Source: Parolsenella catena
Lineage (GTDB): Bacteria; Actinomycetota; Coriobacteriia; Coriobacteriales; Atopobiaceae
NCBI RefSeq assembly: GCF_003966955.1
Contig: NZ_AP019367.1
Location: 1,364,001-1,428,000 of the forward strand
Direction of reading: 5' to 3'
Length of the DNA: 64,000 nucleotides
Shown: in pieces, positions 1 to 64,000 of the stretch
How positions within the stretch are numbered: position 1 is the stretch's first letter
How the letters are laid out: each line of letters starts with the position of its first letter
Position numbers and translations under genes: made by a program
Notes under the pieces: model-generated
Told to the model about the DNA's origin: nothing
Seen by the model: the letters and a program-made list of their open reading frames with translations, nothing else
Database searches by the model: none

Positions 1-1882
1 AAGGTAATACCAATTTGCACCGTCCTGCAGCCAGCCAGTCCCCATTGCGCCACTGGTCGGATCAAGGTAATACCAAGAGCCACTCTCTGACGCCCAACCC
101 GTCTTCATCGCCCCCGATTCAGACAACAGATACCAGTTGGGACCAATTTGATTCCAGCCAGTCTGCATCGCACCGGAGCTTTCGAACCAGTACCAGGCGC
201 CAGCGATGTAGTCCCAGCCCGTAGCCATAGCGCCAGATGCCTCAAAAAAGTACCAAGTTCCGTCAACTTGCCTCCAACCGACCGCCATCTTTCCGGCGTC
301 ATCAAACCAATACCATGTGCCGCCGATCTTTTGCCAGCCGATCGCCAAACTGCCGTTGGACACGTAGTACCAAGCGTCATTAATCAGACTCCAGCCGGGC
401 CGCAGGCTCACATATCCAACCCACCTGCCATCCGAGGAGAATTCTGAATATTGACCGTCGACGCGTCTCACGCCGACCGCCATTGCGCCAGAGCTATCAA
501 ACCAGTACCATGCGCCGTCGATTAATTCCCAACCGGTCCGCATTAATCCATCGGCATCGAAGTAATACCATGCTCCGCTGATGTTCTGCCAGCCGGTCAC
601 CCTTAGAGAGTCATCACCAACATATGAATATGAAGAATCTTCTTTAATCCACGAGTTGCGTAACGACCTCGATGAATGGTCGAAGAAAACATAACCATCC
701 GCAACTCGTTGCCAGCCTTCTTGGACAGCACCAGGACGGTTTCCTTCGAATGCCACGTAACATCCCGCATAGCTATTGTGCCAAATGGTCTTCGGGGCCG
801 GATCCATGTTGATCCCCATTCCATTCGGATCAAGTTCAACAACAAAAGCTGGTTTGTTCGCCGCGATGCAGTCGTCGCAGTTAAAGAAAAGAGGCCTGAT
901 CCCCTCGAGGGCATTGAGCGTTTGATCCCACAGTAGGTTATAAACACCCGTCTGGAATACGATCTCCGGGGACAAGGTGGCCATGTAGTCCGGTGTATTA
1001 GAGTTGGGCCCACCGTGGTGCCCCAGCTTCATGAAATCAATGTGTCCCAGTGTTTGGGCAAGCCTATCTTCATCGCCATCTGAATTGCAGATATCACCCG
1101 CAAGATAAGCAATTTTTTCCGCCGCTCGCCACCTTTATGCCTAGGGAAATATAGTTAGCATCTGCCACTCCCGCAGTCTCATAAGATGAATCCGTGTTCA
1201 CAAGCTCGATATGTGCATTACCGAAATCAAATTCGGGCCTACATACATTCGAGCCGGGCTCCGGATTCTCGGGGGCAGCTTCGTCAAAATCAAGATATAA
1301 GTCCGCTCCGACTTCTTTTGCGGCATTTACAAGATCGTCGTAGACATACTGGTTATCCCAAAGGCCCCAAGGCGAAGTCAGGTAGCTATCATCGTACCGC
1401 GGCGTATATACCTTGCTTGGCTTGTACTTACGAATAATCAACCCCGCATTGCCAATATGGTCGCTGTGTGGATGCGTGCCGATATAGAAGTCGAAATTGT
1501 CTTCAGTTACGCCAAGAGAATCCAGATATGAAAGAACTTTGTCTTCGACTCCATGTCCGATCGTAGTTCCGGCCCTAAACGGATGGCGAGGATTAGAGCC
1601 ATCTGGATAGTCGCTGCTCTCACCGGAATCGACCATCCCAAAGCGGCCGTTACTCTCAATGATAATTGCGTCTCCTCCGGCACACGAAAGGTCCAGGCTA
1701 CCCCCAGCAAAAGGCAACACGTGAATCCTTGTCACGCCCTCCTCGGCAGAGGCAACGCGTGGCATCGCCAGGATGGAAAGGACTAGCAGAACAAACACAG
1801 CAAGCACCATCTCACAGAAAGACAGGATGCGCTTGGTTTTGAAATAAGCGTTAGCAGGCGCCACCAAAAACTCCTTCGCCAT
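1..1882 (-). CDS. pce: Pce/CbpE-like phosphorylcholine esterase with choline-binding repeats; frameshifted and cut by the window edge
   Basis: Secreted metallo-beta-lactamase-fold hydrolase followed by choline-binding GW repeats. Residues 1-46 form a long signal peptide ending ASA. The catalytic head has the metal motif H137-x-H139-x-D141-H142 (THPHSDHIGN), a second-metal Asp in LAGD and a later LGHHGG. Its stretches DAIIIESNGRFGMVDSG, PDGS and LWDN match what I recall of pneumococcal Pce (CbpE), which removes phosphocholine from teichoic acid. About a dozen repeats follow and run off the left edge. Frame is lost at a run of six A (plus strand T, 1113-1118). The natural frame stops at 1094; with five A it continues GGKIAYLAGD and stays open to base 1. 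This is either a real inactivating or phase-variable indel or a homopolymer sequencing error. Family call is strong; substrate is inferred from homology and the lic genes beside it. Confidence 0.85.
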
Positions 1883-1958
1883 TAATTGCTCAGCAAATTA
1901 TAGGTACAGAGGGCAATCAAATTTGACGGATCTCGAGAGAGCATTGCGAGAGAAATGG

Positions 1959-2001
1959 AAACTAAACAGTAGTTCAGTTTTGTGATGTGCTAGATTATAA
2001 T
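1959..2001 (+). promoter_or_regulatory. Putative lic promoter with overlapping inverted repeat
   Basis: A perfect TATAAT at 1996-2001 lies about 60 bases before the licCA start. A weak -35 (TTCAGT, 1973-1978) sits 17 bases upstream. An inverted repeat, AAACTAAAC (1959-1967), AGTA, GTTCAGTTT (1972-1980), with 8 of 9 positions matching, overlaps the -35. It could be an operator, perhaps for the HTH domain of the downstream protein. Inferred from sequence only. Confidence 0.5.
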
Positions 2002-2062
2002 TGAACGCATAGCCTACTTACATCCATTGGCACAAACCTTTGGATATGTCCTAGGGAGCATC

Positions 2063-3829
2063 ATGCTCGATAAAAAATCATTCACCGTTCTCAACGCCCT
2101 TCGTCAGACCCCGGGCACCAGCCAGCGCGATATCGCAGCTTCCTCTGGACTTTCGCTCGGCACCGTCAACGCGGCAATGAAGGCCACCATCAAGGCCGGA
2201 CTCGTTCAAGATGGAACTCTCACAAGCGCCGGCCTCCAGGCGCTCGCGCCCCACAAGGTCGAAAACGCCGTCATCATGGCCGCCGGCCTCTCCTCTCGCT
2301 TTGCCCCCATCTCGTATGAGAAGCCCAAGGGCCTGCTCAAAGTTCGCGGAGAGGTCCTCATCGAGCGCCAGATCGAACAGCTCCTCGAAGCAGGCATTAC
2401 GGATATCACCGTGGTCGTGGGCTACAAGAAGGAGTACTTCTTCTACCTCCGCCAGAAATACGGTGTCAATATCGTCAACAATGACGAGTACGTCTCTCGC
2501 AACAACAACGGCTCGCTTTATCGAGTCCGCGAAAAGCTCGGCAATACCTACGTCTGCTCCAGCGACGATTACTTTACCGAGAACCCGTTTGAGCCTTATG
2601 TCTACAAGGCCTACTACTCCGCGCAGTACGCCGCGGGCGACACTAAGGAATGGTGCATCACCACGGGTGCTCAGGACCGAATCACCAAGGTCGTTGTCGG
2701 AGGCTCAAACTCTTGGTACATGCTCGGGCATGTCTACTTTGACCGCACGTTCTCGAAGCGCTTTGCCGAAATTCTCGAAAGCGAGTACAACGACCCGGAG
2801 ACCGTCGACAAACTGTGGGAAGACCTCTACATCGACCACATCAAGGAACTCGATATGACGATGCGCCCCTACCCCGCTGGCGTCATCAACGAGTTTGACT
2901 CTCTTGACGAACTTCGCGCCTTTGACCCGCATTTCCTTGAGAACGTCGACTCTGAAATCTTTGACAACATCACGGAAATCCTTGGGTGCACCAAGGCGGA
3001 GATTCATGATGTCTACCCCCTCAAGCAGAGTCTTACGAATCTCAGCTGCCACTTTGCCACCAACGATGGCGAGTATGTCTATCGTCATCCCGGCGTAGGC
3101 ACAGAGCTGCTCGTTAACCGAGCTAGCGAATATGCAGCGCTCAAGAAGGCCAAGGAGCTTGGCCTTGACGACACGTTCATCCACGAGGATCCCGAACGCG
3201 GTTGGAAGATCTCGAAGTTCGTGACGAATGCGAAGCAACCGGATCCGCACGATCAGACTCAGATGGCTCGCATGATGCGGATCTGCCGCACCCTCCATGA
3301 GTCAGGCGCAAGCGTTGAGACAGAGTTTGACTTCTACAAGGAGGCAAAGCGCTATGAGTCCCTGCTCCTTGAGAAGGGACCCATCGACATCCCTGGCTAC
3401 TGGGATCTTGCAGGTAAGGTCGACCAACTCGAGAAATTTGTCATTGCCGACGAAGCACCCAAATGTCTCTGCCATAACGACTTCTTTTATCTCAACTTCC
3501 TTATCGACGAGTCTGACAAGTACTACCTCATCGACTGGGAGTATGCAGGCATGAGCGACTACGCCAACGACTTTGGCACTTGTTGCGTTTGCTGCGAGCT
3601 CAAACCGAACGAAGTAGATGCCGCACTCGATGCTTATTTTGGCCGCCCCGCCACAAACGCAGAGCGCACCCACAACTATGCCCACATCGCACTCGCAGGC
3701 TGGTGCTGGTATCTCTGGGCGCTTCTGAAGGAAGCCGAGGGCGACTTCGTTGGCGAATGGCTCTACATCTACTACAACTACGGCACCGAGTACCTTACGA
3801 AGGCTCTCGCTCTCTACAAGGAGGACTAG
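2063..3829 (+). CDS. licCA: HTH - phosphocholine cytidylyltransferase (LicC) - choline kinase (LicA) fusion
   Basis: Single 588-residue protein with three parts. Residues about 1-60 are a winged-helix/HTH of MarR-like sequence (TSQRDIAASSGLSLGTV). Residues about 68-290 are a LicC-type nucleotidyltransferase with AAGLSSRF and the KPKGLL lysine motif, which makes CDP-choline from phosphocholine. The rest is a LicA-type choline kinase with the Brenner-like HNDFFYLN (about residue 471) and IDWEYAG (about 490). Both reactions lead to phosphocholine decoration of surface glycopolymers. I chose the ATG at 2063, preceded by AGGGAG; an upstream TTG at 2027 lacks a good ribosome site. licB follows after 2 bases. 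The HTH suggests autoregulation, but this is inference. Confidence 0.93.
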   Translation: MLDKKSFTVLNALRQTPGTSQRDIAASSGLSLGTVNAAMKATIKAGLVQDGTLTSAGLQALAPHKVENAVIMAAGLSSRFAPISYEKPKGLLKVRGEVLIERQIEQLLEAGITDITVVVGYKKEYFFYLRQKYGVNIVNNDEYVSRNNNGSLYRVREKLGNTYVCSSDDYFTENPFEPYVYKAYYSAQYAAGDTKEWCITTGAQDRITKVVVGGSNSWYMLGHVYFDRTFSKRFAEILESEYNDPETVDKLWEDLYIDHIKELDMTMRPYPAGVINEFDSLDELRAFDPHFLENVDSEIFDNITEILGCTKAEIHDVYPLKQSLTNLSCHFATNDGEYVYRHPGVGTELLVNRASEYAALKKAKELGLDDTFIHEDPERGWKISKFVTNAKQPDPHDQTQMARMMRICRTLHESGASVETEFDFYKEAKRYESLLLEKGPIDIPGYWDLAGKVDQLEKFVIADEAPKCLCHNDFFYLNFLIDESDKYYLIDWEYAGMSDYANDFGTCCVCCELKPNEVDAALDAYFGRPATNAERTHNYAHIALAGWCWYLWALLKEAEGDFVGEWLYIYYNYGTEYLTKALALYKED

Positions 3830-3831
3830 CG

Positions 3832-4770
3832 ATGAAGTTCGGATTATTCAGCGGAATTCTCTGGGGCCTCGACACGGTAGTGCTTGGTATCGCCCTCTCA
3901 ATGAGCCCTTACATCGGTACGGCAGAGGCCGTTGCCTGCGCCGCAATTGCGAGCTCGTTTCTTCACGATGCGGCATGCGCTTTCTGGCTTGCTATCTACA
4001 TGGGCGTCCGTGGGCGCTTCAAGGACACGCTCGCGGCGCTTAAGACCAAAAGCGGCCTCATCGTTGTTGCGGGTGCCCTGCTCGGCGGCCCCATCGGCAT
4101 GACGGGCTACGTCCTTGCAATCAACAACATCGGTCCGGCCTACACGGCCATCATCTCTGCCTTCTACCCCGCACTCGGCGCTTTCCTCTCATTCGTCCTT
4201 CTCAAGGAGAAGATGAGCGCCAAGCAGATTGCCGCGCTTGTCGTTGCTTTGCTCGGTGTCATGGCAACTGGATACATCTCTGCCGGCGATGCCGAAATGG
4301 GCAATACCGCGCTCGGCCTCGCAGGTGCTGTGCTGGCCGTGATTGGCTGGGGCTCCGAAGCCGTTCTCTGCGCCTGGGGCATGAAGGACGATGCCGTTGA
4401 CAACGAGACCGCACTCCAGATTCGCGAAACGTCCTCCGCGCTCGTCTATGCAATCGTCGTGCTCCCGCTTTTTGGCGCATGGGGCTTCACGGCAACCGCG
4501 ATACCCAGCCTCGCCACTAGCGTAGTCGCACTTTCCGGACTTGCCGGCGCGGCCTCGTACCTCTTCTACTACAAGGGGATCTCGGTCATTGGCGCCGCAA
4601 AGGCAATGGCGCTGAACATCTCGTACTCGGCCTGGGCAGTAGTCTTCGGCTTCATTCTCCAAGGTACCGTGCCGAGCGTTGCGACCATTTTCTTCTGTGT
4701 TCTCATCCTCGTGGGCACCGTCCTTGCCGCGTCGGACTGGAACGAGCTGTTCGGCCGCAAGGCGGCATAG
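3832..4770 (+). CDS. licB: LicB-type choline transporter (DMT/EamA superfamily)
   Basis: A 312-residue hydrophobic protein with about ten predicted membrane segments in two EamA-like halves. GPAYTAIISAFYPALGAF and FVLLKEKM are typical of the first EamA repeat, and YLFYYKGI lies in the second. Location two bases after the LicC-LicA stop codon, in one transcription unit, is the classical lic arrangement, so uptake of free choline for the kinase is the likely role. The unit ends at the hairpin just downstream. Choline specificity rests on context; the DMT superfamily assignment is clear. Confidence 0.88.
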   Translation: MKFGLFSGILWGLDTVVLGIALSMSPYIGTAEAVACAAIASSFLHDAACAFWLAIYMGVRGRFKDTLAALKTKSGLIVVAGALLGGPIGMTGYVLAINNIGPAYTAIISAFYPALGAFLSFVLLKEKMSAKQIAALVVALLGVMATGYISAGDAEMGNTALGLAGAVLAVIGWGSEAVLCAWGMKDDAVDNETALQIRETSSALVYAIVVLPLFGAWGFTATAIPSLATSVVALSGLAGAASYLFYYKGISVIGAAKAMALNISYSAWAVVFGFILQGTVPSVATIFFCVLILVGTVLAASDWNELFGRKAA

Positions 4771-4795
4771 TCAGCGAGCAATTTCATGGCAAATT

Positions 4796-4829
4796 TTTAG
4801 GGCCGCCCTCGCGCGAGGACGGCCCTAAA
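4796..4829. terminator. Bidirectional terminator between licB and the NlpC/P60 gene
   Basis: Near-perfect hairpin: TTTAGGGCCG on the left pairs with CGGCCCTAAA on the right, with CCTCGCGCGAGG inside. U-rich flanks occur on both sides, so it can serve the two convergent genes. Confidence 0.85.
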
Positions 4830-4857
4830 TCAATGCTAGTGATATGTTTTTGCCGAC

Positions 4858-7393
4858 TTAAACGAACGGCCGCAGAACACCTCGAATATCAGACCTATAT
4901 GTCGCCGAAGCTATACGCGTACCCAAGCGAGGGCTTGCCGCCTCAATGATTCGGCCGTTGCCGATGTAAATGGCAACATGGCCCGAGTAGCAAACGATAT
5001 CACCTCTCTGTGCCTGCGAAAAATCAAGGTGAAGGAACCCGCTATAGTTCCAAAGGTCGTTGGCATAGTGGTCATGCCCTGGCGTGAAGTAGTGATCATA
5101 GGGGTTCATCGGGAACGTATCGACCCCGCACGCATATAGGCACTGGAGCACGAGGCCAGCACAGTCAACGCCAACGCCAGGTGCGCAAGCATAGTCCCAA
5201 ATATAAGGTGTACCAAGGTACTCATACGCTCGCCCAACGAACGCATTGATACAGTCCTCGCGGGTAGCGTCAACCGATATGCGTGACGGCGTTGCATAGG
5301 CAAACTTACCAGAGCTATAGCTTGGCAGCGTCACGTTCCAGGAGCTTACCTGTGGATACTGAGAGGGATTCTGCCAGCCGACCTTGTCACACGTACCGTC
5401 AGTCCAGAAATAGCGACGATATCCGTCAATGTAGCGGGCACCCGTTGCCATACGGCCGCTTCCGTCAAGCCAGTAGTACTTTCCGCCCAGCTCGAGCCAG
5501 CCCGTTTTCATTGTTCCGTCGCTGTTCATGTAGTACCAGGCGTCATTTGGGACCCGCACCCACCCGGTTGCCATTGCTCCATCATCGCGGAGCCAATACC
5601 AAGAGCCGCCATCCGAAAGCCAGCCCGTCTTCATCACATATGTCATCGGATCGAAGTAATACTGCTGGCCGTCAATCAATATCCAGCCCGAGCTGAGCTT
5701 GCCCTCCGCATCCGCGTAGAACCGAGACCCGCCAAGGTCAATCCAGCCAGAGGCAAGAGAGCCATCCCCCAACGTCAGCACACCGTCACGAAGCGTCAGC
5801 GCAGAGAGCGAGCCATCGCTAGATGCCCAGCTCTTAGAGCCATCTTCGTTGTCAACCCATGCGTTTCGGGCAACGCCAGAGCCGGCATCAATCTGATACG
5901 CCTTTCCATCGATTTCGATACGCCCCAGCTTCGCCGGATGTCTTGTTCCCACGGTTTCGGAGCTAATAGTGCTCGGATCAAAGTAAAAACGACCGGACGG
6001 GGTGTCCACCCATCCAGAAACGCACAGTCCGGAGCCATTAAGCCAGTACTTGCTTCCGTTGTCGTCCAACAAAGTAGAGGAAAGCATCCCACCGGAGCCA
6101 GACAGGTAGTAGCTACCGTCTCGGAAATCAAGCCAACCGGTCAGCATCTTGGCAGTAGTTGGGTCCATCCAGTACCAAGAGCCGCCTATGAACTGCCAAC
6201 CCATGAGGAGTCTGCCATCATTGCTGCTGGGCGTTGCGTAGTACCAGCATTGATTGGCATCGTCCCATGCCCAGCCAGTTGCCATGGCACCCGAGGAAGT
6301 CAAGAAGTACTTGGAATCCCCAAGGCTAAGAACGCCGGTTCTCATCGCATAGTCTGACCAGTCCATCCAGTACCAGGCCCCGTTAATCCAACGCCAGCCG
6401 GCTTGAAGGGCACCAGAGGAGCTGGCAAGATACCATCTCCCATTGACCAAGCACCAGCCTGAGCTCCCCATGCCACAGGAAGAGTCAAAGACGTAGCTCT
6501 CGGAGCCAACCTGGGCTACCTCGTTCTGGGCGGCAGCACCAGAGCCGCCAAGCCAATACCAAATACCACCTTGGTAGAGCCAGCCTGTAGCCATGGTGCC
6601 ATTGGAATAGAGATAGTACCAGCATCCGTCAACATACTGCCAACCGGTGAGCATGGCCCCAGACGGACTCATGCAGTACCAGGCGCCGCCATCCCAGACC
6701 CAGCCGGTTGCCATTTTGCCATCAGTGGGGTTCAGCCAATACCAGTTACCGTTAATCCAGTGCCAGCCGGTCTGCAGCGCGCCTTGAGAAGCCCAGTACC
6801 ACTCAGCATCATCCAGCACCCAGCCATCCGCATAGCCGAGCCACTTTCCCTGTCCATCAAATCGAGACCAGCGTCCCTCGGCAAATGCCTGGTTTATAGC
6901 CATCTTGCCCGAAGTCACATCGAACCAGTACCATGCGCCGTCAAGCAGCTGCCAGCCAGTCTGCATGACCCCTGAGCCAGGAGAAAAGTAATAACGTGCC
7001 CCCATCGATATCTTGGAACCCCGTGAGCACGGCTCCATCGGAAGAGAAACGGTAACGGGCACCGTTTAGTTCAAGCCACTCGTCTTTTAGAGGTGCACCG
7101 TCCTTCCAATATTCACGGCCGGCATCCGTGTCAACCCAGCCGTCAGGCGTTGACGGCGCCTCGGATACCCCAGTTGAGGTGACAGGGTCATCCGCTGACG
7201 AGGTAGTTGGCCCAGCAACTGCAGACGGAGCCTCATCGCTCGCACTCATAGTTACCAGCGAAGCGTCTGCTCCGTTCTCGATGCCAGGCACGTCATCCGT
7301 TGTCACCTGCCCAGCAAGCGCCGGAACAGGACGGATGAGAGCCGCCATCATCAGTCCGGCCACCATGGGAAATGCAGCTTTCTTAAATCTCAC
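4858..7393 (-). CDS. Choline-binding NlpC/P60 peptidoglycan hydrolase, frameshifted near the N-terminus
   Basis: If read through, an 844-residue secreted protein. It starts at a GTG (7393) with GGAGG six bases upstream. A signal peptide ends near PALAG, then comes a low-complexity Ser/Thr/Ala/Asp linker, a long array of GW choline-binding repeats, and a C-terminal NlpC/P60 domain with catalytic Cys in VDCAGLV and His in GHVAIYIG. It probably cleaves peptide stems while docked on phosphocholine. Frame breaks at a run of five G (plus strand C, 6999-7003): four G would give IDGARYYFSPGSG, a normal repeat. The downstream part alone (4858-7062) has no signal peptide. This is the second homopolymer frameshift in this locus. 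Confidence 0.88.
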
Positions 7394-7551
7394 TATTGTC
7401 CTCCCACCTTGGGCAACCCAACGCAGCCACTGAAGGCCGAAACTACTCCGCTAAATCAAAAACATATTAGCAACTTAGGCTCCTCCTCCCTTAAGAGAAT
7501 CTGAAAGGAATAGACTTTACCTGCAAAAAAGGGGGGAATGGAAGGGACAGT
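7394..7551. other. Divergent promoter region of two choline-binding protein genes
   Basis: 158 bases separate the divergent NlpC/P60 and CHAP-like genes. It carries the GGAGG of the minus-strand gene. ATAGACTTT near 7510 recurs upstream of the L,D-transpeptidase gene near 9714, so it may be a shared promoter element. No convincing -35 pair was found. Confidence 0.35.
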
Positions 7552-9690
7552 ATGAACAGAGCACAACGATTGCTAGCGCTAGGCTCATGCCTTGCGCTCT
7601 GCGCTTCTGCGGCAGTGGCAATTCCAAACACCGCGTCAGCAGAAACCGTCGCGAACTTGCCTCAGCCCGCTTCGGAAACGATCGAGACTCCCTCTCCAGA
7701 AGAGAACAAGGCCCAAAGCGACAGCGTAACGGCAAGCGCTGAAGCCGAGGGCGAGACGCCCACATCGGCGACCGAAAGGGAGCCCGTTGCCGAAGAAGTA
7801 CCAGACGGTTGGCACGGCGGCACCGGATCCCTCTGGTATCAGCAGGACGGAGAGAGGCTAACCAATCGTTGGTTATACGACAACGGAAGCTGGTTCTACT
7901 TCTCTGAGGAGGGAGTTGCCCTCACCGGCGTTCAGAAGATTGACGGCTCTCTTTACTGCTTCGATAACGATGGCCGCATGCAGGCTGGCTGGACGCTCTG
8001 TGATGGCACCTGGTATCACGCCAAGTCCTCTGGAGCTCTCGACATCGGCTGGCTTTACACGGGCGGGAGCTGGTATCTTCTCGCCGATGACGGCTCGATG
8101 TTGACCGGGATCCAAGAGATTAACGGCAGCAGCTACCTCCTCCAGGCCAACGGAGCCATGGCCACGGGCTGGGGCGTCGACCCCGCGTCGGGTCGCTGGT
8201 GCTTCGCAGACGCCTCGGGTTGTCTCAAGACCGGTTGGCAATATATAAGCGGCACGTGGTACCTGATCGGTGACGACCACCTTATGCTGACGGGCCTCCA
8301 AACGCGCGGCGATGCAGCCTACTATCTGCAAGATTCGGGCGCCATGGCAACCGGTTGGGCGTGGGACTCATCCAGTATGTCCTGGTACCTCGCCAATGGC
8401 TCGGGCGCGCTCGCATCCGGTTGGCAGCGGGTTAGCGGCAGCTGGTACTGGCTCGACCCGCAGTCAAAGGCCATGGGCACGGGATGGCTCAATCTTGATG
8501 GTGCAAGGTATCACCTCTCCGGATCCGGAGCCATGGACACCGGGTGGCTGCTCGATGCTAGAAGCTGGTACTGGCTTGATCCCTCCGTCGGAAACATGCG
8601 CACCGACTGGCAGAGGGTTGGTGGTAGCTGGTACTTCATGGACGAGGCAGACGGTAGGATGCACACTGGCCTGCTCAACCTTAGTAGCGCCAAGTACTAC
8701 ATGACGCCCTCGGGCACCATGGCAACGGGCTGGGCCTATGATGAGAGCAGCTCATGTTGGTATCTCGCCTCAAGTGACAGCTCGGACGGACGCCTGCTCA
8801 CTGGATGGCAGAAGGTTGGTTCAACCTGGTACTATCTGCGCCCAGACAATGCTCAAATGTTCACCGGCTGGTACCAAGAGGGTGACGCCCTTTATTTCCT
8901 CAAGTCATCCGGCGCGATGGCCGCAAATGAATGGGTCGATTACATCGGCGACACAAGGCTCTACATGAGCGCCGATGGCCATGCAACGTTCGAAATGCGG
9001 AATGGCCTTATCTACAAGAACCGCAATTCGGACGAGCTTGCATCGGGTTGGGTAAGGCAGGACGACTCCTGGCTGTACATCAATCAAGATGGATCCCTGG
9101 CTAAGGGATGGCTCAACCTCAACGAGACTTGGTACTATCTCGACCCGAATAATGGCACCATGCGCACCGGCTGGGTCTTGGTCGATGGCCTGTGGTACTG
9201 GCTTGACTCCTCTGGCGCAATGGCCACCGGCTGGACAAATATCGGCTCTTCGCGCTGGCAGCTCGATGATTACACCGGGGCACTCCACGAGCCCGAGCAG
9301 GCACCTTCGACCGACCTCCAGAGAAGAATCGTAGAGGCTGCTGGAGTCACCCCTAGCCCGGGAGGCGGACTTTGCGCTATGTGGGTCAGCCAAGTCTTCT
9401 CCCGTGCGGGCCTCGGGTATCCAGAGGGCAACGCCTGCGATATGTTCTGGCAGTGGTGCAGCCGCTCCGACCTTCGTGAGCTCAAGGTTGGCATGATCGT
9501 TGCCATCCCATCCCACACCCATACCTATCTCGGTGGCATCTATGGGCATGTCTGCATCTATATCGGCGGGGGCATGATCATGGACAATGTTGGCTATGTC
9601 CGCACCATGCCGCTCAACGACTGGCTCGAGTACTACACAACCACGCACAGCCCCAAGTGGGGGTGGTGCAACAACCAGCCGCTTTCTTAA
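7552..9690 (+). CDS. Choline-binding protein with C-terminal CHAP/NlpC-like cysteine peptidase domain
   Basis: A 712-residue secreted protein. A signal peptide (residues 1-30, ending TASA) precedes an acidic Glu/Ser/Thr-rich linker (about 30-85), more than twenty GW repeats of the G-x-WYYL-D-x-x-G-x-M-x-TGW type, and a C-terminal domain from about residue 585. That domain has a likely catalytic Cys in GLCAMWVSQVF, His in YGHVCIYIG and a downstream Asn/Asp region, fitting a CHAP or NlpC/P60-superfamily amidase or endopeptidase. It probably cuts peptidoglycan while attached to phosphocholine. Neighbours are related proteins, each with a different catalytic head. The exact subfamily is uncertain. 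Confidence 0.85.
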   Translation: MNRAQRLLALGSCLALCASAAVAIPNTASAETVANLPQPASETIETPSPEENKAQSDSVTASAEAEGETPTSATEREPVAEEVPDGWHGGTGSLWYQQDGERLTNRWLYDNGSWFYFSEEGVALTGVQKIDGSLYCFDNDGRMQAGWTLCDGTWYHAKSSGALDIGWLYTGGSWYLLADDGSMLTGIQEINGSSYLLQANGAMATGWGVDPASGRWCFADASGCLKTGWQYISGTWYLIGDDHLMLTGLQTRGDAAYYLQDSGAMATGWAWDSSSMSWYLANGSGALASGWQRVSGSWYWLDPQSKAMGTGWLNLDGARYHLSGSGAMDTGWLLDARSWYWLDPSVGNMRTDWQRVGGSWYFMDEADGRMHTGLLNLSSAKYYMTPSGTMATGWAYDESSSCWYLASSDSSDGRLLTGWQKVGSTWYYLRPDNAQMFTGWYQEGDALYFLKSSGAMAANEWVDYIGDTRLYMSADGHATFEMRNGLIYKNRNSDELASGWVRQDDSWLYINQDGSLAKGWLNLNETWYYLDPNNGTMRTGWVLVDGLWYWLDSSGAMATGWTNIGSSRWQLDDYTGALHEPEQAPSTDLQRRIVEAAGVTPSPGGGLCAMWVSQVFSRAGLGYPEGNACDMFWQWCSRSDLRELKVGMIVAIPSHTHTYLGGIYGHVCIYIGGGMIMDNVGYVRTMPLNDWLEYYTTTHSPKWGWCNNQPLS

Positions 9691-9762
9691 TTGTCCTCCC
9701 GCTCCCCAATCGGGATAGACTTTGAAAAGCAAGGATCCTAGACGTTACTCGAAAGGAGCAAG

Positions 9763-12093
9763 ATGAGCACCACAAGCAGAAAGGCAGCTGCCTTTATCGC
9801 CGCCTTGGCTCTCGGCGGCTCGCTGAGCGTAGCATCGGTGGCAGTTCCTCGCCTTGCGTGGGCAGATGATGCTATATCCACAGAGTCAGCTGCCCCTACC
9901 GACGAGGTGAGCGCCGCAGGCAATCAAGAGCCCGAGGCCCCCGCTTCCGACGTCCCCGAAGAGCCCGTAGAACAGCCCAAGCAGGGTTGGCAGAACGAGG
10001 ACGGGACAAGGCGCTACTACGACGAGAATGGCTCGATTCACAAGGGCTGGCTCCATCTTGACGGCGCCTGGTACTGGCTCAACGAGACCACCGGAAACAT
10101 GGCCACGGGTTGGCAGTACGTAAACGGCTCCTGGTATTGGCTCGACCCCGTATCCGGCGTGATGGCAACAGACCGCACGGATTGCAACGGAAGCTGGTCG
10201 GACTTCTCCGCGTCGGGAGCATGGAGCGGCTATGCCAGCGGCTGGGACCTGAGGGATGGCGCCTGGCACTGGCTTGAGAACGGCGGACAGCTCGCACGCG
10301 GGTGGAGATACGTCAACGGCTCCTGGTACTGGATGGACGATTCCGGCGCCATGCGCACCGGCTGGGTCAGCATCAGCGGATCCCGTTATCATCTCTCAGC
10401 CTCCGGCGCCATGGACTCCGGTTGGCTTCTGGATGGTGGAAACTGGTATTGGCTCGACCAGTCAAACGGCGACATGCGAACCGACTGGCAGTGGATTGGC
10501 GGACGCTGGTACTGGGCAGACCCCGAAACGGGTATCTGCGCCCAGAACGAGACCAGGGAAATCGGTCCGGAGCTCTACGCTTTTGATTCCTCGTGTGCGA
10601 TGGGCCAGAGTGGATGGGTGCTCGCCAACAATACGTGGTACTGGGCTGGACAGTCTGGCGCCCTTGAAAGCGGCTGGCATTATGTTGGCGGATCCTGGTA
10701 TTGGATGGACCACCAGTCCAAGGCCATGGCGACCGGTCTCCTCGATTTCAATGGAACGAAGTACTACATGATGCCCTCGGGCGCCATGGCGACCGGTTGG
10801 GCCTATGACCAGACTGAAAATTGCTGGTATTACGCTACCAACTCCTCTTCTGATGGCCACCTTCTCACCGGCTGGCAATGGATTGACGGCGCCTGGTATT
10901 GGATGGACAGCACCACCGCCAAAATGCAAACCGGTTGGCTGAGCGTTGGCGGTAAGACATACCACCTCTCCAACTCTGGCTCCATGGACAGCTCTTGCTG
11001 GATCGACGATAGCGATGGCAGCTCTTCTCTGCTTGGCAGTGACGGCGCTCTGACGACGAAGATCGTCGATAACAAGGTCACCATGTACAACGGCTCCGAC
11101 GGCTCCAAGCCCTCCGACGGTCTTACCCAGATTGGCGGTGCCTGGTTCTACCTCATTGATAGCACAATCCAGCACGGCGCTATCGACATTGATGGCACAA
11201 CCCACCTCTTTGACGAGAAGACGGGCAGGGCAGTTACCGGCTGGCACACGGACGAGAACGGCGCTCGTTATCACTATGACGAGAAGGGCGTAAAGCAGGT
11301 CGACTGCTGGGTTCTCGATGGCTCATGGTATCTCCTGGGCCAGGATGGCAGCCCGCTAACGGGATGGCAGAACCGGGGAGGTGCCTACTACTATCTCGAC
11401 CCGTCTTCTGGGGCCATGAAGACCGGCTGGCTTAAGACCGACGGCGATTGGTACTGGCTCGATACAACGAGCGGCGCTATGAAGACCGGCTGGGTCTGGG
11501 ATGGCGCCAATTGGTACTACATGAACGCTAGTGGCAGGATGCAGACCGGCTGGCTCAATCTGAGCGGAACCTGGTATTGGCTTGACACCACGAGCGGTGC
11601 CATGGGCACCGGTTGGATCTGGGATGGCGGCGCATACTACTTCTGCGCTTCCGACGGGCACTGGATTGACGTCAACGTTCAGTGGCAGGACATGTTCAAT
11701 TGGGCACAGGACTACTCAAGCGCAACGAACTACCTCATCCTCGTAGACACCCAGAACTGCAGGGTAGGCATCTACTATGGCCGCTATGGCGCATGGGCGC
11801 CTGTAAAGGAGTTCATCTGCTCCCCCGGCGCTCCTTCGACGCCAACCGTGAAGGGCCAGTTTACGGTTCAGGACAAGGGCTACGTCTTTGGCCATGGCTA
11901 CAGCTGCTACTACTACACGCAGTTCTATATCGATTACCTGTTCCACTCCGTTCTGTACTATCAGGACACTTTCCGAATTCAGGACGGACGCCTTGGCCAG
12001 CACCTCTCCCATGGATGCGTCCGCCTTGCAATCGACAATGCCAAGTGGATCTACGACAACATTCCACGCGGAACTAAGGTTGTTGTCTGGTAG
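9763..12093 (+). CDS. Choline-binding L,D-transpeptidase (YkuD family)
   Basis: A 776-residue secreted protein with AAAGGAG just before its ATG. Signal peptide (about 1-36), Glu/Pro-rich linker to about 70, then GW repeats occupying most of the protein. The last 135 residues are a YkuD L,D-transpeptidase domain: LILVDTQNCRVGIYYG start, the conserved His in the FHSVLYY stretch and the signature SHGCVRL with catalytic Cys. It should form 3-3 cross-links or attach proteins in peptidoglycan. Near residues 420-500 the repeats are diverged. A strong terminator follows at 12116. Confidence 0.93.
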   Translation: MSTTSRKAAAFIAALALGGSLSVASVAVPRLAWADDAISTESAAPTDEVSAAGNQEPEAPASDVPEEPVEQPKQGWQNEDGTRRYYDENGSIHKGWLHLDGAWYWLNETTGNMATGWQYVNGSWYWLDPVSGVMATDRTDCNGSWSDFSASGAWSGYASGWDLRDGAWHWLENGGQLARGWRYVNGSWYWMDDSGAMRTGWVSISGSRYHLSASGAMDSGWLLDGGNWYWLDQSNGDMRTDWQWIGGRWYWADPETGICAQNETREIGPELYAFDSSCAMGQSGWVLANNTWYWAGQSGALESGWHYVGGSWYWMDHQSKAMATGLLDFNGTKYYMMPSGAMATGWAYDQTENCWYYATNSSSDGHLLTGWQWIDGAWYWMDSTTAKMQTGWLSVGGKTYHLSNSGSMDSSCWIDDSDGSSSLLGSDGALTTKIVDNKVTMYNGSDGSKPSDGLTQIGGAWFYLIDSTIQHGAIDIDGTTHLFDEKTGRAVTGWHTDENGARYHYDEKGVKQVDCWVLDGSWYLLGQDGSPLTGWQNRGGAYYYLDPSSGAMKTGWLKTDGDWYWLDTTSGAMKTGWVWDGANWYYMNASGRMQTGWLNLSGTWYWLDTTSGAMGTGWIWDGGAYYFCASDGHWIDVNVQWQDMFNWAQDYSSATNYLILVDTQNCRVGIYYGRYGAWAPVKEFICSPGAPSTPTVKGQFTVQDKGYVFGHGYSCYYYTQFYIDYLFHSVLYYQDTFRIQDGRLGQHLSHGCVRLAIDNAKWIYDNIPRGTKVVVW

Positions 12094-12115
12094 AGCCCAG
12101 AGAGCATAATTGTTG

Positions 12116-12152
12116 ACGACCCTGTTGAAGAAATCCAACAGGGTCGTTTTCG
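12116..12152 (+). terminator. Rho-independent terminator after the L,D-transpeptidase gene
   Basis: A perfect 12-bp stem (ACGACCCTGTTG with CAACAGGGTCGT) and 8-base loop are followed by TTTCGTTT. Confidence 0.92.
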
Positions 12153-12166
12153 TTTAGGCAGGCCCT

Positions 12167-12172
12167 TATAAT
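12167..12172 (+). promoter_or_regulatory. Consensus -10 element upstream of the lysozyme-like choline-binding gene
   Basis: TATAAT lies 32 bases before the ATG at 12204, right after the preceding terminator. No good -35 is visible at 16-18 bases, so it may rely on an activator. Confidence 0.5.
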
Positions 12173-12203
12173 GTAAAAATCGCAGCTATGAAATGGAGCT
12201 CAA

Positions 12204-14204
12204 ATGATGAATAGTAAGGCTGCTTTTTTCCTCAAGCACCTGCCAGCGCTGCTTGTTCTTACCCTCTTCCTTGCAGCCCCTGTCAGCGCCAGGGCAGACA
12301 CCCTATCTGACCTCTATGGAACGACACACGACCGCAGCGAGGTTATTGAAGCCGGCGAGGCCGATGACCCCAATGCCGAGCCGGACGATTTATCAGATAA
12401 TGATGTCCAGACCTATTCGCTGGACGACAGCTCTGACATCGCTTTGTATAGCGAGCAAACCCAGTCCGTCTCGCCACGGTACGTTTCATCCGAGATGCTC
12501 TACTTTTGCAAATGGGAGAGCGGGCAAAACTATAACCAGGGCCTTAGCTGGGGCGATGGATACCATGCAATGGGCTACTTCCAGTTTGACAACCGCCATG
12601 ACCTTGGTTCATTCCTAAAGGCAGTCTATGACTATAATCCGTCTAAATACTCAGCGCTTGCAATCATAGGGAGCCGCTATAACTGGGACGTGGACGGTGA
12701 AACGCGTAGTGGCGGCTCCTTCACGCAACTCGGCAATGACCTCAATCAGGCCTGGCATGGCGCCTATGCCGCAGATTCCAGCGAGTTCTCGGCACTTCAA
12801 AATGATTGGGCCTACACGCAGTACTTTGACGGACCTGTCGGCATTCGCGGAAGCCTGCGAGCAATGGGGATCAATATCGACAACCGCTCAGACAGCGTGA
12901 AGAGCCTCGTATGGGGCATGGCAAATCTGTTTGGGCAAGGTGGGGGCAGCACCTACGTTTCCCGCGGACTCTACTATGGTGCCAATTGGTTCATCAAGAA
13001 CTCCGGCGTCAACGGCGCTATGGATGATGGGCAATTTGTTGAAACGCTCTGCGATTACGTTATCAATAATGTCGCCCGACGCTATCCGTCTCAGCCTGAG
13101 TACTGGCAGGGTTGGCAGAATCGCTATAAGGATGAAAAGGCCCATTACCTCTCCGTAATCAGACGATGGGTTTACGAAAGCGGAACCTGGTACCTTGAGA
13201 CTGTGTCCGGAGGAGTTAGAGCCAAGGGCTGGGCATACGTCAATGGCTCCTGGTATTACCTCGATCCCAATTCGGGCGCCATGAGAACTGGATGGGTCCT
13301 TGTTGATGGCTACTGGTACTGGTTGGATTCTTCCGGTGCCATGAAGACGGGTTGGCTACTTCTTGGAGGAACATGGTACTGGCTGAACAGCTCTGGAGTC
13401 ATGGCCACCGGATGGCAGATCATCGGTAGCTCCTGGTACTGGTTCAACCCCTCTTCTGGCGCCATGACCGCATCGAGGACCCTTATCGACGGGCTCTGGT
13501 CAGACTTCGCAAGCGGCGGCTCGTGGATTGGGTATTCCTCTGGCTGGGATACGAGAGATGGGGCCAAGTACTGGCTGGAAAACGGCTCAAGAGCAGCCGG
13601 CTGGCGTCAGATAAGCGGCAATTGGTATTGGTTCGATCAGAGCGGCAAGGCTGCAATTAACGGGACCGTCTCCTTCGGTTCATCGGCTTACGCGTTTGAT
13701 AGCGACGGTCGCATGGGAGAGGCGGGGTGGTGTTTTGCAAATGGCACTTGGTATCTCGCATCAGAATCCGGCGTGCTCGTAAATGGCTGGCAGCGAGTCG
13801 GAGGTGTTTGGTATTGGCTTGACAGATCAACTTATGCCATGAAGACAGGCTGGTGTCTCCTTGGGAGCACCTGGTACCATCTCTCCTCTTCCGGCTCTAT
13901 GGACACCGGCTGGCTCCTCGATGGCAACGCCTGGTATTGGCTAGAGCCCTCGAATGGTGACATGAAAACTGGGTGGCAGTACATCGGAGGAGTTTGGTAT
14001 TACCTCACCCCCAACGGAGGAGCCATGCAAACGGGCTGGATCCTTGATGGGAAGACCTGGTACTTCCTTGATGGCAGCGGCGCTATGCAATCTTCACGTT
14101 GGGTTGGCAACTACTACCTTCTTTCCAGCGGCGCCATGGCAACAAGCCAGTGGATAGGTCCCTATTACGTTGACAGCAGCGGGCGCTGGGTACCTGGGGC
14201 ATAG
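12204..14204 (+). CDS. Choline-binding protein with N-terminal lysozyme-like domain
   Basis: A 666-residue secreted protein. Tandem ATGs at 12204 and 12207 follow GGAG. Signal peptide ends at ARA (about residue 31), then an acidic linker to about 90. Residues about 93-310 form a globular domain with KWESGQNYNQ, GYFQFDNRHDL and WAYTQYF. The Glu in KWESG followed by G-Y-x-QFD resembles the Glu plus substrate-groove pattern of lysozyme-like muramidases, so a glycan-strand hydrolase is my inference. The second half is GW choline-binding repeats, ending in short WVGNYYLLSSG-type units. Which muramidase family it belongs to is not resolved. Confidence 0.75.
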   Translation: MMNSKAAFFLKHLPALLVLTLFLAAPVSARADTLSDLYGTTHDRSEVIEAGEADDPNAEPDDLSDNDVQTYSLDDSSDIALYSEQTQSVSPRYVSSEMLYFCKWESGQNYNQGLSWGDGYHAMGYFQFDNRHDLGSFLKAVYDYNPSKYSALAIIGSRYNWDVDGETRSGGSFTQLGNDLNQAWHGAYAADSSEFSALQNDWAYTQYFDGPVGIRGSLRAMGINIDNRSDSVKSLVWGMANLFGQGGGSTYVSRGLYYGANWFIKNSGVNGAMDDGQFVETLCDYVINNVARRYPSQPEYWQGWQNRYKDEKAHYLSVIRRWVYESGTWYLETVSGGVRAKGWAYVNGSWYYLDPNSGAMRTGWVLVDGYWYWLDSSGAMKTGWLLLGGTWYWLNSSGVMATGWQIIGSSWYWFNPSSGAMTASRTLIDGLWSDFASGGSWIGYSSGWDTRDGAKYWLENGSRAAGWRQISGNWYWFDQSGKAAINGTVSFGSSAYAFDSDGRMGEAGWCFANGTWYLASESGVLVNGWQRVGGVWYWLDRSTYAMKTGWCLLGSTWYHLSSSGSMDTGWLLDGNAWYWLEPSNGDMKTGWQYIGGVWYYLTPNGGAMQTGWILDGKTWYFLDGSGAMQSSRWVGNYYLLSSGAMATSQWIGPYYVDSSGRWVPGA

Positions 14205-14222
14205 TCGGTCCTCTTTTCAAGC

Positions 14223-14258
14223 AAGCGGCGGCGGATGTAGCTCCATCCGCCGCCGCTT
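14223..14258. terminator. Bidirectional terminator between convergent choline-binding genes
   Basis: Perfect GC-rich stem: AAGCGGCGGCGGATG pairs with CATCCGCCGCCGCTT around a 6-base loop, then TTTGTCTT. It lies between the stop codons of two convergent genes. Confidence 0.88.
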
Positions 14259-14262
14259 TGTC

Positions 14263-16320
14263 TTAGTCCATCTGAGCGCAGTTTCTACACTGCCGCTTCG
14301 CGCCAGATGCTAGCACCGATTGAAGCGTCGGATACGTTTGATAGTTCGATACAGATCCCATGGTCCTGCACCAGTGATTGTGATAGACATCGCTGTTTCC
14401 AACTCGATAATAAGGTCCTTGCCCATAGCCCGGAATCCAGGCACCGTCAGAGCCTACATAGTAGGGCCCAATCCATTGATTGGTCGCCATTGCCCCGGAG
14501 CCAGAAAGATAGTAGTTCCCCACCCAAGCATTAGAAGCCATGGGCCCCGAGTCGTAGAAGTAATACCAGGTGCCACCGATAACCTGCCAGCCCTTGGCCA
14601 TCGAGCCATTGCCAAAGAAGTAATACCACGTGCCACCAACGAGCTGCCAGCCGGTTTGCATAGCGCCGGAGCCTTCCATGTGATACCAGGCTCCACCCGT
14701 GCTAATCCACCCAGTCTGCATGAGACCAGAAGAGTCCAGGAAGTACCAGCTTCCGCAATATGAAAGCCACCCAGTCTGCATAGCTCCGGATTGGTTCAGA
14801 TAATACCAAGCACCATTGAGATCCAGCCATCCGGAAGCCATGGCCCCACTGGCTCCCAAGTAGTACCAATTCCCAAGCCACTTCCAGCCGGTGACCATCG
14901 CGCCGGACGGCTCGAGATAGAACCACTGCCCAGAGACAGACTGCCAGCCCGTTTTCATCGCTCCAGACGGGTCGAGGTAGTAGCGAGCCCCACCATCATC
15001 AAGCCATCCGGTCTTCATGGCTCCGGTCGACAGGTCGAGGTAGTACCAGCTTCCATTGACATAAGCCCATCCTCGACAGGCCTGGCCGGTAGAGTCGCAA
15101 TAATACCAAGTCCCGTTATCTAGATTCCATCCGGGGTGACCCGAGGTAAAGCCTTTGGGGCGATATGACGCGCTTACACTAAACGCAGCTGCACTTGCTT
15201 CAAATCTAACGTCAACTTCACTGGAACTCGTTTCCCACCTCATTTCATTGAGCTCGCTAGCCACGATCCCGTTGATGATTCCCGAGATACTCTCTGAATC
15301 GTTTGCATTTGTAGCGGCAACGCTAAACGAGGTCTCCTTCGCATCAAGATGCTGCTGAATCTCCGGTGCATAGGCGTCCGCCCACTTCTGGGCCTCACCG
15401 TTACGCACGAAGTAGTTATTCGCAAGCGTCGTCTCGTGGGCTCCATACGTGGAGCCATCCGAGCCCTTCCATTTGCCATGCGCAATGGCCATAAGATCAT
15501 CGTTCAGGCCAAAGTAGAGATGCCTTTGGTCAAAGCCATACCAGTTATCGCTCGTGTCATCCCACGTGCAATCGACCTGGCACCACTCGTCATCAATCTT
15601 CACGGCGTTCCAGGTATGGCCGTCACCGGCATCGCGGGTCTCCTCATTCTCGATGCCTGCAGTCGCAAGAAGCTTGGAATAGGCCTCCTCATACGCCTGG
15701 CACGTACCCGTCCCTCGGCAAAGCGCACTCTCGGCGCTGCTCCACGTCAAGGAATTGTCATATTCCAGCTGCTCAAGCAGCCAGTCATGGAGCCAGAGAG
15801 CCTTCTCGTACTCGGAGCCATCGGTCTCGGCATTGCACTGCGCAACGGCCTTGGCAACACGATTAGAGACTGAAGGATAGTTCGAATCGGAGACCTTTAC
15901 AGACACGGTCTTGCGAAGATACAGGCCCGTGTTCGCCATGTCCATGACCTGGAACTGGAACTGGTAGGCTCCAGAGGCCATCGGCGTGAACTGATAGTCC
16001 GTCTCGGCCTGAACTCCCGTACAGCCAGGCATGTGAGCCGGGTCCATGACAGAGTCGTAGCTTCCATCAGTGTCGAAATAAAACGGCGCGGACATGTAGT
16101 ACTTGTACTGGCCGCTCCCGCCGCTCGCTGAGACGTGGAGTGTCAAGGGCTGCCCCGCTACGGGATCGTTATACGAGACCGCAAGAGTGATGTCCCCTGC
16201 CGTCTCTGACTCGACATGCGCATGGCCGCCTTCTCCAGCAAACGCCGGACTTGCAAAGGCGCAAACCCCAGCAATTGCCACAAACAGAGCGGCAATTATC
16301 CCGAAGAGTCGCTTTCTCAT
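14263..16320 (-). CDS. Choline-binding transglutaminase-like protein with C-terminal His/Cys motif
   Basis: About 685 residues from the ATG at 16320, which has GAGG upstream; an in-frame ATG at 16359 is less likely because it would put 13 residues before the signal peptide. Order: signal peptide ending AFA, a beta-rich Ig-like region (about 35-150), a transglutaminase-like domain (about 155-310) with Cys in GTGTCQAY, His in DGHTWNAV and Asp in VDCTWDD, a linker, then about twelve GW repeats. The last 50 residues hold VYHNHWCRTM and CRNC, a His/Cys pattern resembling small zinc-binding tails. The catalytic triad is complete, so it may act as a protease or cross-linking enzyme on wall proteins; its substrate is unknown. 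Confidence 0.88.
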   Translation of the reverse strand: MRKRLFGIIAALFVAIAGVCAFASPAFAGEGGHAHVESETAGDITLAVSYNDPVAGQPLTLHVSASGGSGQYKYYMSAPFYFDTDGSYDSVMDPAHMPGCTGVQAETDYQFTPMASGAYQFQFQVMDMANTGLYLRKTVSVKVSDSNYPSVSNRVAKAVAQCNAETDGSEYEKALWLHDWLLEQLEYDNSLTWSSAESALCRGTGTCQAYEEAYSKLLATAGIENEETRDAGDGHTWNAVKIDDEWCQVDCTWDDTSDNWYGFDQRHLYFGLNDDLMAIAHGKWKGSDGSTYGAHETTLANNYFVRNGEAQKWADAYAPEIQQHLDAKETSFSVAATNANDSESISGIINGIVASELNEMRWETSSSEVDVRFEASAAAFSVSASYRPKGFTSGHPGWNLDNGTWYYCDSTGQACRGWAYVNGSWYYLDLSTGAMKTGWLDDGGARYYLDPSGAMKTGWQSVSGQWFYLEPSGAMVTGWKWLGNWYYLGASGAMASGWLDLNGAWYYLNQSGAMQTGWLSYCGSWYFLDSSGLMQTGWISTGGAWYHMEGSGAMQTGWQLVGGTWYYFFGNGSMAKGWQVIGGTWYYFYDSGPMASNAWVGNYYLSGSGAMATNQWIGPYYVGSDGAWIPGYGQGPYYRVGNSDVYHNHWCRTMGSVSNYQTYPTLQSVLASGAKRQCRNCAQMD

Positions 16321-16450
16321 ATGTTCCTCTTCCAACCAGATATAAATAAGGAGTGCCACCCCCTAGACAGGAATGGCACTCCTCAAATTAGCACGTATCA
16401 GGTTGTTTTAAGACGCGAGCGGCGCTCTTGTCCTCAAACGGTTTCGGCGT

Positions 16451-16780
16451 CTATTTAATATCTTTAAGAGCAATCTCCTGCGCCAACGTCGTCAGCTTTC
16501 TACGAAGAGTAACGACATTCTCCTGAAGCCTAAACAGCCTCCACAGCAGGATTGCGATAACGGCAAGGAACACGAAGTTCGAGGCCGACTGAAAGCCTAG
16601 GAGGTCAGCTATCACATACACAAGCTGAGGAAAGGCCGCCGCAAGGATCAGCAGGGCCGAAAGCCCCAGCCAAAAGAACGTGTCATGCGTGTCGAACTGA
16701 GACTTCTTGATCTTTCGTGCCACCAGAACGAGAAGCAGCGCGGCACCAATAAGAAGAAAAATGCGAAGGTTTCCCGTCAT
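16451..16780 (-). CDS. DUF2304 family membrane protein
   Basis: A 109-residue protein with three hydrophobic helices (about 5-20, 33-55, 62-83) and a C-terminal coiled-coil-like RLQENVVTLRRKLTTL. Size and layout match DUF2304, commonly found next to dolichyl-phosphate-mannose-synthase-like glycosyltransferases. Such a gene lies 2 bases upstream, implying one transcript and a shared role in polyprenyl-phosphate sugar metabolism. Confidence 0.8.
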   Translation of the reverse strand: MTGNLRIFLLIGAALLLVLVARKIKKSQFDTHDTFFWLGLSALLILAAAFPQLVYVIADLLGFQSASNFVFLAVIAILLWRLFRLQENVVTLRRKLTTLAQEIALKDIK

Positions 16781-16782
16781 AG

Positions 16783-17508
16783 CTAGCTCCTAAACCACTG
16801 GGAGAAGAGGATTGACATACAGGTGTTGGCCATATAGCTAATCGAGCGCGAGAGATTGAGGTAGCTCTCCCCCGCCGAACGCTCGCGCATACTCACCTGC
16901 ACCTCGTCGACCTTGAAGCCCCTCCTAATGAGGCAGGCCAGGGTATCGGGCTCTGGTGAAAGCCAGTCCTCGGTGGCAAACAGCTTGACGGCGCGCGCAT
17001 TGTAGAGCCTCATACCAGAGGTGGGATCCATGATGCGCTTGCCCGTGGTGAGCTTGATCATGCCGGAGATGAGGTTGGAGCCCAACATGCGCAGACTCTT
17101 TGGCTTCTCCTCGGTCACGAAGCGAGAACCCACGACGATGTCCGCGCCCGTTGACTCCATGTCGGCAACAAGCGAGGCAATGTAGGCAGGATTATGCTGG
17201 CCGTCCGCATCGAACTGAATCGCCATGTCGTAACCATGGCGAAGCGCATACTTCATGCCTGTCTGAACGCCACCCGTAAGACCAAGGTTGGTAGGATGAC
17301 TCACATAGTTGAAGCCGCTAGCCTTACATAGAGCCAACGTACCGTCGCGCGAGCCATCGTTGACGACAACGTAGTCGATATCGGGAGCAACTCGCTGAAG
17401 CTCTTCGATAGTCGCGACGAGCGACTCCTCCTCGTTATACGCGGGGACAATGGCAAGGACACGCGACTCAGCCCGATTCGGAACGTTCGTTGTTTCAATA
17501 GATGTCAT
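16783..17508 (-). CDS. Family 2 glycosyltransferase, polyprenyl-phosphate sugar transferase type
   Basis: A 241-residue cytoplasmic or peripheral enzyme. GT-A fold motifs: AIVPAYNEEESL at the start, VNDGSRDGT, and the DXD-like FDADGQHNP (about residue 100). The pattern resembles dolichol-phosphate mannosyltransferase without the C-terminal membrane anchor, which the DUF2304 partner downstream may supply. It probably moves a sugar from a nucleotide donor to undecaprenyl phosphate for surface glycopolymers. Sugar identity is unknown. Confidence 0.9.
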   Translation of the reverse strand: MTSIETTNVPNRAESRVLAIVPAYNEEESLVATIEELQRVAPDIDYVVVNDGSRDGTLALCKASGFNYVSHPTNLGLTGGVQTGMKYALRHGYDMAIQFDADGQHNPAYIASLVADMESTGADIVVGSRFVTEEKPKSLRMLGSNLISGMIKLTTGKRIMDPTSGMRLYNARAVKLFATEDWLSPEPDTLACLIRRGFKVDEVQVSMRERSAGESYLNLSRSISYMANTCMSILFSQWFRS

Positions 17509-17620
17509 GTAGCTCCACGGTTTCGCATCGACTTCATTCTTCTGAAGTATAGTTAAATCTGATGTTCGTAATCCGTGTTGAAAACATCGCTTCAGTCCTC
17601 CATTTTCAAGGAGGTTCGCT

Positions 17621-18412
17621 TTGTTCTCAGCTTCCGATCACGCGTTCGCCCTCTATACCTACGGAAAATCTCCCTATCTCGGTGAGTGCGTCGAATCCCT
17701 CTTGAGCCAAACGACTAAGTCGCACATCCTCATCTCAACCTCAACGCCAAACGAGAGCATCTCCTCCACGGCAAGCAAGTACGGTGTCAAGCTCTTCATT
17801 AATTCGGGCAAACCGGGAATTGCTCATGACTGGAATTGCGCGATTGAACACTGCGAGACCCCGCTCATCACCATTGCCCACCAGGATGATCTCTACGAGT
17901 TCCGTTATACGGAGCGAATGCTCGACAAAGTAAACAGCTCGGCAAGACCGCTCATCTTCTTCTCCGGCCATGGCGAGCTTCGCCCCGAGGGCAAGGTTAC
18001 CAGCAACAAGCTTCTTAACATTAAGCGCACGCTGCTTAAGCCCCTCGAAGGCGGTCGGCTTAACAGCTCGAGGCTAGTCCGCAGACGCTGTCTCTCGCTT
18101 GGTTCGCCCATCTGCTGCCCTGCCGTAACTTACGTCATGCCCAACCTCAATAAGCCCATGTTTGTGGAAGGTTTTAAGTCTGACCTCGACTGGCAAGCTT
18201 GGGAGAAGTTCTCGCGCACGGAGGGCTCGTTTGCCTACGACCCCGAGGTTCTCATGTGGCACAGAATTCATGGCGGTTCCGAGACATCGGCCCTCATCAA
18301 GGACAACACGAGAACCAGGGAAGACCTGGCCATGCTCTCCCTCTTCTGGCCCAAGCCCGTTGCCAAGTTCATCAATCATTTCTACGCAGCGGGGCAGAAG
18401 AGCAACGGGTAG
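17621..18412 (+). CDS. Family 2 glycosyltransferase
   Basis: A 263-residue enzyme starting at a TTG preceded by a strong AAGGAGG at 6 bases. The N-terminal half has the GT-A features YTYGKSPYLGECVESLLSQT, PGIAHDWN and the acidic HQDD in place of a DXD motif. It is divergent from the polyprenyl-phosphate glycosyltransferase at 17508 and probably acts in the same surface-glycan pathway. Acceptor and donor are unknown. The product lacks membrane segments. Confidence 0.82.
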   Translation: MFSASDHAFALYTYGKSPYLGECVESLLSQTTKSHILISTSTPNESISSTASKYGVKLFINSGKPGIAHDWNCAIEHCETPLITIAHQDDLYEFRYTERMLDKVNSSARPLIFFSGHGELRPEGKVTSNKLLNIKRTLLKPLEGGRLNSSRLVRRRCLSLGSPICCPAVTYVMPNLNKPMFVEGFKSDLDWQAWEKFSRTEGSFAYDPEVLMWHRIHGGSETSALIKDNTRTREDLAMLSLFWPKPVAKFINHFYAAGQKSNG

Positions 18413-18859
18413 ACAAGGCATGTAGAACTCCGGGCAGGCCTCAGACCAAGCTGAGGTCCAGGAAAGAGTCTCAGTACACCGGAGAAGAGCGCAAAGCATC
18501 CCGCGGGATTTCCACCGCAGCAGCCTGGATGCATAATGCGCCCGTGCCTGACGCGCGTGACCGGCCCATGGGCACGCAGTTCGCCCGTTACGCAGCCGAC
18601 GTCAGTCGAAGAGTTGGACCCGGCGAGCCACTTGCTGACGGTCTGCCAACTCACGCCCATCCGACGTGCGGCCTCGACGACGAGGCGCTGTGGGCCAACG
18701 TGGGCGACGAGACCCACGCGACCCAGCGGGTCAGCCTTGCGTTAAGAACACCTTGCGATGAGACCGAGCTATACGGCCACCATTATTCCGAGACGCCATC
18801 GCAGGTATCAGCGGCTCTCAACCCGTCAACAATAGTCGAGACGGAGTTTAGGCTCGGGT
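18413..18859. other. Gene-poor stretch containing a transposase relic
   Basis: About 450 bases between the glycosyltransferase and the membrane pair. Its readable content is an IS481-like helix-turn-helix fragment. The short palindrome ATCCCGCGGGAT near 18500 may be an IS end, but no terminal repeat pair was found. Confidence 0.4.
18600..18741 (-). pseudogene. IS481-family transposase N-terminal remnant
   Basis: The minus strand translates to a segment including LVVEAARRMGVSWQTVSKWL, the typical N-terminal helix-turn-helix of IS481-type transposases. There is a stop just upstream in frame, no start, and the sequence turns to nonsense after WLAGS. No catalytic DDE part is present. It is a small relic of an insertion between the surface-glycan genes and the unknown membrane pair. 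Confidence 0.55.
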
Positions 18860-19531
18860 TTAAAACCGATACCAGCTTGCTAACAGCATTAATGAATAGT
18901 ATTGGCCGGTAAAGCAAATGCAGCTCCTATCCCCTGTCGTGGAATCACTTTTTGCAAACACTTTTAGATAGTCATTCCACATTCCACAGATATAGTCTGC
19001 CGCCAGCAATACGCTCTCTTCATCAGAAAGCGGACGCGTTGACTTCTGTTGCATGATTCCCGTTGTGGAGGCAAGGCCAAACCTGCAGAGCACTCGTTCA
19101 AGCATACGAACGCCCTCTGGCCTGTTAGAGTCCTCTATCGCCATAATCGAGAAGAAGAGCGCCCGAAGCAATATATCTTGCTTGTATCGGACAGGCAGGT
19201 TCTTCCCAAACCGCTGCTCGTAGCTAGCCAGCCTCTTCTCGCTGGTATCAACTGTGCCGACGGTGTAGTAACGATAGCTTCGGGCGCGAGTCCGCCCAGC
19301 TGGCGCAGCGCCACCCACCCGAACTCGATATCTTCTCCGCAAGAAGAGAGTGCTTGTCACACCAACTAAAGCCCAGAATAACGCAACCTCGAGCTGAAAT
19401 GCGATGCTCGACTGGTCGAAGACCGCCAGTCCTTCTTTGGCAACGGCACCGATAACGTAGCAATCCGCTGCGAAAGAGATCAGGCAGGAAAGGAACGCTT
19501 CAATTAGATAGGGGCCAACCCTATCCCACAA
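18860..19531 (-). CDS. Unknown two-TM protein with C-terminal globular domain
   Basis: A 223-residue protein, not recognised. Two membrane segments (about 8-27 and 43-62) are followed by a basic stretch (RRRYRVRV) and a 145-residue soluble domain with MAIEDSNRPEG, TTGIMQ and LSDEESV. The Glu followed by GIMQ is faintly like the Glu...G-L-M-Q of lytic transglycosylases, but the spacing is wide and the link is speculative. Its TTG start follows the stop of the upstream gene directly (TAATTG), implying translational coupling. It is AT-richer than core genes and lies next to a transposase relic, suggesting acquisition. Confidence 0.65.
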   Translation of the reverse strand: MWDRVGPYLIEAFLSCLISFAADCYVIGAVAKEGLAVFDQSSIAFQLEVALFWALVGVTSTLFLRRRYRVRVGGAAPAGRTRARSYRYYTVGTVDTSEKRLASYEQRFGKNLPVRYKQDILLRALFFSIMAIEDSNRPEGVRMLERVLCRFGLASTTGIMQQKSTRPLSDEESVLLAADYICGMWNDYLKVFAKSDSTTGDRSCICFTGQYYSLMLLASWYRF

Positions 19532-19858
19532 TTAATGGTGCGAGGCCTTAATCGTGCTCAGTATTACCCAGTACATAAGAGTGGGGACAAATGACGCCAG
19601 CGTGCCTAACTCCCCGTGCAGCGCACCAATTAGCCCATTGGCCAACAGAACAACGACTATGCAAAACAGGGATGGAGCAAGGATCCGATAGCTAATGTTC
19701 TCCTTTGAGCCCTCCGAGTCGTATTCATCCTCAACGCAGTACGAAGAGAGCGAGAACGGGCCAAAACGCCGAACTACACAGACGCCGGCCGCCGCAACAA
19801 GACAATTAATAACAGCGATTAACGTATCCAAAGGTACGGCCCCATAGTTTGCAGACAT
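19532..19858 (-). CDS. Unknown small membrane protein
   Basis: 108 residues with three hydrophobic segments (about 12-30, 57-80, 84-103) separated by an acidic loop (EDEYDSEGSKEN). Not recognised. No clear Shine-Dalgarno precedes the ATG. It is directly coupled to the following two-TM gene, so the two products probably work as a membrane complex. Confidence 0.6.
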   Translation of the reverse strand: MSANYGAVPLDTLIAVINCLVAAAGVCVVRRFGPFSLSSYCVEDEYDSEGSKENISYRILAPSLFCIVVVLLANGLIGALHGELGTLASFVPTLMYWVILSTIKASHH

Positions 19859-19968
19859 CTATATATTACAGACCAGCAGCCTCTGGGCTTAGGAGCCTAA
19901 GCGGTGGCCTCGCGAACGCTCTCGTCTCATTAAGCGCAACCGTTCGGTCGATTACCTCAGCCCCGTCC

Positions 19969-20949
19969 CTACCCAAATATCAATGAAACAGGTGTGACCA
20001 GATTTGGTGGCGTCACGCCATTCTTGACCGCAATGATGTTGTCGGCAACCGTCATGCCCATTCGCAGGTTTGTCTCGTACGTAGCCGATCCGGCATGGGG
20101 CGTAACAAGGACGTTCGGCAAATCAGCAAATGACGGAGCGGGCCCCGGCTCCTGCTCGTGCACATCGGTCGCATATCCCATTAGTTGGCCAGATTGCAAC
20201 GCCTTTTCCAGGGCTTCTTTTCTGATGATTCCCCAGCGCGAGGTGTTAACAAGAATTGCGTCTTCTCGCATCATCCTTAACTCTTTGGCGCCAATCAGGT
20301 TGGTGGTTGATGCAGTAAGCGGCGTATGAATAGTCACGATATCGCTTCGCTTAAGCAAATCGTTCAAACCCGTGAACATCAGCCCCGTCTTTGCCGCATC
20401 GGGACGCTGACGAATGTCGTTGCCCAGGATATCCATGCCAAAGCCCATCGCACGCCGCGCAACGGCAAGGCCAATGTCGCCCACGCCAATGATGCCAATC
20501 GTCTTGCCGTATAGGCTATGCCCGGCGCGCTTTTCCCAGACGCCTGCCTTGAGGTCATTGTTCATCTGGGTAATGTGCCGCTCAAGATCAAGGATGAGAC
20601 CAAACGTGAGATCAGCCGTCTCCTCGATGTTGACCCCAGGGGTGTTAACAACCATGACGCCCTTGTCTGTTGCCGCCTTGTAGTCAATGCCATCTATGCC
20701 ACGACCGTGCTGAGCAATGACCTTCAGCTTTGGCAGGGCGTTAATCACGCGTCTCGACATGCCATTGCCGCCAAGAATGACGGCATCGGCATCCCTTGCG
20801 CAGCCAATCTTCTCGGCATCGGTCAGCACGCGACTATGCTTAATGATCTTTACCTCGCAGCCGGCATCTTCAAGCCGTTGTTTTGGCTCCGTCGTAAAGA
20901 CGCCAAACGTTGCGGCGAAAGAGACGACTTTGAAGGAGGCGTTTTGCAT
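19969..20949 (-). CDS. D-isomer-specific 2-hydroxyacid dehydrogenase
   Basis: 326 residues from the ATG at 20949 (MQNASFK); an upstream in-frame ATG at 21057 would add a poorly conserved leader overlapping the spacer. The Rossmann motif GKTIGIIGVGDIG, the catalytic Arg region NTSRWG and the His in TPHAGSAT fit the phosphoglycerate or hydroxypyruvate dehydrogenase family. It is the last gene of the PTS/dehydratase operon and should interconvert a 2-keto acid and a D-2-hydroxy acid with NAD(P). A second paralogue sits at 24723, so two redox steps on hydroxyacids are likely. Confidence 0.9.
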   Translation of the reverse strand: MQNASFKVVSFAATFGVFTTEPKQRLEDAGCEVKIIKHSRVLTDAEKIGCARDADAVILGGNGMSRRVINALPKLKVIAQHGRGIDGIDYKAATDKGVMVVNTPGVNIEETADLTFGLILDLERHITQMNNDLKAGVWEKRAGHSLYGKTIGIIGVGDIGLAVARRAMGFGMDILGNDIRQRPDAAKTGLMFTGLNDLLKRSDIVTIHTPLTASTTNLIGAKELRMMREDAILVNTSRWGIIRKEALEKALQSGQLMGYATDVHEQEPGPAPSFADLPNVLVTPHAGSATYETNLRMGMTVADNIIAVKNGVTPPNLVTPVSLIFG

Positions 20950-21071
20950 TTCCAAGACTCTACTTCTTGAATTAATAATTTGAACAGAAGTATAAAACGG
21001 GTCAGCAAAAATCGGGCCGGGCCATTTCCTCAGATTGGCCCGGCCCCATCTTGCCACCTTGCTGCAGACAA

Positions 21072-22163
21072 CTAAATCATTTCGAGCATCGCGCAGTGAA
21101 GCCTCTTCCTAGCAATCGGGTCCTCGCTATTGAAATGGCGCGAGCCAGCAATATAGCGCTCAAGCGCTTCGAGGTTCTCCTCCTTGGGATCAATGCCCAA
21201 ATCCGAAAGCGTGAGCGGCATTTCCATGCTTCTCAGCATGTTCTTCAGGCCATCCTCTTCTTTCTCAAGCCCATTGAAATACAGTTGGCAGAACAGGCCA
21301 ACGGCAACGATCTCCCCGTGAAGAGATTGCTTCGCCTCTTCGGTAAAGAGCGTTCGCACTCCGTCATATATCACATGGGCAATCTGAGTTTGGTTATATC
21401 CCCTCGTAGTGTTAGAGATAACGCCGGTAACGGGCACCGCGGCAAACACAACATCTTCCAGGGCCTTAGTTACCCGGCCAGCCCTGTTGTCCTCAATAGC
21501 CTGCTGCCAGCGGCTATCAAGAACGTCATAGGTGTAGCACGCAAGGTTATACGCGGTATATAAATCAATATCCGTTGACACCAGCTCAAGGTCTGGCCTG
21601 CCGTTCAGTATCTCGATCTTCTTGGCCATTGCATCGACAATCCCGGCAGCAAGATACCGGGGCGGACATTGGGCAATCACATCGAGATCTATGTAGCACC
21701 CGTTGACCTCATGTCCATAGCGCCATGTAACATCCTTGGCTCCATCTGGTGTGTACATTACGCTCGTACATGCCCCCGGTGCGCACTGGGCAACGTTGGT
21801 GGGAATGAGCGTTGCGCCAACACCACCCAGCTCCGCAGTAGCCTTAGCGAGATCGATTATCTTGCCGCCGCCAATGCCAATGATTTGTTTTGCGTCAATT
21901 TCTGCCGCCCTGTCGCTGAGTTCCCTGGCTCCCTCGGCGCAACAGGCACCCTTCCAGATCACAAGGCTTGTTTCGATTTTTGACTCTTCAAACACGGGAA
22001 CAAGACGGTCTCTCACAGCTCCCCATGAGCGCTCGCCAGCAATCACAAGAGCCTTATTGCCAAAGCGAGACAACTCATCTCCAAGCTGCTCCAACAGGCC
22101 TGACGCCTGCCTGTACCGACCCATACCAAACTTAATTGCCGAGTCCCGCGAAGACAAATCCAT
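21072..22163 (-). CDS. Iron-containing alcohol dehydrogenase, GldA-like
   Basis: 363 residues. The second ATG (22163) is preferred because GGAGG stands five bases before it; the first ATG at 22175 overlaps that ribosome site. The NAD-binding IIGIGGGKIIDLAKA and metal ligands Asp in GIVDAMAK, His in QIAHVIYDG and His in SLHGEIVAVG match glycerol-dehydrogenase-like enzymes. In this operon it probably oxidises or reduces a polyol or aldehyde intermediate. Product identity is unknown. Confidence 0.88.
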   Translation of the reverse strand: MDLSSRDSAIKFGMGRYRQASGLLEQLGDELSRFGNKALVIAGERSWGAVRDRLVPVFEESKIETSLVIWKGACCAEGARELSDRAAEIDAKQIIGIGGGKIIDLAKATAELGGVGATLIPTNVAQCAPGACTSVMYTPDGAKDVTWRYGHEVNGCYIDLDVIAQCPPRYLAAGIVDAMAKKIEILNGRPDLELVSTDIDLYTAYNLACYTYDVLDSRWQQAIEDNRAGRVTKALEDVVFAAVPVTGVISNTTRGYNQTQIAHVIYDGVRTLFTEEAKQSLHGEIVAVGLFCQLYFNGLEKEEDGLKNMLRSMEMPLTLSDLGIDPKEENLEALERYIAGSRHFNSEDPIARKRLHCAMLEMI

Positions 22164-22215
22164 TAGAACCTCCATGCAAACGAAACGGTTAATGCGACGG
22201 ACAGCCCATCAAGTC

Positions 22216-23391
22216 CTACGAAAGGTCGCAGGTACACCAAATCTCCTCGTTGTGATAGACCGCAAAGTCATCGAACCCGTAAGCCTCGGACTTGCAGGGC
22301 ATGCCGTTGCACACATCTTCGAGAATGCCGTACAGCTTCTCGCCAAGAGAATCGATTGTGTCAGAGCCATCGATAACACCAGAGGTATCAAGATCGGTGT
22401 TATCCTTCATCGATTCGTACGTCTCGGGGTTACCCGTAACCTTAATCACGGGAATGAGAGCATTGCCCACGGGGTTACCGCGTCCGCTCGTAAAGATACA
22501 GACCTGTGCACCGCCAACGGCCATGCCCGACACGCTCTCGATGTCATATCCAGGCGTATCCATAATGACGAGGCCATTTTCAGACGGGATCTCGCCATAT
22601 CCAACAACCTGGTTAATAGGTCCTGATCCCCCCTTGGAGATGCCTCCGAGGGCCTTCTCCTCGAGAGTAGAAAGGCCACCCTTCATATTGCCCGGGGTCG
22701 GGTTTGCTCCACGGACGTCAATACCGTTGGCAATAAATTGATGCTCGAGGTCTTGAACAATCGTGTAGATGTCGTTCCTGACCTTATCGTCCTTTGCACG
22801 CTCGCCAAGCAGGTGCTCGGTACCAATGAGCTCAGTAGTCTCTCCCAGCATCACCGTTCCGCCCTTGGAAATCAGGATGTCAGAGCAGGCGCCAACGGTT
22901 GGATTGGCGGCGAGGCCACTCGTGGCGTCAGACCCACCGCAATTGGTAGCGAGAACAATCTTGGAGGGCTCAACAGGGACGCGAGGCACAAGCCCCGCCT
23001 CGGCAACCATCTTCCGGGCGAGCGCAACGCCGTAGGCAATTGCCTTGGGCGTACCTCCAAGCTCCTGGATGGTAAACACTTCCACGGGCTTGTCAGAAAG
23101 CGAACGAACATGCTCAGCCAGCTCGTGCGGCTTAGTCGTCTCGCAGCCCAAGCCCACAATGATCGTGCCATAGACATTCGGGTTCTGGGTAACGTTGGCA
23201 AGGCAGCGGCGCATGATATCGATGCCTTTGCCAATCTGTCCGCAACCCTTAACGTTGGGAAGAGCAACCGTCCCCTCGACCTGTGCGGCAATCCTCTTGA
23301 CAGTGTTGTTTGCGCAGCCAACAGTTGACAGGATTAGAACCTTGTTTCGAATTCCGACCTTGCCGTCAGGCCTAACAAATCCGCTAATCAT
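22216..23391 (-). CDS. UxaA/SuyB-type dehydratase or lyase, large subunit
   Basis: A 391-residue protein with the UxaA C-terminal domain of altronate/galactarate dehydratases and sulfolactate sulfo-lyase (SuyB). Features include GFVRPDGKVGIRNKV at the start, LGCE, NCGGSDATSG and SKGGSGPINQVV. It overlaps the SAF subunit gene by 8 bases, so the two subunits are coupled. It should eliminate water (or sulfite) beta to a carboxylate, giving a keto acid. The PTS and aldolase context favours a sugar-acid substrate; the SuyAB-like split means sulfolactate cannot be excluded. Confidence 0.88.
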   Translation of the reverse strand: MISGFVRPDGKVGIRNKVLILSTVGCANNTVKRIAAQVEGTVALPNVKGCGQIGKGIDIMRRCLANVTQNPNVYGTIIVGLGCETTKPHELAEHVRSLSDKPVEVFTIQELGGTPKAIAYGVALARKMVAEAGLVPRVPVEPSKIVLATNCGGSDATSGLAANPTVGACSDILISKGGTVMLGETTELIGTEHLLGERAKDDKVRNDIYTIVQDLEHQFIANGIDVRGANPTPGNMKGGLSTLEEKALGGISKGGSGPINQVVGYGEIPSENGLVIMDTPGYDIESVSGMAVGGAQVCIFTSGRGNPVGNALIPVIKVTGNPETYESMKDNTDLDTSGVIDGSDTIDSLGEKLYGILEDVCNGMPCKSEAYGFDDFAVYHNEEIWCTCDLS

Positions 23392-23671
23392 TGGTCTTTA
23401 CGCTCTCGATGTTGTGGACGTGCACATACTCCCCACGCCTAATTGCGCAAGTGGCGCGCCCGATGGTTTGGCCATACTTAGTTACAAGATCGCCCGGCTC
23501 CAAATCCAAATAAGCCAGCTTGTGATAGCGGTCAGCCGCCTCGAGCGCCTTCAGGTCGCCCACGACGGTTCCGTCCTTGCGCGTAACCGTAATCACGTCA
23601 CCGCTCTGGACGGCGTCGATAACCGTGATGACGTTGTCCTTCTCGTTCATAAGCAAGGCGCGCTTATTCAT
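23384..23671 (-). CDS. UxaA/SuyA-type small subunit, SAF domain
   Basis: About 95 residues from the ATG at 23671 (GGAGAG upstream); an ATG at 23650 is also possible. A SAF-like beta clip forms the whole protein: NKRALLMNEKDNV, GDVITVTRKDG, YGQTIGRATCAIRRGEYVHVHN. This is the small partner of split altronate/galactarate-type dehydratases and of SuyA. It overlaps the large-subunit gene. Confidence 0.88.
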   Translation of the reverse strand: MNKRALLMNEKDNVITVIDAVQSGDVITVTRKDGTVVGDLKALEAADRYHKLAYLDLEPGDLVTKYGQTIGRATCAIRRGEYVHVHNIESVKTND

Positions 23672-23727
23672 GGCTCTCCGATCAAAAGAAAAGGGCGGGC
23701 GGTATTGGTGCCCGCCCCTCGCCACTC

Positions 23728-24723
23728 TTACTCTTCCCAGACGATATGCTCTGGCCTCTCGCCCCTAGCCACAAGCTCGGCATTGCCGACACAGATGTCG
23801 CCCATACCTTTCAGCGCCTCTACCGTATAGGCCCCGATATGCGGCGTGATTAGAACGCGGGGATTATTGAGGAACGGATCGTCGGAAGCAGGGGGCTCAA
23901 CGCTTGTGGCGTCGATTGCGAGTCCCGCGAGCCTTCCGCTCGTCAGCGCGTCAACTACGGCAGACTGGTCGAGTATGTCGCCACGCGCCGTGTTAACGAG
24001 ATAGGTCCCCGGCTTTATTCCAGCAAGAAACTTCTCATCAACAAGGTGGAAAGACGTTGGGTTAAGGGTTGCATGGAGCGTAATGACGTCAGACTCGGCA
24101 ACGAGCGTGTCCAGATCTACATACTCGACGCCGTTCTTCTGGGCCCACGCCTCATCCGCCACGGGATCGTTGGCAATTACTCGCGCACCAAATCCATGGT
24201 GGAGAATCTCCGCAACGCGACTGCCAATATTACCGCAGCCAACAATACCAACCGTTCGGTTACGGAGTTCAAATCCAACGAACTGGCCACGGTCAAGCCA
24301 TCTGTTAGATTCGGCCGCGCGAATGCCAAGCCAGATTTTGCGAATCAGATCAATCATTTCGCAAACGGCGCACTCGGCCACGGCCTCTCGCTCCACAGAC
24401 TTCTCGACCTTTGTGACAAAGCATCCACGCTCCCGCGCCGCCTCAACGTCAACGTTGTTGAAACCAAGACCGTCGCGAGCAACGAGCTTCATCTCCGGCT
24501 TGCACTCAAAGAACTCCCTGTCGAACTGAGGCGTTCCAGAAGTGATGATGATATTCGCATCGCCAACCGCCTCGGCGAGCTCCCTACCCCGACAGTCGCC
24601 AGGCACGCTTACGCGCCTCACGGGCCCGAGCTTCCCGAGTCGCTCCATGTGCTCGGGGATGGCATAGCCAAAAGAATTCGTGTTGGTGATCGCAATGCTC
24701 ACACCGCTCGTATCCTGCCCCAT
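23728..24723 (-). CDS. D-isomer-specific 2-hydroxyacid dehydrogenase (second paralogue)
   Basis: 331 residues with AAAGGATG before the ATG. Rossmann motif RTVGIVGCGNIGSRVAEIL, NTARGDIL with the catalytic Arg, and TPHIGAYT with the catalytic His. It is distant from the paralogue at 20949, so they probably act on different substrates. It sits between the PTS IIC gene and the dehydratase genes. Confidence 0.9.
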   Translation of the reverse strand: MGQDTSGVSIAITNTNSFGYAIPEHMERLGKLGPVRRVSVPGDCRGRELAEAVGDANIIITSGTPQFDREFFECKPEMKLVARDGLGFNNVDVEAARERGCFVTKVEKSVEREAVAECAVCEMIDLIRKIWLGIRAAESNRWLDRGQFVGFELRNRTVGIVGCGNIGSRVAEILHHGFGARVIANDPVADEAWAQKNGVEYVDLDTLVAESDVITLHATLNPTSFHLVDEKFLAGIKPGTYLVNTARGDILDQSAVVDALTSGRLAGLAIDATSVEPPASDDPFLNNPRVLITPHIGAYTVEALKGMGDICVGNAELVARGERPEHIVWEE

Positions 24724-24754
24724 GACTCATCCTTTCAAATGCAATCGGTCCGTG

Positions 24755-26140
24755 CTATTCCAACATGTCGTCGCAAGCGGCGGCGTACTCCTCGACCTTC
24801 TTCATGCCAACCTTCTTCTCGACGATGTACCAAACGGCAGCGAGAACGACGAGAATAATCGGGATGATGACCACAGGATTCGTGGTGCAGGCCTTGAAAA
24901 TGATGTAGGACATAAGCAGGGACGGTCCGCAGAAGGAGCCGATGAGACCAGAGTCGAAGCTCAGACCGGTAGCCGTAGCAAAGCCGGTCATAGCCTCAGC
25001 AGACCAAGTTCCGCAGTAGAGAACCGATGCCATGACAACGGTGCCGATGATGAGCGAGCGGAACATGTTGCCGCGGCAAATGGCCAGGATAAGGCAGATG
25101 CGGAACGTGATGACCGCGAGGTCGGCAAACGGAAGCATGCGGTTACCAGGCAGAATCACAGCAAGAAGAATGGTGATGGGGGTCATGAGCAGCGTCAGCG
25201 TAATGACGGACTCATCGCCGACGATGACGGCAGCGTCAAGGCCAATGTGAAGCTCTCGGCCGTTGAAGTGCTTCTGGCACCACTCGCCAGCCGCCTCGGA
25301 CACGGGCATAAGGCCCTCAACGAAGATCTGGGTCATGCGGGGGATGAGCACCATGACGGCAGACATGTAAATACCAAGGGTGAAAATCTTACCCGGATCA
25401 TAGCCGGCAAGCGCACCAATGACGCAGCCGAGGATAAGTCCAAGCATCCAGGGCTCACCGAAGAAGCCGAGATACTTGCGAACGCCAGACATATCGATAT
25501 CGATTTTGTTGAGACCGGGAATCTTATCGAAGAGCCAGTTCAGGGGAGCCGCAATGATAAGGGAGCTCTGAGCAGGCACATGAGGCAGCGAAACTCCGGG
25601 GATGCCAAAGTAGTGAGACACAAAGGGCTGCGTCCAGTCGGCGAACTTGAACGTGATGATTGACATGATGGCAACGCCAATCAAAGCGTATGCAGGGTTG
25701 CCGGTCACGAAGAAGATCAGGCCACCACAGGTAAGCATGCTGTGGTAGTTCCAAATATCGATGTCCATCGTATCCGTCAGCTTAAGAACCACCATCACGA
25801 TATTGATGGCAATAACCTCGAGCACGATAACAGGAACGAGGGTGCTTGCCCAAGCGGCCGACGCAAGAGCGCTCCATCCCACGTCGAGAACATCGAGCTG
25901 AATACCAACGGTATCAACCATGGCCTTTGCCGCGGGGCCAAGCTGATCCTTCATAAGCTGAACGACAAGGTTGATGCCTGCGAAGCCAATGGCAATCGTA
26001 ACACCGGCCTTAAAAGCCTTACTCAGCTTCAGACCAAAGAGCAGGGAGAGAAGCGTGATGATGATAGGCAGCATCACGTAGACTCCGGCGTTCATGATGG
26101 CGTTAAACACCGTCATGAATCCATTCAGGAATGCGTCCAT
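24755..26140 (-). CDS. PTS galactitol-family permease, EIIC (GatC-like)
   Basis: 461 residues with about ten to twelve membrane helices. It begins with NAGVYVMLPIIITLLSLLFG, typical of the PTS EIIC-GAT family. It should import and phosphorylate a polyol or sugar acid with the EIIB and EIIA encoded just upstream. The GAT family handles galactitol, arabitol and some acids, so the substrate is open; the dehydratase/aldolase neighbours suggest an acid. Confidence 0.92.
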   Translation of the reverse strand: MDAFLNGFMTVFNAIMNAGVYVMLPIIITLLSLLFGLKLSKAFKAGVTIAIGFAGINLVVQLMKDQLGPAAKAMVDTVGIQLDVLDVGWSALASAAWASTLVPVIVLEVIAINIVMVVLKLTDTMDIDIWNYHSMLTCGGLIFFVTGNPAYALIGVAIMSIITFKFADWTQPFVSHYFGIPGVSLPHVPAQSSLIIAAPLNWLFDKIPGLNKIDIDMSGVRKYLGFFGEPWMLGLILGCVIGALAGYDPGKIFTLGIYMSAVMVLIPRMTQIFVEGLMPVSEAAGEWCQKHFNGRELHIGLDAAVIVGDESVITLTLLMTPITILLAVILPGNRMLPFADLAVITFRICLILAICRGNMFRSLIIGTVVMASVLYCGTWSAEAMTGFATATGLSFDSGLIGSFCGPSLLMSYIIFKACTTNPVVIIPIILVVLAAVWYIVEKKVGMKKVEEYAAACDDMLE

Positions 26141-26222
26141 GCCTCTTTACCTCACTTTCCTTTCAAACTGGTAATCCATCAAACCTATACAGACCGACAG
26201 TGCCTCTCCCGCCGGATACTGC

Positions 26223-26501
26223 CTACTTGACCGCGTCGAGAATCTGCTGCAGGACGGCCTTCTCGTTAATGCCCGTGAGCAGAGGAGTTCCCATGATCAC
26301 CGGCGTCTGGACGGCACCCTTCTTGAACCTGCCCGAAGTAACCACAAGGTCGTAATCCTGGGCGAGATGCTCCACCTCCTGGACGCGACATTGGTTGTAC
26401 TTGACCTCAACGCCGTTCTCCTTGAGGTAGTCGGTCACCTTGTGTGCGACCATTGTCGACGTCACCATGCCGTTGCCACACGCAAACAAGATCTTCTTCA
26501 T
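26223..26501 (-). CDS. PTS EIIB, galactitol type (GatB-like)
   Basis: 92 residues, a complete EIIB domain. The phospho-acceptor Cys lies in the N-terminal loop FACGNGMVTSTM. GAAAGGAT precedes the ATG. It sits between the EIIA and EIIC genes of the same operon and passes phosphate from EIIA to the incoming substrate. Confidence 0.92.
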   Translation of the reverse strand: MKKILFACGNGMVTSTMVAHKVTDYLKENGVEVKYNQCRVQEVEHLAQDYDLVVTSGRFKKGAVQTPVIMGTPLLTGINEKAVLQQILDAVK

Positions 26502-26562
26502 CTGGCTATCCTTTCTTCCCCCGCGACCCGTGCCGCGGTTTTAAACAACCTACGCAAGTTGA

Positions 26563-27024
26563 CTACTCTGCGAATCGAGGAGCGAGAAGCTCGTAAGCCT
26601 CATGGGCATTGCTTTCGGCAAGCTTCTTGGCAAACTCCTGGTCCTGGATAACGCCGATGATCTTCTGAATCATCTCGAGGTGGGAGTGAGCCTCGTTAAG
26701 TGCAAGCATGAAAACGAGCCTCACGGGCGTCGTGGCGTCGGGGTCATCCATGCGTCGCCAATCCACTGGCTTGCGAAGAATGCCAACGCAGACCGCGGCC
26801 TCATTAGCGTTCTCGGCGTCGCAGTGAGGTATGGCCACGTTAATCTCGCCGACCTCGAGCGCCGTGGGATAGTTCTTCTCGCGCTCAGCCAAGGCACCCA
26901 TATAGCTTTCCTTAACGCTACCAAGCTCATAAAGGTGGTTTGCCAGTACGCCCTCGACCTGGGCCGTGCTCTCGGGATTCTCAAGATCCAGAACGAGCGA
27001 CTCGTTGAACTTAACTCCTGCCAT
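26563..27024 (-). CDS. PTS EIIA, fructose/nitrogen type
   Basis: About 153 residues from the ATG at 27024, with TGAGGTGG upstream inside the end of the aldolase gene; a GTG at 27033 is an alternative. NVAIPHCD contains the phosphorylated His of the EIIA-2 family. It supplies phosphate to the EIIB encoded next. Confidence 0.92.
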   Translation of the reverse strand: MAGVKFNESLVLDLENPESTAQVEGVLANHLYELGSVKESYMGALAEREKNYPTALEVGEINVAIPHCDAENANEAAVCVGILRKPVDWRRMDDPDATTPVRLVFMLALNEAHSHLEMIQKIIGVIQDQEFAKKLAESNAHEAYELLAPRFAE

Positions 27025-27026
27025 CG

Positions 27027-27653
27027 CTACCACCTCACGCGCTTCTCGAACTCAGTAATCTGGTCCGCCAGGGCCGACGAGTTCATCTCTCTGATGTCCT
27101 GCTTGTCGAAAATGCCGGAGCCAATTCCGGCGTAAGAGCAGCCGGCATCGAAGAACTCCTGGACGTTGCCGCCGTTAACGCCGCCAACAGCCATGAGAGG
27201 CAAGTAATCCAGAGGAGCTTGCACGTCGCTAAAGTACTTGGGGCCCAGGATGCCCGCGGGGAACACCTTCACGATGTCGGCGCCCTTGTCGAACATCTCA
27301 ACGATTTCGGAGGGACTAAACGCCGCGGGGACCGTTACCACACCGGCGTCCTTCGCAATCTCAAAGATCCGGTCCGAGAAGTTGATAGGCGACAACATGA
27401 AGTGCGCGCCCGCCTTAACGGCGGCAACCGCGCGCTCTTCCGTCGTGACCGTGCCGGCGCCAATCTTTACCTCGGAGCCAAACTCCTCGTTAAGCCTCTC
27501 GATAATGCCGGCAGCGCCTGGAGTGTTAAACGCAACCTCAACGGCATTGAGCTTCGTGCCAACGAGCTGCTCGACCACGCAGCGGCATTGCTCGTATGTA
27601 TAGCCTCGAAGAATCACCGTCACCTTGGGAAAATCAGCATTCTTGTCAAACAT
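27027..27653 (-). CDS. KDPG/KHG-type aldolase (Eda family)
   Basis: 208 residues, first gene of the operon. The class I aldolase motifs are GAGTVTTEE (Glu/Thr region), HFMLSPIN and the Schiff-base Lys in DIVKVFPAGILGP. It should split a 2-keto-3-deoxy sugar-acid phosphate into pyruvate and an aldehyde, which fits a PTS plus dehydratase pathway. The EIIA start lies within 2 bases of its stop codon. Confidence 0.92.
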   Translation of the reverse strand: MFDKNADFPKVTVILRGYTYEQCRCVVEQLVGTKLNAVEVAFNTPGAAGIIERLNEEFGSEVKIGAGTVTTEERAVAAVKAGAHFMLSPINFSDRIFEIAKDAGVVTVPAAFSPSEIVEMFDKGADIVKVFPAGILGPKYFSDVQAPLDYLPLMAVGGVNGGNVQEFFDAGCSYAGIGSGIFDKQDIREMNSSALADQITEFEKRVRW

Positions 27654-28136
27654 CCAACTCTTCTCCTCTCCCTGTTAGAACCGGAGTCATGGCCTGCAGT
27701 CATCAAAGCGTTTGTCTTTATAAATGCATAATTCACTAAAGCTGTGAATTACTGGTTCATATTTTCTTCACTTCTGATAAAGCAGTAAAGGTCAAATCCG
27801 TAAACGGCAAATTGCCAGGCTGATAACGCAAATTACCTGCATTTTATTGAAATGATAAAGCACCGTTTACCGAGTACTAAATTTGAATTCTTTGAGATAC
27901 CCCCCCCCTACCACGTATTCCGCTTATTACAAAGTGCATATTTTCATTTTGCTTTTGTATATCTCAGCATTCATATGTTAAGCATCTACATATTTCCTCC
28001 ATATTTCATGCTTAATGAGCGGTCGCAGACGCACACACTTTGCGAGGCGATACCATGGGCCTAGCCGCGTAATCGGGGTTTTCCTCATCAGCGGCGCCTA
28101 TCAAGCGACTCCATCTATCGGGAAAGGGGACTTCCC
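27654..28136. promoter_or_regulatory. AT-rich divergent control region with repeated operator-like motif
   Basis: 480 bases between the divergent aldolase operon and the IlvD-like gene, much richer in A/T than its flanks. GCAAATTGCC (27807-27816) and GCAAATTACC (27828-27837) are direct repeats starting 21 bases apart, two helical turns; the first sits in the palindrome GGCAA-A-TTGCC. A nine-C run occupies 27900-27908. No regulator gene is adjacent. Probably the promoter region of the sugar-acid operon. Confidence 0.55.
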
Positions 28137-29777
28137 ATGCAGCGAGCAATTGACAAGTTGGAGCCCTTCCAGAGGGCCATCTCTAAGGCTCACCTTGCGG
28201 CGGCGGGTGTATCCATTGACTCTCTCGAGAATCCGGACAAGCCACTCATTGCCATTGCCAACAGCTGGAATGAGCTCTGCCCCGGCCATGAGCCGCTGCG
28301 GCAGCTTGCCGCCGAGGTCAAGAAGGGAATCTTGGAGGCTGGCGGCGAACCCATTGAGTTCAACACCATTGGCATGTGTGATGGCGTGGCGCAGGGCCAT
28401 GCAGGCATGCGCTACTGCCTGCCCCACCGCGACCTTATCGCGGACTCGTGCGAGGCCATGATCGTGGGCGAGGGGTGCTTTGACGGCGTTGTCTATATGG
28501 GTAGCTGTGACAAGATTATCCCCGGCATGCTCATGGCCGCGGCGCGCATCGACCTGCCCGCCGCCATCGTTACCGCAGGCCCCTGCTATGACGAGATCAA
28601 GCCGTCCGAATCCAAGGCCCTGCGCGCTCGCTTCCTGGCGGGAGAGGCCACCGAGCGCGAGGTCATCGAGGGGACGCTTCGTTACTACACGGGTCCCGGC
28701 ATCTGCCCGTTCTTGGGTACGGCCAATACCATGGGCTGCCTCTGCGAGGGTCTTGGCATGATGCTTCCCTATGGAGCGCTGTGGCCCTCTTCCACGAGTC
28801 AGCGCCGCTTCTCTGCCAGGCGTACGGGCGCCGCGGTTGTTGACCTGGTGCGCAGGAACATTAAGCCCAGCGACATCATGACGCAGGCTGCGCTCGACAA
28901 CGCAGTGGCACTGCTTGCCTCCATTGGTGGGTCGCTGAATGCGCTCATTCACCTGCCGGCCCTGGCCGACGAACTGGGCCTTGAGTGCACGTGGGCAAAG
29001 GTGGCCCAGACCACCTCGCACACGCCCGTGGTCTGTAACGTGGTGCCTAACGGTGACATCTCGTGCATCAACCTGTACAAGGCGGGCGGCATCCCTGCCG
29101 TGCTTAAGACCATCGAGGGGAGCCTCGACACCTCAGTCATGACGGTGGCGGGCAAGACGATGGGTGAGGAGCTGGCAGGCGACATCCCCGTTGACCGCTC
29201 GGTTATTCGCACACAGGATGACCCCGCCTCTGTTGCGAATGGCATTCAGGTGCTCTACGGCAACCTTGCTCCCGAGGGAGCGCTGGTGAAGACGAGCGCC
29301 GTGCCTGCCGAGCAGCATGTCTGGAGCGGTCCTGCCATGGTGTTCAACTCCGAGGACGAGGCGTTTACCGCGTATAACGAGAACCGTATTGCTGCTGGTA
29401 CGGGTGTTGTGGTTCGCTATGAGGGACCAAAGGGCGGCCCGGGAATGAAGGAACTCCATCGCGTGACGGAGATTATGAAGGGCATTCCCAACTCGGCTGT
29501 TATCACTGACGGGCGCTTCTCTGGTGCATCGGGCGGGCTGTCCGTTGGTTACCTGTGTCCCGAGGCGCTCGACGGCGCGCCCATTGCGCTTGTGGAGGAT
29601 GGTGACATCATCCGCGTTGATCTGAGCCAGAACCTCATTGAGCTTGAGGTGGATGAGGCCGAGCTGGAGCGTAGGCGCGCGAAGTGGGAGCCGGTGATTC
29701 ACGAGAACGGCGGAAGGCTTCTTGCCCGGTATGCCAAGCAGGTTGGTTCTGCAAAGACGGGTGCTGTCTTGAGATAA
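28137..29777 (+). CDS. IlvD/Edd-family dehydratase
   Basis: 546 residues, close to the family length. Conserved segments include NSWNELCPGHEPLR, EFNTIGMCDGVAQGH, the iron-sulfur Cys in SCDKIIPGMLMAAARID, GICPFLGTANTM and SDGRFSGASGG in the variant form ITDGRFSGASGG. It dehydrates a dihydroxy acid. True IlvD makes branched-chain keto acids, but no ilv genes are nearby, and location beside the sugar-acid operon favours a sugar-acid dehydratase (xylonate- or gluconate-like). Codon use is GC-richer than the operon opposite. Confidence 0.85.
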   Translation: MQRAIDKLEPFQRAISKAHLAAAGVSIDSLENPDKPLIAIANSWNELCPGHEPLRQLAAEVKKGILEAGGEPIEFNTIGMCDGVAQGHAGMRYCLPHRDLIADSCEAMIVGEGCFDGVVYMGSCDKIIPGMLMAAARIDLPAAIVTAGPCYDEIKPSESKALRARFLAGEATEREVIEGTLRYYTGPGICPFLGTANTMGCLCEGLGMMLPYGALWPSSTSQRRFSARRTGAAVVDLVRRNIKPSDIMTQAALDNAVALLASIGGSLNALIHLPALADELGLECTWAKVAQTTSHTPVVCNVVPNGDISCINLYKAGGIPAVLKTIEGSLDTSVMTVAGKTMGEELAGDIPVDRSVIRTQDDPASVANGIQVLYGNLAPEGALVKTSAVPAEQHVWSGPAMVFNSEDEAFTAYNENRIAAGTGVVVRYEGPKGGPGMKELHRVTEIMKGIPNSAVITDGRFSGASGGLSVGYLCPEALDGAPIALVEDGDIIRVDLSQNLIELEVDEAELERRRAKWEPVIHENGGRLLARYAKQVGSAKTGAVLR

Positions 29778-29846
29778 CCAATCAGCCCTTTGGCCCGCCC
29801 TGTGATCATTTCAATCAATAGCAGTGTCGCTTGCAGGCGGCATCTG

Positions 29847-29874
29847 AGAGGCCTGATGCGTCGGGCCTCTTTTT
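29847..29874 (+). terminator. Rho-independent terminator of the IlvD-like gene
   Basis: AGAGGCC (29847-29853) pairs with GGCCTCT (29864-29870), followed by TTTT. Confidence 0.85.
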
Positions 29875-29929
29875 ATGCGCGCACCACAGCGCGCCCACGT
29901 TGCTCATCGGAACCCATCCAAACCACTCG

Positions 29930-30022
29930 ATGATGTCGAAACGCGATAAGTCACATCACCAAAAGAGGGATGTCAGCGCACATACGCCGGCATCCCTCAA
30001 ACACACTTTATACAGCGCTACC
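29930..30022. repeat. Terminator-like flanking repeat, copy A
   Basis: Contains GAGGGATG and CATCCCTC arms around an 18-base spacer. Roughly 70% alike to copy B near 32620-32712 over about 85 bases, in the same orientation. On the minus strand a T-run follows, so it can terminate the defence operon. The two copies bracket the AAA/RloB island. Confidence 0.6.
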
Positions 30023-30162
30023 AGCGCCGGCCCGCCTGCTCATATGGTCGCCAAACGCACCCATAACCCAGCTAATTAATTAGTCGGACATGGTCCACAA
30101 TTATTCTCGGACTCTTTATCGCAAATCACTCACGGAAACGCCCATTGTCATTCGACGAGTCA

Positions 30163-30726
30163 TCAAGACTTCAGCCTTCGAAAGGAGCTCTTCAGCCGCA
30201 TTGGCAGGCTTTTGATGCAGTCCAAGATAGCTCTGACCAACCGCCAGCTTAAAATGAAGCGCAGTAAGTCGAGCATAAGGCCCACGAGCATAAAACCAGC
30301 GATTATCCAGTATCCTCGAGTTAGGCTAAACTCACCTCCCAAGATACCCATAAACGTTATGGTCAGCGCGGGGACGAACAGACTTATCGTCATCCTAAGC
30401 CATTCGAATGCCAGAAAAACTCCGTCGCCAATAGCCTGTCGGCTCTTGATATATAAATTGGCCGATTCGGTGGCCCTATTTATAAGAGCGTCCACCACGG
30501 CCTTCTCCGCAGCATCGCTTCCCGCTCTATTAAACTGCTTAACCAGTTCTAGATCAGATGAAATCCTCTTCTTCCATTCGGAAGATTCGTATTTCCAAAA
30601 CGCCCAGCAGGACACCGGCAAGAGACAGAGTGCAAGCAGCATTATGCCGGCGCTTCTCTCGCCAAGACTGCCTATTAGTGTTCCAATTATCCAAATACCG
30701 ATATTTTGAATTAGCGAATCGAACAT
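30163..30726 (-). CDS. Unknown membrane protein, third gene of the AAA/RloB operon
   Basis: 187 residues from the ATG at 30726, overlapping the RloB-like gene by 16 bases. Hydrophobic segments at about 5-20, 27-45, 107-130 and 136-158 surround a charged central helix region (EWKKRISSDLELVKQFNR). No family recognised. The overlap implies it is part of the same unit, perhaps a membrane anchor or effector. Confidence 0.65.
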   Translation of the reverse strand: MFDSLIQNIGIWIIGTLIGSLGERSAGIMLLALCLLPVSCWAFWKYESSEWKKRISSDLELVKQFNRAGSDAAEKAVVDALINRATESANLYIKSRQAIGDGVFLAFEWLRMTISLFVPALTITFMGILGGEFSLTRGYWIIAGFMLVGLMLDLLRFILSWRLVRAILDCIKSLPMRLKSSFRRLKS

Positions 30727-31325
30727 CCCCACAACGCCCTCTCACTCAACAGATCAACCAACAAATACTCCCCAGGCTGCCGCTTGGCGCAGCGAGCATG
30801 CTCTCGAATAGCCCAAACGAGCTTGTCTGGATCAGCCCAATGCTCCTTCAGAAAGCCCATCTCCTTCGCGTCGCTCAAGCCAAGCTGCTGCTTGCAGAAA
30901 TCACTCGGCTTGAGCTGGCGATTCTTCTTCGATGCGGACAGCCAGGTCTTGTACGCCCCTTCCGCATGAATCAAGAGCATCTCAATCTCGGGCCGAGTCA
31001 CAAAACTAACGACCTCCGTGCCGTTTTGCTGGCGCCTGGGCAGCTCGAACTTGGGAGCACGGCTGTCAACGATGCGCGCAATTGCAAGGCCCTCAGCCCC
31101 GTCAACCGCATAGTCCACCCCAAAGTACTGGCCGGCGATGGCAGACGCCTTTCTCAGCCGCGTATACGGCCTGTCATCCCAAACGGCATCCATCACAACG
31201 CGGCTCCGCGGCACAACCATAAGGTCGTTATCGTAAAGCGTCTGAATAACCACGCCTTCCGCTGTACCCTCACAGCTAAAGAGCACATAGCGCCTCTTCA
31301 GGACGCCAATCTCCTCGTTAGCCAT
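30711..31325 (-). CDS. RloB-like TOPRIM protein (AbiL-type)
   Basis: 204 residues. YVLFSCEGTAEGVVIQTL has the Glu-rich TOPRIM-type first motif, an Asp lies in IVDSR, and TRPEIEMLLIHAEG matches the conserved segment of RloB-like proteins. RloB proteins pair with AAA15 ATPases in abortive-infection systems such as AbiL and in some restriction-linked loci. It overlaps the ATPase stop by 8 bases. Nuclease activity is inferred. Confidence 0.78.
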   Translation of the reverse strand: MANEEIGVLKRRYVLFSCEGTAEGVVIQTLYDNDLMVVPRSRVVMDAVWDDRPYTRLRKASAIAGQYFGVDYAVDGAEGLAIARIVDSRAPKFELPRRQQNGTEVVSFVTRPEIEMLLIHAEGAYKTWLSASKKNRQLKPSDFCKQQLGLSDAKEMGFLKEHWADPDKLVWAIREHARCAKRQPGEYLLVDLLSERALWGCSIR

Positions 31326-32538
31326 TGACGCGCTCGCGAACGTAGTTGCGCATGGCGCGCACGTCGGGATACTTGGGCATGGACCCCTTGATCACGTTGT
31401 TGATGATCACGTCGCTCTTCTTGTTCTCGATGCGCGCAATGCGGTCAGAGTACTTGATTACCTCCGTCTCAAAGGACTCGTTTCGCACCAAGACGATGAC
31501 GTTGTCCTTTCTCCTCAGAACGTCAAGCAGCTCGGAATAGTGAGTAGAGAAAAGCAGCGTAGCCCCATGCGGATTGGTCACGGGAGACGCAAAGAGCTCG
31601 ATGATCGTCCCCACTAGCGAGCGGTTAAGGCCCGTCTCGATCTCGTCAACAATCAGGTAGCCACCGCTCTTGAGCGCGCCAATCGCCCTGTCAACGAGCT
31701 CAGCACCGACCACGGTTCCGTTGGAGAGCATCGCGGTGGCAACGGCCGCGTTGACCACCCTCTCGGCATCCTCGTTCTTGAACTTAAGGTGGAACACCTG
31801 GTTCTCGTTATTCCAATTGAGGTACTCAACGCTCGAGTCGAACGCCTGGACAACAGGCGTTGGGAGGCTAACCAGCGGGAGGGCCCGCTCCGGATACTCA
31901 ACGGGAACAGACTTCCTGCCAGTGATGATTGACACAATAGACATGTCGTCGCCCAAGAAGGTCCGCTGAGCGTCGTTCAGAACATGTTCGTCGCCAGCAC
32001 CTCCATTGCGCTTAAGCAGGAGCGTCGAATCGCTCTTTAGCTGGTCGATATCGAGAATCGCCTTCCTCGACATGCGAGCGGGGCATGCCCACAGCCACTC
32101 GTCCTCAAATACGAGCGGCGCAACAAGGCTTCCCTCGACCATCCGAGTAGTATCACCCCGCTTGGCCGCAGCCTTAAGCTGGGACTCTATGAGATAGTAC
32201 GAGCCCTTTTCATAGAAGGCGCAGGAGATGGTCATGCGGTCTTCCAGCTTGCCCATCAGGTTTGCGCCCGTGGTGAACTGGCGCATAACGTAGTTGCCAG
32301 ACATATAGCCCAGCACGAACCTAACGAGGTTGAGAACGGTCGTCTTACCGGCCGCGTTGACGCCCACGATGCCCATGACGTTCTGGGTATAGACGGCAGA
32401 CCCGCCAGCAAGCTGGGTTACGTCCGAGACGTTGCCCTCCTCGTCACGTGAGACGCGATCGGTCGCAATGAAATCAAGCTCGAGGCGCTTGTTCTTAAAT
32501 AGGGTCAGCCCATCGACTCTCAGCTTCAGCAAACGCAT
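31318..32538 (-). CDS. AAA15-family ATPase (RloA/AbiLi-like)
   Basis: 406 residues from the ATG at 32538 (MRLLKLRVDG), with AAGGAGCC upstream. Walker A is GIVGVNAAGKTT, Walker B is GYLIVDEIETG, and the H-loop is LLFSTHY. The N-terminal L-x-I-x-x-F-type beta sheet and SMC-like layout fit COG1106/AAA_15. With the overlapping RloB-like gene it forms a two-component anti-phage module. Its promoter must lie in 32539-32620. Confidence 0.88.
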   Translation of the reverse strand: MRLLKLRVDGLTLFKNKRLELDFIATDRVSRDEEGNVSDVTQLAGGSAVYTQNVMGIVGVNAAGKTTVLNLVRFVLGYMSGNYVMRQFTTGANLMGKLEDRMTISCAFYEKGSYYLIESQLKAAAKRGDTTRMVEGSLVAPLVFEDEWLWACPARMSRKAILDIDQLKSDSTLLLKRNGGAGDEHVLNDAQRTFLGDDMSIVSIITGRKSVPVEYPERALPLVSLPTPVVQAFDSSVEYLNWNNENQVFHLKFKNEDAERVVNAAVATAMLSNGTVVGAELVDRAIGALKSGGYLIVDEIETGLNRSLVGTIIELFASPVTNPHGATLLFSTHYSELLDVLRRKDNVIVLVRNESFETEVIKYSDRIARIENKKSDVIINNVIKGSMPKYPDVRAMRNYVRERVNG

Positions 32539-32619
32539 AGTGGCTCCTTCCCGCCACAACAAGTATAACCAGATTTTGTGTTTATAGTTGTTGTGACGGA
32601 ACTAAACCATCCCTCACAA

Positions 32620-32712
32620 CGATGCTGAAATGCGATGGGCCACGTCATCAAAAAAGGCGCCAGTGCACACGCGCCGACGCCCCTCAAACTCACGCCATGT
32701 ACCAGACACTAC
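32620..32712. repeat. Terminator-like flanking repeat, copy B
   Basis: Diverged direct copy of the element at 29930-30022, sharing GAAA-GCGAT, CACATCA-like and CCCTCAAAC blocks. On the minus strand GGCGC and GCGCC arms precede a T-run, so it may terminate the LicC-like remnant. Together with copy A it flanks the defence island. Confidence 0.55.
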
Positions 32713-32879
32713 CCCGCGTACGCGCTGTCGAGGCGCTGCAGGTCCTTGAACGTGTCAATCTCGGCGATGTCGTCCAGGCCGCACTCGCGCACGTGCACGT
32801 CGTAGCGGTCGGCGCAGCACGTCAGGGGCACCTCGTCCCAGTAGCGCTCTCCTTGCCAGCCGCCCCTCCATCCGCTCAT
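32709..32879 (-). pseudogene. LicC-like nucleotidyltransferase, C-terminal remnant
   Basis: The minus strand encodes a 56-residue open stretch with RYWDEVPL, YDVHVREC and DIAEIDTFKDLQRLDSAYAG, then a stop. This pattern (W-x-E/D ... EIDT-x-x-DL-x-x-LD) is the C-terminus of LicC-type and MobA-like nucleotidyltransferases; the LicC part of the fused protein at 2063 has the parallel LWEDLY and FDSLDELRAFD. No catalytic N-terminal part exists upstream. It is a truncated relic. Confidence 0.6.
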
Positions 32880-33017
32880 CCAAATTACGCGCCCATCGGC
32901 CGTCTAGCACGTAATTTTGACGAGCGAACGAACACGCTGCGCTTATACTCATAAGGCACGATGCTGACATGCCGCCGGCCCTCGGGCTGGCGGCTTTTTC
33001 ATGAAGAAAGGCCCCGC

Positions 33018-35180
33018 ATGAGTTCTCGCGTCTCCCGCCTTGTCCCCGCCTCATACGCTGCCGCCTGCCACGCTACGGCCGCACGCACCCCGCACCTCAC
33101 GCACGCTCCGCGCCTCGCACTCGCCGCGCTCGACGCGCTATTCCTCGCCGGCACGACCACCTGCCTGTGGTCCGCCCTCGCCACGCCAGCCCTTGCCTAC
33201 GTGGACCCCTCGGTCATGACCTACACCATCCAGGCCCTCGCGGGCGTGGCCGTGGCGCTCTCCGCGGTTCTCGGCGTGGTGTGGCGCCGCGCCCGCCGCT
33301 GGCTGCTGCGCGCCATGCACGTGGACGAGAACGCCGGCAAGGCCGTGGAGCCTGCCGCCCACGCCGTCGACGCCAACGACGCCGAAGCCCACGCCGCCGC
33401 AGACGCCGCCGCTCGCAAGCTCACCGAGCCTCGCAAGCCCTTCGCCCCCGCCCTCTCCTGGCGCGCGCGTCTCGTGCTTGCCCTCATCGCCGCGCTCTCG
33501 CTCACCTACTGCCTGTTCTTCGTGGCCCCGCTCGAGGTCGTGCTCCCCGGCTCCAGCTCGCTGTCCTTCACCATCGCCAACGTCTGGCTGCCGCTGCTCG
33601 GCCTCGTCGCACTCGTCGGCGCCCTCATCGCACTCGCCGCCTCTGCCACGCGCGGGCGCGCCTTTGACGTCATTCTCGCCCTCATCGCCGCCCTCTGCGT
33701 CTCCACCCTGCTGCAGGAGGTCGTCCTCAACGGCAACCTCCCCACGGCGGACGGCACGCCCGTGGACTGGACCATCTATGACAAGGTCAACCTCAAGAGC
33801 GCCCTCGCCTGGCTCGCCGTCGTCGCGGCGTTCATCGCCCTCGCCCGCCTGCGCCCGCTCGCCTCGCGCGTGGCCTCCGTCGCTGCATGCCTGCTCATCG
33901 TCATCGCTCAGTCCGTGGGTCTCGGCATGCTCGGCGCTCAGTACGCAGACGCCCTTGCCCGACCCGTCGTCACCGAGGAGGGCCTCACCACCGTCTCGCC
34001 CAAGAGCAACGTCATCGTGTTCATCCTCGACATGTTCGACACCAAGGACATGGATGACGTCATGGCCGCCTACCCAGAGGCCGCAGACGAGCTCACCGGC
34101 TTCACCTGGTACCACAACTCGCTGGGCTCGGTGATTCCCACACGCTACGGCGTGCCCTACATCGTCACCGGTCACGACTTTGACCCCACCGCCGGCGAGT
34201 TCACCACCGCAGACCTCCAAAGCTGGTTCACCGACCGCAACCTGCTGGACGTCGCCAACGAGCAGGGCTACTCCGTGGGCGTCTACTCGGACTCCGTGAC
34301 CTACGGTGCCCAGGCGCTTGAGGATAAGACCATGAACGTGCACGAGGTTGCACCCTTCTTCGCGGACTTCCTCTCCTGCGCGCGCACGCTCGGCGGCGTG
34401 GGCCTCTACCGAGACCTCCCCAACGCCCTCAAGCCCCTCTTCTGGTTCACCACCGACCAGCTCAACGACGCCGTGGTCCCCACGGACGCCCGCGAACCCC
34501 AGAACTCCCCCTACGTCCTCGACGACTCCGCGATGCACGAGCGCTTCAGCCAACCCGTCCTCACGACCACCGATGACTCCACCGGCGGCGCCTATCGCGT
34601 CATCCACTGCCAGGGCCCCCACTGGCCCTACATCATGGACGAGAACGGCAACCGCGTGACGGAGTCCCAGGACCACACGGCCCTCGTCAACCAGGCGCGC
34701 GGCTCGCTCGGCATCGTGGAGGAGTACATCTCTCAGCTCAAGGACCTCGGCGTCTACGACCAGTCAACGATCGTCATCACGGCAGACCACGGCGTCTGGC
34801 CCTGGAACAACGCCCGCCTCAACAAGACCACCTCGCCCATCCTGCTCGTGAAGCCCGCCGGCGCGGACTCCACCCAGCCCCTCCAGACGAGTGAGGTCCC
34901 CACCGGCCACATCGACCTGCCCGCCACGCTCGAGTGGGCCGTGGGCGCCTGGGACGGCAGCGCCGCCGACGAGCTTGGCAGTTCCTCCGTCATGGCCAGC
35001 AGCACCCCCGTCTTTGAGGTCACGGACGAGGAGCGTCCCCGCTACTTCTACTGGAACAACCATGACGGCAAGCATGACATCACCTTCGTAGAGTACGAGG
35101 TGGACGGCGACGCCAACGACCTCTCGGATTGGACGTTTACGGGAAACGAGTGGCCCGTGGACGTCGAGGGCTACAATTGA
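33018..35180 (+). CDS. Membrane sulfatase-like enzyme (LTA-synthase/phosphoglycerol-transferase superfamily)
   Basis: 720 residues from the ATG at 33018 with AAAGG upstream. The N-terminal half (to about 330) has several hydrophobic helices separated by an Ala/Asp/His-rich insert (about 100-150). The extracellular half is an alkaline-phosphatase-fold domain: metal-binding Asp in VIVFILDMFD, a candidate nucleophile Thr in VIPTRYG, and VITADHGVW with metal Asp/His. Such enzymes transfer or release phosphoglycerol or similar groups on surface polymers. With the GtrB/GtrA genes next to it, a role in teichoic-acid-like polymer modification is plausible. Confidence 0.85.
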   Translation: MSSRVSRLVPASYAAACHATAARTPHLTHAPRLALAALDALFLAGTTTCLWSALATPALAYVDPSVMTYTIQALAGVAVALSAVLGVVWRRARRWLLRAMHVDENAGKAVEPAAHAVDANDAEAHAAADAAARKLTEPRKPFAPALSWRARLVLALIAALSLTYCLFFVAPLEVVLPGSSSLSFTIANVWLPLLGLVALVGALIALAASATRGRAFDVILALIAALCVSTLLQEVVLNGNLPTADGTPVDWTIYDKVNLKSALAWLAVVAAFIALARLRPLASRVASVAACLLIVIAQSVGLGMLGAQYADALARPVVTEEGLTTVSPKSNVIVFILDMFDTKDMDDVMAAYPEAADELTGFTWYHNSLGSVIPTRYGVPYIVTGHDFDPTAGEFTTADLQSWFTDRNLLDVANEQGYSVGVYSDSVTYGAQALEDKTMNVHEVAPFFADFLSCARTLGGVGLYRDLPNALKPLFWFTTDQLNDAVVPTDAREPQNSPYVLDDSAMHERFSQPVLTTTDDSTGGAYRVIHCQGPHWPYIMDENGNRVTESQDHTALVNQARGSLGIVEEYISQLKDLGVYDQSTIVITADHGVWPWNNARLNKTTSPILLVKPAGADSTQPLQTSEVPTGHIDLPATLEWAVGAWDGSAADELGSSSVMASSTPVFEVTDEERPRYFYWNNHDGKHDITFVEYEVDGDANDLSDWTFTGNEWPVDVEGYN

Positions 35181-35212
35181 CGGGTTGAGTCCCTGATCGT
35201 CTGGAGCGCCCC

Positions 35213-36178
35213 ATGAGAAAGCCGCCCGTGCTGGCAATCGTCGTCCCCTGCTACAACGAGGAGGAGGTCCTCCCCATCACGTGCGGGCTCTTCAAGGCAG
35301 AGCTCGACGACCTGCTCGCCAAGGGCAAGGTGGCGCCGGGCTCCCACGTGCTGTTCGTGAACGACGGCAGCCGCGACCGCACCTGGGAGATCATCAGGGA
35401 GCTGGCCGCCTCCGAACCCGCCTACCGCGGCTGCTCGCTCTCCCGCAATCGCGGGCACCAGAACGCGCTGCTCGGCGGCCTCATGGAGGCGCGCGGCCAC
35501 TGCGACGCCACCATCTCGATCGACTGCGACGGCCAGGACGACATTGCCACGATGGAGCAGATGGTCGACGCCTACCTCGACGGCTGCGACGTGGTCTACG
35601 GCGTGCGCTCCAGCCGCGAGACCGACACGTTCTTCAAGCGCTTCACGGCGCAGTCCTTCTACCGCCTGCTCGAGTCCATGGGCGTGGAGTGCGTCTACAA
35701 CCACGCGGACTACCGCCTGCTGGGCGCGGCGGCCCTGGACGGGCTCTCCCAGTTCCGCGAGGTGAACCTGTTCCTGCGCGGCATGGTGCCGCTCGTGGGG
35801 TTCAGGTCCACGAGCGTCTACTACGAGCGCCACGAGCGCATGGCGGGCAGCTCCCACTACCCGCTCTCCAAGATGCTGGCGCTGGCCGTCAACGGCATCA
35901 CGAGCCTGTCGGTGAGGCCCATACGCCTCATCACGTGGACGGGCCTCGCGGTGGCGCTCGCGAGCCTCGTGGCCATCGTGTGGGTGCTCGCGGCCCACGC
36001 CTTGGGCGGCACGGTCTCCGGATGGGCCTCCACCACGGCGGCCGTGTTCTTCATGGGCGGCGTGCAGATGCTGTCCCTAGGCGTCATAGGCGAGTACGTT
36101 GGCAAGATCTACCTAGAGTCCAAGCACCGCCCGCGCTGGATCATGTCCGAACGCACCTGGGACGAGGACGAGAAGTAG
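35213..36178 (+). CDS. GtrB-like polyprenyl-phosphate glycosyltransferase
   Basis: 321 residues. GT-A motifs: AIVVPCYNEEEVLP, VNDGSRDRT and SIDCDGQDD. Two C-terminal membrane helices (about 240-262 and 275-297) end in GEYVGKIYLESKHRPRW, the usual GtrB tail. It loads a sugar onto undecaprenyl phosphate. The GtrA flippase gene lies convergently just downstream and the sulfatase-like gene 32 bases upstream. Confidence 0.92.
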   Translation: MRKPPVLAIVVPCYNEEEVLPITCGLFKAELDDLLAKGKVAPGSHVLFVNDGSRDRTWEIIRELAASEPAYRGCSLSRNRGHQNALLGGLMEARGHCDATISIDCDGQDDIATMEQMVDAYLDGCDVVYGVRSSRETDTFFKRFTAQSFYRLLESMGVECVYNHADYRLLGAAALDGLSQFREVNLFLRGMVPLVGFRSTSVYYERHERMAGSSHYPLSKMLALAVNGITSLSVRPIRLITWTGLAVALASLVAIVWVLAAHALGGTVSGWASTTAAVFFMGGVQMLSLGVIGEYVGKIYLESKHRPRWIMSERTWDEDEK

Positions 36179-36233
36179 CAACTAATTCCCAACGGGCTCA
36201 GACCCTTTGGGACATACGCCAAAAAAAAATTAA

Positions 36234-36262
36234 GGCCCGAAAGTGTCCACCACTTTCGGGCC
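36234..36262. terminator. Bidirectional terminator between gtrB and gtrA
   Basis: Perfect 12-bp stem, GGCCCGAAAGTG with CACTTTCGGGCC, loop TCCAC. A-run on the left and T-rich CCTCTTTT on the right serve both convergent genes. Confidence 0.92.
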
Positions 36263-36268
36263 CCTCTT

Positions 36269-36673
36269 TTACTGAGCGTCTCCTGCGTCCAGCCACTTCT
36301 TGCGCGAGACAAAGTTCCAAACCATAACGATTGCCGTGGCAAGCACCTTCGTTCCCATAACAGCAAGCGCAGAGTTCCCGAGAACAGCCACGCCAGCGGC
36401 CATAATAGCCTCGTTGATGGCCAGGCCGATGAGCGACAGCACAAGGAAGATCACGAACTCCCGCGAGCGGCTCATGTCCTCACGGTGCGTGAACACGTAT
36501 CGCATGGAGGCCGCGTAGTTAAATACGAGAGACACGCAGAACGAGATACCCGCCGAGAGAACGGGGTCCAACCCCAAAGGCTGTGAGAGGATGTACAGGA
36601 CGCCGAAGTCGATGACCGTGGCAATGATACCAACGACACCAAACTTGAGGATCTGCTCGATAAGCTTCTTCAT
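36269..36673 (-). CDS. GtrA family membrane protein
   Basis: 134 residues from the ATG at 36673, chosen because GGAG stands six bases upstream; upstream in-frame ATGs lack this. Four membrane helices and the family signatures LKFGVVGIIATVIDFGVLY and FNYAASMRYVFTHRE. GtrA proteins flip polyprenyl-linked sugars and usually pair with GtrB. It lies just beyond the rRNA operon terminator on the same strand. Confidence 0.9.
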   Translation of the reverse strand: MKKLIEQILKFGVVGIIATVIDFGVLYILSQPLGLDPVLSAGISFCVSLVFNYAASMRYVFTHREDMSRSREFVIFLVLSLIGLAINEAIMAAGVAVLGNSALAVMGTKVLATAIVMVWNFVSRKKWLDAGDAQ

Positions 36674-36712
36674 ACGCATCTCCAGATACGTCGTCAATTC
36701 CAACGCATACAA

Positions 36713-36750
36713 ATATACCCTGGTAGATTAGCGAATCTACCAGGGTATAT
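36713..36750 (-). terminator. rRNA operon terminator
   Basis: Perfect 17-bp inverted repeat (ATATACCCTGGTAGATT, loop AGCG) directly after 5S rRNA on the minus strand, followed by a TTTG stretch. Confidence 0.85.
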
Positions 36751-36768
36751 CCACGTAAAATGCCCCTC

Positions 36769-36891
36769 GTTGGTCAGCGACGTCCTGCTCTCCCACGGAC
36801 TCACTCCGCAGTACCATCGGCGCTGGGGGGCTTAACTTCCGGGTTCGGAATGGGACCGGGTGTACCTCCCCCGCCATGGTCGCTGACCAAC
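36769..36891 (-). rRNA. rrf: 5S ribosomal RNA
   Basis: The minus strand reads the conserved 5S core with CCCATTCCGAACCCGGAAG, TTAAG and GCGCCGATGGTACTGC. The outer helix extends into a perfect 21-bp inverted repeat (36761-36781 with 36879-36899), probably a processing stem. Ends are approximate. Confidence 0.92.
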
Positions 36892-37014
36892 GAGGGGCAT
36901 TCTGCTGTCAGGGGCCGGCCCGGCCGGGCCCTCAGGGCCGCACAGCGCGCAACGGGAAAAGGCGTGACCGCGCCCGACGACGGGTGACGCACCGCCACCT
37001 GGGAAGTCGAGTGA

Positions 37015-39970
<2,956 letters not shown>

Positions 39971-40171
39971 GCGGGTCACGTCACATATCCATCGTACAGA
40001 TGCGATCATGCTAGAAAATCTCGTTGCTACGCTATGCGGCTCTCAGGGTGCGGTCGGGGGCGAGCCCTCGGGACCGGACGCCGCGGCCTGCGGTCGCGCC
40101 AGTGGTAGCAGTTGGAGTGGACGGGCCGCCCCGTAGCAGGTGATGTTCCTTCTGGTGAGACGATTCTCCCT
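39971..40171 (-). other. 16S-23S internal spacer without tRNA
   Basis: About 200 bases. No cloverleaf or tRNA T-loop (GGTTCGAAT type) was seen on either strand. GC-rich inverted repeats occur, probably processing stems. Confidence 0.7.
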
Positions 40172-41692
<1,521 letters not shown>

Positions 41693-42103
41693 TATGGGGG
41701 CGTGAAGCCCCCACGCGTTTGAAAGCGGGTCCGACCCGTCGCTCCGATCGCTGCTATCGCTTCTCGGACTCATCCATCATTTAGGGAAAGGAATCGACGA
41801 GGCGCTTGTCGCGCACTCGCCAACCATCCTAGATAATAGTGCTGTCTGTAACTGGCGCGACCTCGTCGGTCGCGGTATCCGGTTCTCAGGGTTCGTCCCG
41901 CGCTCGGGCCGCCGGCATCTGCCGCCGCGCCGTCGCGCGAGGAGTTAATATACGCTCCCGCCCCGCCGCCCGCAAGGGGCGCGGGGCGCCTCCACGGCTT
42001 GCACACAACTCGGGGGGGCGGGGGCACAAGCGGAGGGGCGCCGGGGCGATGCCCCCGGCGCCCCTCCCTGGGTGGGACCAGACGAACCCGTCCCCTTTGG
42101 CGC
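41693..42103 (-). other. rRNA leader and upstream region
   Basis: About 410 bases between 16S and the phosphohexomutase stop. It holds the promoter at 41947-41975 and a 250-base leader. No gene is seen; short open frames here are GC artefacts. Confidence 0.6.
41947..41975 (-). promoter_or_regulatory. rRNA operon promoter
   Basis: On the minus strand TTGCGG (41970-41975) and TATATT (41947-41952) are separated by exactly 17 bases, within an extremely GC-rich stretch that makes the -10 stand out. It lies about 255 bases upstream of 16S. Confidence 0.65.
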
Positions 42104-43828
42104 CTACGCCAGCAGCTGGGTCTTGGCGACCTCGGCGAGCTTGTCGTTGAGGGCCTGGGACTCCTCGCGCGTCTCTCCCCTGCTGAAGAGGTAGGCCTTG
42201 ATCTTCGGCTCGGTGCCGGACGGGCGCACGATCACCTTCACGCCCTCGTCGAGCTGGAACTCGAGCACGTTGCTCTTGGGCAGCAGCTGTGCGGGGCAGG
42301 ATCCGTCGCCGCCGGCAACCGTCATCTGAACGTCGGTCTTGTAGTCCACGAAGCCCTTGACCGGCATGCCGGCGATCTCTGCGGGCGGGTTCTCGCGTAG
42401 GCCGCTCATGATGGCGCTCATCTTGTCCGCGCCGGCGGCACCCGGGAAGCTCACGTTCACCACGCCGTTGAGGTAGTAGCCGTACTCCTTATAGAGTGCC
42501 TCCATGGCCTCGTAGAGGTCCATGCCGCGCTCGGCGTACCAGGCAGCCATCTCGCAGGTGAGCATGCTGGCCACGATGGCGTCCTTGTCGCGCGCGTGCA
42601 GGCCAACGAGGTAGCCGTAGCTCTCCTCGAAGCCGAGCAGGAAGCGGTCTGCCTCGCCCGCCTCGACGAGCTGGTCCATCTGGCCACCGATGTTCTTGAA
42701 GCCCGTGAGCACGCGGCGGGTCTCGAAGCCATAGTGCCTGGAGAGGGCGTCGGGCATGGCGGAGGAGACGATCGTGGTCACGACGACCTTGCGGGAGACG
42801 TCCTCGCCGGCCTCGGCCTTCATGCGGGCAAGCCAGTCGATGAGCAGGATGCCCATCTCGTTGCCCGTCATGAGCTTGTAGTCACCGTCGTGCGGCACGG
42901 CCACGCCCATGCGGTCCGCGTCCGGGTCGGTCGCGAGCATGAGGTCGGGGTGGACCTTGTCGCACAGCTCGAGACCCTTCTCGAGCGCCTCGCGGAACTC
43001 GGGGTTGGGATAGGGGCAGGTGGGGAAGTTGCCGTCCGGCTCGGCCTGCTCGGGCACGACCGTGACGTTGGTGATGCCCACGCGGGCCAAGATCTTGTTC
43101 ATGCACTCGATGCCCGTGCCGTTGAGCGGCGTGTAGACCACCGAGAAGTCCGGGTTGGGCTTGGCACCGATGGACTGGGAGGCCACGGCGTCGATGAAGC
43201 GGTCGAGCACCTCGTCTGGCGTCCAGACCACGAGGCCCGCCTCGAGGGCCTCATCGAAGTCCATGTGCTTGACGCCCGTGAAGATGTCCGTCTCATAGAT
43301 GGTGCTCTGGATCTCGTCTGCGGCCTCGTTGGCGATCTGGCAGCCGTCGTCGCCATAGACCTTGTAGCCGTTGTAGGGCGCGGGGTTGTGGCTGGCCGTC
43401 ACGGCGATGCCAGCGGAGCAGTGCAGGTCACGCGTGGCGAACGAGAGCGTGGGAACCGGTTCGATGCGCGGGTAGACATAGGACTTGATGCCGTTGGCGG
43501 CAAGCACGCCAGCCGCGGCCTTCACGAAGTCCTCGCCCTTGTTGCGCGAGTCTCGCGCGATGGCGACCGTGGGGTTCTCGTAGTGGGCGTTGAGGTAGGT
43601 GGCCAGTCCCTGCGTGGCCTGCGAGACCGTGTAGACGTTCATGCGGTTGGTGCCCACGCCGAGCGTGCCGCGAAGGCCGGCCGTGCCAAACGAGAGGCTG
43701 CGGTAGAACGCGTCGGAGAGCTTCTCGGGGTCGGGGTCTGCCATGAGCTCGTCGAGCTCGGAGGCGAGGTCGGCCTCGGTGACGTTGTCCTTCCAGAGCT
43801 GCGCTGCAGCGAGAATCTTGTCGTCCAT
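42104..43828 (-). CDS. Phosphohexomutase (phosphoglucomutase/phosphomannomutase)
   Basis: 574 residues, normal for the PgcA/PGM2-like class. The phosphoserine loop TASHNPAPYNGYKVY, the metal loop DPDADRMGV, the sugar-binding GFEESYGYL and the phosphate-binding VRPSGTEPKIKAY are all intact. It interconverts hexose 1- and 6-phosphates for glycogen and surface polysaccharide precursors. It is transcribed alone toward the rRNA operon. Confidence 0.95.
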   Translation of the reverse strand: MDDKILAAAQLWKDNVTEADLASELDELMADPDPEKLSDAFYRSLSFGTAGLRGTLGVGTNRMNVYTVSQATQGLATYLNAHYENPTVAIARDSRNKGEDFVKAAAGVLAANGIKSYVYPRIEPVPTLSFATRDLHCSAGIAVTASHNPAPYNGYKVYGDDGCQIANEAADEIQSTIYETDIFTGVKHMDFDEALEAGLVVWTPDEVLDRFIDAVASQSIGAKPNPDFSVVYTPLNGTGIECMNKILARVGITNVTVVPEQAEPDGNFPTCPYPNPEFREALEKGLELCDKVHPDLMLATDPDADRMGVAVPHDGDYKLMTGNEMGILLIDWLARMKAEAGEDVSRKVVVTTIVSSAMPDALSRHYGFETRRVLTGFKNIGGQMDQLVEAGEADRFLLGFEESYGYLVGLHARDKDAIVASMLTCEMAAWYAERGMDLYEAMEALYKEYGYYLNGVVNVSFPGAAGADKMSAIMSGLRENPPAEIAGMPVKGFVDYKTDVQMTVAGGDGSCPAQLLPKSNVLEFQLDEGVKVIVRPSGTEPKIKAYLFSRGETREESQALNDKLAEVAKTQLLA

Positions 43829-43973
43829 GCGTATCTCCCCTTCTCTGCGCGCCCGCGGGCGCGGATTCGTTCGTAACCTTTAGTGTAGCCACGCCGGCGC
43901 AGACTAGTCGTGGCGCCGGGGCATGTCTCGGCGGACGGGCGCGAGCTTGACAGGACGCTCGGCCGGGCACGAG

Positions 43974-44006
43974 AAAGCGGTCCGCAGCCTGAGGCCACGG
44001 ACCGCT
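43974..44006 (-). terminator. Terminator after the EIIB-SIS fusion gene
   Basis: AAGCGGTCCG and CGGACCGCTT arms with an inner imperfect stem; minus-strand tail is TCTCG, so it is weakly U-rich. Confidence 0.65.
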
Positions 44007-44041
44007 TGCGCGCTACATATATGTATGCGATGCCGAGAGAG

Positions 44042-44938
44042 CTATTTGCCCTCGCGGATGGAGGCGCCCAGAGATCCACCCGGGTGCCACTTGACGTACT
44101 GCTGCGGGTTCAGGCCGAAGTCCTCCTGGAGCAGGATGGACAGGCTCTGGAGCATGAGAATCTCCACGATGATGGAGGCGCGGGGCGGCTTGTTCATGGG
44201 GTCGCCCTCCTCCTTGACGCCGGCGATGAGGGTGACGTCGCCCTCCTTGGCCAGCCAGCTGTCCGGGTTGCCCGTGAGGGAGATGATCTTGACGCCGTTG
44301 CCCTTGAGGCAGGAGACGGTGGCCTTGAGCTCGGTGGTGTTGCCCGAGTTGGAGATGGCGATGACGACGTCGCCCGGCTTGACCTGGCCGGCGGAGCCGT
44401 GGACGCACTCGGTGCCGTGGAGCTCGTAGGTGGGGGTGCCGGTCGAGGAGAACAGCGACGCGGCGTAGCCGGAGACGTGGCCCGGCTTGCCGATGCCCGT
44501 CACGTGCAGACGGCCACCGTTGGCCTCGGACTCCTGGATGAGGCGCTTGGCGGCGGTGATGGAGTCGTAGTCGATCGTGTCCATGAAGGCGGCAACCTGC
44601 TCCTTCATGATGCCGAGGAAGACGTCAACGGACTTCTTGTCGTCTGCGGCGGAGGGGATGTGGTCGTGTGCCACGGTGAACTCTCCCATCTTCTGGCCGA
44701 TCTCCTCATCGTTAGTGATGTCGAAGATGCTGATGACGTTGGGGAACTTGCCCTCGATCTCGGGGGCAAGGTCGCTCATGGTGATGATGACGTCACCGTC
44801 ATAGCCAATGAGGTCCTCGAGCTTGCCGTGCTCGACGTTGATGCGGTATCCGCGCTTGGCGCAGATCTGCTGGATCTTCGTCTGGAGCAGCATGCTTGAG
44901 CCGACACCGGCGCGGCAGACAACCAGGGCGTTGACCAT
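44042..44938 (-). CDS. PTS EIIB-like domain fused to SIS sugar isomerase domain
   Basis: 298 residues. Residues 1-95 resemble a PTS EIIB: ALVVCRAGVGSSMLLQTKI has the phospho-acceptor-type Cys loop, and DVIITMSDLAPEIEG follows. Residues about 100-298 are a SIS domain with HVTGIGKPGHVSGYAASLF, ISNSGNTTE and KWHPGGSLGASI, as in KpsF/GutQ arabinose-5-phosphate isomerases but without CBS domains. The fusion suggests an isomerase controlled by PTS phosphorylation, or one that handles a freshly phosphorylated sugar. No EIIC is adjacent. Confidence 0.85.
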   Translation of the reverse strand: MVNALVVCRAGVGSSMLLQTKIQQICAKRGYRINVEHGKLEDLIGYDGDVIITMSDLAPEIEGKFPNVISIFDITNDEEIGQKMGEFTVAHDHIPSAADDKKSVDVFLGIMKEQVAAFMDTIDYDSITAAKRLIQESEANGGRLHVTGIGKPGHVSGYAASLFSSTGTPTYELHGTECVHGSAGQVKPGDVVIAISNSGNTTELKATVSCLKGNGVKIISLTGNPDSWLAKEGDVTLIAGVKEEGDPMNKPPRASIIVEILMLQSLSILLQEDFGLNPQQYVKWHPGGSLGASIREGK

Positions 44939-45370
44939 GTTCGCGTACCTTTCTCCTTGTTGGTTATGAACTTAACTACGCTAGCTGTATCTTACTCAAA
45001 ACGGCGGCGCAGGCACACGAACTTTTTAACTTTTTCACGTGATTTGTACCAAGGAGGATGGCGCGAAAGCAGCCGACGGACTTCGTCAGGACTTTATTTA
45101 CCCAGGTTCAATTACTGTGACCGGACAAACCCGTTGCGGCAAAATTACCGAGTTAGATTTGGTTCGCGCAAGTGTTTGCCTCTCCTGATCTGACGGAAGC
45201 GTGAACACCGCAGCTCGAAAGGCAAAGTTAGCTATTTGACACAATCTAACTGCGCTTATATGAATCCTTGACTAACTTTTTTGCATAGCTGGCACCGTTT
45301 GCCGCAAAGCCGGGGCCGCATGTGCCGGCATCGCAAACAATGGGTGTGCCAACATGAGAAAGGGAGTCGC
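44939..45370. other. Divergent intergenic region, no gene seen
   Basis: About 430 bases, AT-richer than its flanks, between the EIIB-SIS gene and the SDR gene. Promoters for both must lie here. I found no gene, tRNA or strong inverted repeat. Confidence 0.5.
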
Positions 45371-46111
45371 ATGAAGACAAACATTGCGGGAGAGCGGGCA
45401 CTCGTCACGGGCGCGGGGAGCGGCATCGGGCGCGCCGTGGCCGTGAGGCTCGCGAGCCTCGGATGCACGGTGACGCTCGCGGCTCGCACGCTCGAGAAGC
45501 TCGAGGAGACGGCCGCGCTGTGCAACGCCGCCGCGCGCGAGGCGGGGCATGGCACCGACGCCATCGCCCACACCTGCGACCTCATGAGCGAGCAGTCGAT
45601 CCTCTCGCTCGTGCGCGCCGTGGCAGACGAGGGCGGCCTGGACATCCTCGTGAACAACGCCGGCATCGTCCAGGCGGGGCCTCTCGAGGGCATCGCCACC
45701 GAGCAGTTCGACGCCGTCATGGCCACGAACGCCCGCGCTCCGTTCATCCTCATGCGTGAGACGCTGCCGTTGCTGCGCGCCTCGAGGGCGGCGGAGATCG
45801 TGAACGTGTGCTCGGTCGTGGCCCACGCAGGCTACCCCAACCAGAGTGCCTACGTCGCGAGCAAGCACGCGCTCTACGGCATGTCCAAGTCATTCGCGGC
45901 CGAGGTGTACGACGAGGGCGTGCGGGTGCACGTCATCTCGCCGGGCGGCGTGCTCACCGACATGGTGGCCATCGCCCGCCCCGACCTCACGGGGACGCCC
46001 ATGATCGTGCCCGATGACATGGCCGACGCCGTGGAGTACCTGCTGTGCCACCGCACGGACGCCGTGTGCGACGAGATTCGCCTCCACCGCGTGACGAAGG
46101 CCCCGTTCTAG
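45371..46111 (+). CDS. Short-chain dehydrogenase/reductase
   Basis: 246 residues from the ATG at 45371, with AGGGAG upstream. Classical SDR: ALVTGAGSGIGRAVAV cofactor loop, NNAGIV, and the Tyr-x-x-x-Lys catalytic pair in SAYVASKHALYG, then SPGGVLTDM. It reduces or oxidises a carbonyl with NAD(P). The C-terminus is short and ends with HRVTKAPF. Substrate unknown; the alcohol dehydrogenases nearby suggest carbohydrate or aldehyde metabolism. Confidence 0.9.
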   Translation: MKTNIAGERALVTGAGSGIGRAVAVRLASLGCTVTLAARTLEKLEETAALCNAAAREAGHGTDAIAHTCDLMSEQSILSLVRAVADEGGLDILVNNAGIVQAGPLEGIATEQFDAVMATNARAPFILMRETLPLLRASRAAEIVNVCSVVAHAGYPNQSAYVASKHALYGMSKSFAAEVYDEGVRVHVISPGGVLTDMVAIARPDLTGTPMIVPDDMADAVEYLLCHRTDAVCDEIRLHRVTKAPF

Positions 46112-46161
46112 GGATCTCACGAGGCTGGAAGCGTGGCCCAACGCGGAAAAGGCCTAGAAGT

Positions 46162-46177
46162 GTTCGTAATTACGAAC
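46162..46177. promoter_or_regulatory. Perfect 16-bp palindrome upstream of the fucO-like gene
   Basis: GTTCGTAATTACGAAC, a perfect inverted repeat 145 bases before the ATG. It looks like a dimeric regulator operator. It might also control the upstream SDR gene's read-through. Confidence 0.6.
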
Positions 46178-46322
46178 TATGTTCCAATTTGCTACCGTTG
46201 ACCCGATTAATCGAAGCCGTTCGTGGCGCAACGGGTATCCTGAAATCTGGAATGTGCCCGGCGTCTGCCGAGCCGAACGAGTGCGGCAGGGGCTGTCGCG
46301 CGAGAAACCCTTTGGAGGGAAC

Positions 46323-47492
46323 ATGGCCGTCAATCGCTTTGTCCTGAACAACATTTCCTACCACGGCGCGGGCGCCATCAAGGAGATCCCCGGCGAGATC
46401 ACCCGCCGCGGCTACAAGAAGGCCTTCGTCTGCTCTGACCCCGACCTCGTGAAGTTCGGCGTCACCGCCAAGGTCACCAACGAGCTCGACGCCGCCGGCA
46501 TCCCCTGGACGCTCTACTCCGAGATCAAGCCCAACCCCACCATTCAGAACGTCAAGGACGGCGTCGAGGCCTACAAGGCGTCCGGCGCTGACATGATGGT
46601 CGCCATCGGCGGCGGCTCCTCCATGGACACCTGCAAGGGCATCGGCATCATCGTCGAGAACCCCGAGTTCGCCGACGTCCGCTCCCTCGAGGGCGTTGCC
46701 GACACCAAGAAGCACGCCACGTTCACCATCGCCGTCCCCACCACGGCCGGCACCGCCGCTGAGGTCACGATCAACTACGTGATCACCGACCCCGAGAAGG
46801 TCCGCAAGTTCGTCTGCGTCGACACCAACGACATCCCCGACGTCGCCGTCGTCGACCCCGACATGATGGCCTCCATGCCCGCCGGCCTCACCGCCGCCAC
46901 CGGCATGGACGCGCTGACGCACGCCATCGAGGGCTACACCACCAAGGGTGCCTGGGAGCTCTCCGACATGTTCCACTTCAAGGCCATCCAGCTCATCTCC
47001 AAGAACCTGCGCGACTCCGTGGCTGAGGCCAAGAGCGGACAGCCCGGCAGCGGCCGCGAGGGCATGGCCCTGGGCCAGTACATCGCCGGCATGGGCTTCT
47101 CCAACGTGGGCCTGGGCATCGACCACGCCATGGCGCACACGCTCTCCGCGCACTATGACACCCCGCACGGCGTCGCCTGCGCCATGCTGCTCCCGATCGC
47201 CATGGAGTTCAACAAGCCCGTCGTGACCAAGCGCCTCGCCGAGGTCGCCGTGGCCATGGGCGTTGACACCACGGGCATGAGCGAGGACGAGGCCGCCGAC
47301 GCCGCCATCGCCGCCGTCAAGCAGCTCTCCGCCGACGTCAACATCCCGCACGTCTGCGAGGCCATGAAGGCCGATGAGATCGACCAGCTCGCCACCGACG
47401 CCATGGCTGACGCCTGCTTCCCGGGCAACCCGCGTGAGGCTAACCACGACGACGTCGTCGCTCTCTTCAAGAAGATCTGCCCGAGCGCCTAG
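46323..47492 (+). CDS. fucO: Iron-containing alcohol dehydrogenase, lactaldehyde reductase (FucO) type
   Basis: 389 residues from the ATG at 46323 after GGAGGGAAC. NAD motif MVAIGGGSSMDTCKG; metal ligands in MDALTHAIEGY and GLGIDHAMAHTLSAHYDTPHG. The pattern matches FucO lactaldehyde/1,2-propanediol oxidoreductase, so it probably recycles NADH by reducing an aldehyde to a diol during fermentation. Codons are almost all C-ending, which suggests very high expression. A strong terminator follows. Confidence 0.9.
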   Translation: MAVNRFVLNNISYHGAGAIKEIPGEITRRGYKKAFVCSDPDLVKFGVTAKVTNELDAAGIPWTLYSEIKPNPTIQNVKDGVEAYKASGADMMVAIGGGSSMDTCKGIGIIVENPEFADVRSLEGVADTKKHATFTIAVPTTAGTAAEVTINYVITDPEKVRKFVCVDTNDIPDVAVVDPDMMASMPAGLTAATGMDALTHAIEGYTTKGAWELSDMFHFKAIQLISKNLRDSVAEAKSGQPGSGREGMALGQYIAGMGFSNVGLGIDHAMAHTLSAHYDTPHGVACAMLLPIAMEFNKPVVTKRLAEVAVAMGVDTTGMSEDEAADAAIAAVKQLSADVNIPHVCEAMKADEIDQLATDAMADACFPGNPREANHDDVVALFKKICPSA

Positions 47493-47526
47493 CACTCGTC
47501 GCACGACTTCTCGCGCAAAGCGCACC

Positions 47527-47562
47527 GAGCCCCTCTCGCCTAGGCGGGAGGGGCTCCTTTTG
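47527..47562 (+). terminator. Rho-independent terminator after fucO
   Basis: GAGCCCCTCTCGCC pairs with GGCGGGAGGGGCTC with a 2-base loop, followed by CTTTTGTG. Confidence 0.92.
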
Positions 47563-47606
47563 TGTCTGCGGCCATCGGCCACGATTGATTGAGCGAGACG
47601 TGACAC

Positions 47607-47860
47607 GACCCAGCCGAGTTTCTCGCCAAGCGCTTTGCCGCGAGGGAGGCGGCGTTCAAGGCGCTCGCACCGCTTGCCGGGCGGCTTTGACTTCCGCATC
47701 GTGGAGACGCTCAGCCGCGAGGATGGCAGCCCCCTACGTCAACGTGAGGCCTGAGCTTGCAGAGGCTCTCGAGAAGGCCGGCGTGGGCGAGCTGCTCGTC
47801 TCGATCACGAACAAGGGCGGCACGGCCACGGCCGTCGTGCTTGCGCAGCAGCGCGGACGC
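47607..47860 (+). pseudogene. Holo-ACP synthase-like (phosphopantetheinyl transferase) remnant
   Basis: Reading across frames gives an AcpS-like C-terminal part: AKRFAAREAAFKALAPLAGR, then FDFRIVETLSREDGSP, then YVNVRPELAEALEKAG and LLVSITNKGGTATAVVLAQ. The first frame ends at a TGA, and two shifts (near 47680 and 47733) are needed to follow it. The N-terminal D-x-V-E region is missing. The C-terminal end runs into the opposite-strand EIIB gene. A decayed gene, not functional. Confidence 0.65.
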
Positions 47861-47865
47861 CGCGG

Positions 47866-48156
47866 CTACTCGGCCTCGGCGGCGGCGAAGGCGGCGAGCG
47901 GCTTCTCCTCGAGCTCGGGCATGGACATGATGTTGTCGAGTGTGACGACGCGTGGCTTGTCCTTCAAGAACGGCGCAAGATCGCTCCCCACCACATAGAG
48001 GTCCACCTTGTGCATGGAGATCTCTGACACGGAGACGTGGTCTACGCTCACGCCCTCGATGCCGTGCTTCTTGAGCAGGCTCTCGACGTTCATCTGCACG
48101 ATGAACGAGCTGCCCACGCCGCCCCCGCAACAGCACATGATCGACTTGATGCGCAT
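47866..48156 (-). CDS. Orphan PTS EIIB (ascorbate/UlaB-like)
   Basis: 96 residues, a single EIIB domain. SIMCCCGGGVGSSFIVQMNVE holds the phospho-acceptor Cys loop, here with three Cys in a row. Helix and strand order follow UlaB/SgaB. No EIIA or EIIC is close, only the GldA-like gene upstream on the same strand, so it may serve a distant permease or act as a regulator. Confidence 0.82.
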   Translation of the reverse strand: MRIKSIMCCCGGGVGSSFIVQMNVESLLKKHGIEGVSVDHVSVSEISMHKVDLYVVGSDLAPFLKDKPRVVTLDNIMSMPELEEKPLAAFAAAEAE

Positions 48157-48228
48157 GGTGCCTCCCTACGAAAAAGGGCGCGCCAGCCAAGCGGCCGGCG
48201 CGCCCGAACTAGGCAAATCGTTGATGGC

Positions 48229-49323
48229 CTAGTCCAGATAGTAGTGACCCAGCGCGTCGGCGCCGAGGATGGCATCGGCGACCATCTCGGGCGTGACGTC
48301 GAACGGCATGTTGCCCATGGTGTCGTCCGGGGCGCACGCGGCCTTCGCCACGATCATGGCCTTCTCGCGCGTGACCTCCTCGACGCCGAGCTCGCCCAGG
48401 GTGACGGGCAGGCCCACCTCGATGCAGAAGCCGAGGACCTCCTCGAGCTGCTCGGTGGAGGCGTTGGCGAGCACGAGCTGGGCAAGCGTGCCGAAGGCGA
48501 CCTTCTCGCCGTGGTACATGCCGTGGCACTCGGGCAGCAGCGTGAGGCCGTTGTGGATGGCGTGCGCGGCGGCCAAGCCCGAGCTCTCGAAGCCGATACC
48601 GGAGAGCAGCGTGTTTGCCTCGATGATGTGCTCGACGGCGGGCGTGAGGGCGCCGGCCTCGAGGGCCACCTTGGCCTTGACGCCATCCTCCATCAGCGTG
48701 TCATAGCACAGGCGGGCAAGCTGCAGGGCCGCCAGACCGCCCTTGCCGCCGGCGCAGGTGGCACCGTCTGCATCGTGCGTGGCCTGGGCCTCGAAGTAGG
48801 TGGCAAGCGCGTCGCCCATGCCGGAGACGGTGAGGCGAACGGGGCTCGCCGCGATGACCGTGGTGTCCATGAGGACGATGTTGGGATTGGCCGGCAGGAA
48901 CAGGTAGCGGTCGAACTGGCCGTCATCGGTGTAGAGGACGGACAGGGCACTGCAGGGGGCGTCGGAGCTGGCGATGGTGGGGCAGATCACGACGGGGCAG
49001 CCCATGAAGTAGGCCGTGGCCTTGGCGGTGTCGAGCGTCTTGCCGCCGCCGATGCCCACGATGACGTCGCAGCCGTTGGCCTTTGCAACCTCGACGAGGC
49101 GGTTGACCTCGTTCTCGGAGCACTCGCCGTTGAAGTCCTCGTAGACGGGCGTGGCCTTGGCCTCGGCAAAGCCGGCCTCGACCTTGGCACCCACGCGCTT
49201 GACGCCGGAGGGCGTGTTGATGACGAGGGCCTTGGTACCGAGCGGGTCAACGTAGCCGCCGAGCTTGGCGAGCTCGTCGGGACCCTGGATGTACTTGCTG
49301 GGACTGTTGAAGATCTTGGACAT
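48229..49323 (-). CDS. gldA: Glycerol dehydrogenase-like iron-containing alcohol dehydrogenase
   Basis: 364 residues from the ATG at 49323 with AAGGAG upstream. VIVGIGGGKTLDTAKA, SSDAPCSALSV, and metal ligands Asp in SGMGDALATYFEA, His in AAAHAIHNG and His in MYHGEKVAFG match GldA. It converts glycerol and dihydroxyacetone. A paralogue with different sequence is at 22163. The orphan EIIB follows on the same strand after 72 bases. Confidence 0.9.
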   Translation of the reverse strand: MSKIFNSPSKYIQGPDELAKLGGYVDPLGTKALVINTPSGVKRVGAKVEAGFAEAKATPVYEDFNGECSENEVNRLVEVAKANGCDVIVGIGGGKTLDTAKATAYFMGCPVVICPTIASSDAPCSALSVLYTDDGQFDRYLFLPANPNIVLMDTTVIAASPVRLTVSGMGDALATYFEAQATHDADGATCAGGKGGLAALQLARLCYDTLMEDGVKAKVALEAGALTPAVEHIIEANTLLSGIGFESSGLAAAHAIHNGLTLLPECHGMYHGEKVAFGTLAQLVLANASTEQLEEVLGFCIEVGLPVTLGELGVEEVTREKAMIVAKAACAPDDTMGNMPFDVTPEMVADAILGADALGHYYLD

Positions 49324-49699
49324 GAACGCTCCTTCTCCTAAGCGATTCACAGACCCCTTTAGTTTAGGGGCGAAAGGAGGTGGGGCGAGTCAGGACTCGG
49401 CAAGCGATTGCGGAAGCAGCGCGGCGAGGGCCCTTTGCCGCTCGCCGCCGCCGCTCACCGCAGTTGACCAGCGATGGCAAGCCATTTGTGCCGCAGGCCC
49501 GCGCAGACGCTGTGCCCGCGGCCCGGCAGAGGCATACTCGGGCAGCAGCATCGGGAGCTGCACCTCATGCTCGTGAGGAACTGGCTGCTTCACGAGAACA
49601 CGACCCTCACGAAGGAGCGCATCAAGACGATCATCAACAAAGAGTTGCACCGACAAGAAAACAGGCCGGAAGCTCATGGCCTCCGACCTGCATCTTTTC
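49324..49699. other. Intergenic stretch with a possible gene remnant
   Basis: On the plus strand a coding-like run with strong third-position G/C bias reads HLMLVRNWLLHENTTLTKER and then IKTIINKELHRQEN (49550-49660), without start or matching stop. It may be the C-terminus of a lost gene. It merges into the tRNA terminator. Family unknown. Confidence 0.3.
49662..49690 (-). terminator. Terminator after tRNA-Phe
   Basis: On the minus strand CAGG-CGGA arms pair with TCCG-CCTG, each interrupted by one bulge, followed by TTTTCTTGT. Confidence 0.7.
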
Positions 49700-49775
49700 T
49701 GGTGGCGGGGAAGGGAATCGAACCCCTGACACGGGGATTTTCAGTCCCCTGCTCTACCAACTGAGCTACCCAGCC
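49700..49775 (-). tRNA. tRNA-Phe (GAA)
   Basis: 76 bases with encoded CCA. D-loop AGCTCAGTTGGTAGAGC, anticodon loop CTGAAAA with GAA, and T-loop TTCGATT. The acceptor stem GGCTGGG/CCCCGCC has one U-C mismatch at the fourth pair, where a G would be expected on the 3' side. Confidence 0.93.
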
Positions 49776-49909
49776 GAAATGTGCACCCGCCTTGCGGGCT
49801 TGATTACTATATCAAACCGCAAACGCCGGTCAAGCAAGAAATTTGCCTTTTCTCGAAAAAATGTTGGCACCAATCTTTGATATAGGCATCTAGCCGCAAC
49901 GTTTCCAGG

Positions 49910-50197
49910 TTATGCCGCCTCCAAGCCAAGCAGCTGGTCCATGACCTCCGCGAAGGCCACATGCGGGTTGACGCAGTAGCAGCACGCAAGGCTCAGCCAC
50001 TCGTCGACGTGGCCCGTCTCGTCACACGCAAAGGCCATGCACTCCGGAAGCTCGTGATCGGGTGCGCATGAGAGCCACGAGAGGTAGTAGAACGCCCCGG
50101 AGATGAGCACCACCCAGGTCCTGTGAATGATGGGCAGGCCCGTCTTTGGATGCGTCTCGCGAGACGTCTTGTCCGAGAGCACGGTATAGGAGATCAC
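49910..50197 (-). CDS. Hypothetical protein at the end of the Tad operon
   Basis: 95 residues. Contains KTGLPIIHRTWVVLISGAFY and a Cys-rich middle (CAPDHELPECMAFACDE, ACCYC). No family recognised. Its start overlaps the FHA gene stop by 4 bases, so it belongs to the same transcript. No signal peptide. Confidence 0.6.
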   Translation of the reverse strand: MISYTVLSDKTSRETHPKTGLPIIHRTWVVLISGAFYYLSWLSCAPDHELPECMAFACDETGHVDEWLSLACCYCVNPHVAFAEVMDQLLGLEAA

Positions 50198-50832
50198 GGC
50201 TCTTCGCCTCCCCTCTCACCCGCGCACACCGGGCATATCGAGAGTCCGGCGCCACGCACCTCGAGCCTGTCGCCCATGCGCAGGGAGCACGGACCCGCCA
50301 GGGCCCATCCGTTGAGCAGTGCCGGGTTTGACGCGCCCAGGTCACGCGCAACCATCGCCCCCTGCTCCATGCGAACCTCAAGATGACGGGGCGATACGGA
50401 CGCGCACGTGACCACGACGTCGCTGCCAGGATCCCTCCCAATCGAGAGGCCGCCCTCCGGAACGCGCATGCACATGGAGACCCGCCCCATGACAAGACGC
50501 ACGTGGGTGGGCGGCACGAGGCGAGCCACGGGCTCGAGAAGCTCGTCTTTCTCGCGCAAGGTGGGCTCTCCCCCTGTGGGCGCCGTCCCAACCGCCTCAA
50601 GGGCGCGACCGCTCTCCGGCGGCACCAAGCCGGGCGTTGGCCCCTCCACAAGATCCGGCTCATCAAGCGCCTGCAGCAACTCGGACATCACCCCGCCGTC
50701 ACCCACATCGACAGGGCGCTCATGCTCTGTCGCAAAGTCATACAGGCACCCGTAGCACACGTCCATGTCGGCAAACAGCTTGGCGCCGCACCTCGGACAC
50801 GTCTTGAGCCCTCCTGCCTCCTCGCCGCTCAT
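50194..50832 (-). CDS. Zinc-ribbon and FHA domain protein
   Basis: 212 residues from the ATG at 50832, preceded by GGAGG at 6 bases. N-terminal zinc ribbon (CPRCGAKLF and CYGC, about residues 10-30), a flexible acidic linker, then an FHA domain (about 115-200) with GLSIGRDPGSDVVV, SVSPRHLEV and LGASNPALLNG. FHA domains bind phosphothreonine, so it may sense a Ser/Thr kinase and control pilus assembly. CPVC near the end may add a metal site. Confidence 0.85.
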   Translation of the reverse strand: MSGEEAGGLKTCPRCGAKLFADMDVCYGCLYDFATEHERPVDVGDGGVMSELLQALDEPDLVEGPTPGLVPPESGRALEAVGTAPTGGEPTLREKDELLEPVARLVPPTHVRLVMGRVSMCMRVPEGGLSIGRDPGSDVVVTCASVSPRHLEVRMEQGAMVARDLGASNPALLNGWALAGPCSLRMGDRLEVRGAGLSICPVCAGERGGEEP

Positions 50833-50845
50833 ACTCGTCCTCCGC

Positions 50846-51265
50846 TCATTCGTCTTGCCCATCTCGCGCTCCCATCACGTGCCACATGTTCCTTAGCTCA
50901 ACCCGGTCACCCACCACCGGCCACGGCTCCCCGCAGGACGGCCGCTCAAGCGCATGACGCGCGCCGGCACATCTCACGACCCTCCCCGCAGGTAGCTCGC
51001 GCCACGAGCCAAGCACGAGGCCACCCTCGTCCACGAGAACAACGTCCAGCTGATAGCGCATGCCAAGCGTGTGAACGGATGGGCAGCCGACGAGAAGCAG
51101 GGGAACGGCCCGCTCGTCGTCACGGCTCGTCCCAAGCAGGCCGCGAAGCCTCCCCCAGAAGCCCGTGACGACAAGTGCCCGCATGCCCCAGCGACCAAGG
51201 CCGGCATCCGCATCGAACTCGATCCTTGCCCATCGCTCACAGCCGCCTCCACCCACTCTTCTCAC
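50846..51265 (-). CDS. DUF192 family protein
   Basis: 139 residues if translation starts at the GTG (51265) that overlaps the TadE-like stop (TCGTGAGA); an ATG at 51184 would give a shorter form. RLRGLLG, VGCPSVHTLGMRYQLDVVLVD and a following Cys match the DUF192 (COG1430) beta fold. DUF192 genes are known next to Tad loci, but their role is unclear. No signal peptide. Confidence 0.8.
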   Translation of the reverse strand: MRRVGGGGCERWARIEFDADAGLGRWGMRALVVTGFWGRLRGLLGTSRDDERAVPLLLVGCPSVHTLGMRYQLDVVLVDEGGLVLGSWRELPAGRVVRCAGARHALERPSCGEPWPVVGDRVELRNMWHVMGARDGQDE

Positions 51266-51726
51266 GAGACCACCGCCGCTCGAAACCTATCCACCACAAA
51301 GCTCCTCTCATGCCGGACAATGACGGGCAGCTCGAACCCCACACCCGCGATCTGCACGGACGAGGGCCATGGCCTGTAGCCAAGCTCGCAGACGAAACGC
51401 GTTGTTCCGGCGGCAAGGTCGATGCGTGCCTCCGAGCCGTTGCCCGAGACGGGCTCGGCCCTCACCGCCACCTCACAGGGCATCTCTCCCATCGCCTGCT
51501 CTATGGCCGACTTAACCTCGGCAACGCCCGCAAGCTCGCTCGACACGCCCGACGCGGACACGCCATGGAGAACGACTGCGTCAGGCGCCACCCTGTCGAA
51601 GCGCGAGACGAGTTCCGCAAACTGCAGGACGTTCGCGACGACGAGCGCCACGGCAACGATCACCGGAACGAGCACGGCAAGCTCAACGGCCATCTGGCCC
51701 GCATCCTCGCGCACAGACCCGCTCAT
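51262..51726 (-). CDS. TadE-like pseudopilin
   Basis: 154 residues. The TadE motif GQMAVELAVLVPVIVAVALV marks the processing and membrane segment (about 10-35), followed by an extracytoplasmic beta-rich part. Likely a minor pilin of the Tad machine. Overlaps both neighbours by 4 bases. Confidence 0.82.
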   Translation of the reverse strand: MSGSVREDAGQMAVELAVLVPVIVAVALVVANVLQFAELVSRFDRVAPDAVVLHGVSASGVSSELAGVAEVKSAIEQAMGEMPCEVAVRAEPVSGNGSEARIDLAAGTTRFVCELGYRPWPSSVQIAGVGFELPVIVRHERSFVVDRFRAAVVS

Positions 51727-53783
51727 GCGGCACCCAGCAGCTGGCCCACATCGATCGTGAGCGGCACCGCAAGGTCCGTGCCGGGAATGGGAATCTCCGC
51801 AATCGTTACCTCGCCCTCCCCGAGCTCGTTGGCGACCTCCTGCCCCAACGCCCGCGCGAGCGTGGAGGGATCTGCGGAGTCCGGCAGTTTTCCCACAAGC
51901 TCTCGCGCCGTCGAGACATGGTCGTAGCCCGCCTTGTCGAGCACGTTTTGGCTGTTCGTGACGACGGGCTTTCGAAGCCTCAGGTCGGCCGGCTCGAGGC
52001 CAGCATCACGGATGGACTGTTTGAGCTTGTCGCGCAGCCAGGACCCAACCGTGGTTCCGAACACCCCATCGATGCCATCGAGCACACGCCCCGCCGCCTC
52101 ATCGAGGTTTCCCATCGCCGCCCCGTAGCCCTCGAGCAGGCGAGACCACAGGGCGCCGACAGATCCCAAGACTCCCGCGTCACCCTCGAACAGCTCGTCA
52201 GAAAGCGCCTCGAAGGAGCGCACCAGCACGTCATTGCCCTCGGTGTCGCCGTCTGGCGCCAGAGTCGCCGCCGAGACCGCGGCACCGGCAGGCACCGTCG
52301 ACTCCTCGAGAAAGGCGCTCGTGATCTGGGAGGGCACCGCCTCGCTGCCACGCGTGACCACGGCGACGCATCCCCAGGCACCTGGGGGACAGAGCTTGGG
52401 GCGTGGGACGGCCAGGGCCTGCATGGCCCTGTCGAAGGCGCTCGCGCCCTCGTCGGCAAGCCCTCTCATCTGCTCCTGCGCCTCGGCAAGGTCTTCCCGG
52501 GCAGCCTCGTACCTCTCGGACTCGTCCACGATGGTCTTCCAGTAGTGCTCGAAGCCGTTGTCGATGCTCGTCGAGGCGGCCGCGACCGAGCCCATCGCAG
52601 ACGAGTCCATGCGGCAGACCCCACAGCGCCGCACGGAGCCGGCGTCGAGCTGGGACAGGGAGACGTGGCCGGCGGAGGCTCCCCTCGCGCCCGCGCAGTC
52701 CGCCGTTGAGTGGAGCGTGGGGCCCGCCTGCTCGTTCGTGGACGGCCAGCACGCTTCCGTGTACAGCGTCGTCTGCCGCATCTGCTCAGTGTTCGCCGGC
52801 AGGCTTGGCAGCTCAATCTCGACCCTCCCGTCCCCAAGCTCCTCGTAGCGCCCCCGCCGAGTCTGGCCGAGCGCGTACTCGTAGAAGGCGCGGCGCACGG
52901 CCGAGTTGGTGAGTTCCTCGGCAGACGGGGAGAGGGGAGCCTCGGCCAAGAGGCGAGCGGCATAGTAGGAGCGGGCCCGCACGAGCGCGGCGCCAAACGT
53001 CCAGTCCTCGAACGCGTAGCTTGGGTTCTGAGACGCGTCGAGACCGGCCAGAACGTCCGCACGCTCGCGAAGGCACCTTGGCTGTGCCACGCAGTCCGCA
53101 CGCCATGCGGCACGCTTTGCCTCGTTAGCCCGCGCGTCAGCCTCCCTCGCCCGCTCGGAGGCCTGCTGGAGCTCGGCCGCCTTTGCCGCGGCCTCGCTCG
53201 CGTCCACCTCGGCGTCGAGACCGGAGAAGTCTGACTGGGACTGGGTTGGGAACGGAATGGCCACGCCCGTGTACCCGGCGGACCCTTCCTCGTTTGCCTG
53301 GGCGACAGCCGCAGAGCGGCATGCGATGGCAAGCGGCAGCGTTGCCTCGAGCGCCTTGAGGCCCTTGGCGGCAGACCTCGCGAACCCGCCCCGGGCGTCG
53401 AGCACCTTCCCCGCAGCCTCCACGGTGCTCGCGCCCACCGCCGCCATGCCGGGAATCGCGGACACCACGAGCCCGGCCCCGAGCGTCACCATGCCCGCAA
53501 GGCCAAGCGTGAGCACGCACGAGTCGAGGACTGTGGCGACGGTGGCGTACGAGGCAACGACGTTTGTGCCCGCAAGCGCCGTGGAGTCTGCCACCGCCTG
53601 CACGTCTGCCGACCTGTTCTGAAGCCAGGCGACGGACACGAGCGAGCAGGTGAGCGAGAGGCTCACGAGAAGGGCCAACGCCACGGCAACGGACGTGTAG
53701 CCGCCGTCCTCCCCTATGAAGACGTCAAGGCCGCCGGACGGCAGGGTACGCCGCCTATCCCCACATGGACACCCAGTCCGCAT
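51723..53783 (-). CDS. TadG-like secreted/membrane component
   Basis: 686 residues from an ATG inside the upstream TadE gene, giving a 29-base overlap. A membrane segment follows GYTSVAVALALLVSLSLTCS, then ADVQAVADSTALAGTN, the TadG/TadE-like Flp-pilus motif. The rest is Ala-rich coiled-coil-like sequence (about 190-240 and 430-455) with several Cys. Probably a large minor pilin or scaffold. Ala/Glu-rich low complexity limits a finer call. Confidence 0.75.
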   Translation of the reverse strand: MRTGCPCGDRRRTLPSGGLDVFIGEDGGYTSVAVALALLVSLSLTCSLVSVAWLQNRSADVQAVADSTALAGTNVVASYATVATVLDSCVLTLGLAGMVTLGAGLVVSAIPGMAAVGASTVEAAGKVLDARGGFARSAAKGLKALEATLPLAIACRSAAVAQANEEGSAGYTGVAIPFPTQSQSDFSGLDAEVDASEAAAKAAELQQASERAREADARANEAKRAAWRADCVAQPRCLRERADVLAGLDASQNPSYAFEDWTFGAALVRARSYYAARLLAEAPLSPSAEELTNSAVRRAFYEYALGQTRRGRYEELGDGRVEIELPSLPANTEQMRQTTLYTEACWPSTNEQAGPTLHSTADCAGARGASAGHVSLSQLDAGSVRRCGVCRMDSSAMGSVAAASTSIDNGFEHYWKTIVDESERYEAAREDLAEAQEQMRGLADEGASAFDRAMQALAVPRPKLCPPGAWGCVAVVTRGSEAVPSQITSAFLEESTVPAGAAVSAATLAPDGDTEGNDVLVRSFEALSDELFEGDAGVLGSVGALWSRLLEGYGAAMGNLDEAAGRVLDGIDGVFGTTVGSWLRDKLKQSIRDAGLEPADLRLRKPVVTNSQNVLDKAGYDHVSTARELVGKLPDSADPSTLARALGQEVANELGEGEVTIAEIPIPGTDLAVPLTIDVGQLLGAA

Positions 53784-54282
53784 AGCTTCCCTCCAACCAC
53801 TCCGGCCTTGCCCTCTCCGTCACGCGAACCCTCACCACGACCAGCTCGCCGTCCGCCTCGCCAAGCGCCGCAGCCAGCACGCCCACGAGCGGCAGCGGCC
53901 TCAGGCGTCCCGTGACCTCGACGCTCACCTGCTCGCAGGAAGCGTCCCCCTCGCACGAGACCTCCCAACCATCCGTGCCACCCACGTGAAATGCCTCCGC
54001 ATTGGGAACGGCGCCCAGGCGCCTCCTCACGTAGGAGACGCACGCCTCCTCAGTTGCCGCACCCTGCTTCTCGCGCGTGGCTAGCACGCGCAGCCCCTCG
54101 GACGCCGCCTGCTGCATGACGGCGCGCGTGTAGAGCAGAAACGCCGGCTGGAGCAGCAGGGCGAGCAGCAGCATGATCGTGGGCAGAAACAGCGCCGCCT
54201 CTACGCTCGCCTGCCCCGTCTGCTCAAAACAGCACGAGGTCGCGAATGCCGTCGACCGCGCCGGCACCCTCGATTGCATGTG
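53755..54282 (-). CDS. TadE-like minor pilin
   Basis: About 175 residues if starting at the ATG 54282, which overlaps the small pilin gene by 59 bases; a GTG at 54270 is possible. GQASVEAALFLPTIMLLLAL is a clear TadE motif, with the Glu five positions after the Gly processing site. A soluble domain with CEGDASCEQ follows. Confidence 0.8.
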   Translation of the reverse strand, partial: HMQSRVPARSTAFATSCCFEQTGQASVEAALFLPTIMLLLALLLQPAFLLYTRAVMQQAASEGLRVLATREKQGAATEEACVSYVRRRLGAVPNAEAFHVGGTDGWEVSCEGDASCEQVSVEVTGRLRPLPLVGVLAAALGEADGELVVVRVRVTERARPEWLEGSYADWVSMWG

Positions 54283-54454
54283 ACGCCGCCCGCTCCGACG
54301 CGCGCTGCAGCCCGCCTTGCCCCACGACGCTCCACACGAGGCCAAGGGCGAGCACGAGCGCGAGAAACGCCCCCAGCACCAGCGCGTACTCCACGCTTGA
54401 CTGGCCCGCCTCGTCCACGGCCAGGCAGCTAGGGCGCCTCTTGCCCTCCCGCAT
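54224..54454 (-). CDS. Small pilin-like protein
   Basis: 76 residues, single hydrophobic helix after GQSSVEYALVLGAFLALVLA, with the Gly/Glu pattern of Flp and TadE prepilins. Probably a minor pilin. It overlaps genes at both ends. Confidence 0.75.
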   Translation of the reverse strand: MREGKRRPSCLAVDEAGQSSVEYALVLGAFLALVLALGLVWSVVGQGGLQRASERAASHAIEGAGAVDGIRDLVLF

Positions 54455-54950
54455 AGGAATCCCTCCATTCGGACACCTCCATCCGCAGCGTCTTCACGCG
54501 CGTCCGCCCGTCCGAGAGCCCGTCCGAGAGCAAGCACACGTCAACCCAACCCGGTCCCATGACGACGCAGCCCCAGACCCGCCCGACGAGGTCGAGCCAA
54601 CCGCTCCTCGCGAGGAGCGTCCCCGGCTCGGCCCCATACTCCGCAAGCAGTGCGGCTGCCGCGTCCGGAAGGTCCTTGTCAACGACCCGCTCCGAGAGCG
54701 TCCCCTCCTCGGGCGTCAGGCCAGCCTCAAGATCGGATGGCAGGGCCAGCTCGCACTCGTCGTCCCACGATGACGCGTCCTGACCGCTTCCCGAGCCCTC
54801 GCCCGCAGAGGGGCACCCGTTCACGCGCGAGGCACCTGCCCCGACGAGAGCGCCCTTTCCCACGAACCCCGCGAGCATCGCCGCCAGCGCCAACGCGCAC
54901 GCACCGATAAGTACGGTCCGCACCCGTCCCCTACAGCGAGTTGATGCCAT
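54429..54950 (-). CDS. Hypothetical membrane-anchored Tad-locus protein
   Basis: 173 residues from the ATG at 54950, overlapping the pilin stop; a GTG at 54923 is an alternative. One membrane helix (about 12-32) and an extracytoplasmic acidic part with GEGSGSGQD, CELALPSDLEAGLTPEEG and GWVDVCLLSDG. No family recognised; position implies a role in the pilus. Confidence 0.65.
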   Translation of the reverse strand: MASTRCRGRVRTVLIGACALALAAMLAGFVGKGALVGAGASRVNGCPSAGEGSGSGQDASSWDDECELALPSDLEAGLTPEEGTLSERVVDKDLPDAAAALLAEYGAEPGTLLARSGWLDLVGRVWGCVVMGPGWVDVCLLSDGLSDGRTRVKTLRMEVSEWRDSYAGGQEAP

Positions 54951-55152
54951 CGGTGATCGAAGTCCAAAGCTCCTGGAGCCTGTCTCTGAACGCCACGACC
55001 GCAACGATCGCCATGAGCACGAGAACGCCCACGAGAATCGCGTACTCCGTCGTCCCCTGGCCGCTCTCCTCCGCGAGGGCCCCGCGAGTCCTCCTGCTCG
55101 CAAGGCACAGCCGAGCCATCACGCGCCGCCTCGCCAAAGCCAAAACGTTCAT
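54931..55152 (-). CDS. flp: Flp-type major pilin
   Basis: 73 residues from the ATG at 55152 after GGGAGAGGTC. A basic leader precedes ESGQGTTEYAILVGVLVLMA, with the Gly cleavage site and Glu at +5 as in Flp prepilins, then a short C-terminus. The upstream ATG at 55191 would lack a ribosome site. No prepilin peptidase gene is in the window. Confidence 0.88.
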   Translation of the reverse strand: MNVLALARRRVMARLCLASRRTRGALAEESGQGTTEYAILVGVLVLMAIVAVVAFRDRLQELWTSITDGINSL

Positions 55153-55197
55153 GACCTCTCCCTTCTCAACGGGGCAACGCGCCCCGGCCAACCGTCC

Positions 55198-55803
55198 TCA
55201 CCCACCGAGCGCCGCGCACAGCAAGGGCCCCAGAATCGCAAGCAGCATCGCCGGCACGACCAGCGTCCCAAGCGGAACGAGCATCCTCACCGGGACCTCC
55301 TCGATGCGCTGCTCCACGCTCACGCGCTGTTCCTCTCTGATGGCGTCCGCCTGGCGCTCGAGCGTCTGTGCGAGCGGCGCCCCGAAGGAGAGCGCCTCGC
55401 TCACCGAGGCGCAGAAGCGCACGAGGGACGGTGCGCTGACGCGAGCGGCCAGGCCCTCGAGAGCCTCTCGCCTCCCCTCAAGGCCCATTTGCCAGCCACG
55501 CATGGTCGCAAGGAGCCTCTGGGCAAGCTCGTCATCGCTACCTGAGCAATACAGCTCGAGCGACGCATCAAACGAAAGACCCGCGGACAGGCCCAGCGCC
55601 AGGATGTCGAGCATCTCGGGCATCTGGCGCTCGCACGCGGCCACGGCGCATGCACCCGCCTCCCGCTCGCGGGCGCGCCTCAGCGCCGGTATCCCCTTCA
55701 GGCGCGCCACCACCTCGCGGGTTCCTCCAGCCCCGTCGTCCCGTCCAGCCGCTAGCACGTAGGACCCAACCGCCGCCATCGCGCCGCACGCAAGCCACCA
55801 CAT
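55198..55803 (-). CDS. tadC: TadC-like inner-membrane platform protein
   Basis: 201 residues from an ATG sharing one base with the tadB stop. T2SSF-type domain: PEMLDILALGLSAGLSFDAS and SFGAPLAQTLERQADAIREE, then a C-terminal hydrophobic segment. Works with TadB and TadA to extrude pilins. Confidence 0.88.
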   Translation of the reverse strand: MWWLACGAMAAVGSYVLAAGRDDGAGGTREVVARLKGIPALRRAREREAGACAVAACERQMPEMLDILALGLSAGLSFDASLELYCSGSDDELAQRLLATMRGWQMGLEGRREALEGLAARVSAPSLVRFCASVSEALSFGAPLAQTLERQADAIREEQRVSVEQRIEEVPVRMLVPLGTLVVPAMLLAILGPLLCAALGG

Positions 55804-56735
55804 CACAGCACCGACCTCATGAGTCGCCTGATGATCGAGAGCGCCACGACGTCGAGAAGCGCCGCCACGAGCACGCAGCCAAGTCCCATCGGCGTGGCCA
55901 CGCCCGCACGATAGTCTGGGGACACGAGCACGAGCGCCGCCACGAGCAGCACCGGCAACGCGCTCACGATGCGCGTTGACAGCCTGACCTGAGCCGTCTT
56001 TGCCGTAAGCTCGCGCTCGAGCTCAAAGCGTCTCTCGGCCAGACGTGCGGACCTCAGGAACAGCCCCTGGAGCGGAGCGCCCGTCCTCGCCGACACGCTC
56101 AACGCGCAGACCATGAGCTCCACACCGGGTGCGTCCGTCACCTTCGCCACGCGCCCGACTGCCTCCGTTGCGCCGGTCCCGCACGAGACCATGAGCGAGG
56201 CACGGGCAAACTCCCGGTTGAGCGGGCCGTCCCCCAATGACCCAACGTACGAGATGGCCTGGGTGAGCGTCCTGCCGGCGCCGAGCGCACCAGCCAGGGA
56301 GCGGAACACGTCCGGAACCTGGCGCGCGAGCTCGCGGCGCCTGGCCGCCTCGCGGGCAGAGCACCACGCAAGCGATGCCACGGCACCTGCGGCCACGCCG
56401 GCCACGAGCCCGGTCACCGAGAGCGCCACGAGCGCGCCGGTGCAGCCACAGGCCACGAGCCAAAGCGCCACGAGCGCCGAGGCGAGCTCGCGGTCGACCC
56501 CCAGCGGCGCGAGCCTCGCACTCCTCGCAAGCTCTTCGGCCACGCGGCGGCAGTAGGGCGTCTCGCCAAACGCCACCACGGGAGGAGCAGCGCAGACAAC
56601 GCGCAGACGCCCAAGGGAGTCGCGAACACGCGGATCGCCCCCAGATTTGGAAGCCGCGCGCCCACCTTGCGCCGTGAGCACCCAGGCGCCAAGGCCCAGG
56701 CAAAGCCCCGACCCTAGGCACAGGAGCGTCATCAT
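55803..56735 (-). CDS. tadB: TadB-like inner-membrane platform protein
   Basis: 310 residues. N-terminal helix, paired helices near 85-125, T2SSF domain with [20 protein letters not shown] and two C-terminal helices. Starts in a 4-base ATGA overlap with tadA. Partner of TadC. Confidence 0.9.
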
Positions 56736-58042
56736 GCCTCCACCTCCCCCTCATCCAGCAGACCGTCTCTCACGGAGCGACCCAGAAACGCCGGCTCACG
56801 AACGAGCCGCCACTCGCGGGCACCGGCATCGAACGACACGACCTCGCCGAGCTCGACCCCGCCCTCCGCGGAGCAGCAGACCTCGCTCATCGAGGAGACG
56901 ACGCGCGTGCCGTCGGGCATGCGCCGCGACATGACGATGAGGTCGAGAGCCGTGGCCACCTGCTCCTCGATGAGCGAGGCGGGCAGGTCCATCCCAAAGC
57001 GCGCCATGAGGACGAGCCTGGGGACGGCCTCGACGGGCGTGCCCGCATGCAGCGTCGTGAGCGAGCCGTCGTGGCCCGTGTTCATGGCCTGGAGCATGTC
57101 GATGCACTCCTCTCCCCTCACCTCGCCCACGACGATTCGGTCTGGTCTCATGCGCAGCGCGTTGGTCACGAGCATGCGAATCGTCACGGCGCCCGTTCCC
57201 TCGATGGAGGCGTCACGGGCCTCGAGTCTCACCACATGAAGTCCCTCCTCGAAGTGCAGCTCGGCGGAGTCCTCGATCGTCACGATGCGCTCGTCCTGGG
57301 GAATCTCCGCGGACAGGGCGTTGAGCAGCGTCGTCTTGCCCGAGCCGGTGCCGCCCGCCACCGCGATGTCCTGCCTGAGCCTCACGGCCCACGAGAGCAG
57401 CCGGGAGAACCACGTGGGCAGAGACCCGAGTCCCACGAGGCTCTCGAGCGTCCTTATCTGGCCCGAGAACTTGCGGATGGTTACCGCCGGCCCATCCATG
57501 GCAACCGGCGCGATGACCGCGTTCACGCGGTATCCGTTAGACAGGCGCGCGTTCACGATGGGACTCGCGTCGTCCAGTCTGCGGCCGAGCGGCGCCAGGA
57601 TGCGGTCCATGACGAGCATGACCTGCTCGGGAGAGTCGAACGTCGTCCTGGCGGGAAGGATGCGGCCATCGCGCTCGTAGTAGACCGAGGCACATCCGTT
57701 CACCATGACCTCGGAGATCGTGGGGTCGTCGAGCAGGGGCTGAAGCGGACCTAGGCCCACCACCTCGTCGATGACCTGCCGCACGAGTCCGTCCCTCTCG
57801 TCAGCGTCCAGCTCCGAGAAGCCGTCCTCGTTGAGGACGGCACGGCACGCCACGGCAAGCTCCTCGCGCACGAGCTCAGACGCCCCGTCCCCCACGAGGG
57901 CCGCGACCTCGCTCAAGCCCAGACGCTCGACAAGACCGCGCTTGAGACGGTCCCTGAGCTCGCGCCGGCGCTGGCGCACGTCCTCGTGCCCGTCACCGCC
58001 CTGCGCTATGCCGAGCTCGCGGACGCGCTCGAGCACGCCCAT
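56732..58042 (-). CDS. tadA: TadA/CpaF ATPase
   Basis: 436 residues from the ATG at 58042 (GGGAGG upstream). Secretion ATPase: Walker [17 protein letters not shown], Asp box [11 protein letters not shown], Walker [15 protein letters not shown] and the His box [12 protein letters not shown]. Energises pilin assembly. The ORF extends upstream only as a GC artefact overlapping tadZ. Confidence 0.95.
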
Positions 58043-58044
58043 GG

Positions 58045-59298
58045 CTAGCTCGCCTCCCGCGCAAAGCCAAAGAGCCTGCGACGGCGCTGGCCACCCCCGA
58101 GGGCCGCTCGGGCCGCCTCGCACTCGGGAAGGGTCCCGAGCTCCTTCAGCAGGCCCGCAAGACCGCAGGTGGCGCCAAGCGCCGCGGGGTTGTCGGACTG
58201 AGAGAGCCGCCCGCACTCGCCCGCGGACGCCAGCTCGACAAGGTCGAGCCCGCCATCGAGCACGCGCAGCTCCCTGGCGCACTCGAGTCCCACGGCGGCG
58301 CGCGCCACGAACGACTCGTCACGCTTGCGCGGGTCGCACCCGTTCATGAGCCGGACGATGCGCGTGCGGGCCACGCCCAGCCTCACGGCGAGGCTTCCGC
58401 AGCGGGCAAGCGCCGGTATGGCACCGGGCCGCTCGTCGGAGACGATGACCAGGCGGTCTGCCATCTGGGCGGCACAGGCCACCGCATCGCCCCAGTTGCT
58501 CGAGGTGTCTACGATCACGAGGTCGTGCGAGTGGGTCAGGCGGGCGATGACGTCCCCAACGATCGGCTGCACCGCCTCGGCGTATTCGGGGGCCCGGCAG
58601 GGTCCCCACACCGCCAGGCGCTCCGCCACTCTCACCCCCGAGCGCTCGAGCTCCTCGTCGCTGGTCACGCCGTCAGCCAGGGTCGCGAGGTCACCGGGGC
58701 GCTCCGCGCCGCACAGGCTCGCGAGGTTCCCGAACGCGAGGTCGAGGTCGAGCAGGGCCACGTCAAGGCCCCATCCAGCGGCGGCGCCGCCAAAAAGCGC
58801 AGACAGCGTGCTCTTGCCAACGCCACCCCTGCCCGAGACGAGCACGATGACGGGCACGTTCGCCCGCCGTTGCACGGTCTCGCCGCAGACGGCTCCCCCT
58901 TCCCTCGCCGCCAGCCCAGACGAGGACGCACGGCCATCCCCTCGCGCCCAGGTTCCTTCGTCGTCAGAGCAGGCGGCGAGGTCGGCATGGGTGAGCACCC
59001 GCGTGACGCCCGCGCGTCTGGCACGCGACCGCATGGACCCAGACGTCTGCTCGAGCGCGAGCATCACCTCGGCTGCGTTGCCGTCACCCGCGACGGCCGC
59101 GGCGACGTTGACGGGATCGGGACCCCCGGCCCCCTCGCCGACGATGACGCACGACCCCGCCAGGTCCCGGCGCAGCCGTGCCCTGAGCTGGCAGGGGTTG
59201 GGCACGATGACCACGCTCGCAGACGCATCACAGGCGCGGACGTAGTTGCCAATCCCCTCGCCCTCGCGAGGGCCGGCACAGATCACCCACGTTGCCAT
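58045..59298 (-). CDS. tadZ: TadZ/CpaE-like ATPase
   Basis: 417 residues. N-terminal receiver-like part without clear phospho-Asp, an Ala/Arg-rich linker, then a MinD/ParA fold: deviant Walker A LVSGRGGVGKSTLSALFGG, ALLDLDLAFGNLA and VIVDTSSNWGD. Places the Tad machine at the membrane. Its ATG shares a base with the cpaB stop (TGATGG). Confidence 0.9.
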   Translation of the reverse strand: MATWVICAGPREGEGIGNYVRACDASASVVIVPNPCQLRARLRRDLAGSCVIVGEGAGGPDPVNVAAAVAGDGNAAEVMLALEQTSGSMRSRARRAGVTRVLTHADLAACSDDEGTWARGDGRASSSGLAAREGGAVCGETVQRRANVPVIVLVSGRGGVGKSTLSALFGGAAAGWGLDVALLDLDLAFGNLASLCGAERPGDLATLADGVTSDEELERSGVRVAERLAVWGPCRAPEYAEAVQPIVGDVIARLTHSHDLVIVDTSSNWGDAVACAAQMADRLVIVSDERPGAIPALARCGSLAVRLGVARTRIVRLMNGCDPRKRDESFVARAAVGLECARELRVLDGGLDLVELASAGECGRLSQSDNPAALGATCGLAGLLKELGTLPECEAARAALGGGQRRRRLFGFAREAS

Positions 59299-59993
59299 CA
59301 GGACTCGCCTCCCGTCTCGGGCGCCACGCTCGTGGGCGCCCCGCCATCGACCGCCGCAGGCTCCACGGCCACGTCATCGGCCGGCAGCACGACGCGCAGG
59401 GCACCGGCAGCCGAGGCCGTGAGCACGCCCGACACCTCGTCCGGATAGACGGCGAGGGTGAGCGACGCATCAGAGGACGAGCGCGTCGACGATCCACCAA
59501 GTACGAGCGCGTCCCCGCACACGAGCCTCACGCCGCCGTCTGCGGCCTCGTAGACGAGCACCCGGGCGCCACTCGCCACGTCCAGCGGGATTCCGGCGCG
59601 CTCGCCCGCCCGGACGGACACGGCCACCCTGCCCTCGGGCACCTCGACGTCCCCCTCGCCCGAGGCGATCGACAGACGCGTGAGCGGGGCGCCCTTGGCG
59701 ACGGGAGACGTGAGCCGGCTCCCCACGATGTCTCCCACGGAGGTGAAGGCGCCCTCCGGCGCGAGGTCGGCGAGCCAGTCGCGCTGCTCCACGTCCGACT
59801 CGGAGACAACGCTGCCGCTCGCAAGCTCCCTGCGCGCGATGACGAGACTCGCCACCTCGCCGCCATAGCGCTCGAGCAGCTCGGAGCGCTCCCTCTGCAC
59901 GTCCGCTCGCGCCGATTGCACGCCGCCCATGGCGAGCAGCGCCGCGGCGACGCCGCACGCGGCAGACGTCGCGATCCTGGCCCTTCTCCTCAT
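59298..59993 (-). CDS. cpaB: CpaB/RcpC-like SAF-domain pilus protein
   Basis: 231 residues from the ATG at 59993 with GGGGAGGGG upstream. N-terminal helix, then SAF domain (VIARRELASGSVVSESDV, GSRLTSPVAKGAPLT) and RcpC-like VRAGERAGIPLDVASGARV. First gene of the Tad operon. Confidence 0.9.
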   Translation of the reverse strand: MRRRARIATSAACGVAAALLAMGGVQSARADVQRERSELLERYGGEVASLVIARRELASGSVVSESDVEQRDWLADLAPEGAFTSVGDIVGSRLTSPVAKGAPLTRLSIASGEGDVEVPEGRVAVSVRAGERAGIPLDVASGARVLVYEAADGGVRLVCGDALVLGGSSTRSSSDASLTLAVYPDEVSGVLTASAAGALRVVLPADDVAVEPAAVDGGAPTSVAPETGGES

Positions 59994-60305
59994 GGCCCCT
60001 CCCCGTCTCACGGTCCATCCATGCGGGCATCATCGCCCGAGACGAGAGGCTCCGGGCCGCGACTGGCGAGATAGTCCCGCGCGGTCAAACGCAGACCTTG
60101 CACGAATCAAACAGCAAAAGGGCCCCTTGGTGCGCAAATGCGCGAAGTAGATGTTGAAAACCGGCAAACGAGCTGCTAAAAGGCCATATTGAAAACTCAA
60201 CCAGTCGAACAGGCCCAAGCAGAGACGCCAAAGAAAAACCGGCCGGGGAGCATCCCCGACCGGTCGGTCGACGGTCGTCTTGCGCGCATGCGAGCGGCGC
60301 CTGCC
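59994..60305. other. Tad promoter region and rsgA terminator
   Basis: On the minus strand the rsgA terminator (60234-60264: ACCGGTCGGGGA, loop, TCCCCGGCCGGT, then T5) lies first, and a more AT-rich stretch (60100-60230) leads to cpaB and should hold its promoter. No gene was seen. Confidence 0.65.
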
Positions 60306-61493
60306 CTACAGCACCACGTCCGGGTCGAGCGTGCTCGCGCTGGCCCGCATCTCGTTCGCGAGCGCGAGGTAGGACTCGACGCGCACCTCGTCGAGCTCGC
60401 CGGCCTCGCGCGCCTCGCGAACGGCGCACCCCGGCTCGTTGCCGTGCGTGCAGTCGCGGAAGCGGCACGTGGCAGCCAGCTCGGATATCTCCGGGAACGC
60501 CTTGGCAAGGCCCCGCTCGTGGCCCACGAGCGGCAGGCTCCTGAGCCCCGGCGCGTCGCAGATGACGCCAGCGCCCGGGAGCTTGACCATCATGCGCGCC
60601 ACGGTGGTGTGCCGCCCCATGTCGTCACGCTCGCGCACGGCGCCCGTCGCGAGGGCGTCCGCGCCGAGCAGGGCGTTCAGCAGCGTGGACTTGCCGGCAC
60701 CGCTCTCGCCCAAGATCATGGCAACGCTTCCGGCCGGCACGAGGGCGCAGACCCCGTCGAGGCCCTCGCCCGCCACGGACGACGTCACCACGACGTCTCC
60801 TTGCTCGCCCACGAGCCTGTGGACGCGCAGGGCATCGGCCTCAAGGGCCTCGGCCGTCTGCTTGCGGTCGGCCTTCGTGAGCACCACGCTCGGGCGCACG
60901 CCGCAGTCGCGTGCCAGCACAACCGAGCGGGCGATGCGCGCAAGCGGCAGCTCCTCGGCCCCCAGCGCGGCCACGACGATGACGCCGTCGAGGTTGGCGG
61001 CAAGCGTCTGGAACTCTCCGCGCCTACCTCCCCGCCAGCGGGCAAAGGCGTTTCTCCTGGGAAGCACCTCGTGGATGACGCCCATGTCGTGCTCGGGCGG
61101 GACGGCGACGGCCACCCAGTCCCCCACGGTGGGCATGATGCCCGCCTCGGCGGAATCGCCCTTGGCAAACTCCGGCGCGTGCTCGGCACGAAGCGTGCGC
61201 CCCTCGCAGGCCACGAGCGGAAAGCCTCGGTCGAGCCTCACGACGCACCCAAGCTCGACGGCATCGGCCGCCTCGCGGCCCAGGCGGTCCGCGATCCTCT
61301 CGCGGGCCTCTTCGAGTTGCTCGCGCCGCAGCTGCGTGGGCGCCATGTCCGCAAACGAGGGCACGTTCTCGAGCTCGCCCACGACGGGCAGACCGCGGAG
61401 CACGTCCTCCGCAGACGGGCGCGAGGCGCCGCCCCCGTGGGAGCGACGCCTCGTCGTGCTGCCAGACCTAGCCTTGTGGGACCTCTTCCCCAA
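60306..61493 (-). CDS. rsgA: Ribosome small-subunit GTPase RsgA
   Basis: 395 residues from a TTG (61493) with a perfect AAGGAGG six bases before it; the ribosome site overlaps the end of the P-type ATPase gene, implying coupling. Circularly permuted GTPase: G4 VLTKADR, then G1 LGESGAGKSTLLNAL, G3 DAPGLRSLP, and the zinc-binding C-terminus CRFRDCTHGNEPGCAV. Matures the 30S subunit. The N-terminal extension is longer than usual and Ser/Arg-rich. Confidence 0.94.
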   Translation of the reverse strand: MGKRSHKARSGSTTRRRSHGGGASRPSAEDVLRGLPVVGELENVPSFADMAPTQLRREQLEEARERIADRLGREAADAVELGCVVRLDRGFPLVACEGRTLRAEHAPEFAKGDSAEAGIMPTVGDWVAVAVPPEHDMGVIHEVLPRRNAFARWRGGRRGEFQTLAANLDGVIVVAALGAEELPLARIARSVVLARDCGVRPSVVLTKADRKQTAEALEADALRVHRLVGEQGDVVVTSSVAGEGLDGVCALVPAGSVAMILGESGAGKSTLLNALLGADALATGAVRERDDMGRHTTVARMMVKLPGAGVICDAPGLRSLPLVGHERGLAKAFPEISELAATCRFRDCTHGNEPGCAVREAREAGELDEVRVESYLALANEMRASASTLDPDVVL

Positions 61494-61494
61494 G

Positions 61495-64000
61495 CTAGTC
61501 CTCCTTCTCGATGCGGCGCATGACGGCCTTCTGGACCTCGACGATCGGGATGATGAGCACCGCAAGGCCCAGGGCGGTGAGCGAGCCCTGGAGCTCAAGA
61601 CCGGGCACGCCGAAGAACATCATGGCAAGCGGCTCGAACTCGACGACGATGAGCGTCAGCACGAGGGCCAGGCCCGCCGCGCCCCACAGCCACCAGTTCT
61701 GCTTCTTCATGGAGAAGAGCGACGCGCGGCGGCTGCGCATGTTGAAGCAGTGGAAGATCTCGACCATGTTGAGCGTGATGAACGCCATCATGACGCCTTC
61801 CTCGTCGGCGGTGCCGGCGATCATGTCCGCCACGTTGATGTAGCCCATGTCAAAGTACACGCCCGCAAAGAAGCTCGCGAGCACGAGCAGGGTGATCGCG
61901 ATGCCCTGGACGATGCAGTCCGCGCCCATGTGGCCGGCGAAGACGCCGTCTGTGGCCTTGCGGGGACGGCGGCGCATGATGTCGCCCTCGGCGTCCTCCA
62001 TGCCCAGTGCCAGCGCCGGGAAGCAGTCCGTCACGAGGTTGACCCACAGCAGCTGGACGGGCTGGAAGAGCGTGAAGCCCACGAGCGTGGCCACGAACAC
62101 CGAGAACACCTCGGCGAGGTTGGCCGAGAGAAGGAACTGGATGACCTTGCGGATGTTGTCGTAGATGCGACGACCCTCCTCGCACGCCGAGATGATCGTG
62201 GCGAAGTTATCGTCCGCAAGCACCATGTCGGCCACGTTCTTCGTGACGTCCGTGCCCGTGATGCCCATGCCAACGCCGATGTTGGCGCGCTTGATTGACG
62301 GCGCGTCGTTCACGCCGTCGCCCGTCATGGCCACGATCATGTTGCGGCTCTTCCAGGCCTCGACGATGCGCGTCTTGTGCTCGGGCTGCACGCGGGCGTA
62401 CACGCCAAAGTCCTCGATGTGGGCGTCGAGCTCCTCGTCGCTCATGCGATCGAGCTCCGCACCCGTGATGGCCTGCGAGCGGTCCTCGATGATGCCGAGG
62501 TTCTTGGCGATGGCCACGGCCGTGTCGATGTGATCGCCCGTGATCATGACCGTGCGGATGCCGGCGGCGTGGGCCTCCTCGATGGCGGCGGCCACCTCGG
62601 GGCGCTCGGGGTCGATCATGCCGGACAGGCCGCAGAACGTGAGGTCGTGCTCGAGGGCCTCGGCCGAGAAGTCGTCGGGGCACTCGACGTAGTGACGGCT
62701 CGCCAGTGCGAGCACGCGCAGCGCCCGGTCTGCCATGGCCTTGTTGGCGGCCAGCAGCTCGGCGCGCCTCTCCTCGGTGAGGGGCACGACCTTGCCGTCC
62801 TCGTAGATGGTGGCGCAGCGGCCCAGTACCACGTCGGGGCCGCCCTTGGTGTACTGCTCGTACTCGTCGTCGAGCGTCTCCACGACGACCGACATCATCT
62901 TGCGGCCTGAGTCGAACGGGGCCTCGCCCACGCGCGGGTGCTCCTCGGCAAGGCCCGTGAGCCCCGCCTTGCCCGCATCGTTGACGAGCGCCGCCTCGGT
63001 GGGCTCGCCCACGGCACAGCCCGCCTCGGCATCCCACTTGGCGTCGCAGCACAGGGCCATGCCGGCGAGGAACTTCTCCTCCGGCGCAGCCAGCTCGTGG
63101 GCGACCACCGTCATCTTGTTCTGGGTGAGCGTGCCCGTCTTGTCCGAGCAGATCACCTGGGTGCAGCCGAGCGTCTCCACGGCGGAGAGGTTGCGGATGA
63201 TGGCCTGGCGCCTGGCCATCTTGGTGACGCCGAGCGACAAGACGATGGTCACGACGGCCACGAGGCCCTCGGGGATGGCGGCGACGGCCAGAGACACCGC
63301 CACCATGAACGTGTTGAGCAGAAGCGCGGGCTCCTCGGCCATGTTGCCGAAGCCGTGGCGCAGGACGTCGACGGCAAAGATCACCACGCAGATGACGATG
63401 ACGAGCTTCGTGAGGATGCGGGAGAGCTCGTCGAGCTTCACCTGCAGCGGCGTGAGCTCCTCCTTGGCCTCGGTGAGGGCGCCGGCGATCTTGCCCATCT
63501 CGGTGTCCATGCCCGTGGCCACCACGACGGCGCGACCGCGGCCGTAGACCACCGTCGAGCCCATGTAGCACATGTTCTTGCGGTCTCCCAGGGGCACGTC
63601 GTCGGCGCCGGGGGCAAGCTCGATGGCCTCGGCGTGCTTCTCGACGGGCACGGACTCGCCGGTGAGGGCCGCTTCCTCGATCTTCATGGTCGCGCTCTCG
63701 AGCACGCGGCAGTCCGCGGGCACCGAGTCGCCGGCCTCGAGCAGCACCACGTCTCCCACCACGAGCTCGGAGGAGTGCAGCATGACGAGCCTGCCGTCTC
63801 GCATGACCTTGGACTGCGCGGCGCTCATCTCCTGCAGGGCCGCCAGGGCCTCCTCGCTCTTGGCCTCCTGAATGACGCCGAGCGCGGAGTTGATGATGAC
63901 GACCGTCATGATGATGATGACGTCGGCGAAGTCGATCTCCCCCTGGATGGCACCCGTCACGGCGCTGATGACGGCCGCCACGATGAGCATGATGACCATC
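61495..64000 (-). CDS. Cation-transporting P-type ATPase (calcium type), N-terminus beyond the window
   Basis: 834 residues are visible and the frame is open at the right edge, so the first helix region is missing. Motifs in order: actuator TGESVPVEK, phosphorylation site SDKTGTLTQNKM, hinge TGDGVNDAPS, and a C-terminal six-helix block. VAAIPEGLVAVVT and NLVTDCFPALALG are typical of the P2A/P2B calcium class. Calcium is likely but manganese is possible. rsgA follows at once. Confidence 0.93.
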   Translation of the reverse strand, partial: MVIMLIVAAVISAVTGAIQGEIDFADVIIIMTVVIINSALGVIQEAKSEEALAALQEMSAAQSKVMRDGRLVMLHSSELVVGDVVLLEAGDSVPADCRVLESATMKIEEAALTGESVPVEKHAEAIELAPGADDVPLGDRKNMCYMGSTVVYGRGRAVVVATGMDTEMGKIAGALTEAKEELTPLQVKLDELSRILTKLVIVICVVIFAVDVLRHGFGNMAEEPALLLNTFMVAVSLAVAAIPEGLVAVVTIVLSLGVTKMARRQAIIRNLSAVETLGCTQVICSDKTGTLTQNKMTVVAHELAAPEEKFLAGMALCCDAKWDAEAGCAVGEPTEAALVNDAGKAGLTGLAEEHPRVGEAPFDSGRKMMSVVVETLDDEYEQYTKGGPDVVLGRCATIYEDGKVVPLTEERRAELLAANKAMADRALRVLALASRHYVECPDDFSAEALEHDLTFCGLSGMIDPERPEVAAAIEEAHAAGIRTVMITGDHIDTAVAIAKNLGIIEDRSQAITGAELDRMSDEELDAHIEDFGVYARVQPEHKTRIVEAWKSRNMIVAMTGDGVNDAPSIKRANIGVGMGITGTDVTKNVADMVLADDNFATIISACEEGRRIYDNIRKVIQFLLSANLAEVFSVFVATLVGFTLFQPVQLLWVNLVTDCFPALALGMEDAEGDIMRRRPRKATDGVFAGHMGADCIVQGIAITLLVLASFFAGVYFDMGYINVADMIAGTADEEGVMMAFITLNMVEIFHCFNMRSRRASLFSMKKQNWWLWGAAGLALVLTLIVVEFEPLAMMFFGVPGLELQGSLTALGLAVLIIPIVEVQKAVMRRIEKED

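Follow-up and report, generated by a model that had tools for sequence, protein, structure and literature searches.

Why does a coriobacterial genome keep its choline-binding repeats in one place, beside genes for the activation of choline? I analyzed a window of 64,000 nucleotides from Parolsenella catena, a member of the Atopobiaceae. The sequence-only reading had named a LicC-LicA fusion, a LicB-type transporter, a Pce-like esterase, and five other repeat proteins, and all of these genes were found (Table 1). In this single-contig 1.80-Mb genome, all 34 of the 34 Choline_bind_1 (PF01473) matches with E<=0.001 lie inside one 15.2 kb region (G000:C1:1363983-1379132), so the clustering of the repeats is not due to chance. 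Judging from homology and gene order, the whole is best explained as a locus for decorating the cell surface with phosphocholine and for holding enzymes there (probability roughly 0.85). The pattern appears to resemble that of pneumococcus, in which phosphocholine is put on the surface, wall enzymes are held on it, and phosphocholine is taken off again.

Table 1. Features of the locus, in positions of the window
Feature	Position	Strand	Observation
Pce-like esterase, piece 2	1..1032	-	End of metallo-beta-lactamase head and choline-binding repeats; Choline_bind_3 144.7 bits
Pce/CbpE-like phosphocholine esterase, piece 1	1094..1882	-	Signal-like start and metallo-beta-lactamase head, HxHSDH
Candidate operator GTTCA-N25-TGAAC, 5' of licCA	1972..2006	.	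Kept upstream of licCA in relatives
licCA: winged helix (wHTH, HTH_24), LicC-like CTP:phosphocholine cytidylyltransferase, LicA-like choline kinase	2063..3829	+	PDB and Pfam matches
licB-like choline transporter (EamA/DMT)	3832..4770	+	Sole PDB match LicB 7b0k
Choline-binding NlpC/P60 protein, main piece	4858..7062	-	Repeats and C-terminal catalytic domain
NlpC/P60 protein, N-terminal piece (signal-like region), different frame	6941..7393	-	Single open frame in G086
Choline-binding protein, C-terminal CHAP/NlpC-like Cys-His head	7552..9690	+	Weak assignment
Choline-binding L,D-transpeptidase	9763..12093	+	YkuD, SHGCVR motif
Choline-binding protein, N-terminal lysozyme-like head	12204..14204	+	VgrG3-like_C
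Choline-binding protein, N-terminal transglutaminase-like head	14263..16359	-	Cys-His-Asp motifs found

The product of licCA matches the Pfam families NTP_transf_3, APH, and Choline_kinase. Its ORF is open from a TTG at 2027, the ATG at 2063 being the likely start, and licB begins two bases past its stop codon. In PDB, the LicC part matches LicC (1jyk, E 5.1e-42), and the kinase part matches a choline/ethanolamine kinase (3dxq) best and then LicA (4r77, E 4.4e-26), while LicB (7b0k, E 1.1e-30) is the only match of the EamA transporter at E<=0.01. On an inferred numbering offset, the alignment keeps the LicC sites D107, W136, W191, E216, and D218 (I take the labels D107, W136, W191, and D218 to be the names of these sites) and changes the pocket residues D105 to Ser, Y190 to Leu, and D192 to Glu. 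Trp stands at the W136 position in all 67 distinct LicCA proteins that have LicB next to them, and in 22 of the 54 that do not. As for the LicA sites listed in the excerpted text of PMC4364537, T29, D176, Y197, W251, and W254 are kept by alignment, and V178, E213, and Y268 are replaced by Phe, Cys, and Trp. It is likely that choline is taken up by LicB and is converted by the fused enzyme to phosphocholine and then to CDP-choline.

Where would the phosphocholine go? The genome has two PF04991 (LicD) matches, one of which lies directly left of the window and adjoins the esterase gene, which itself extends past the left edge. This LicD lies at the end of a polysaccharide cluster whose genes look like rhamnose/galactofuranose genes; it probably transfers phosphocholine to a glycan that this cluster makes for the cell surface. 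PF04464 gave a single partial match elsewhere in the genome. By homology, the four activities of the pneumococcal lic1/lic2 genes (LicA, LicB, LicC, and LicD1/2) are all present. Unlike in pneumococcus, a winged helix precedes LicC and LicA in one fusion protein, the neighbouring glycan genes resemble those for rhamnose/galactofuranose, and the choline-binding protein genes, which are scattered in pneumococcus, share the locus.

All six repeat proteins score above the Pfam cut-offs for Choline_bind_1 and Choline_bind_3. In the consensus of 61 near-full-length repeats among the 82 matched, W occupies position 2 in 97% and position 9 in 85%, and M occupies position 18 in 92%, percentages that are biased because the repeats used to seed the HMM contained W/M. 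These six proteins are probably secreted and anchored on surface phosphocholine via the repeats. Five of them would carry peptide hydrolases of the NlpC/P60 and CHAP-like kinds, an L,D-transpeptidase, a muramidase-like head, and a transglutaminase-like head, while the sixth, a Pce-type metallo-esterase, would remove phosphocholine again. Pfam recognized NlpC/P60 (31.4 bits), YkuD (52.9), VgrG3-like_C (43.1), and Transglut_core (32.3). The CHAP-like head named by the sequence-only reading fared less well: its Cys and His motifs were found and weakly suggest the name, but it reached 17.1 bits for CHAP against a cut-off of 26, no other Pfam cut-off, and no PDB sequence match; its AF2 model (pLDDT 39) was discarded as unusable. 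The AF2 model of the lysozyme-like head (pLDDT 64.5) first matched 4noo and 4nso (E 0.011 and 0.12), which is only suggestive of a muramidase. A PHROGs search returned nothing for these two heads. The proteins resemble pneumococcal Pce/CbpE, LytA, CbpD, and the Cpl-type lysozymes in combining a Pce-type head or wall enzymes with choline repeats. I know of no pneumococcal equivalent, however, of the L,D-transpeptidase, transglutaminase-like, and VgrG3-like muramidase heads on such repeats, and the esterase differs in being split.

As assembled here, the genes for the esterase and the NlpC/P60 protein are each broken into two frames of the minus strand. The metallo-beta-lactamase head of the esterase (Lactamase_B, 33.6 bits) lies in one piece and the choline repeats in the other. 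In another genome of the same genus (G086), the esterase (576 codons) and the NlpC/P60 protein (863 codons) are each one open frame from stop to stop. That open esterase matches pneumococcal Pce (PDB 2bib and 1wra), its head domain scoring 151.8 bits against 2bib, and thus combines a Pce-type metallo-beta-lactamase head with choline repeats; the pieces of the present genome were also matched separately, the head part included. The splits may mean that phosphocholine is not removed in this strain, or they may come from errors in the sequencing. What had been observed from the letters is confirmed, while its interpretation is partly supported. The core of that interpretation, a coriobacterial phosphocholine locus of the Lic type with enzymes that bind choline, has good support. 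Completeness within 16 kb is not supported, as the LicD gene falls beyond the left edge of the window and the esterase frame is broken; the Pce-like assignment holds for the homology of head and repeats but not for a single open frame. Nor does the locus look separately assembled, given that the head of the esterase is clearly homologous to pneumococcal Pce and that similar clusters occur in other Coriobacteriia.

Is this common in Coriobacteriia? Across 396 genomes of the class, LicCA, LicD, and the repeats were found to co-occur, although the species are not independent and p-values from these counts are overstated. LicCA and LicD are both present in 121 genomes, LicCA only in 31, LicD only in 49, and neither in 195. 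For LicCA and at least 10 Choline_bind_3 matches, the corresponding numbers are 51, 101, 7, and 237; 101 of the 152 LicCA genomes are therefore not repeat-rich. Of 40 stretches fetched, 19 have repeat proteins next to LicCA, and in 13 of these there are two or more. The same cluster was found in G086, and similar clusters exist in Collinsella aerofaciens (L113) and Slackia exigua (L155). Between the present genome (G000) and G086, licCA-licB and the remaining repeat-protein genes are conserved, whereas the esterase, LicD, and the glycan genes differ together, as one cassette.

Could the fused enzyme activate another amine, such as ethanolamine or a phosphonate, and yield a surface decorated with phosphoethanolamine or 2-aminoethylphosphonate (AEP)? 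The three changed LicC pocket residues and the existence of paralogues with other neighbours allow for this. AEP is also the preferred substrate of related PntC enzymes from Atopobium rimae and Treponema denticola, and that of A. rimae retains the aromatic residues, according to the excerpted text of PMC6697681. However, AEP would presumably not need the kinase domain that is fused here, the transporter matches LicB alone, the Trp at W136 is invariant among the LicB-linked members, and choline-binding repeats and a Pce-type esterase share the locus. The genome search gave one PEP mutase match of 22.6 bits, below the cut-off of 31.5, and therefore no sign of a phosphonate (PntC) route, which was rejected for this genome. 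Another amine is thus an improbable substrate. Slightly less probable still is that CDP-choline mainly feeds a membrane lipid resembling phosphatidylcholine, with the repeat proteins binding a choline lipid or glycolipid instead of a glycan. The LicCA fusion of Treponema denticola does serve phosphatidylcholine synthesis, and both LicD proteins score against the NCBIfam diacylglycerol cholinephosphotransferase model, but their 66.5 and 70.4 bits are well below its cut-off of 225, and the LicD beside the esterase ends a polysaccharide cluster and varies along with it between G000 and G086.

The least probable alternative is that the repeats bind glucan or another polymer, and that the Lic genes serve a separate purpose and are neighbours by coincidence. 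The repeat superfamily also occurs in glucosyltransferases and clostridial toxins; both appear in the whole-protein phmmer lists, two of which are topped by toxin chains, with scores summed over many repeats. Moreover, LicCA is missing from 7 of the 58 repeat-rich genomes and from 37 of the 119 with any repeat match. In the three proteins scanned, the glucan repeat model (TIGR04035) scored 67-112 bits, but the choline-binding models of PspA and PspC scored 225-374 and 206-352; since all are below their own cut-offs (147.7, 850, and 700) and the models are unequal in length, these scores are a comparison and not a test of membership. The sequence-only reading had set glucan-type scores beforehand as one of its refutations, and it survived this check, both by that comparison and by the Pfam choline families in all six proteins. 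No GH70 gene was found in the genome search, and glucan binding was rejected as the main reading on the model scores and this absence. The adjacency of repeat proteins and LicCA in the fetched stretches also speaks against coincidence, as does the Pce-type head, which was found only in LicCA genomes (26 of 26).

Under the phosphocholine reading, what does the winged helix do? The N-terminal HTH_24 match of licCA (40.8 bits; cut-off 21.9) is absent from the earlier reading. Convergent GTTCA/TGAAC half-sites lie upstream of licCA in 52 of 67 distinct LicB-linked relatives (mean of shuffles, 0.96); the strict form GTTCA-N24/25-TGAAC is found in 46 of the 67 and is missing in 21. A winged helix fused to an enzyme is thus accompanied by a conserved inverted repeat upstream of the gene, which suggests that it autoregulates choline use, so that the choline enzyme may be its own genetic switch. 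In this scheme, which I favour by a small margin, wHTH-LicC-LicA would be both a choline enzyme and a transcription factor that binds the inverted repeat at its own promoter, ties transcription to choline supply, and so adjusts surface phosphocholine, in many Coriobacteriia as well as in some members of Actinomyces and Gardnerella. A held-out test of the motif was mixed. Among the matches listed, 4 of 10 LicCA starts in 9 genomes have a site no more than 100 bp away: those of G342, G174, and G231, and the second one listed for G070. G174 is of the same genus as the discovery genome G009. No site lies so close to the starts of G228, G261, G280, G294, and G161 (first five of six sites among the matches listed) or to the first LicCA of G070. 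Twelve genomes were searched, 10 of them among the matches listed (G102 and G322 outside), and G384 was dropped because its operator letters are the same as those of L153 in the discovery set. Over these whole genomes, the plain pattern also falls at other places, with 2 to 15 sites per genome among the matches listed and 0 to 4 for the read-backwards control. A regulon covering the choline-binding protein genes was rejected, as the regions upstream of those genes in this locus have no half-sites. A promoter -10 element in the operator spacer found no support either (TATAAT-like in 24 of 46 spacers; 23.4 in shuffles), and a promoter scan of 1880-2080 found nothing.

NadR, an enzyme-regulator consisting of an HTH, a nucleotidyltransferase, and a kinase, has a similar three-part layout, a DNA-binding domain with two enzymes of one salvage pathway, although the domains and the pathway differ. 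Lic genes of Olsenella uli and Atopobium rimae are already in print, relatively near phosphonate-tailoring genes (PMC6697681), and so are choline-binding (CWB1) repeats in some Actinobacteria, e.g., Coriobacteriia (2018 review, PMC5817068). Unlike that lic setting, the present genome has no PEP mutase above the cut-off. As far as their excerpted texts go, the former account does not describe choline-binding proteins, an esterase, a fused winged helix, or an operator, and the latter names neither a locus nor Lic genes nor enzyme heads in the coriobacterial case. In the open-licence PMC literature, no description of the locus, the fused winged helix, or the operator was found among the matches listed. 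What is new here is the conserved candidate operator upstream of licCA, with the autoregulation that it suggests.

Relatives in Collinsella, Slackia, Atopobium, and Actinomyces inhabit the human gut and mouth, while anti-phosphocholine antibodies and C-reactive protein have been studied mainly with pneumococcus and Haemophilus. Should these relatives carry phosphocholine on their surface, it is likely that they are targeted by, or induce, both such antibodies and C-reactive protein. Since the esterase, the transferase, and the wall enzymes lie side by side, removal experiments would be simple in a culturable strain, and the fusion to a DNA-binding domain together with the conserved candidate operator allows a direct test of whether surface decoration is controlled by choline.

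Some members of the wHTH-LicC-LicA family are probably not for choline. One is the second paralogue that this genome encodes; another, from Streptococcus oralis, adjoins a transporter that is presumably of a different kind. If the proposed autoregulation is true, the same operator 5' of paralogues with other neighbours would point to a wider family of amine-salvage enzyme-regulators.

This Coriobacteriia locus encodes a phosphocholine system like that of the pneumococcus, with surface phosphocholine predicted from its genes. A sequence-only reading had claimed that this DNA encodes the addition, binding and removal of phosphorylcholine; its listed ORFs and domains were all detected by ORF calling and Pfam searches. 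In comparison with PDB sequences, LicCA, a fusion of a winged helix (HTH_24), the LicC cytidylyltransferase and the LicA choline kinase, matched LicC (1jyk, E 5.1e-42), a choline/ethanolamine kinase (3dxq, 4.8e-28), and LicA (4r77, 4.4e-26). The sole match of the LicB-like protein was LicB (7b0k). The LicA site residues and the outline of the phosphocholine pathway used here come from passages of PMC4364537 and PMC13385700, respectively. The genome is a single contig of 1,796,691 bases, with the window at 1364001-1428000, and has two LicD proteins. One of these is encoded just outside the window, its closer end about 180 bases beyond the left edge; thus, the Lic pathway is completed. To the left of this LicD is a polysaccharide cluster, in which Pfam matches over the cut-off mark an acyltransferase, a glycosyltransferase, the second LicD, and a TagD-like cytidylyltransferase; a GlfT2-like galactofuranosyltransferase stays under it (23 bits; cut-off 27). 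The epimerase, flippase, rmlA, rmlB, rmlC, and glf were named by reading of the sequences, and a Pfam search gave zero matches for the flippase. Because of this gene content, the phosphocholine acceptor is probably a rhamnose/galactofuranose polymer. A single partial match to PF04464 lies away from the locus.

Features of the phosphocholine locus and related loci (window positions, unless a contig or a fetched locus, L, is named; C1 alone is the source contig)
Feature	Position	Strand	Remark
LicD	L031:14958-15818		
Pce-like esterase		minus	leftmost in locus; frame change within short homopolymer at 1113-1118
Candidate operator site	1972-2006		
licC-licA (licCA)	2063-3829	plus	next after esterase
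licB		plus	after licCA, gap of two bases
NlpC/P60 protein		minus	after licB; frame change within short homopolymer at 6999-7003
CHAP-like protein		plus	after NlpC/P60
YkuD protein		plus	after CHAP-like
Lysozyme-like protein		plus	after YkuD
Transglutaminase-like protein		minus	rightmost in series
Site GTTCA-N24-TGAAC	C1:1124828		53 bases ahead of 521-codon open frame, then second paralogue
Second winged-helix LicC-LicA-type gene	C1:1126772-1129234 (L194, L200)		further LicC-like domain after it in same open frame
Operator-like sites, genome G070	G070:C1:2372671, 2375823, 2380360		A+T-rich; around LicC-LicA gene
Streptococcus oralis winged-helix LicC-LicA relative	L190:10001-11779		beside different transporter type

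The esterase, NlpC/P60, CHAP-like, YkuD, lysozyme-like, and transglutaminase-like proteins carry choline-binding repeats (82 matched in total), and all 34 Choline_bind_1 matches in the genome (E<=0.001) fall between contig positions 1363983 and 1379132. Are these repeats of the choline or the glucan type? In the three repeat proteins scanned, the NCBIfam choline-binding models for PspA and PspC (225-374 and 206-352 bits) outscored the glucan repeat model (67-112 bits), although these models differ in length and all scores are under their own cut-offs (850, 700, and 147.7, respectively); Pfam choline repeat families were above cut-off in all six proteins. These scores did not contradict the choline assignment of the sequence-only reading. 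The enzyme heads contain active-site motifs: HPHSDH in the esterase, DCAG and HVAIYIG in NlpC/P60, and SHGCVR in YkuD; the transglutaminase-like head has motifs with Cys, His, and Asp.

The region at 1332-1382 kb was compared with that of G086, the only other same-genus genome among the 396 Coriobacteriia genomes sampled. Conserved DNA blocks (85-96%) span 1336.0 to 1344.4 kb and the DNA right of 1366.055 kb (window 2055), which is the licCA start; between them, only two rmlB copies align. Identity is low for LicD (48%) and for the first piece of the esterase (57%), in contrast to LicCA (92%), LicB (86-87%), and the NlpC (95%), YkuD (96%), CHAP-like (99%), transglutaminase-like (95%), and lysozyme-like (80%) heads; whole repeat proteins are 77-96% identical over aligned parts. 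In this one genome pair, variation thus falls jointly on the genes for the esterase, LicD, and the glycan, while licCA-licB and the genes of the other choline-binding proteins are kept. By analogy, the cassette would be much like a capsule locus next to a fixed reader set. The esterase and NlpC/P60 genes of G086 are each one open frame, and that esterase matches Pce (2bib), with a head domain score of 151.8 bits. The splits in P. catena may reflect error, decay, or phase change.

In 52 of 67 distinct LicB-linked loci, the 175 bases upstream of licCA contain convergent GTTCA and TGAAC half-sites at most 60 bases apart (mean 0.96 and maximum 4 in 50 dinucleotide shuffles); start-to-start distances peak at 29-30 bases. 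Of these 67 loci, 46 have the strict form, GTTCA-N24/25-TGAAC, as do 26 of the 53 paralogues that lack LicB and were scored. In 2.17 Mb of loci fetched around LicCA, with certain genomes present twice, 98 of 117 occurrences are no more than 300 bases from a LicCA start. A+T makes up 77% of the spacer (53% for upstream DNA in general). Genome-wide, P. catena has eight sites versus two for the control, and a held-out test found a site at four of 10 LicCA starts. The upstream DNA of the choline-binding protein genes had none. The pattern suggests a candidate operator to which the fused winged helix would bind. The three G070 sites may mark a small regulon.

The position of LicC W136 is Trp in all 67 distinct LicCA proteins with LicB adjacent (121 distinct in all), and Tyr (30), Trp (22), or Glu (2) in the 54 without it. 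Since the residue is split in this way, and P. catena has a second paralogue and S. oralis a member beside a different transporter, the winged-helix LicC-LicA family is probably not limited to choline.

Is this system common in the class? LicCA is present in 152 of the 396 genomes, LicD in 170, and Choline_bind_3 in 119 (per-genome counts of the last are lower bounds, as only part of the candidates was scored). LicCA co-occurs with LicD (both/first only/second only/neither, 121/31/49/195; p 1.8e-32), with 10 or more repeat matches (51/101/7/237; p 3.6e-17), and with any repeat match (82/70/37/207; p 5e-16), although these p values are too strong given shared ancestry. The Pce-type head was found in 26 genomes, with LicCA in all 26 and repeats in 24. 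At least one repeat protein lies near LicCA in 19 of 40 stretches (39 genomes), and at least two in 13; these were hand-chosen, mainly from the best LicCA matches. Among 80 named loci, the highest-ranked of 476, a LicB-like gene is present in 44, LicD in 34, repeat proteins in 11, and a Pce-type head match in two, one of them short. In Slackia exigua (L155), CHAP-like (49%), lysozyme-like (41%), and YkuD (63%) heads occur on choline-repeat proteins, with LicCA and LicB adjoining; thus, the head set is partly common to a wider group. This species, of another genus of the class, has two LicC-LicA genes and one LicB-like gene.

PMC6697681 already mentions the lic genes of Olsenella uli and Atopobium rimae, and PMC5817068 notes choline-binding repeats in Coriobacteriia. 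The main text of a survey from 2023, covering phosphorylcholine genes of 26 species (PMC10434233), names neither Coriobacter nor Collinsella nor Atopobium. Among the matches listed in the open-licence literature, no publication describes the locus, its candidate operator, or the winged helix fused to LicC-LicA. Relative to the pneumococcal system, the locus has unusual head enzymes, tight clustering, a variable glycan side, and, in LicC-LicA with its fused winged helix, a probable enzyme-regulator. The G+C content is 51-61% in window 1-32000 and 60-73% in 32001-64000, and from its lower G+C the left half could be an acquired region.

What the first reader, a model, noticed from the sequence alone, without database searches (positions are those of the whole stretch)
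1..1882. Actinobacterial orthologue of pneumococcal Pce next to lic genes
Seen: DAIIIESNGRFGMVDSG, PDGS, LWDN, HxHxDH and the HH-containing LGHHGG in an order matching what I recall of Pce, followed by GW repeats. Its presence 180 bases from licCA suggests that phosphocholine is trimmed as well as added.
Basis: partly seen in the sequence, partly recalled or inferred. Interest (0 to 1): 0.7.

Follow-up and report, generated by a model that had tools for sequence, protein, structure and literature searches.

The report
Frame-broken Pce-like gene in lic locus
A gut-type actinobacterium carries a relative of the pneumococcal enzyme Pce, which clips phosphocholine off the cell wall, between the genes that make and attach phosphocholine; this copy is split by a frame break, while its sister species has an intact one.

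Summary
The reading is largely right. On the minus strand (window 1882 down to 1, ending 134 bases outside the window) lies a secreted metallo-beta-lactamase-fold catalytic module followed by choline-binding GW repeats. Best solved relative: pneumococcal Pce/CbpE (44% identity over 238 residues, all known zinc ligands kept), not ComEC or RNase J. The intact sister-species protein models onto Pce at Z 37.6, against 25.7 for ComEC. Gene order is licCA-licB, divergent Pce, then LicD 47 bp after Pce, just outside the window. Context is not chance: 31 of 32 searched genomes with a Pce relative also encode LicC/LicCA; in 298 Coriobacteriia, all 21 Pce-positive genomes fall among 103 licCA-positive ones. 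Most likely it is a choline-anchored phosphocholine esterase that trims what LicD adds. Two corrections. The gene is split between its two sets of zinc ligands, at a T6 run, so as sequenced it encodes no active enzyme; real lesion and sequencing error cannot be told apart here. 'Orthologue' and activity are not shown. Bonus: an inverted repeat GTTCA-N24..26-TGAAC lies in the shared Pce/licCA intergenic region and upstream of 30 of 45 class licCA genes (0.04 expected), a candidate operator for LicCA's fused winged-helix domain.

The parts
1094..1882 (-). Pce-like gene, first half: likely signal peptide (cleavage by eye after ASA, residue 46) and first part of the metallo-beta-lactamase-fold catalytic module with HPHSDH
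   Evidence: ORF; phmmer 1wra/2bib/12qj E 4e-31 to 2e-30; Pfam Lactamase_B
1..1032 (-). Pce-like gene, second half in another frame (continues to window -134): GHH metal-site motif, end of catalytic module, GW choline-binding repeats; the matching Asp (GD) codon lies upstream of this ORF's ATG, at about 1094
   Evidence: ORFs; PF19127 and PF01473; alignment to 2bib
1094..1140 (-). Frame break between the two halves; T6 run at 1113-1118
   Evidence: intact in sister genome L041:1483-3213
2027..3829 (+). licCA fusion: winged helix + CTP:phosphocholine cytidylyltransferase (LicC) + choline kinase (LicA); ATG candidate at 2063
   Evidence: 1jyk E 5e-42, 4r77 E 4e-26; HTH_24 and Choline_kinase
3835..4770 (+). 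licB-like EamA/DMT permease, probable choline transporter
   Evidence: PF00892; position directly after licCA, also in L004, L007, L021
1972..2006 (+). Inverted repeat GTTCA-N25-TGAAC in the divergent Pce/licCA intergenic region, candidate operator of the LicCA winged helix, overlapping TATAAT at 1996-2001
4858..7062 (-). Choline-binding NlpC/P60 protein (its N-terminus 6941-7393 is in another frame: second frame break)
7552..9690 (+). Choline-binding repeat protein with C-terminal domain of unassigned family
9763..12093 (+). Choline-binding YkuD (L,D-transpeptidase) protein
12204..14204 (+). Choline-binding protein with VgrG3-like C-terminal domain (possible muramidase)
14263..16359 (-). Choline-binding transglutaminase-like protein

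Best explanation
The gene is an actinobacterial member of the Pce/CbpE family. The protein would be exported, dock on choline residues of the envelope through its GW repeats, and use a two-zinc metallo-beta-lactamase-type site to hydrolyse phosphocholine from the surface glycan. It sits in one locus with the genes that take up choline (LicB), activate it (LicA, LicC) and transfer it (LicD), and beside at least five other choline-binding wall proteins, so it would set how many choline anchors remain. Shown: family, metal-ligand conservation, repeats, gene order, co-occurrence, intact sister copy, frame break in this copy. Inferred: export, zinc, substrate, trimming. In this assembly the reading frame is broken between the first and second set of metal ligands, so this copy is either a recent pseudogene or a homopolymer sequencing error.
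For: N-half best hit Pce 4e-31 with ComEC only 0.3. Read-through protein to 2bib 7e-85, 44% identity over 238 residues; H85/H87/D89/H90/D203/H228/H229 of Pce are all kept (H87, D203, H229 as metal ligands from PMC2916828). These positions are invariant or nearly so in 36 sequences. Model of the intact sister protein: 2bib Z 37.6, rmsd 2.0 over 289 aa; ComEC Z 25.7; RNase J 17.7. LicD (PF04991, 118.6 bits) 47 bp downstream; same order licCA / Pce / LicD in the sister genome. 31 of 32 searched genomes with a Pce relative have LicC/LicCA. 21 of 21 Pce+ Coriobacteriia are licCA+, with 103 of 298 licCA+ overall, p 5e-11, and 10 of the 21 lie within 20 kb of licCA by listed coordinates (p about 1e-9 to 1e-11 for a uniform-position model).
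Against: The frame is broken in this genome. No enzymatic evidence. Residues that hold the choline group were not compared. Only 21 of 103 licCA+ genomes carry Pce, so it is an accessory function. Pauljensenia hongkongensis HKU8 has a Pce relative but no licCA hit. Co-occurrence p-values ignore phylogeny.
Confidence: 0.85

Rival explanations
1. It is a Pce-fold phosphodiesterase anchored on choline but acting on another substrate, such as a glycerol-phosphate or phosphoethanolamine diester of the surface glycan, or a host lipid such as platelet-activating factor.
For: Metallo-beta-lactamase-fold hydrolases change substrate easily; choline contacts were not tested; pneumococcal Pce itself also hydrolyses platelet-activating factor (PMC5137146).
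Against: 44% identity to Pce over the whole catalytic module and near-exclusive occurrence with LicC/LicCA.
Confidence: 0.1
2. ComEC-type or RNase-type metallo-beta-lactamase protein.
For: TIGR00361 ComEC hit of 24.1 bits, E 9e-6; same superfamily fold.
Against: Score far below the curated 190-bit cut-off; the genome's own ComEC lies elsewhere at 818 kb; no transmembrane channel; Pce much closer in sequence and structure.
Confidence: 0.01
3. A functionless remnant in this lineage: the gene (of the Pce family, as in the best explanation) has truly decayed in the window species, which then does not trim phosphocholine with it. This is a rival about the state of this copy, not about its family.
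For: Frame break between the metal-ligand sets; longer branch than the sister (0.58 against 0.38); a neighbouring choline-binding gene is also broken.
Against: Both breaks coincide with homopolymer runs (T6, C5), typical of sequencing error; all ligands and the rest of the frame are preserved.
Confidence: 0.4

Closest known systems
Pce / CbpE / LytD, teichoic acid phosphorylcholine esterase of Streptococcus pneumoniae (PDB 2BIB, 1WRA, 12QJ)
   Same: Signal-type N-terminus, metallo-beta-lactamase-fold catalytic module with the same metal-ligand positions, C-terminal series of GW choline-binding repeats
   Different: 44% identity in the catalytic module; the sequence ends soon after the repeats, so the 85-aa C-terminal tail reported for Pce has no evident counterpart; encoded in an operon-like pair with LicD beside licCA-licB; frame-broken in this genome
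Lic-1 phosphocholine pathway (LicA, LicB, LicC, LicD) of pneumococcus and Haemophilus influenzae
   Same: All four functions present at the locus by family and best solved relative
   Different: LicC and LicA are fused behind a winged-helix domain in one 600-aa protein, common in Coriobacteriia and Actinomycetaceae
ComEC metallo-beta-lactamase domain (PDB 9IC4)
   Same: Fold and metal-site pattern
   Different: 18% identity, Z 12 lower than Pce, no repeats or lic context
SpaA of Erysipelothrix rhusiopathiae (PMC7083082)
   Same: Reported there as a choline-binding protein whose modelled N-terminal domain resembles the Pce catalytic module
   Different: That similarity is 17.6% identity and structural only; not compared here

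Membership tests
Pce/CbpE phosphorylcholine esterase | Catalytic module closest to Pce among solved metallo-beta-lactamase-fold proteins | tested here: met
Pce/CbpE phosphorylcholine esterase | Binuclear metal ligands (H85, H87, D89, H90, D203, H229) at aligned positions | tested here: met
   conserved in the family; metal binding itself not measured
Pce/CbpE phosphorylcholine esterase | All ligands on one translated polypeptide (needed for a working enzyme) | tested here: not met
   Window copy frame-broken between ligand sets, so the window copy is filed as a frame-broken family gene, not as a working enzyme; met in sister L041 and in nearly all other relatives
Pce/CbpE phosphorylcholine esterase | C-terminal choline-binding repeats | tested here: met
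   PF19127 and PF01473; alignment to 2bib repeats
Pce/CbpE phosphorylcholine esterase | Secretion signal | tested here: inconclusive
   Basic-hydrophobic N-terminus with ASA|EE site by eye; no signal-peptide predictor run
Pce/CbpE phosphorylcholine esterase | Choline-contacting residues of the active site | not tested
   Primary structure papers not held
Pce/CbpE phosphorylcholine esterase | Releases phosphocholine from teichoic acid | not testable with these tools
   needs enzyme assay
Lic-1 pathway | LicA, LicB, LicC, LicD present | tested here: met
ComEC/Rec2 | NCBIfam TIGR00361 cut-off 190 bits | tested here: not met
   24.1 bits; separate ComEC in genome

The most novel reading that the evidence does not exclude
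In Coriobacteriia, addition and removal of surface phosphocholine form one regulated module. A self-regulating winged-helix-LicC-LicA fusion binds GTTCA-N24..26-TGAAC sites and, in the divergent arrangement seen here, would control its own operon and the Pce-LicD pair. The Pce-LicD pair is exchanged together with the acceptor-glycan cluster.
Probability: 0.3. Interest if true: 0.65.

Novelty: new member of a known kind. Interest (0 to 1): 0.45.

Why it matters
Phosphocholine decoration and its trimming are known as a way for respiratory bacteria to tune choline-binding proteins and host recognition (C-reactive protein; PMC4929436). Finding the complete add-and-trim set in gut-type Actinobacteria, and Pce relatives across Actinomycetaceae and Lachnospiraceae, extends this chemistry to commensals where searches of the held literature found no account of it. 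It gives a testable locus and an intact sister protein for assay.

Tried and rejected
ComEC or RNase-type identity: rejected. Programmed frameshifting as explanation of the break: not favoured, because relatives and the sister are open through the site; not excluded. A first read-through code hit other words and gave stops. No sigma-70-type promoter passed the consensus scan in the intergenic region. A longer palindrome around 1959-1980 looked like an operator but is not shared with relatives; the GTTCA/TGAAC pair is. The choline repeats also match clostridial toxin repeats and glucansucrases: shared repeat fold only, no sign of a toxin. The low-confidence repeat region of the model (pLDDT mostly under 60) was not interpreted.

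Full report
What is there. The window is bases 1364001-1428000 of a single-contig 1.797 Mb genome. The same-family genomes include contigs whose lengths I recognise as Olsenella uli and Atopobium (Lancefieldella) parvulum (recognition from memory), so the organism is probably an Atopobiaceae genus with two held species. On the minus strand, ORF 1882..1094 holds a hydrophobic N-terminus and DAIIIESNGRFGMVDSG, PDGS, HPHSDH and LWDN. ORF 1032..1, in another frame, holds LGHHGG and choline-binding repeats and ends 134 bases outside the window.

Identity. The N-half alone finds pneumococcal Pce/CbpE (1wra, 2bib, 12qj; E 4e-31 to 2e-30) with ComEC at 0.3 or worse. A read-through used only for searching (P0001) matches 2bib at 7e-85 in catalytic module and repeats, 44% identical over 238 aligned residues, with H85, H87, D89, H90, D203, H228 and H229 of Pce all retained. 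PMC2916828 names H87, D203 and H229 as metal ligands in 2BIB. Across 36 sequences HxHSDH is invariant, and the Asp and both His are at 90% or more. The intact sister-species protein (L041) was modelled (catalytic module mostly pLDDT above 90). VIA-align gives 2bib Z 37.6, rmsd 2.0 over 289 residues, then ComEC 25.7 and RNase J 17.7; Foldseek ranks 2bib and 1wra first. The genome's ComEC is a different gene at 818 kb. Pfam finds Choline_bind_3 and Choline_bind_1 in the second half.

Locus. Divergent from it lie a winged-helix-LicC-LicA fusion (2027-3829; 1jyk 5e-42, 4r77 4e-26) and a LicB-like permease (3835-4770). Downstream of Pce, 47 bp after its stop and just outside the window, is a LicD gene (L002:16958-17818). 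Further choline-binding proteins follow at 4858-16359: NlpC/P60, YkuD, a VgrG3-like domain, transglutaminase. The sister genome G001 has the same order, licCA / Pce / LicD.

Is the context more than chance? Of 32 genomes with a Pce relative that could be searched, 31 encode LicC or LicCA. In 298 Coriobacteriia, 21 have Pce and 103 have licCA, and all 21 lie within the 103 (hypergeometric 5e-11; phylogeny not corrected). By listed coordinates, 10 of the 21 lie within 20 kb of licCA, against about half a genome expected. Pce therefore presupposes the phosphocholine pathway, but most licCA genomes lack Pce: it is an accessory trimmer.

The break. The frame changes between HPHSDH and the Asp/His-His pair, at a T6 run (window 1113-1118; runs of six or more occur 0.375 per kb). 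Neither half alone has a full metal site. The sister protein is one open frame of 576 aa, and so are nearly all other relatives (Schaalia odontolytica L035 has an extra split copy). A comparison with the sister genome flags four candidate breaks in 82 kb of this genome, one of them at a non-coding terminator-like stretch. One is in the neighbouring NlpC/P60 choline-binding gene, at a C5 run; three are flagged in the reverse comparison. Sequencing error and recent inactivation cannot be separated with these data.

Evolution. A tree of catalytic modules puts the window and sister proteins among Coriobacteriia sequences, with Lachnospiraceae and Actinomycetaceae sets nearby and pneumococcal Pce apart; many branches are weak, so 'homologue' is safe and 'orthologue' is not shown. 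Between the two sister genomes licCA is 92%, licB 86% and the choline-binding proteins 77-96% identical. Pce drops to 57% (N-half) and LicD to 48%, and the glycan genes beyond (UDP-galactopyranose mutase, GlfT2-like, rhamnose genes) are not syntenic. Pce and LicD thus lie at the edge of a variable glycan cluster. That fits both being matched to the acceptor glycan, or simple hitch-hiking.

Mechanism (inferred beyond the above). LicB imports choline, LicA phosphorylates it, LicC activates it to CDP-choline, and LicD-type transferases attach phosphocholine to a surface glycan (established roles of the Lic-1 pathway). The choline-binding enzymes dock on it. Pce, docked in the same way, removes part of it, as pneumococcal Pce is reported to remove 15-30% of phosphocholine (PMC5137146; PMC4929436 gives about 20%).

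Regulatory extra. The intergenic region holds GTTCA-N25-TGAAC at 1972-2006, overlapping a TATAAT. The same arrangement, spacing 24-26, precedes 30 of 45 licCA genes of the class (0.04 expected in shuffles), often in two tandem copies. Of nine sites in this genome, one is here and one, equally AT-rich, lies 53 bp upstream of the operon with the second wHTH-LicC-LicA-type fusion; the others look like chance matches, mostly in GC-rich sequence. An operator bound by the fused winged helix is the simplest reading; not tested.

Literature. Zhang et al. 2023 (PMC10434233) list Actinomyces viscosus and A. gerencseriae as Lic-1 positive phosphocholine expressers; the words esterase, Collinsella and Olsenella do not occur there. 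Searches for Coriobacteria with choline-binding proteins or licD found no paper in the held library. So this is a new member, in a new clade and locus, of a known enzyme kind.

Noticed in passing
1972-2006: Inverted repeat GTTCA-N24..26-TGAAC upstream of licCA, conserved in 30 of 45 Coriobacteriia licCA genes (0.04 expected), often duplicated about 39-40 nt apart; candidate operator of the winged helix fused to LicC-LicA.
   Followed up: partly
L097 4367-7249 (genome 1126367-1129249): Second fusion of the type wHTH-LicC-LicA-wHTH-LicC in one frame, behind an amidohydrolase gene whose start lies about 53 bp after another GTTCA-N24-TGAAC site (genome 1124828-1124861).
   Followed up: partly
6941-7393 and 4858-7062: The choline-binding NlpC/P60 gene is also split by a frame change, near a C5 run; intact in the sister genome.
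   Followed up: partly
4858-16359: Array of five choline-binding wall proteins carrying NlpC/P60, YkuD, VgrG3-like, transglutaminase and one unassigned C-terminal domain.
   Followed up: no
L002 1-17818: Glycan cluster next to LicD (UDP-galactopyranose mutase, GlfT2-like protein, second LicD, rhamnose genes, CDP-glycerol-type cytidylyltransferase) that is not syntenic with the sister genome; sequence identity drops sharply at the Pce/licCA boundary.
   Followed up: partly
L029 (Pauljensenia hongkongensis HKU8): Carries a Pce relative almost identical to that of Schaalia georgiae (L032) but shows no licC/licCA hit in its genome.
   Followed up: no
L035 5555-9242 (Schaalia odontolytica): Two Pce-like genes in tandem, the second split over two frames.
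   Followed up: no
17621-18912: Glycosyltransferase-type gene (GT2 match in the first half) apparently split over two overlapping frames.
   Followed up: no
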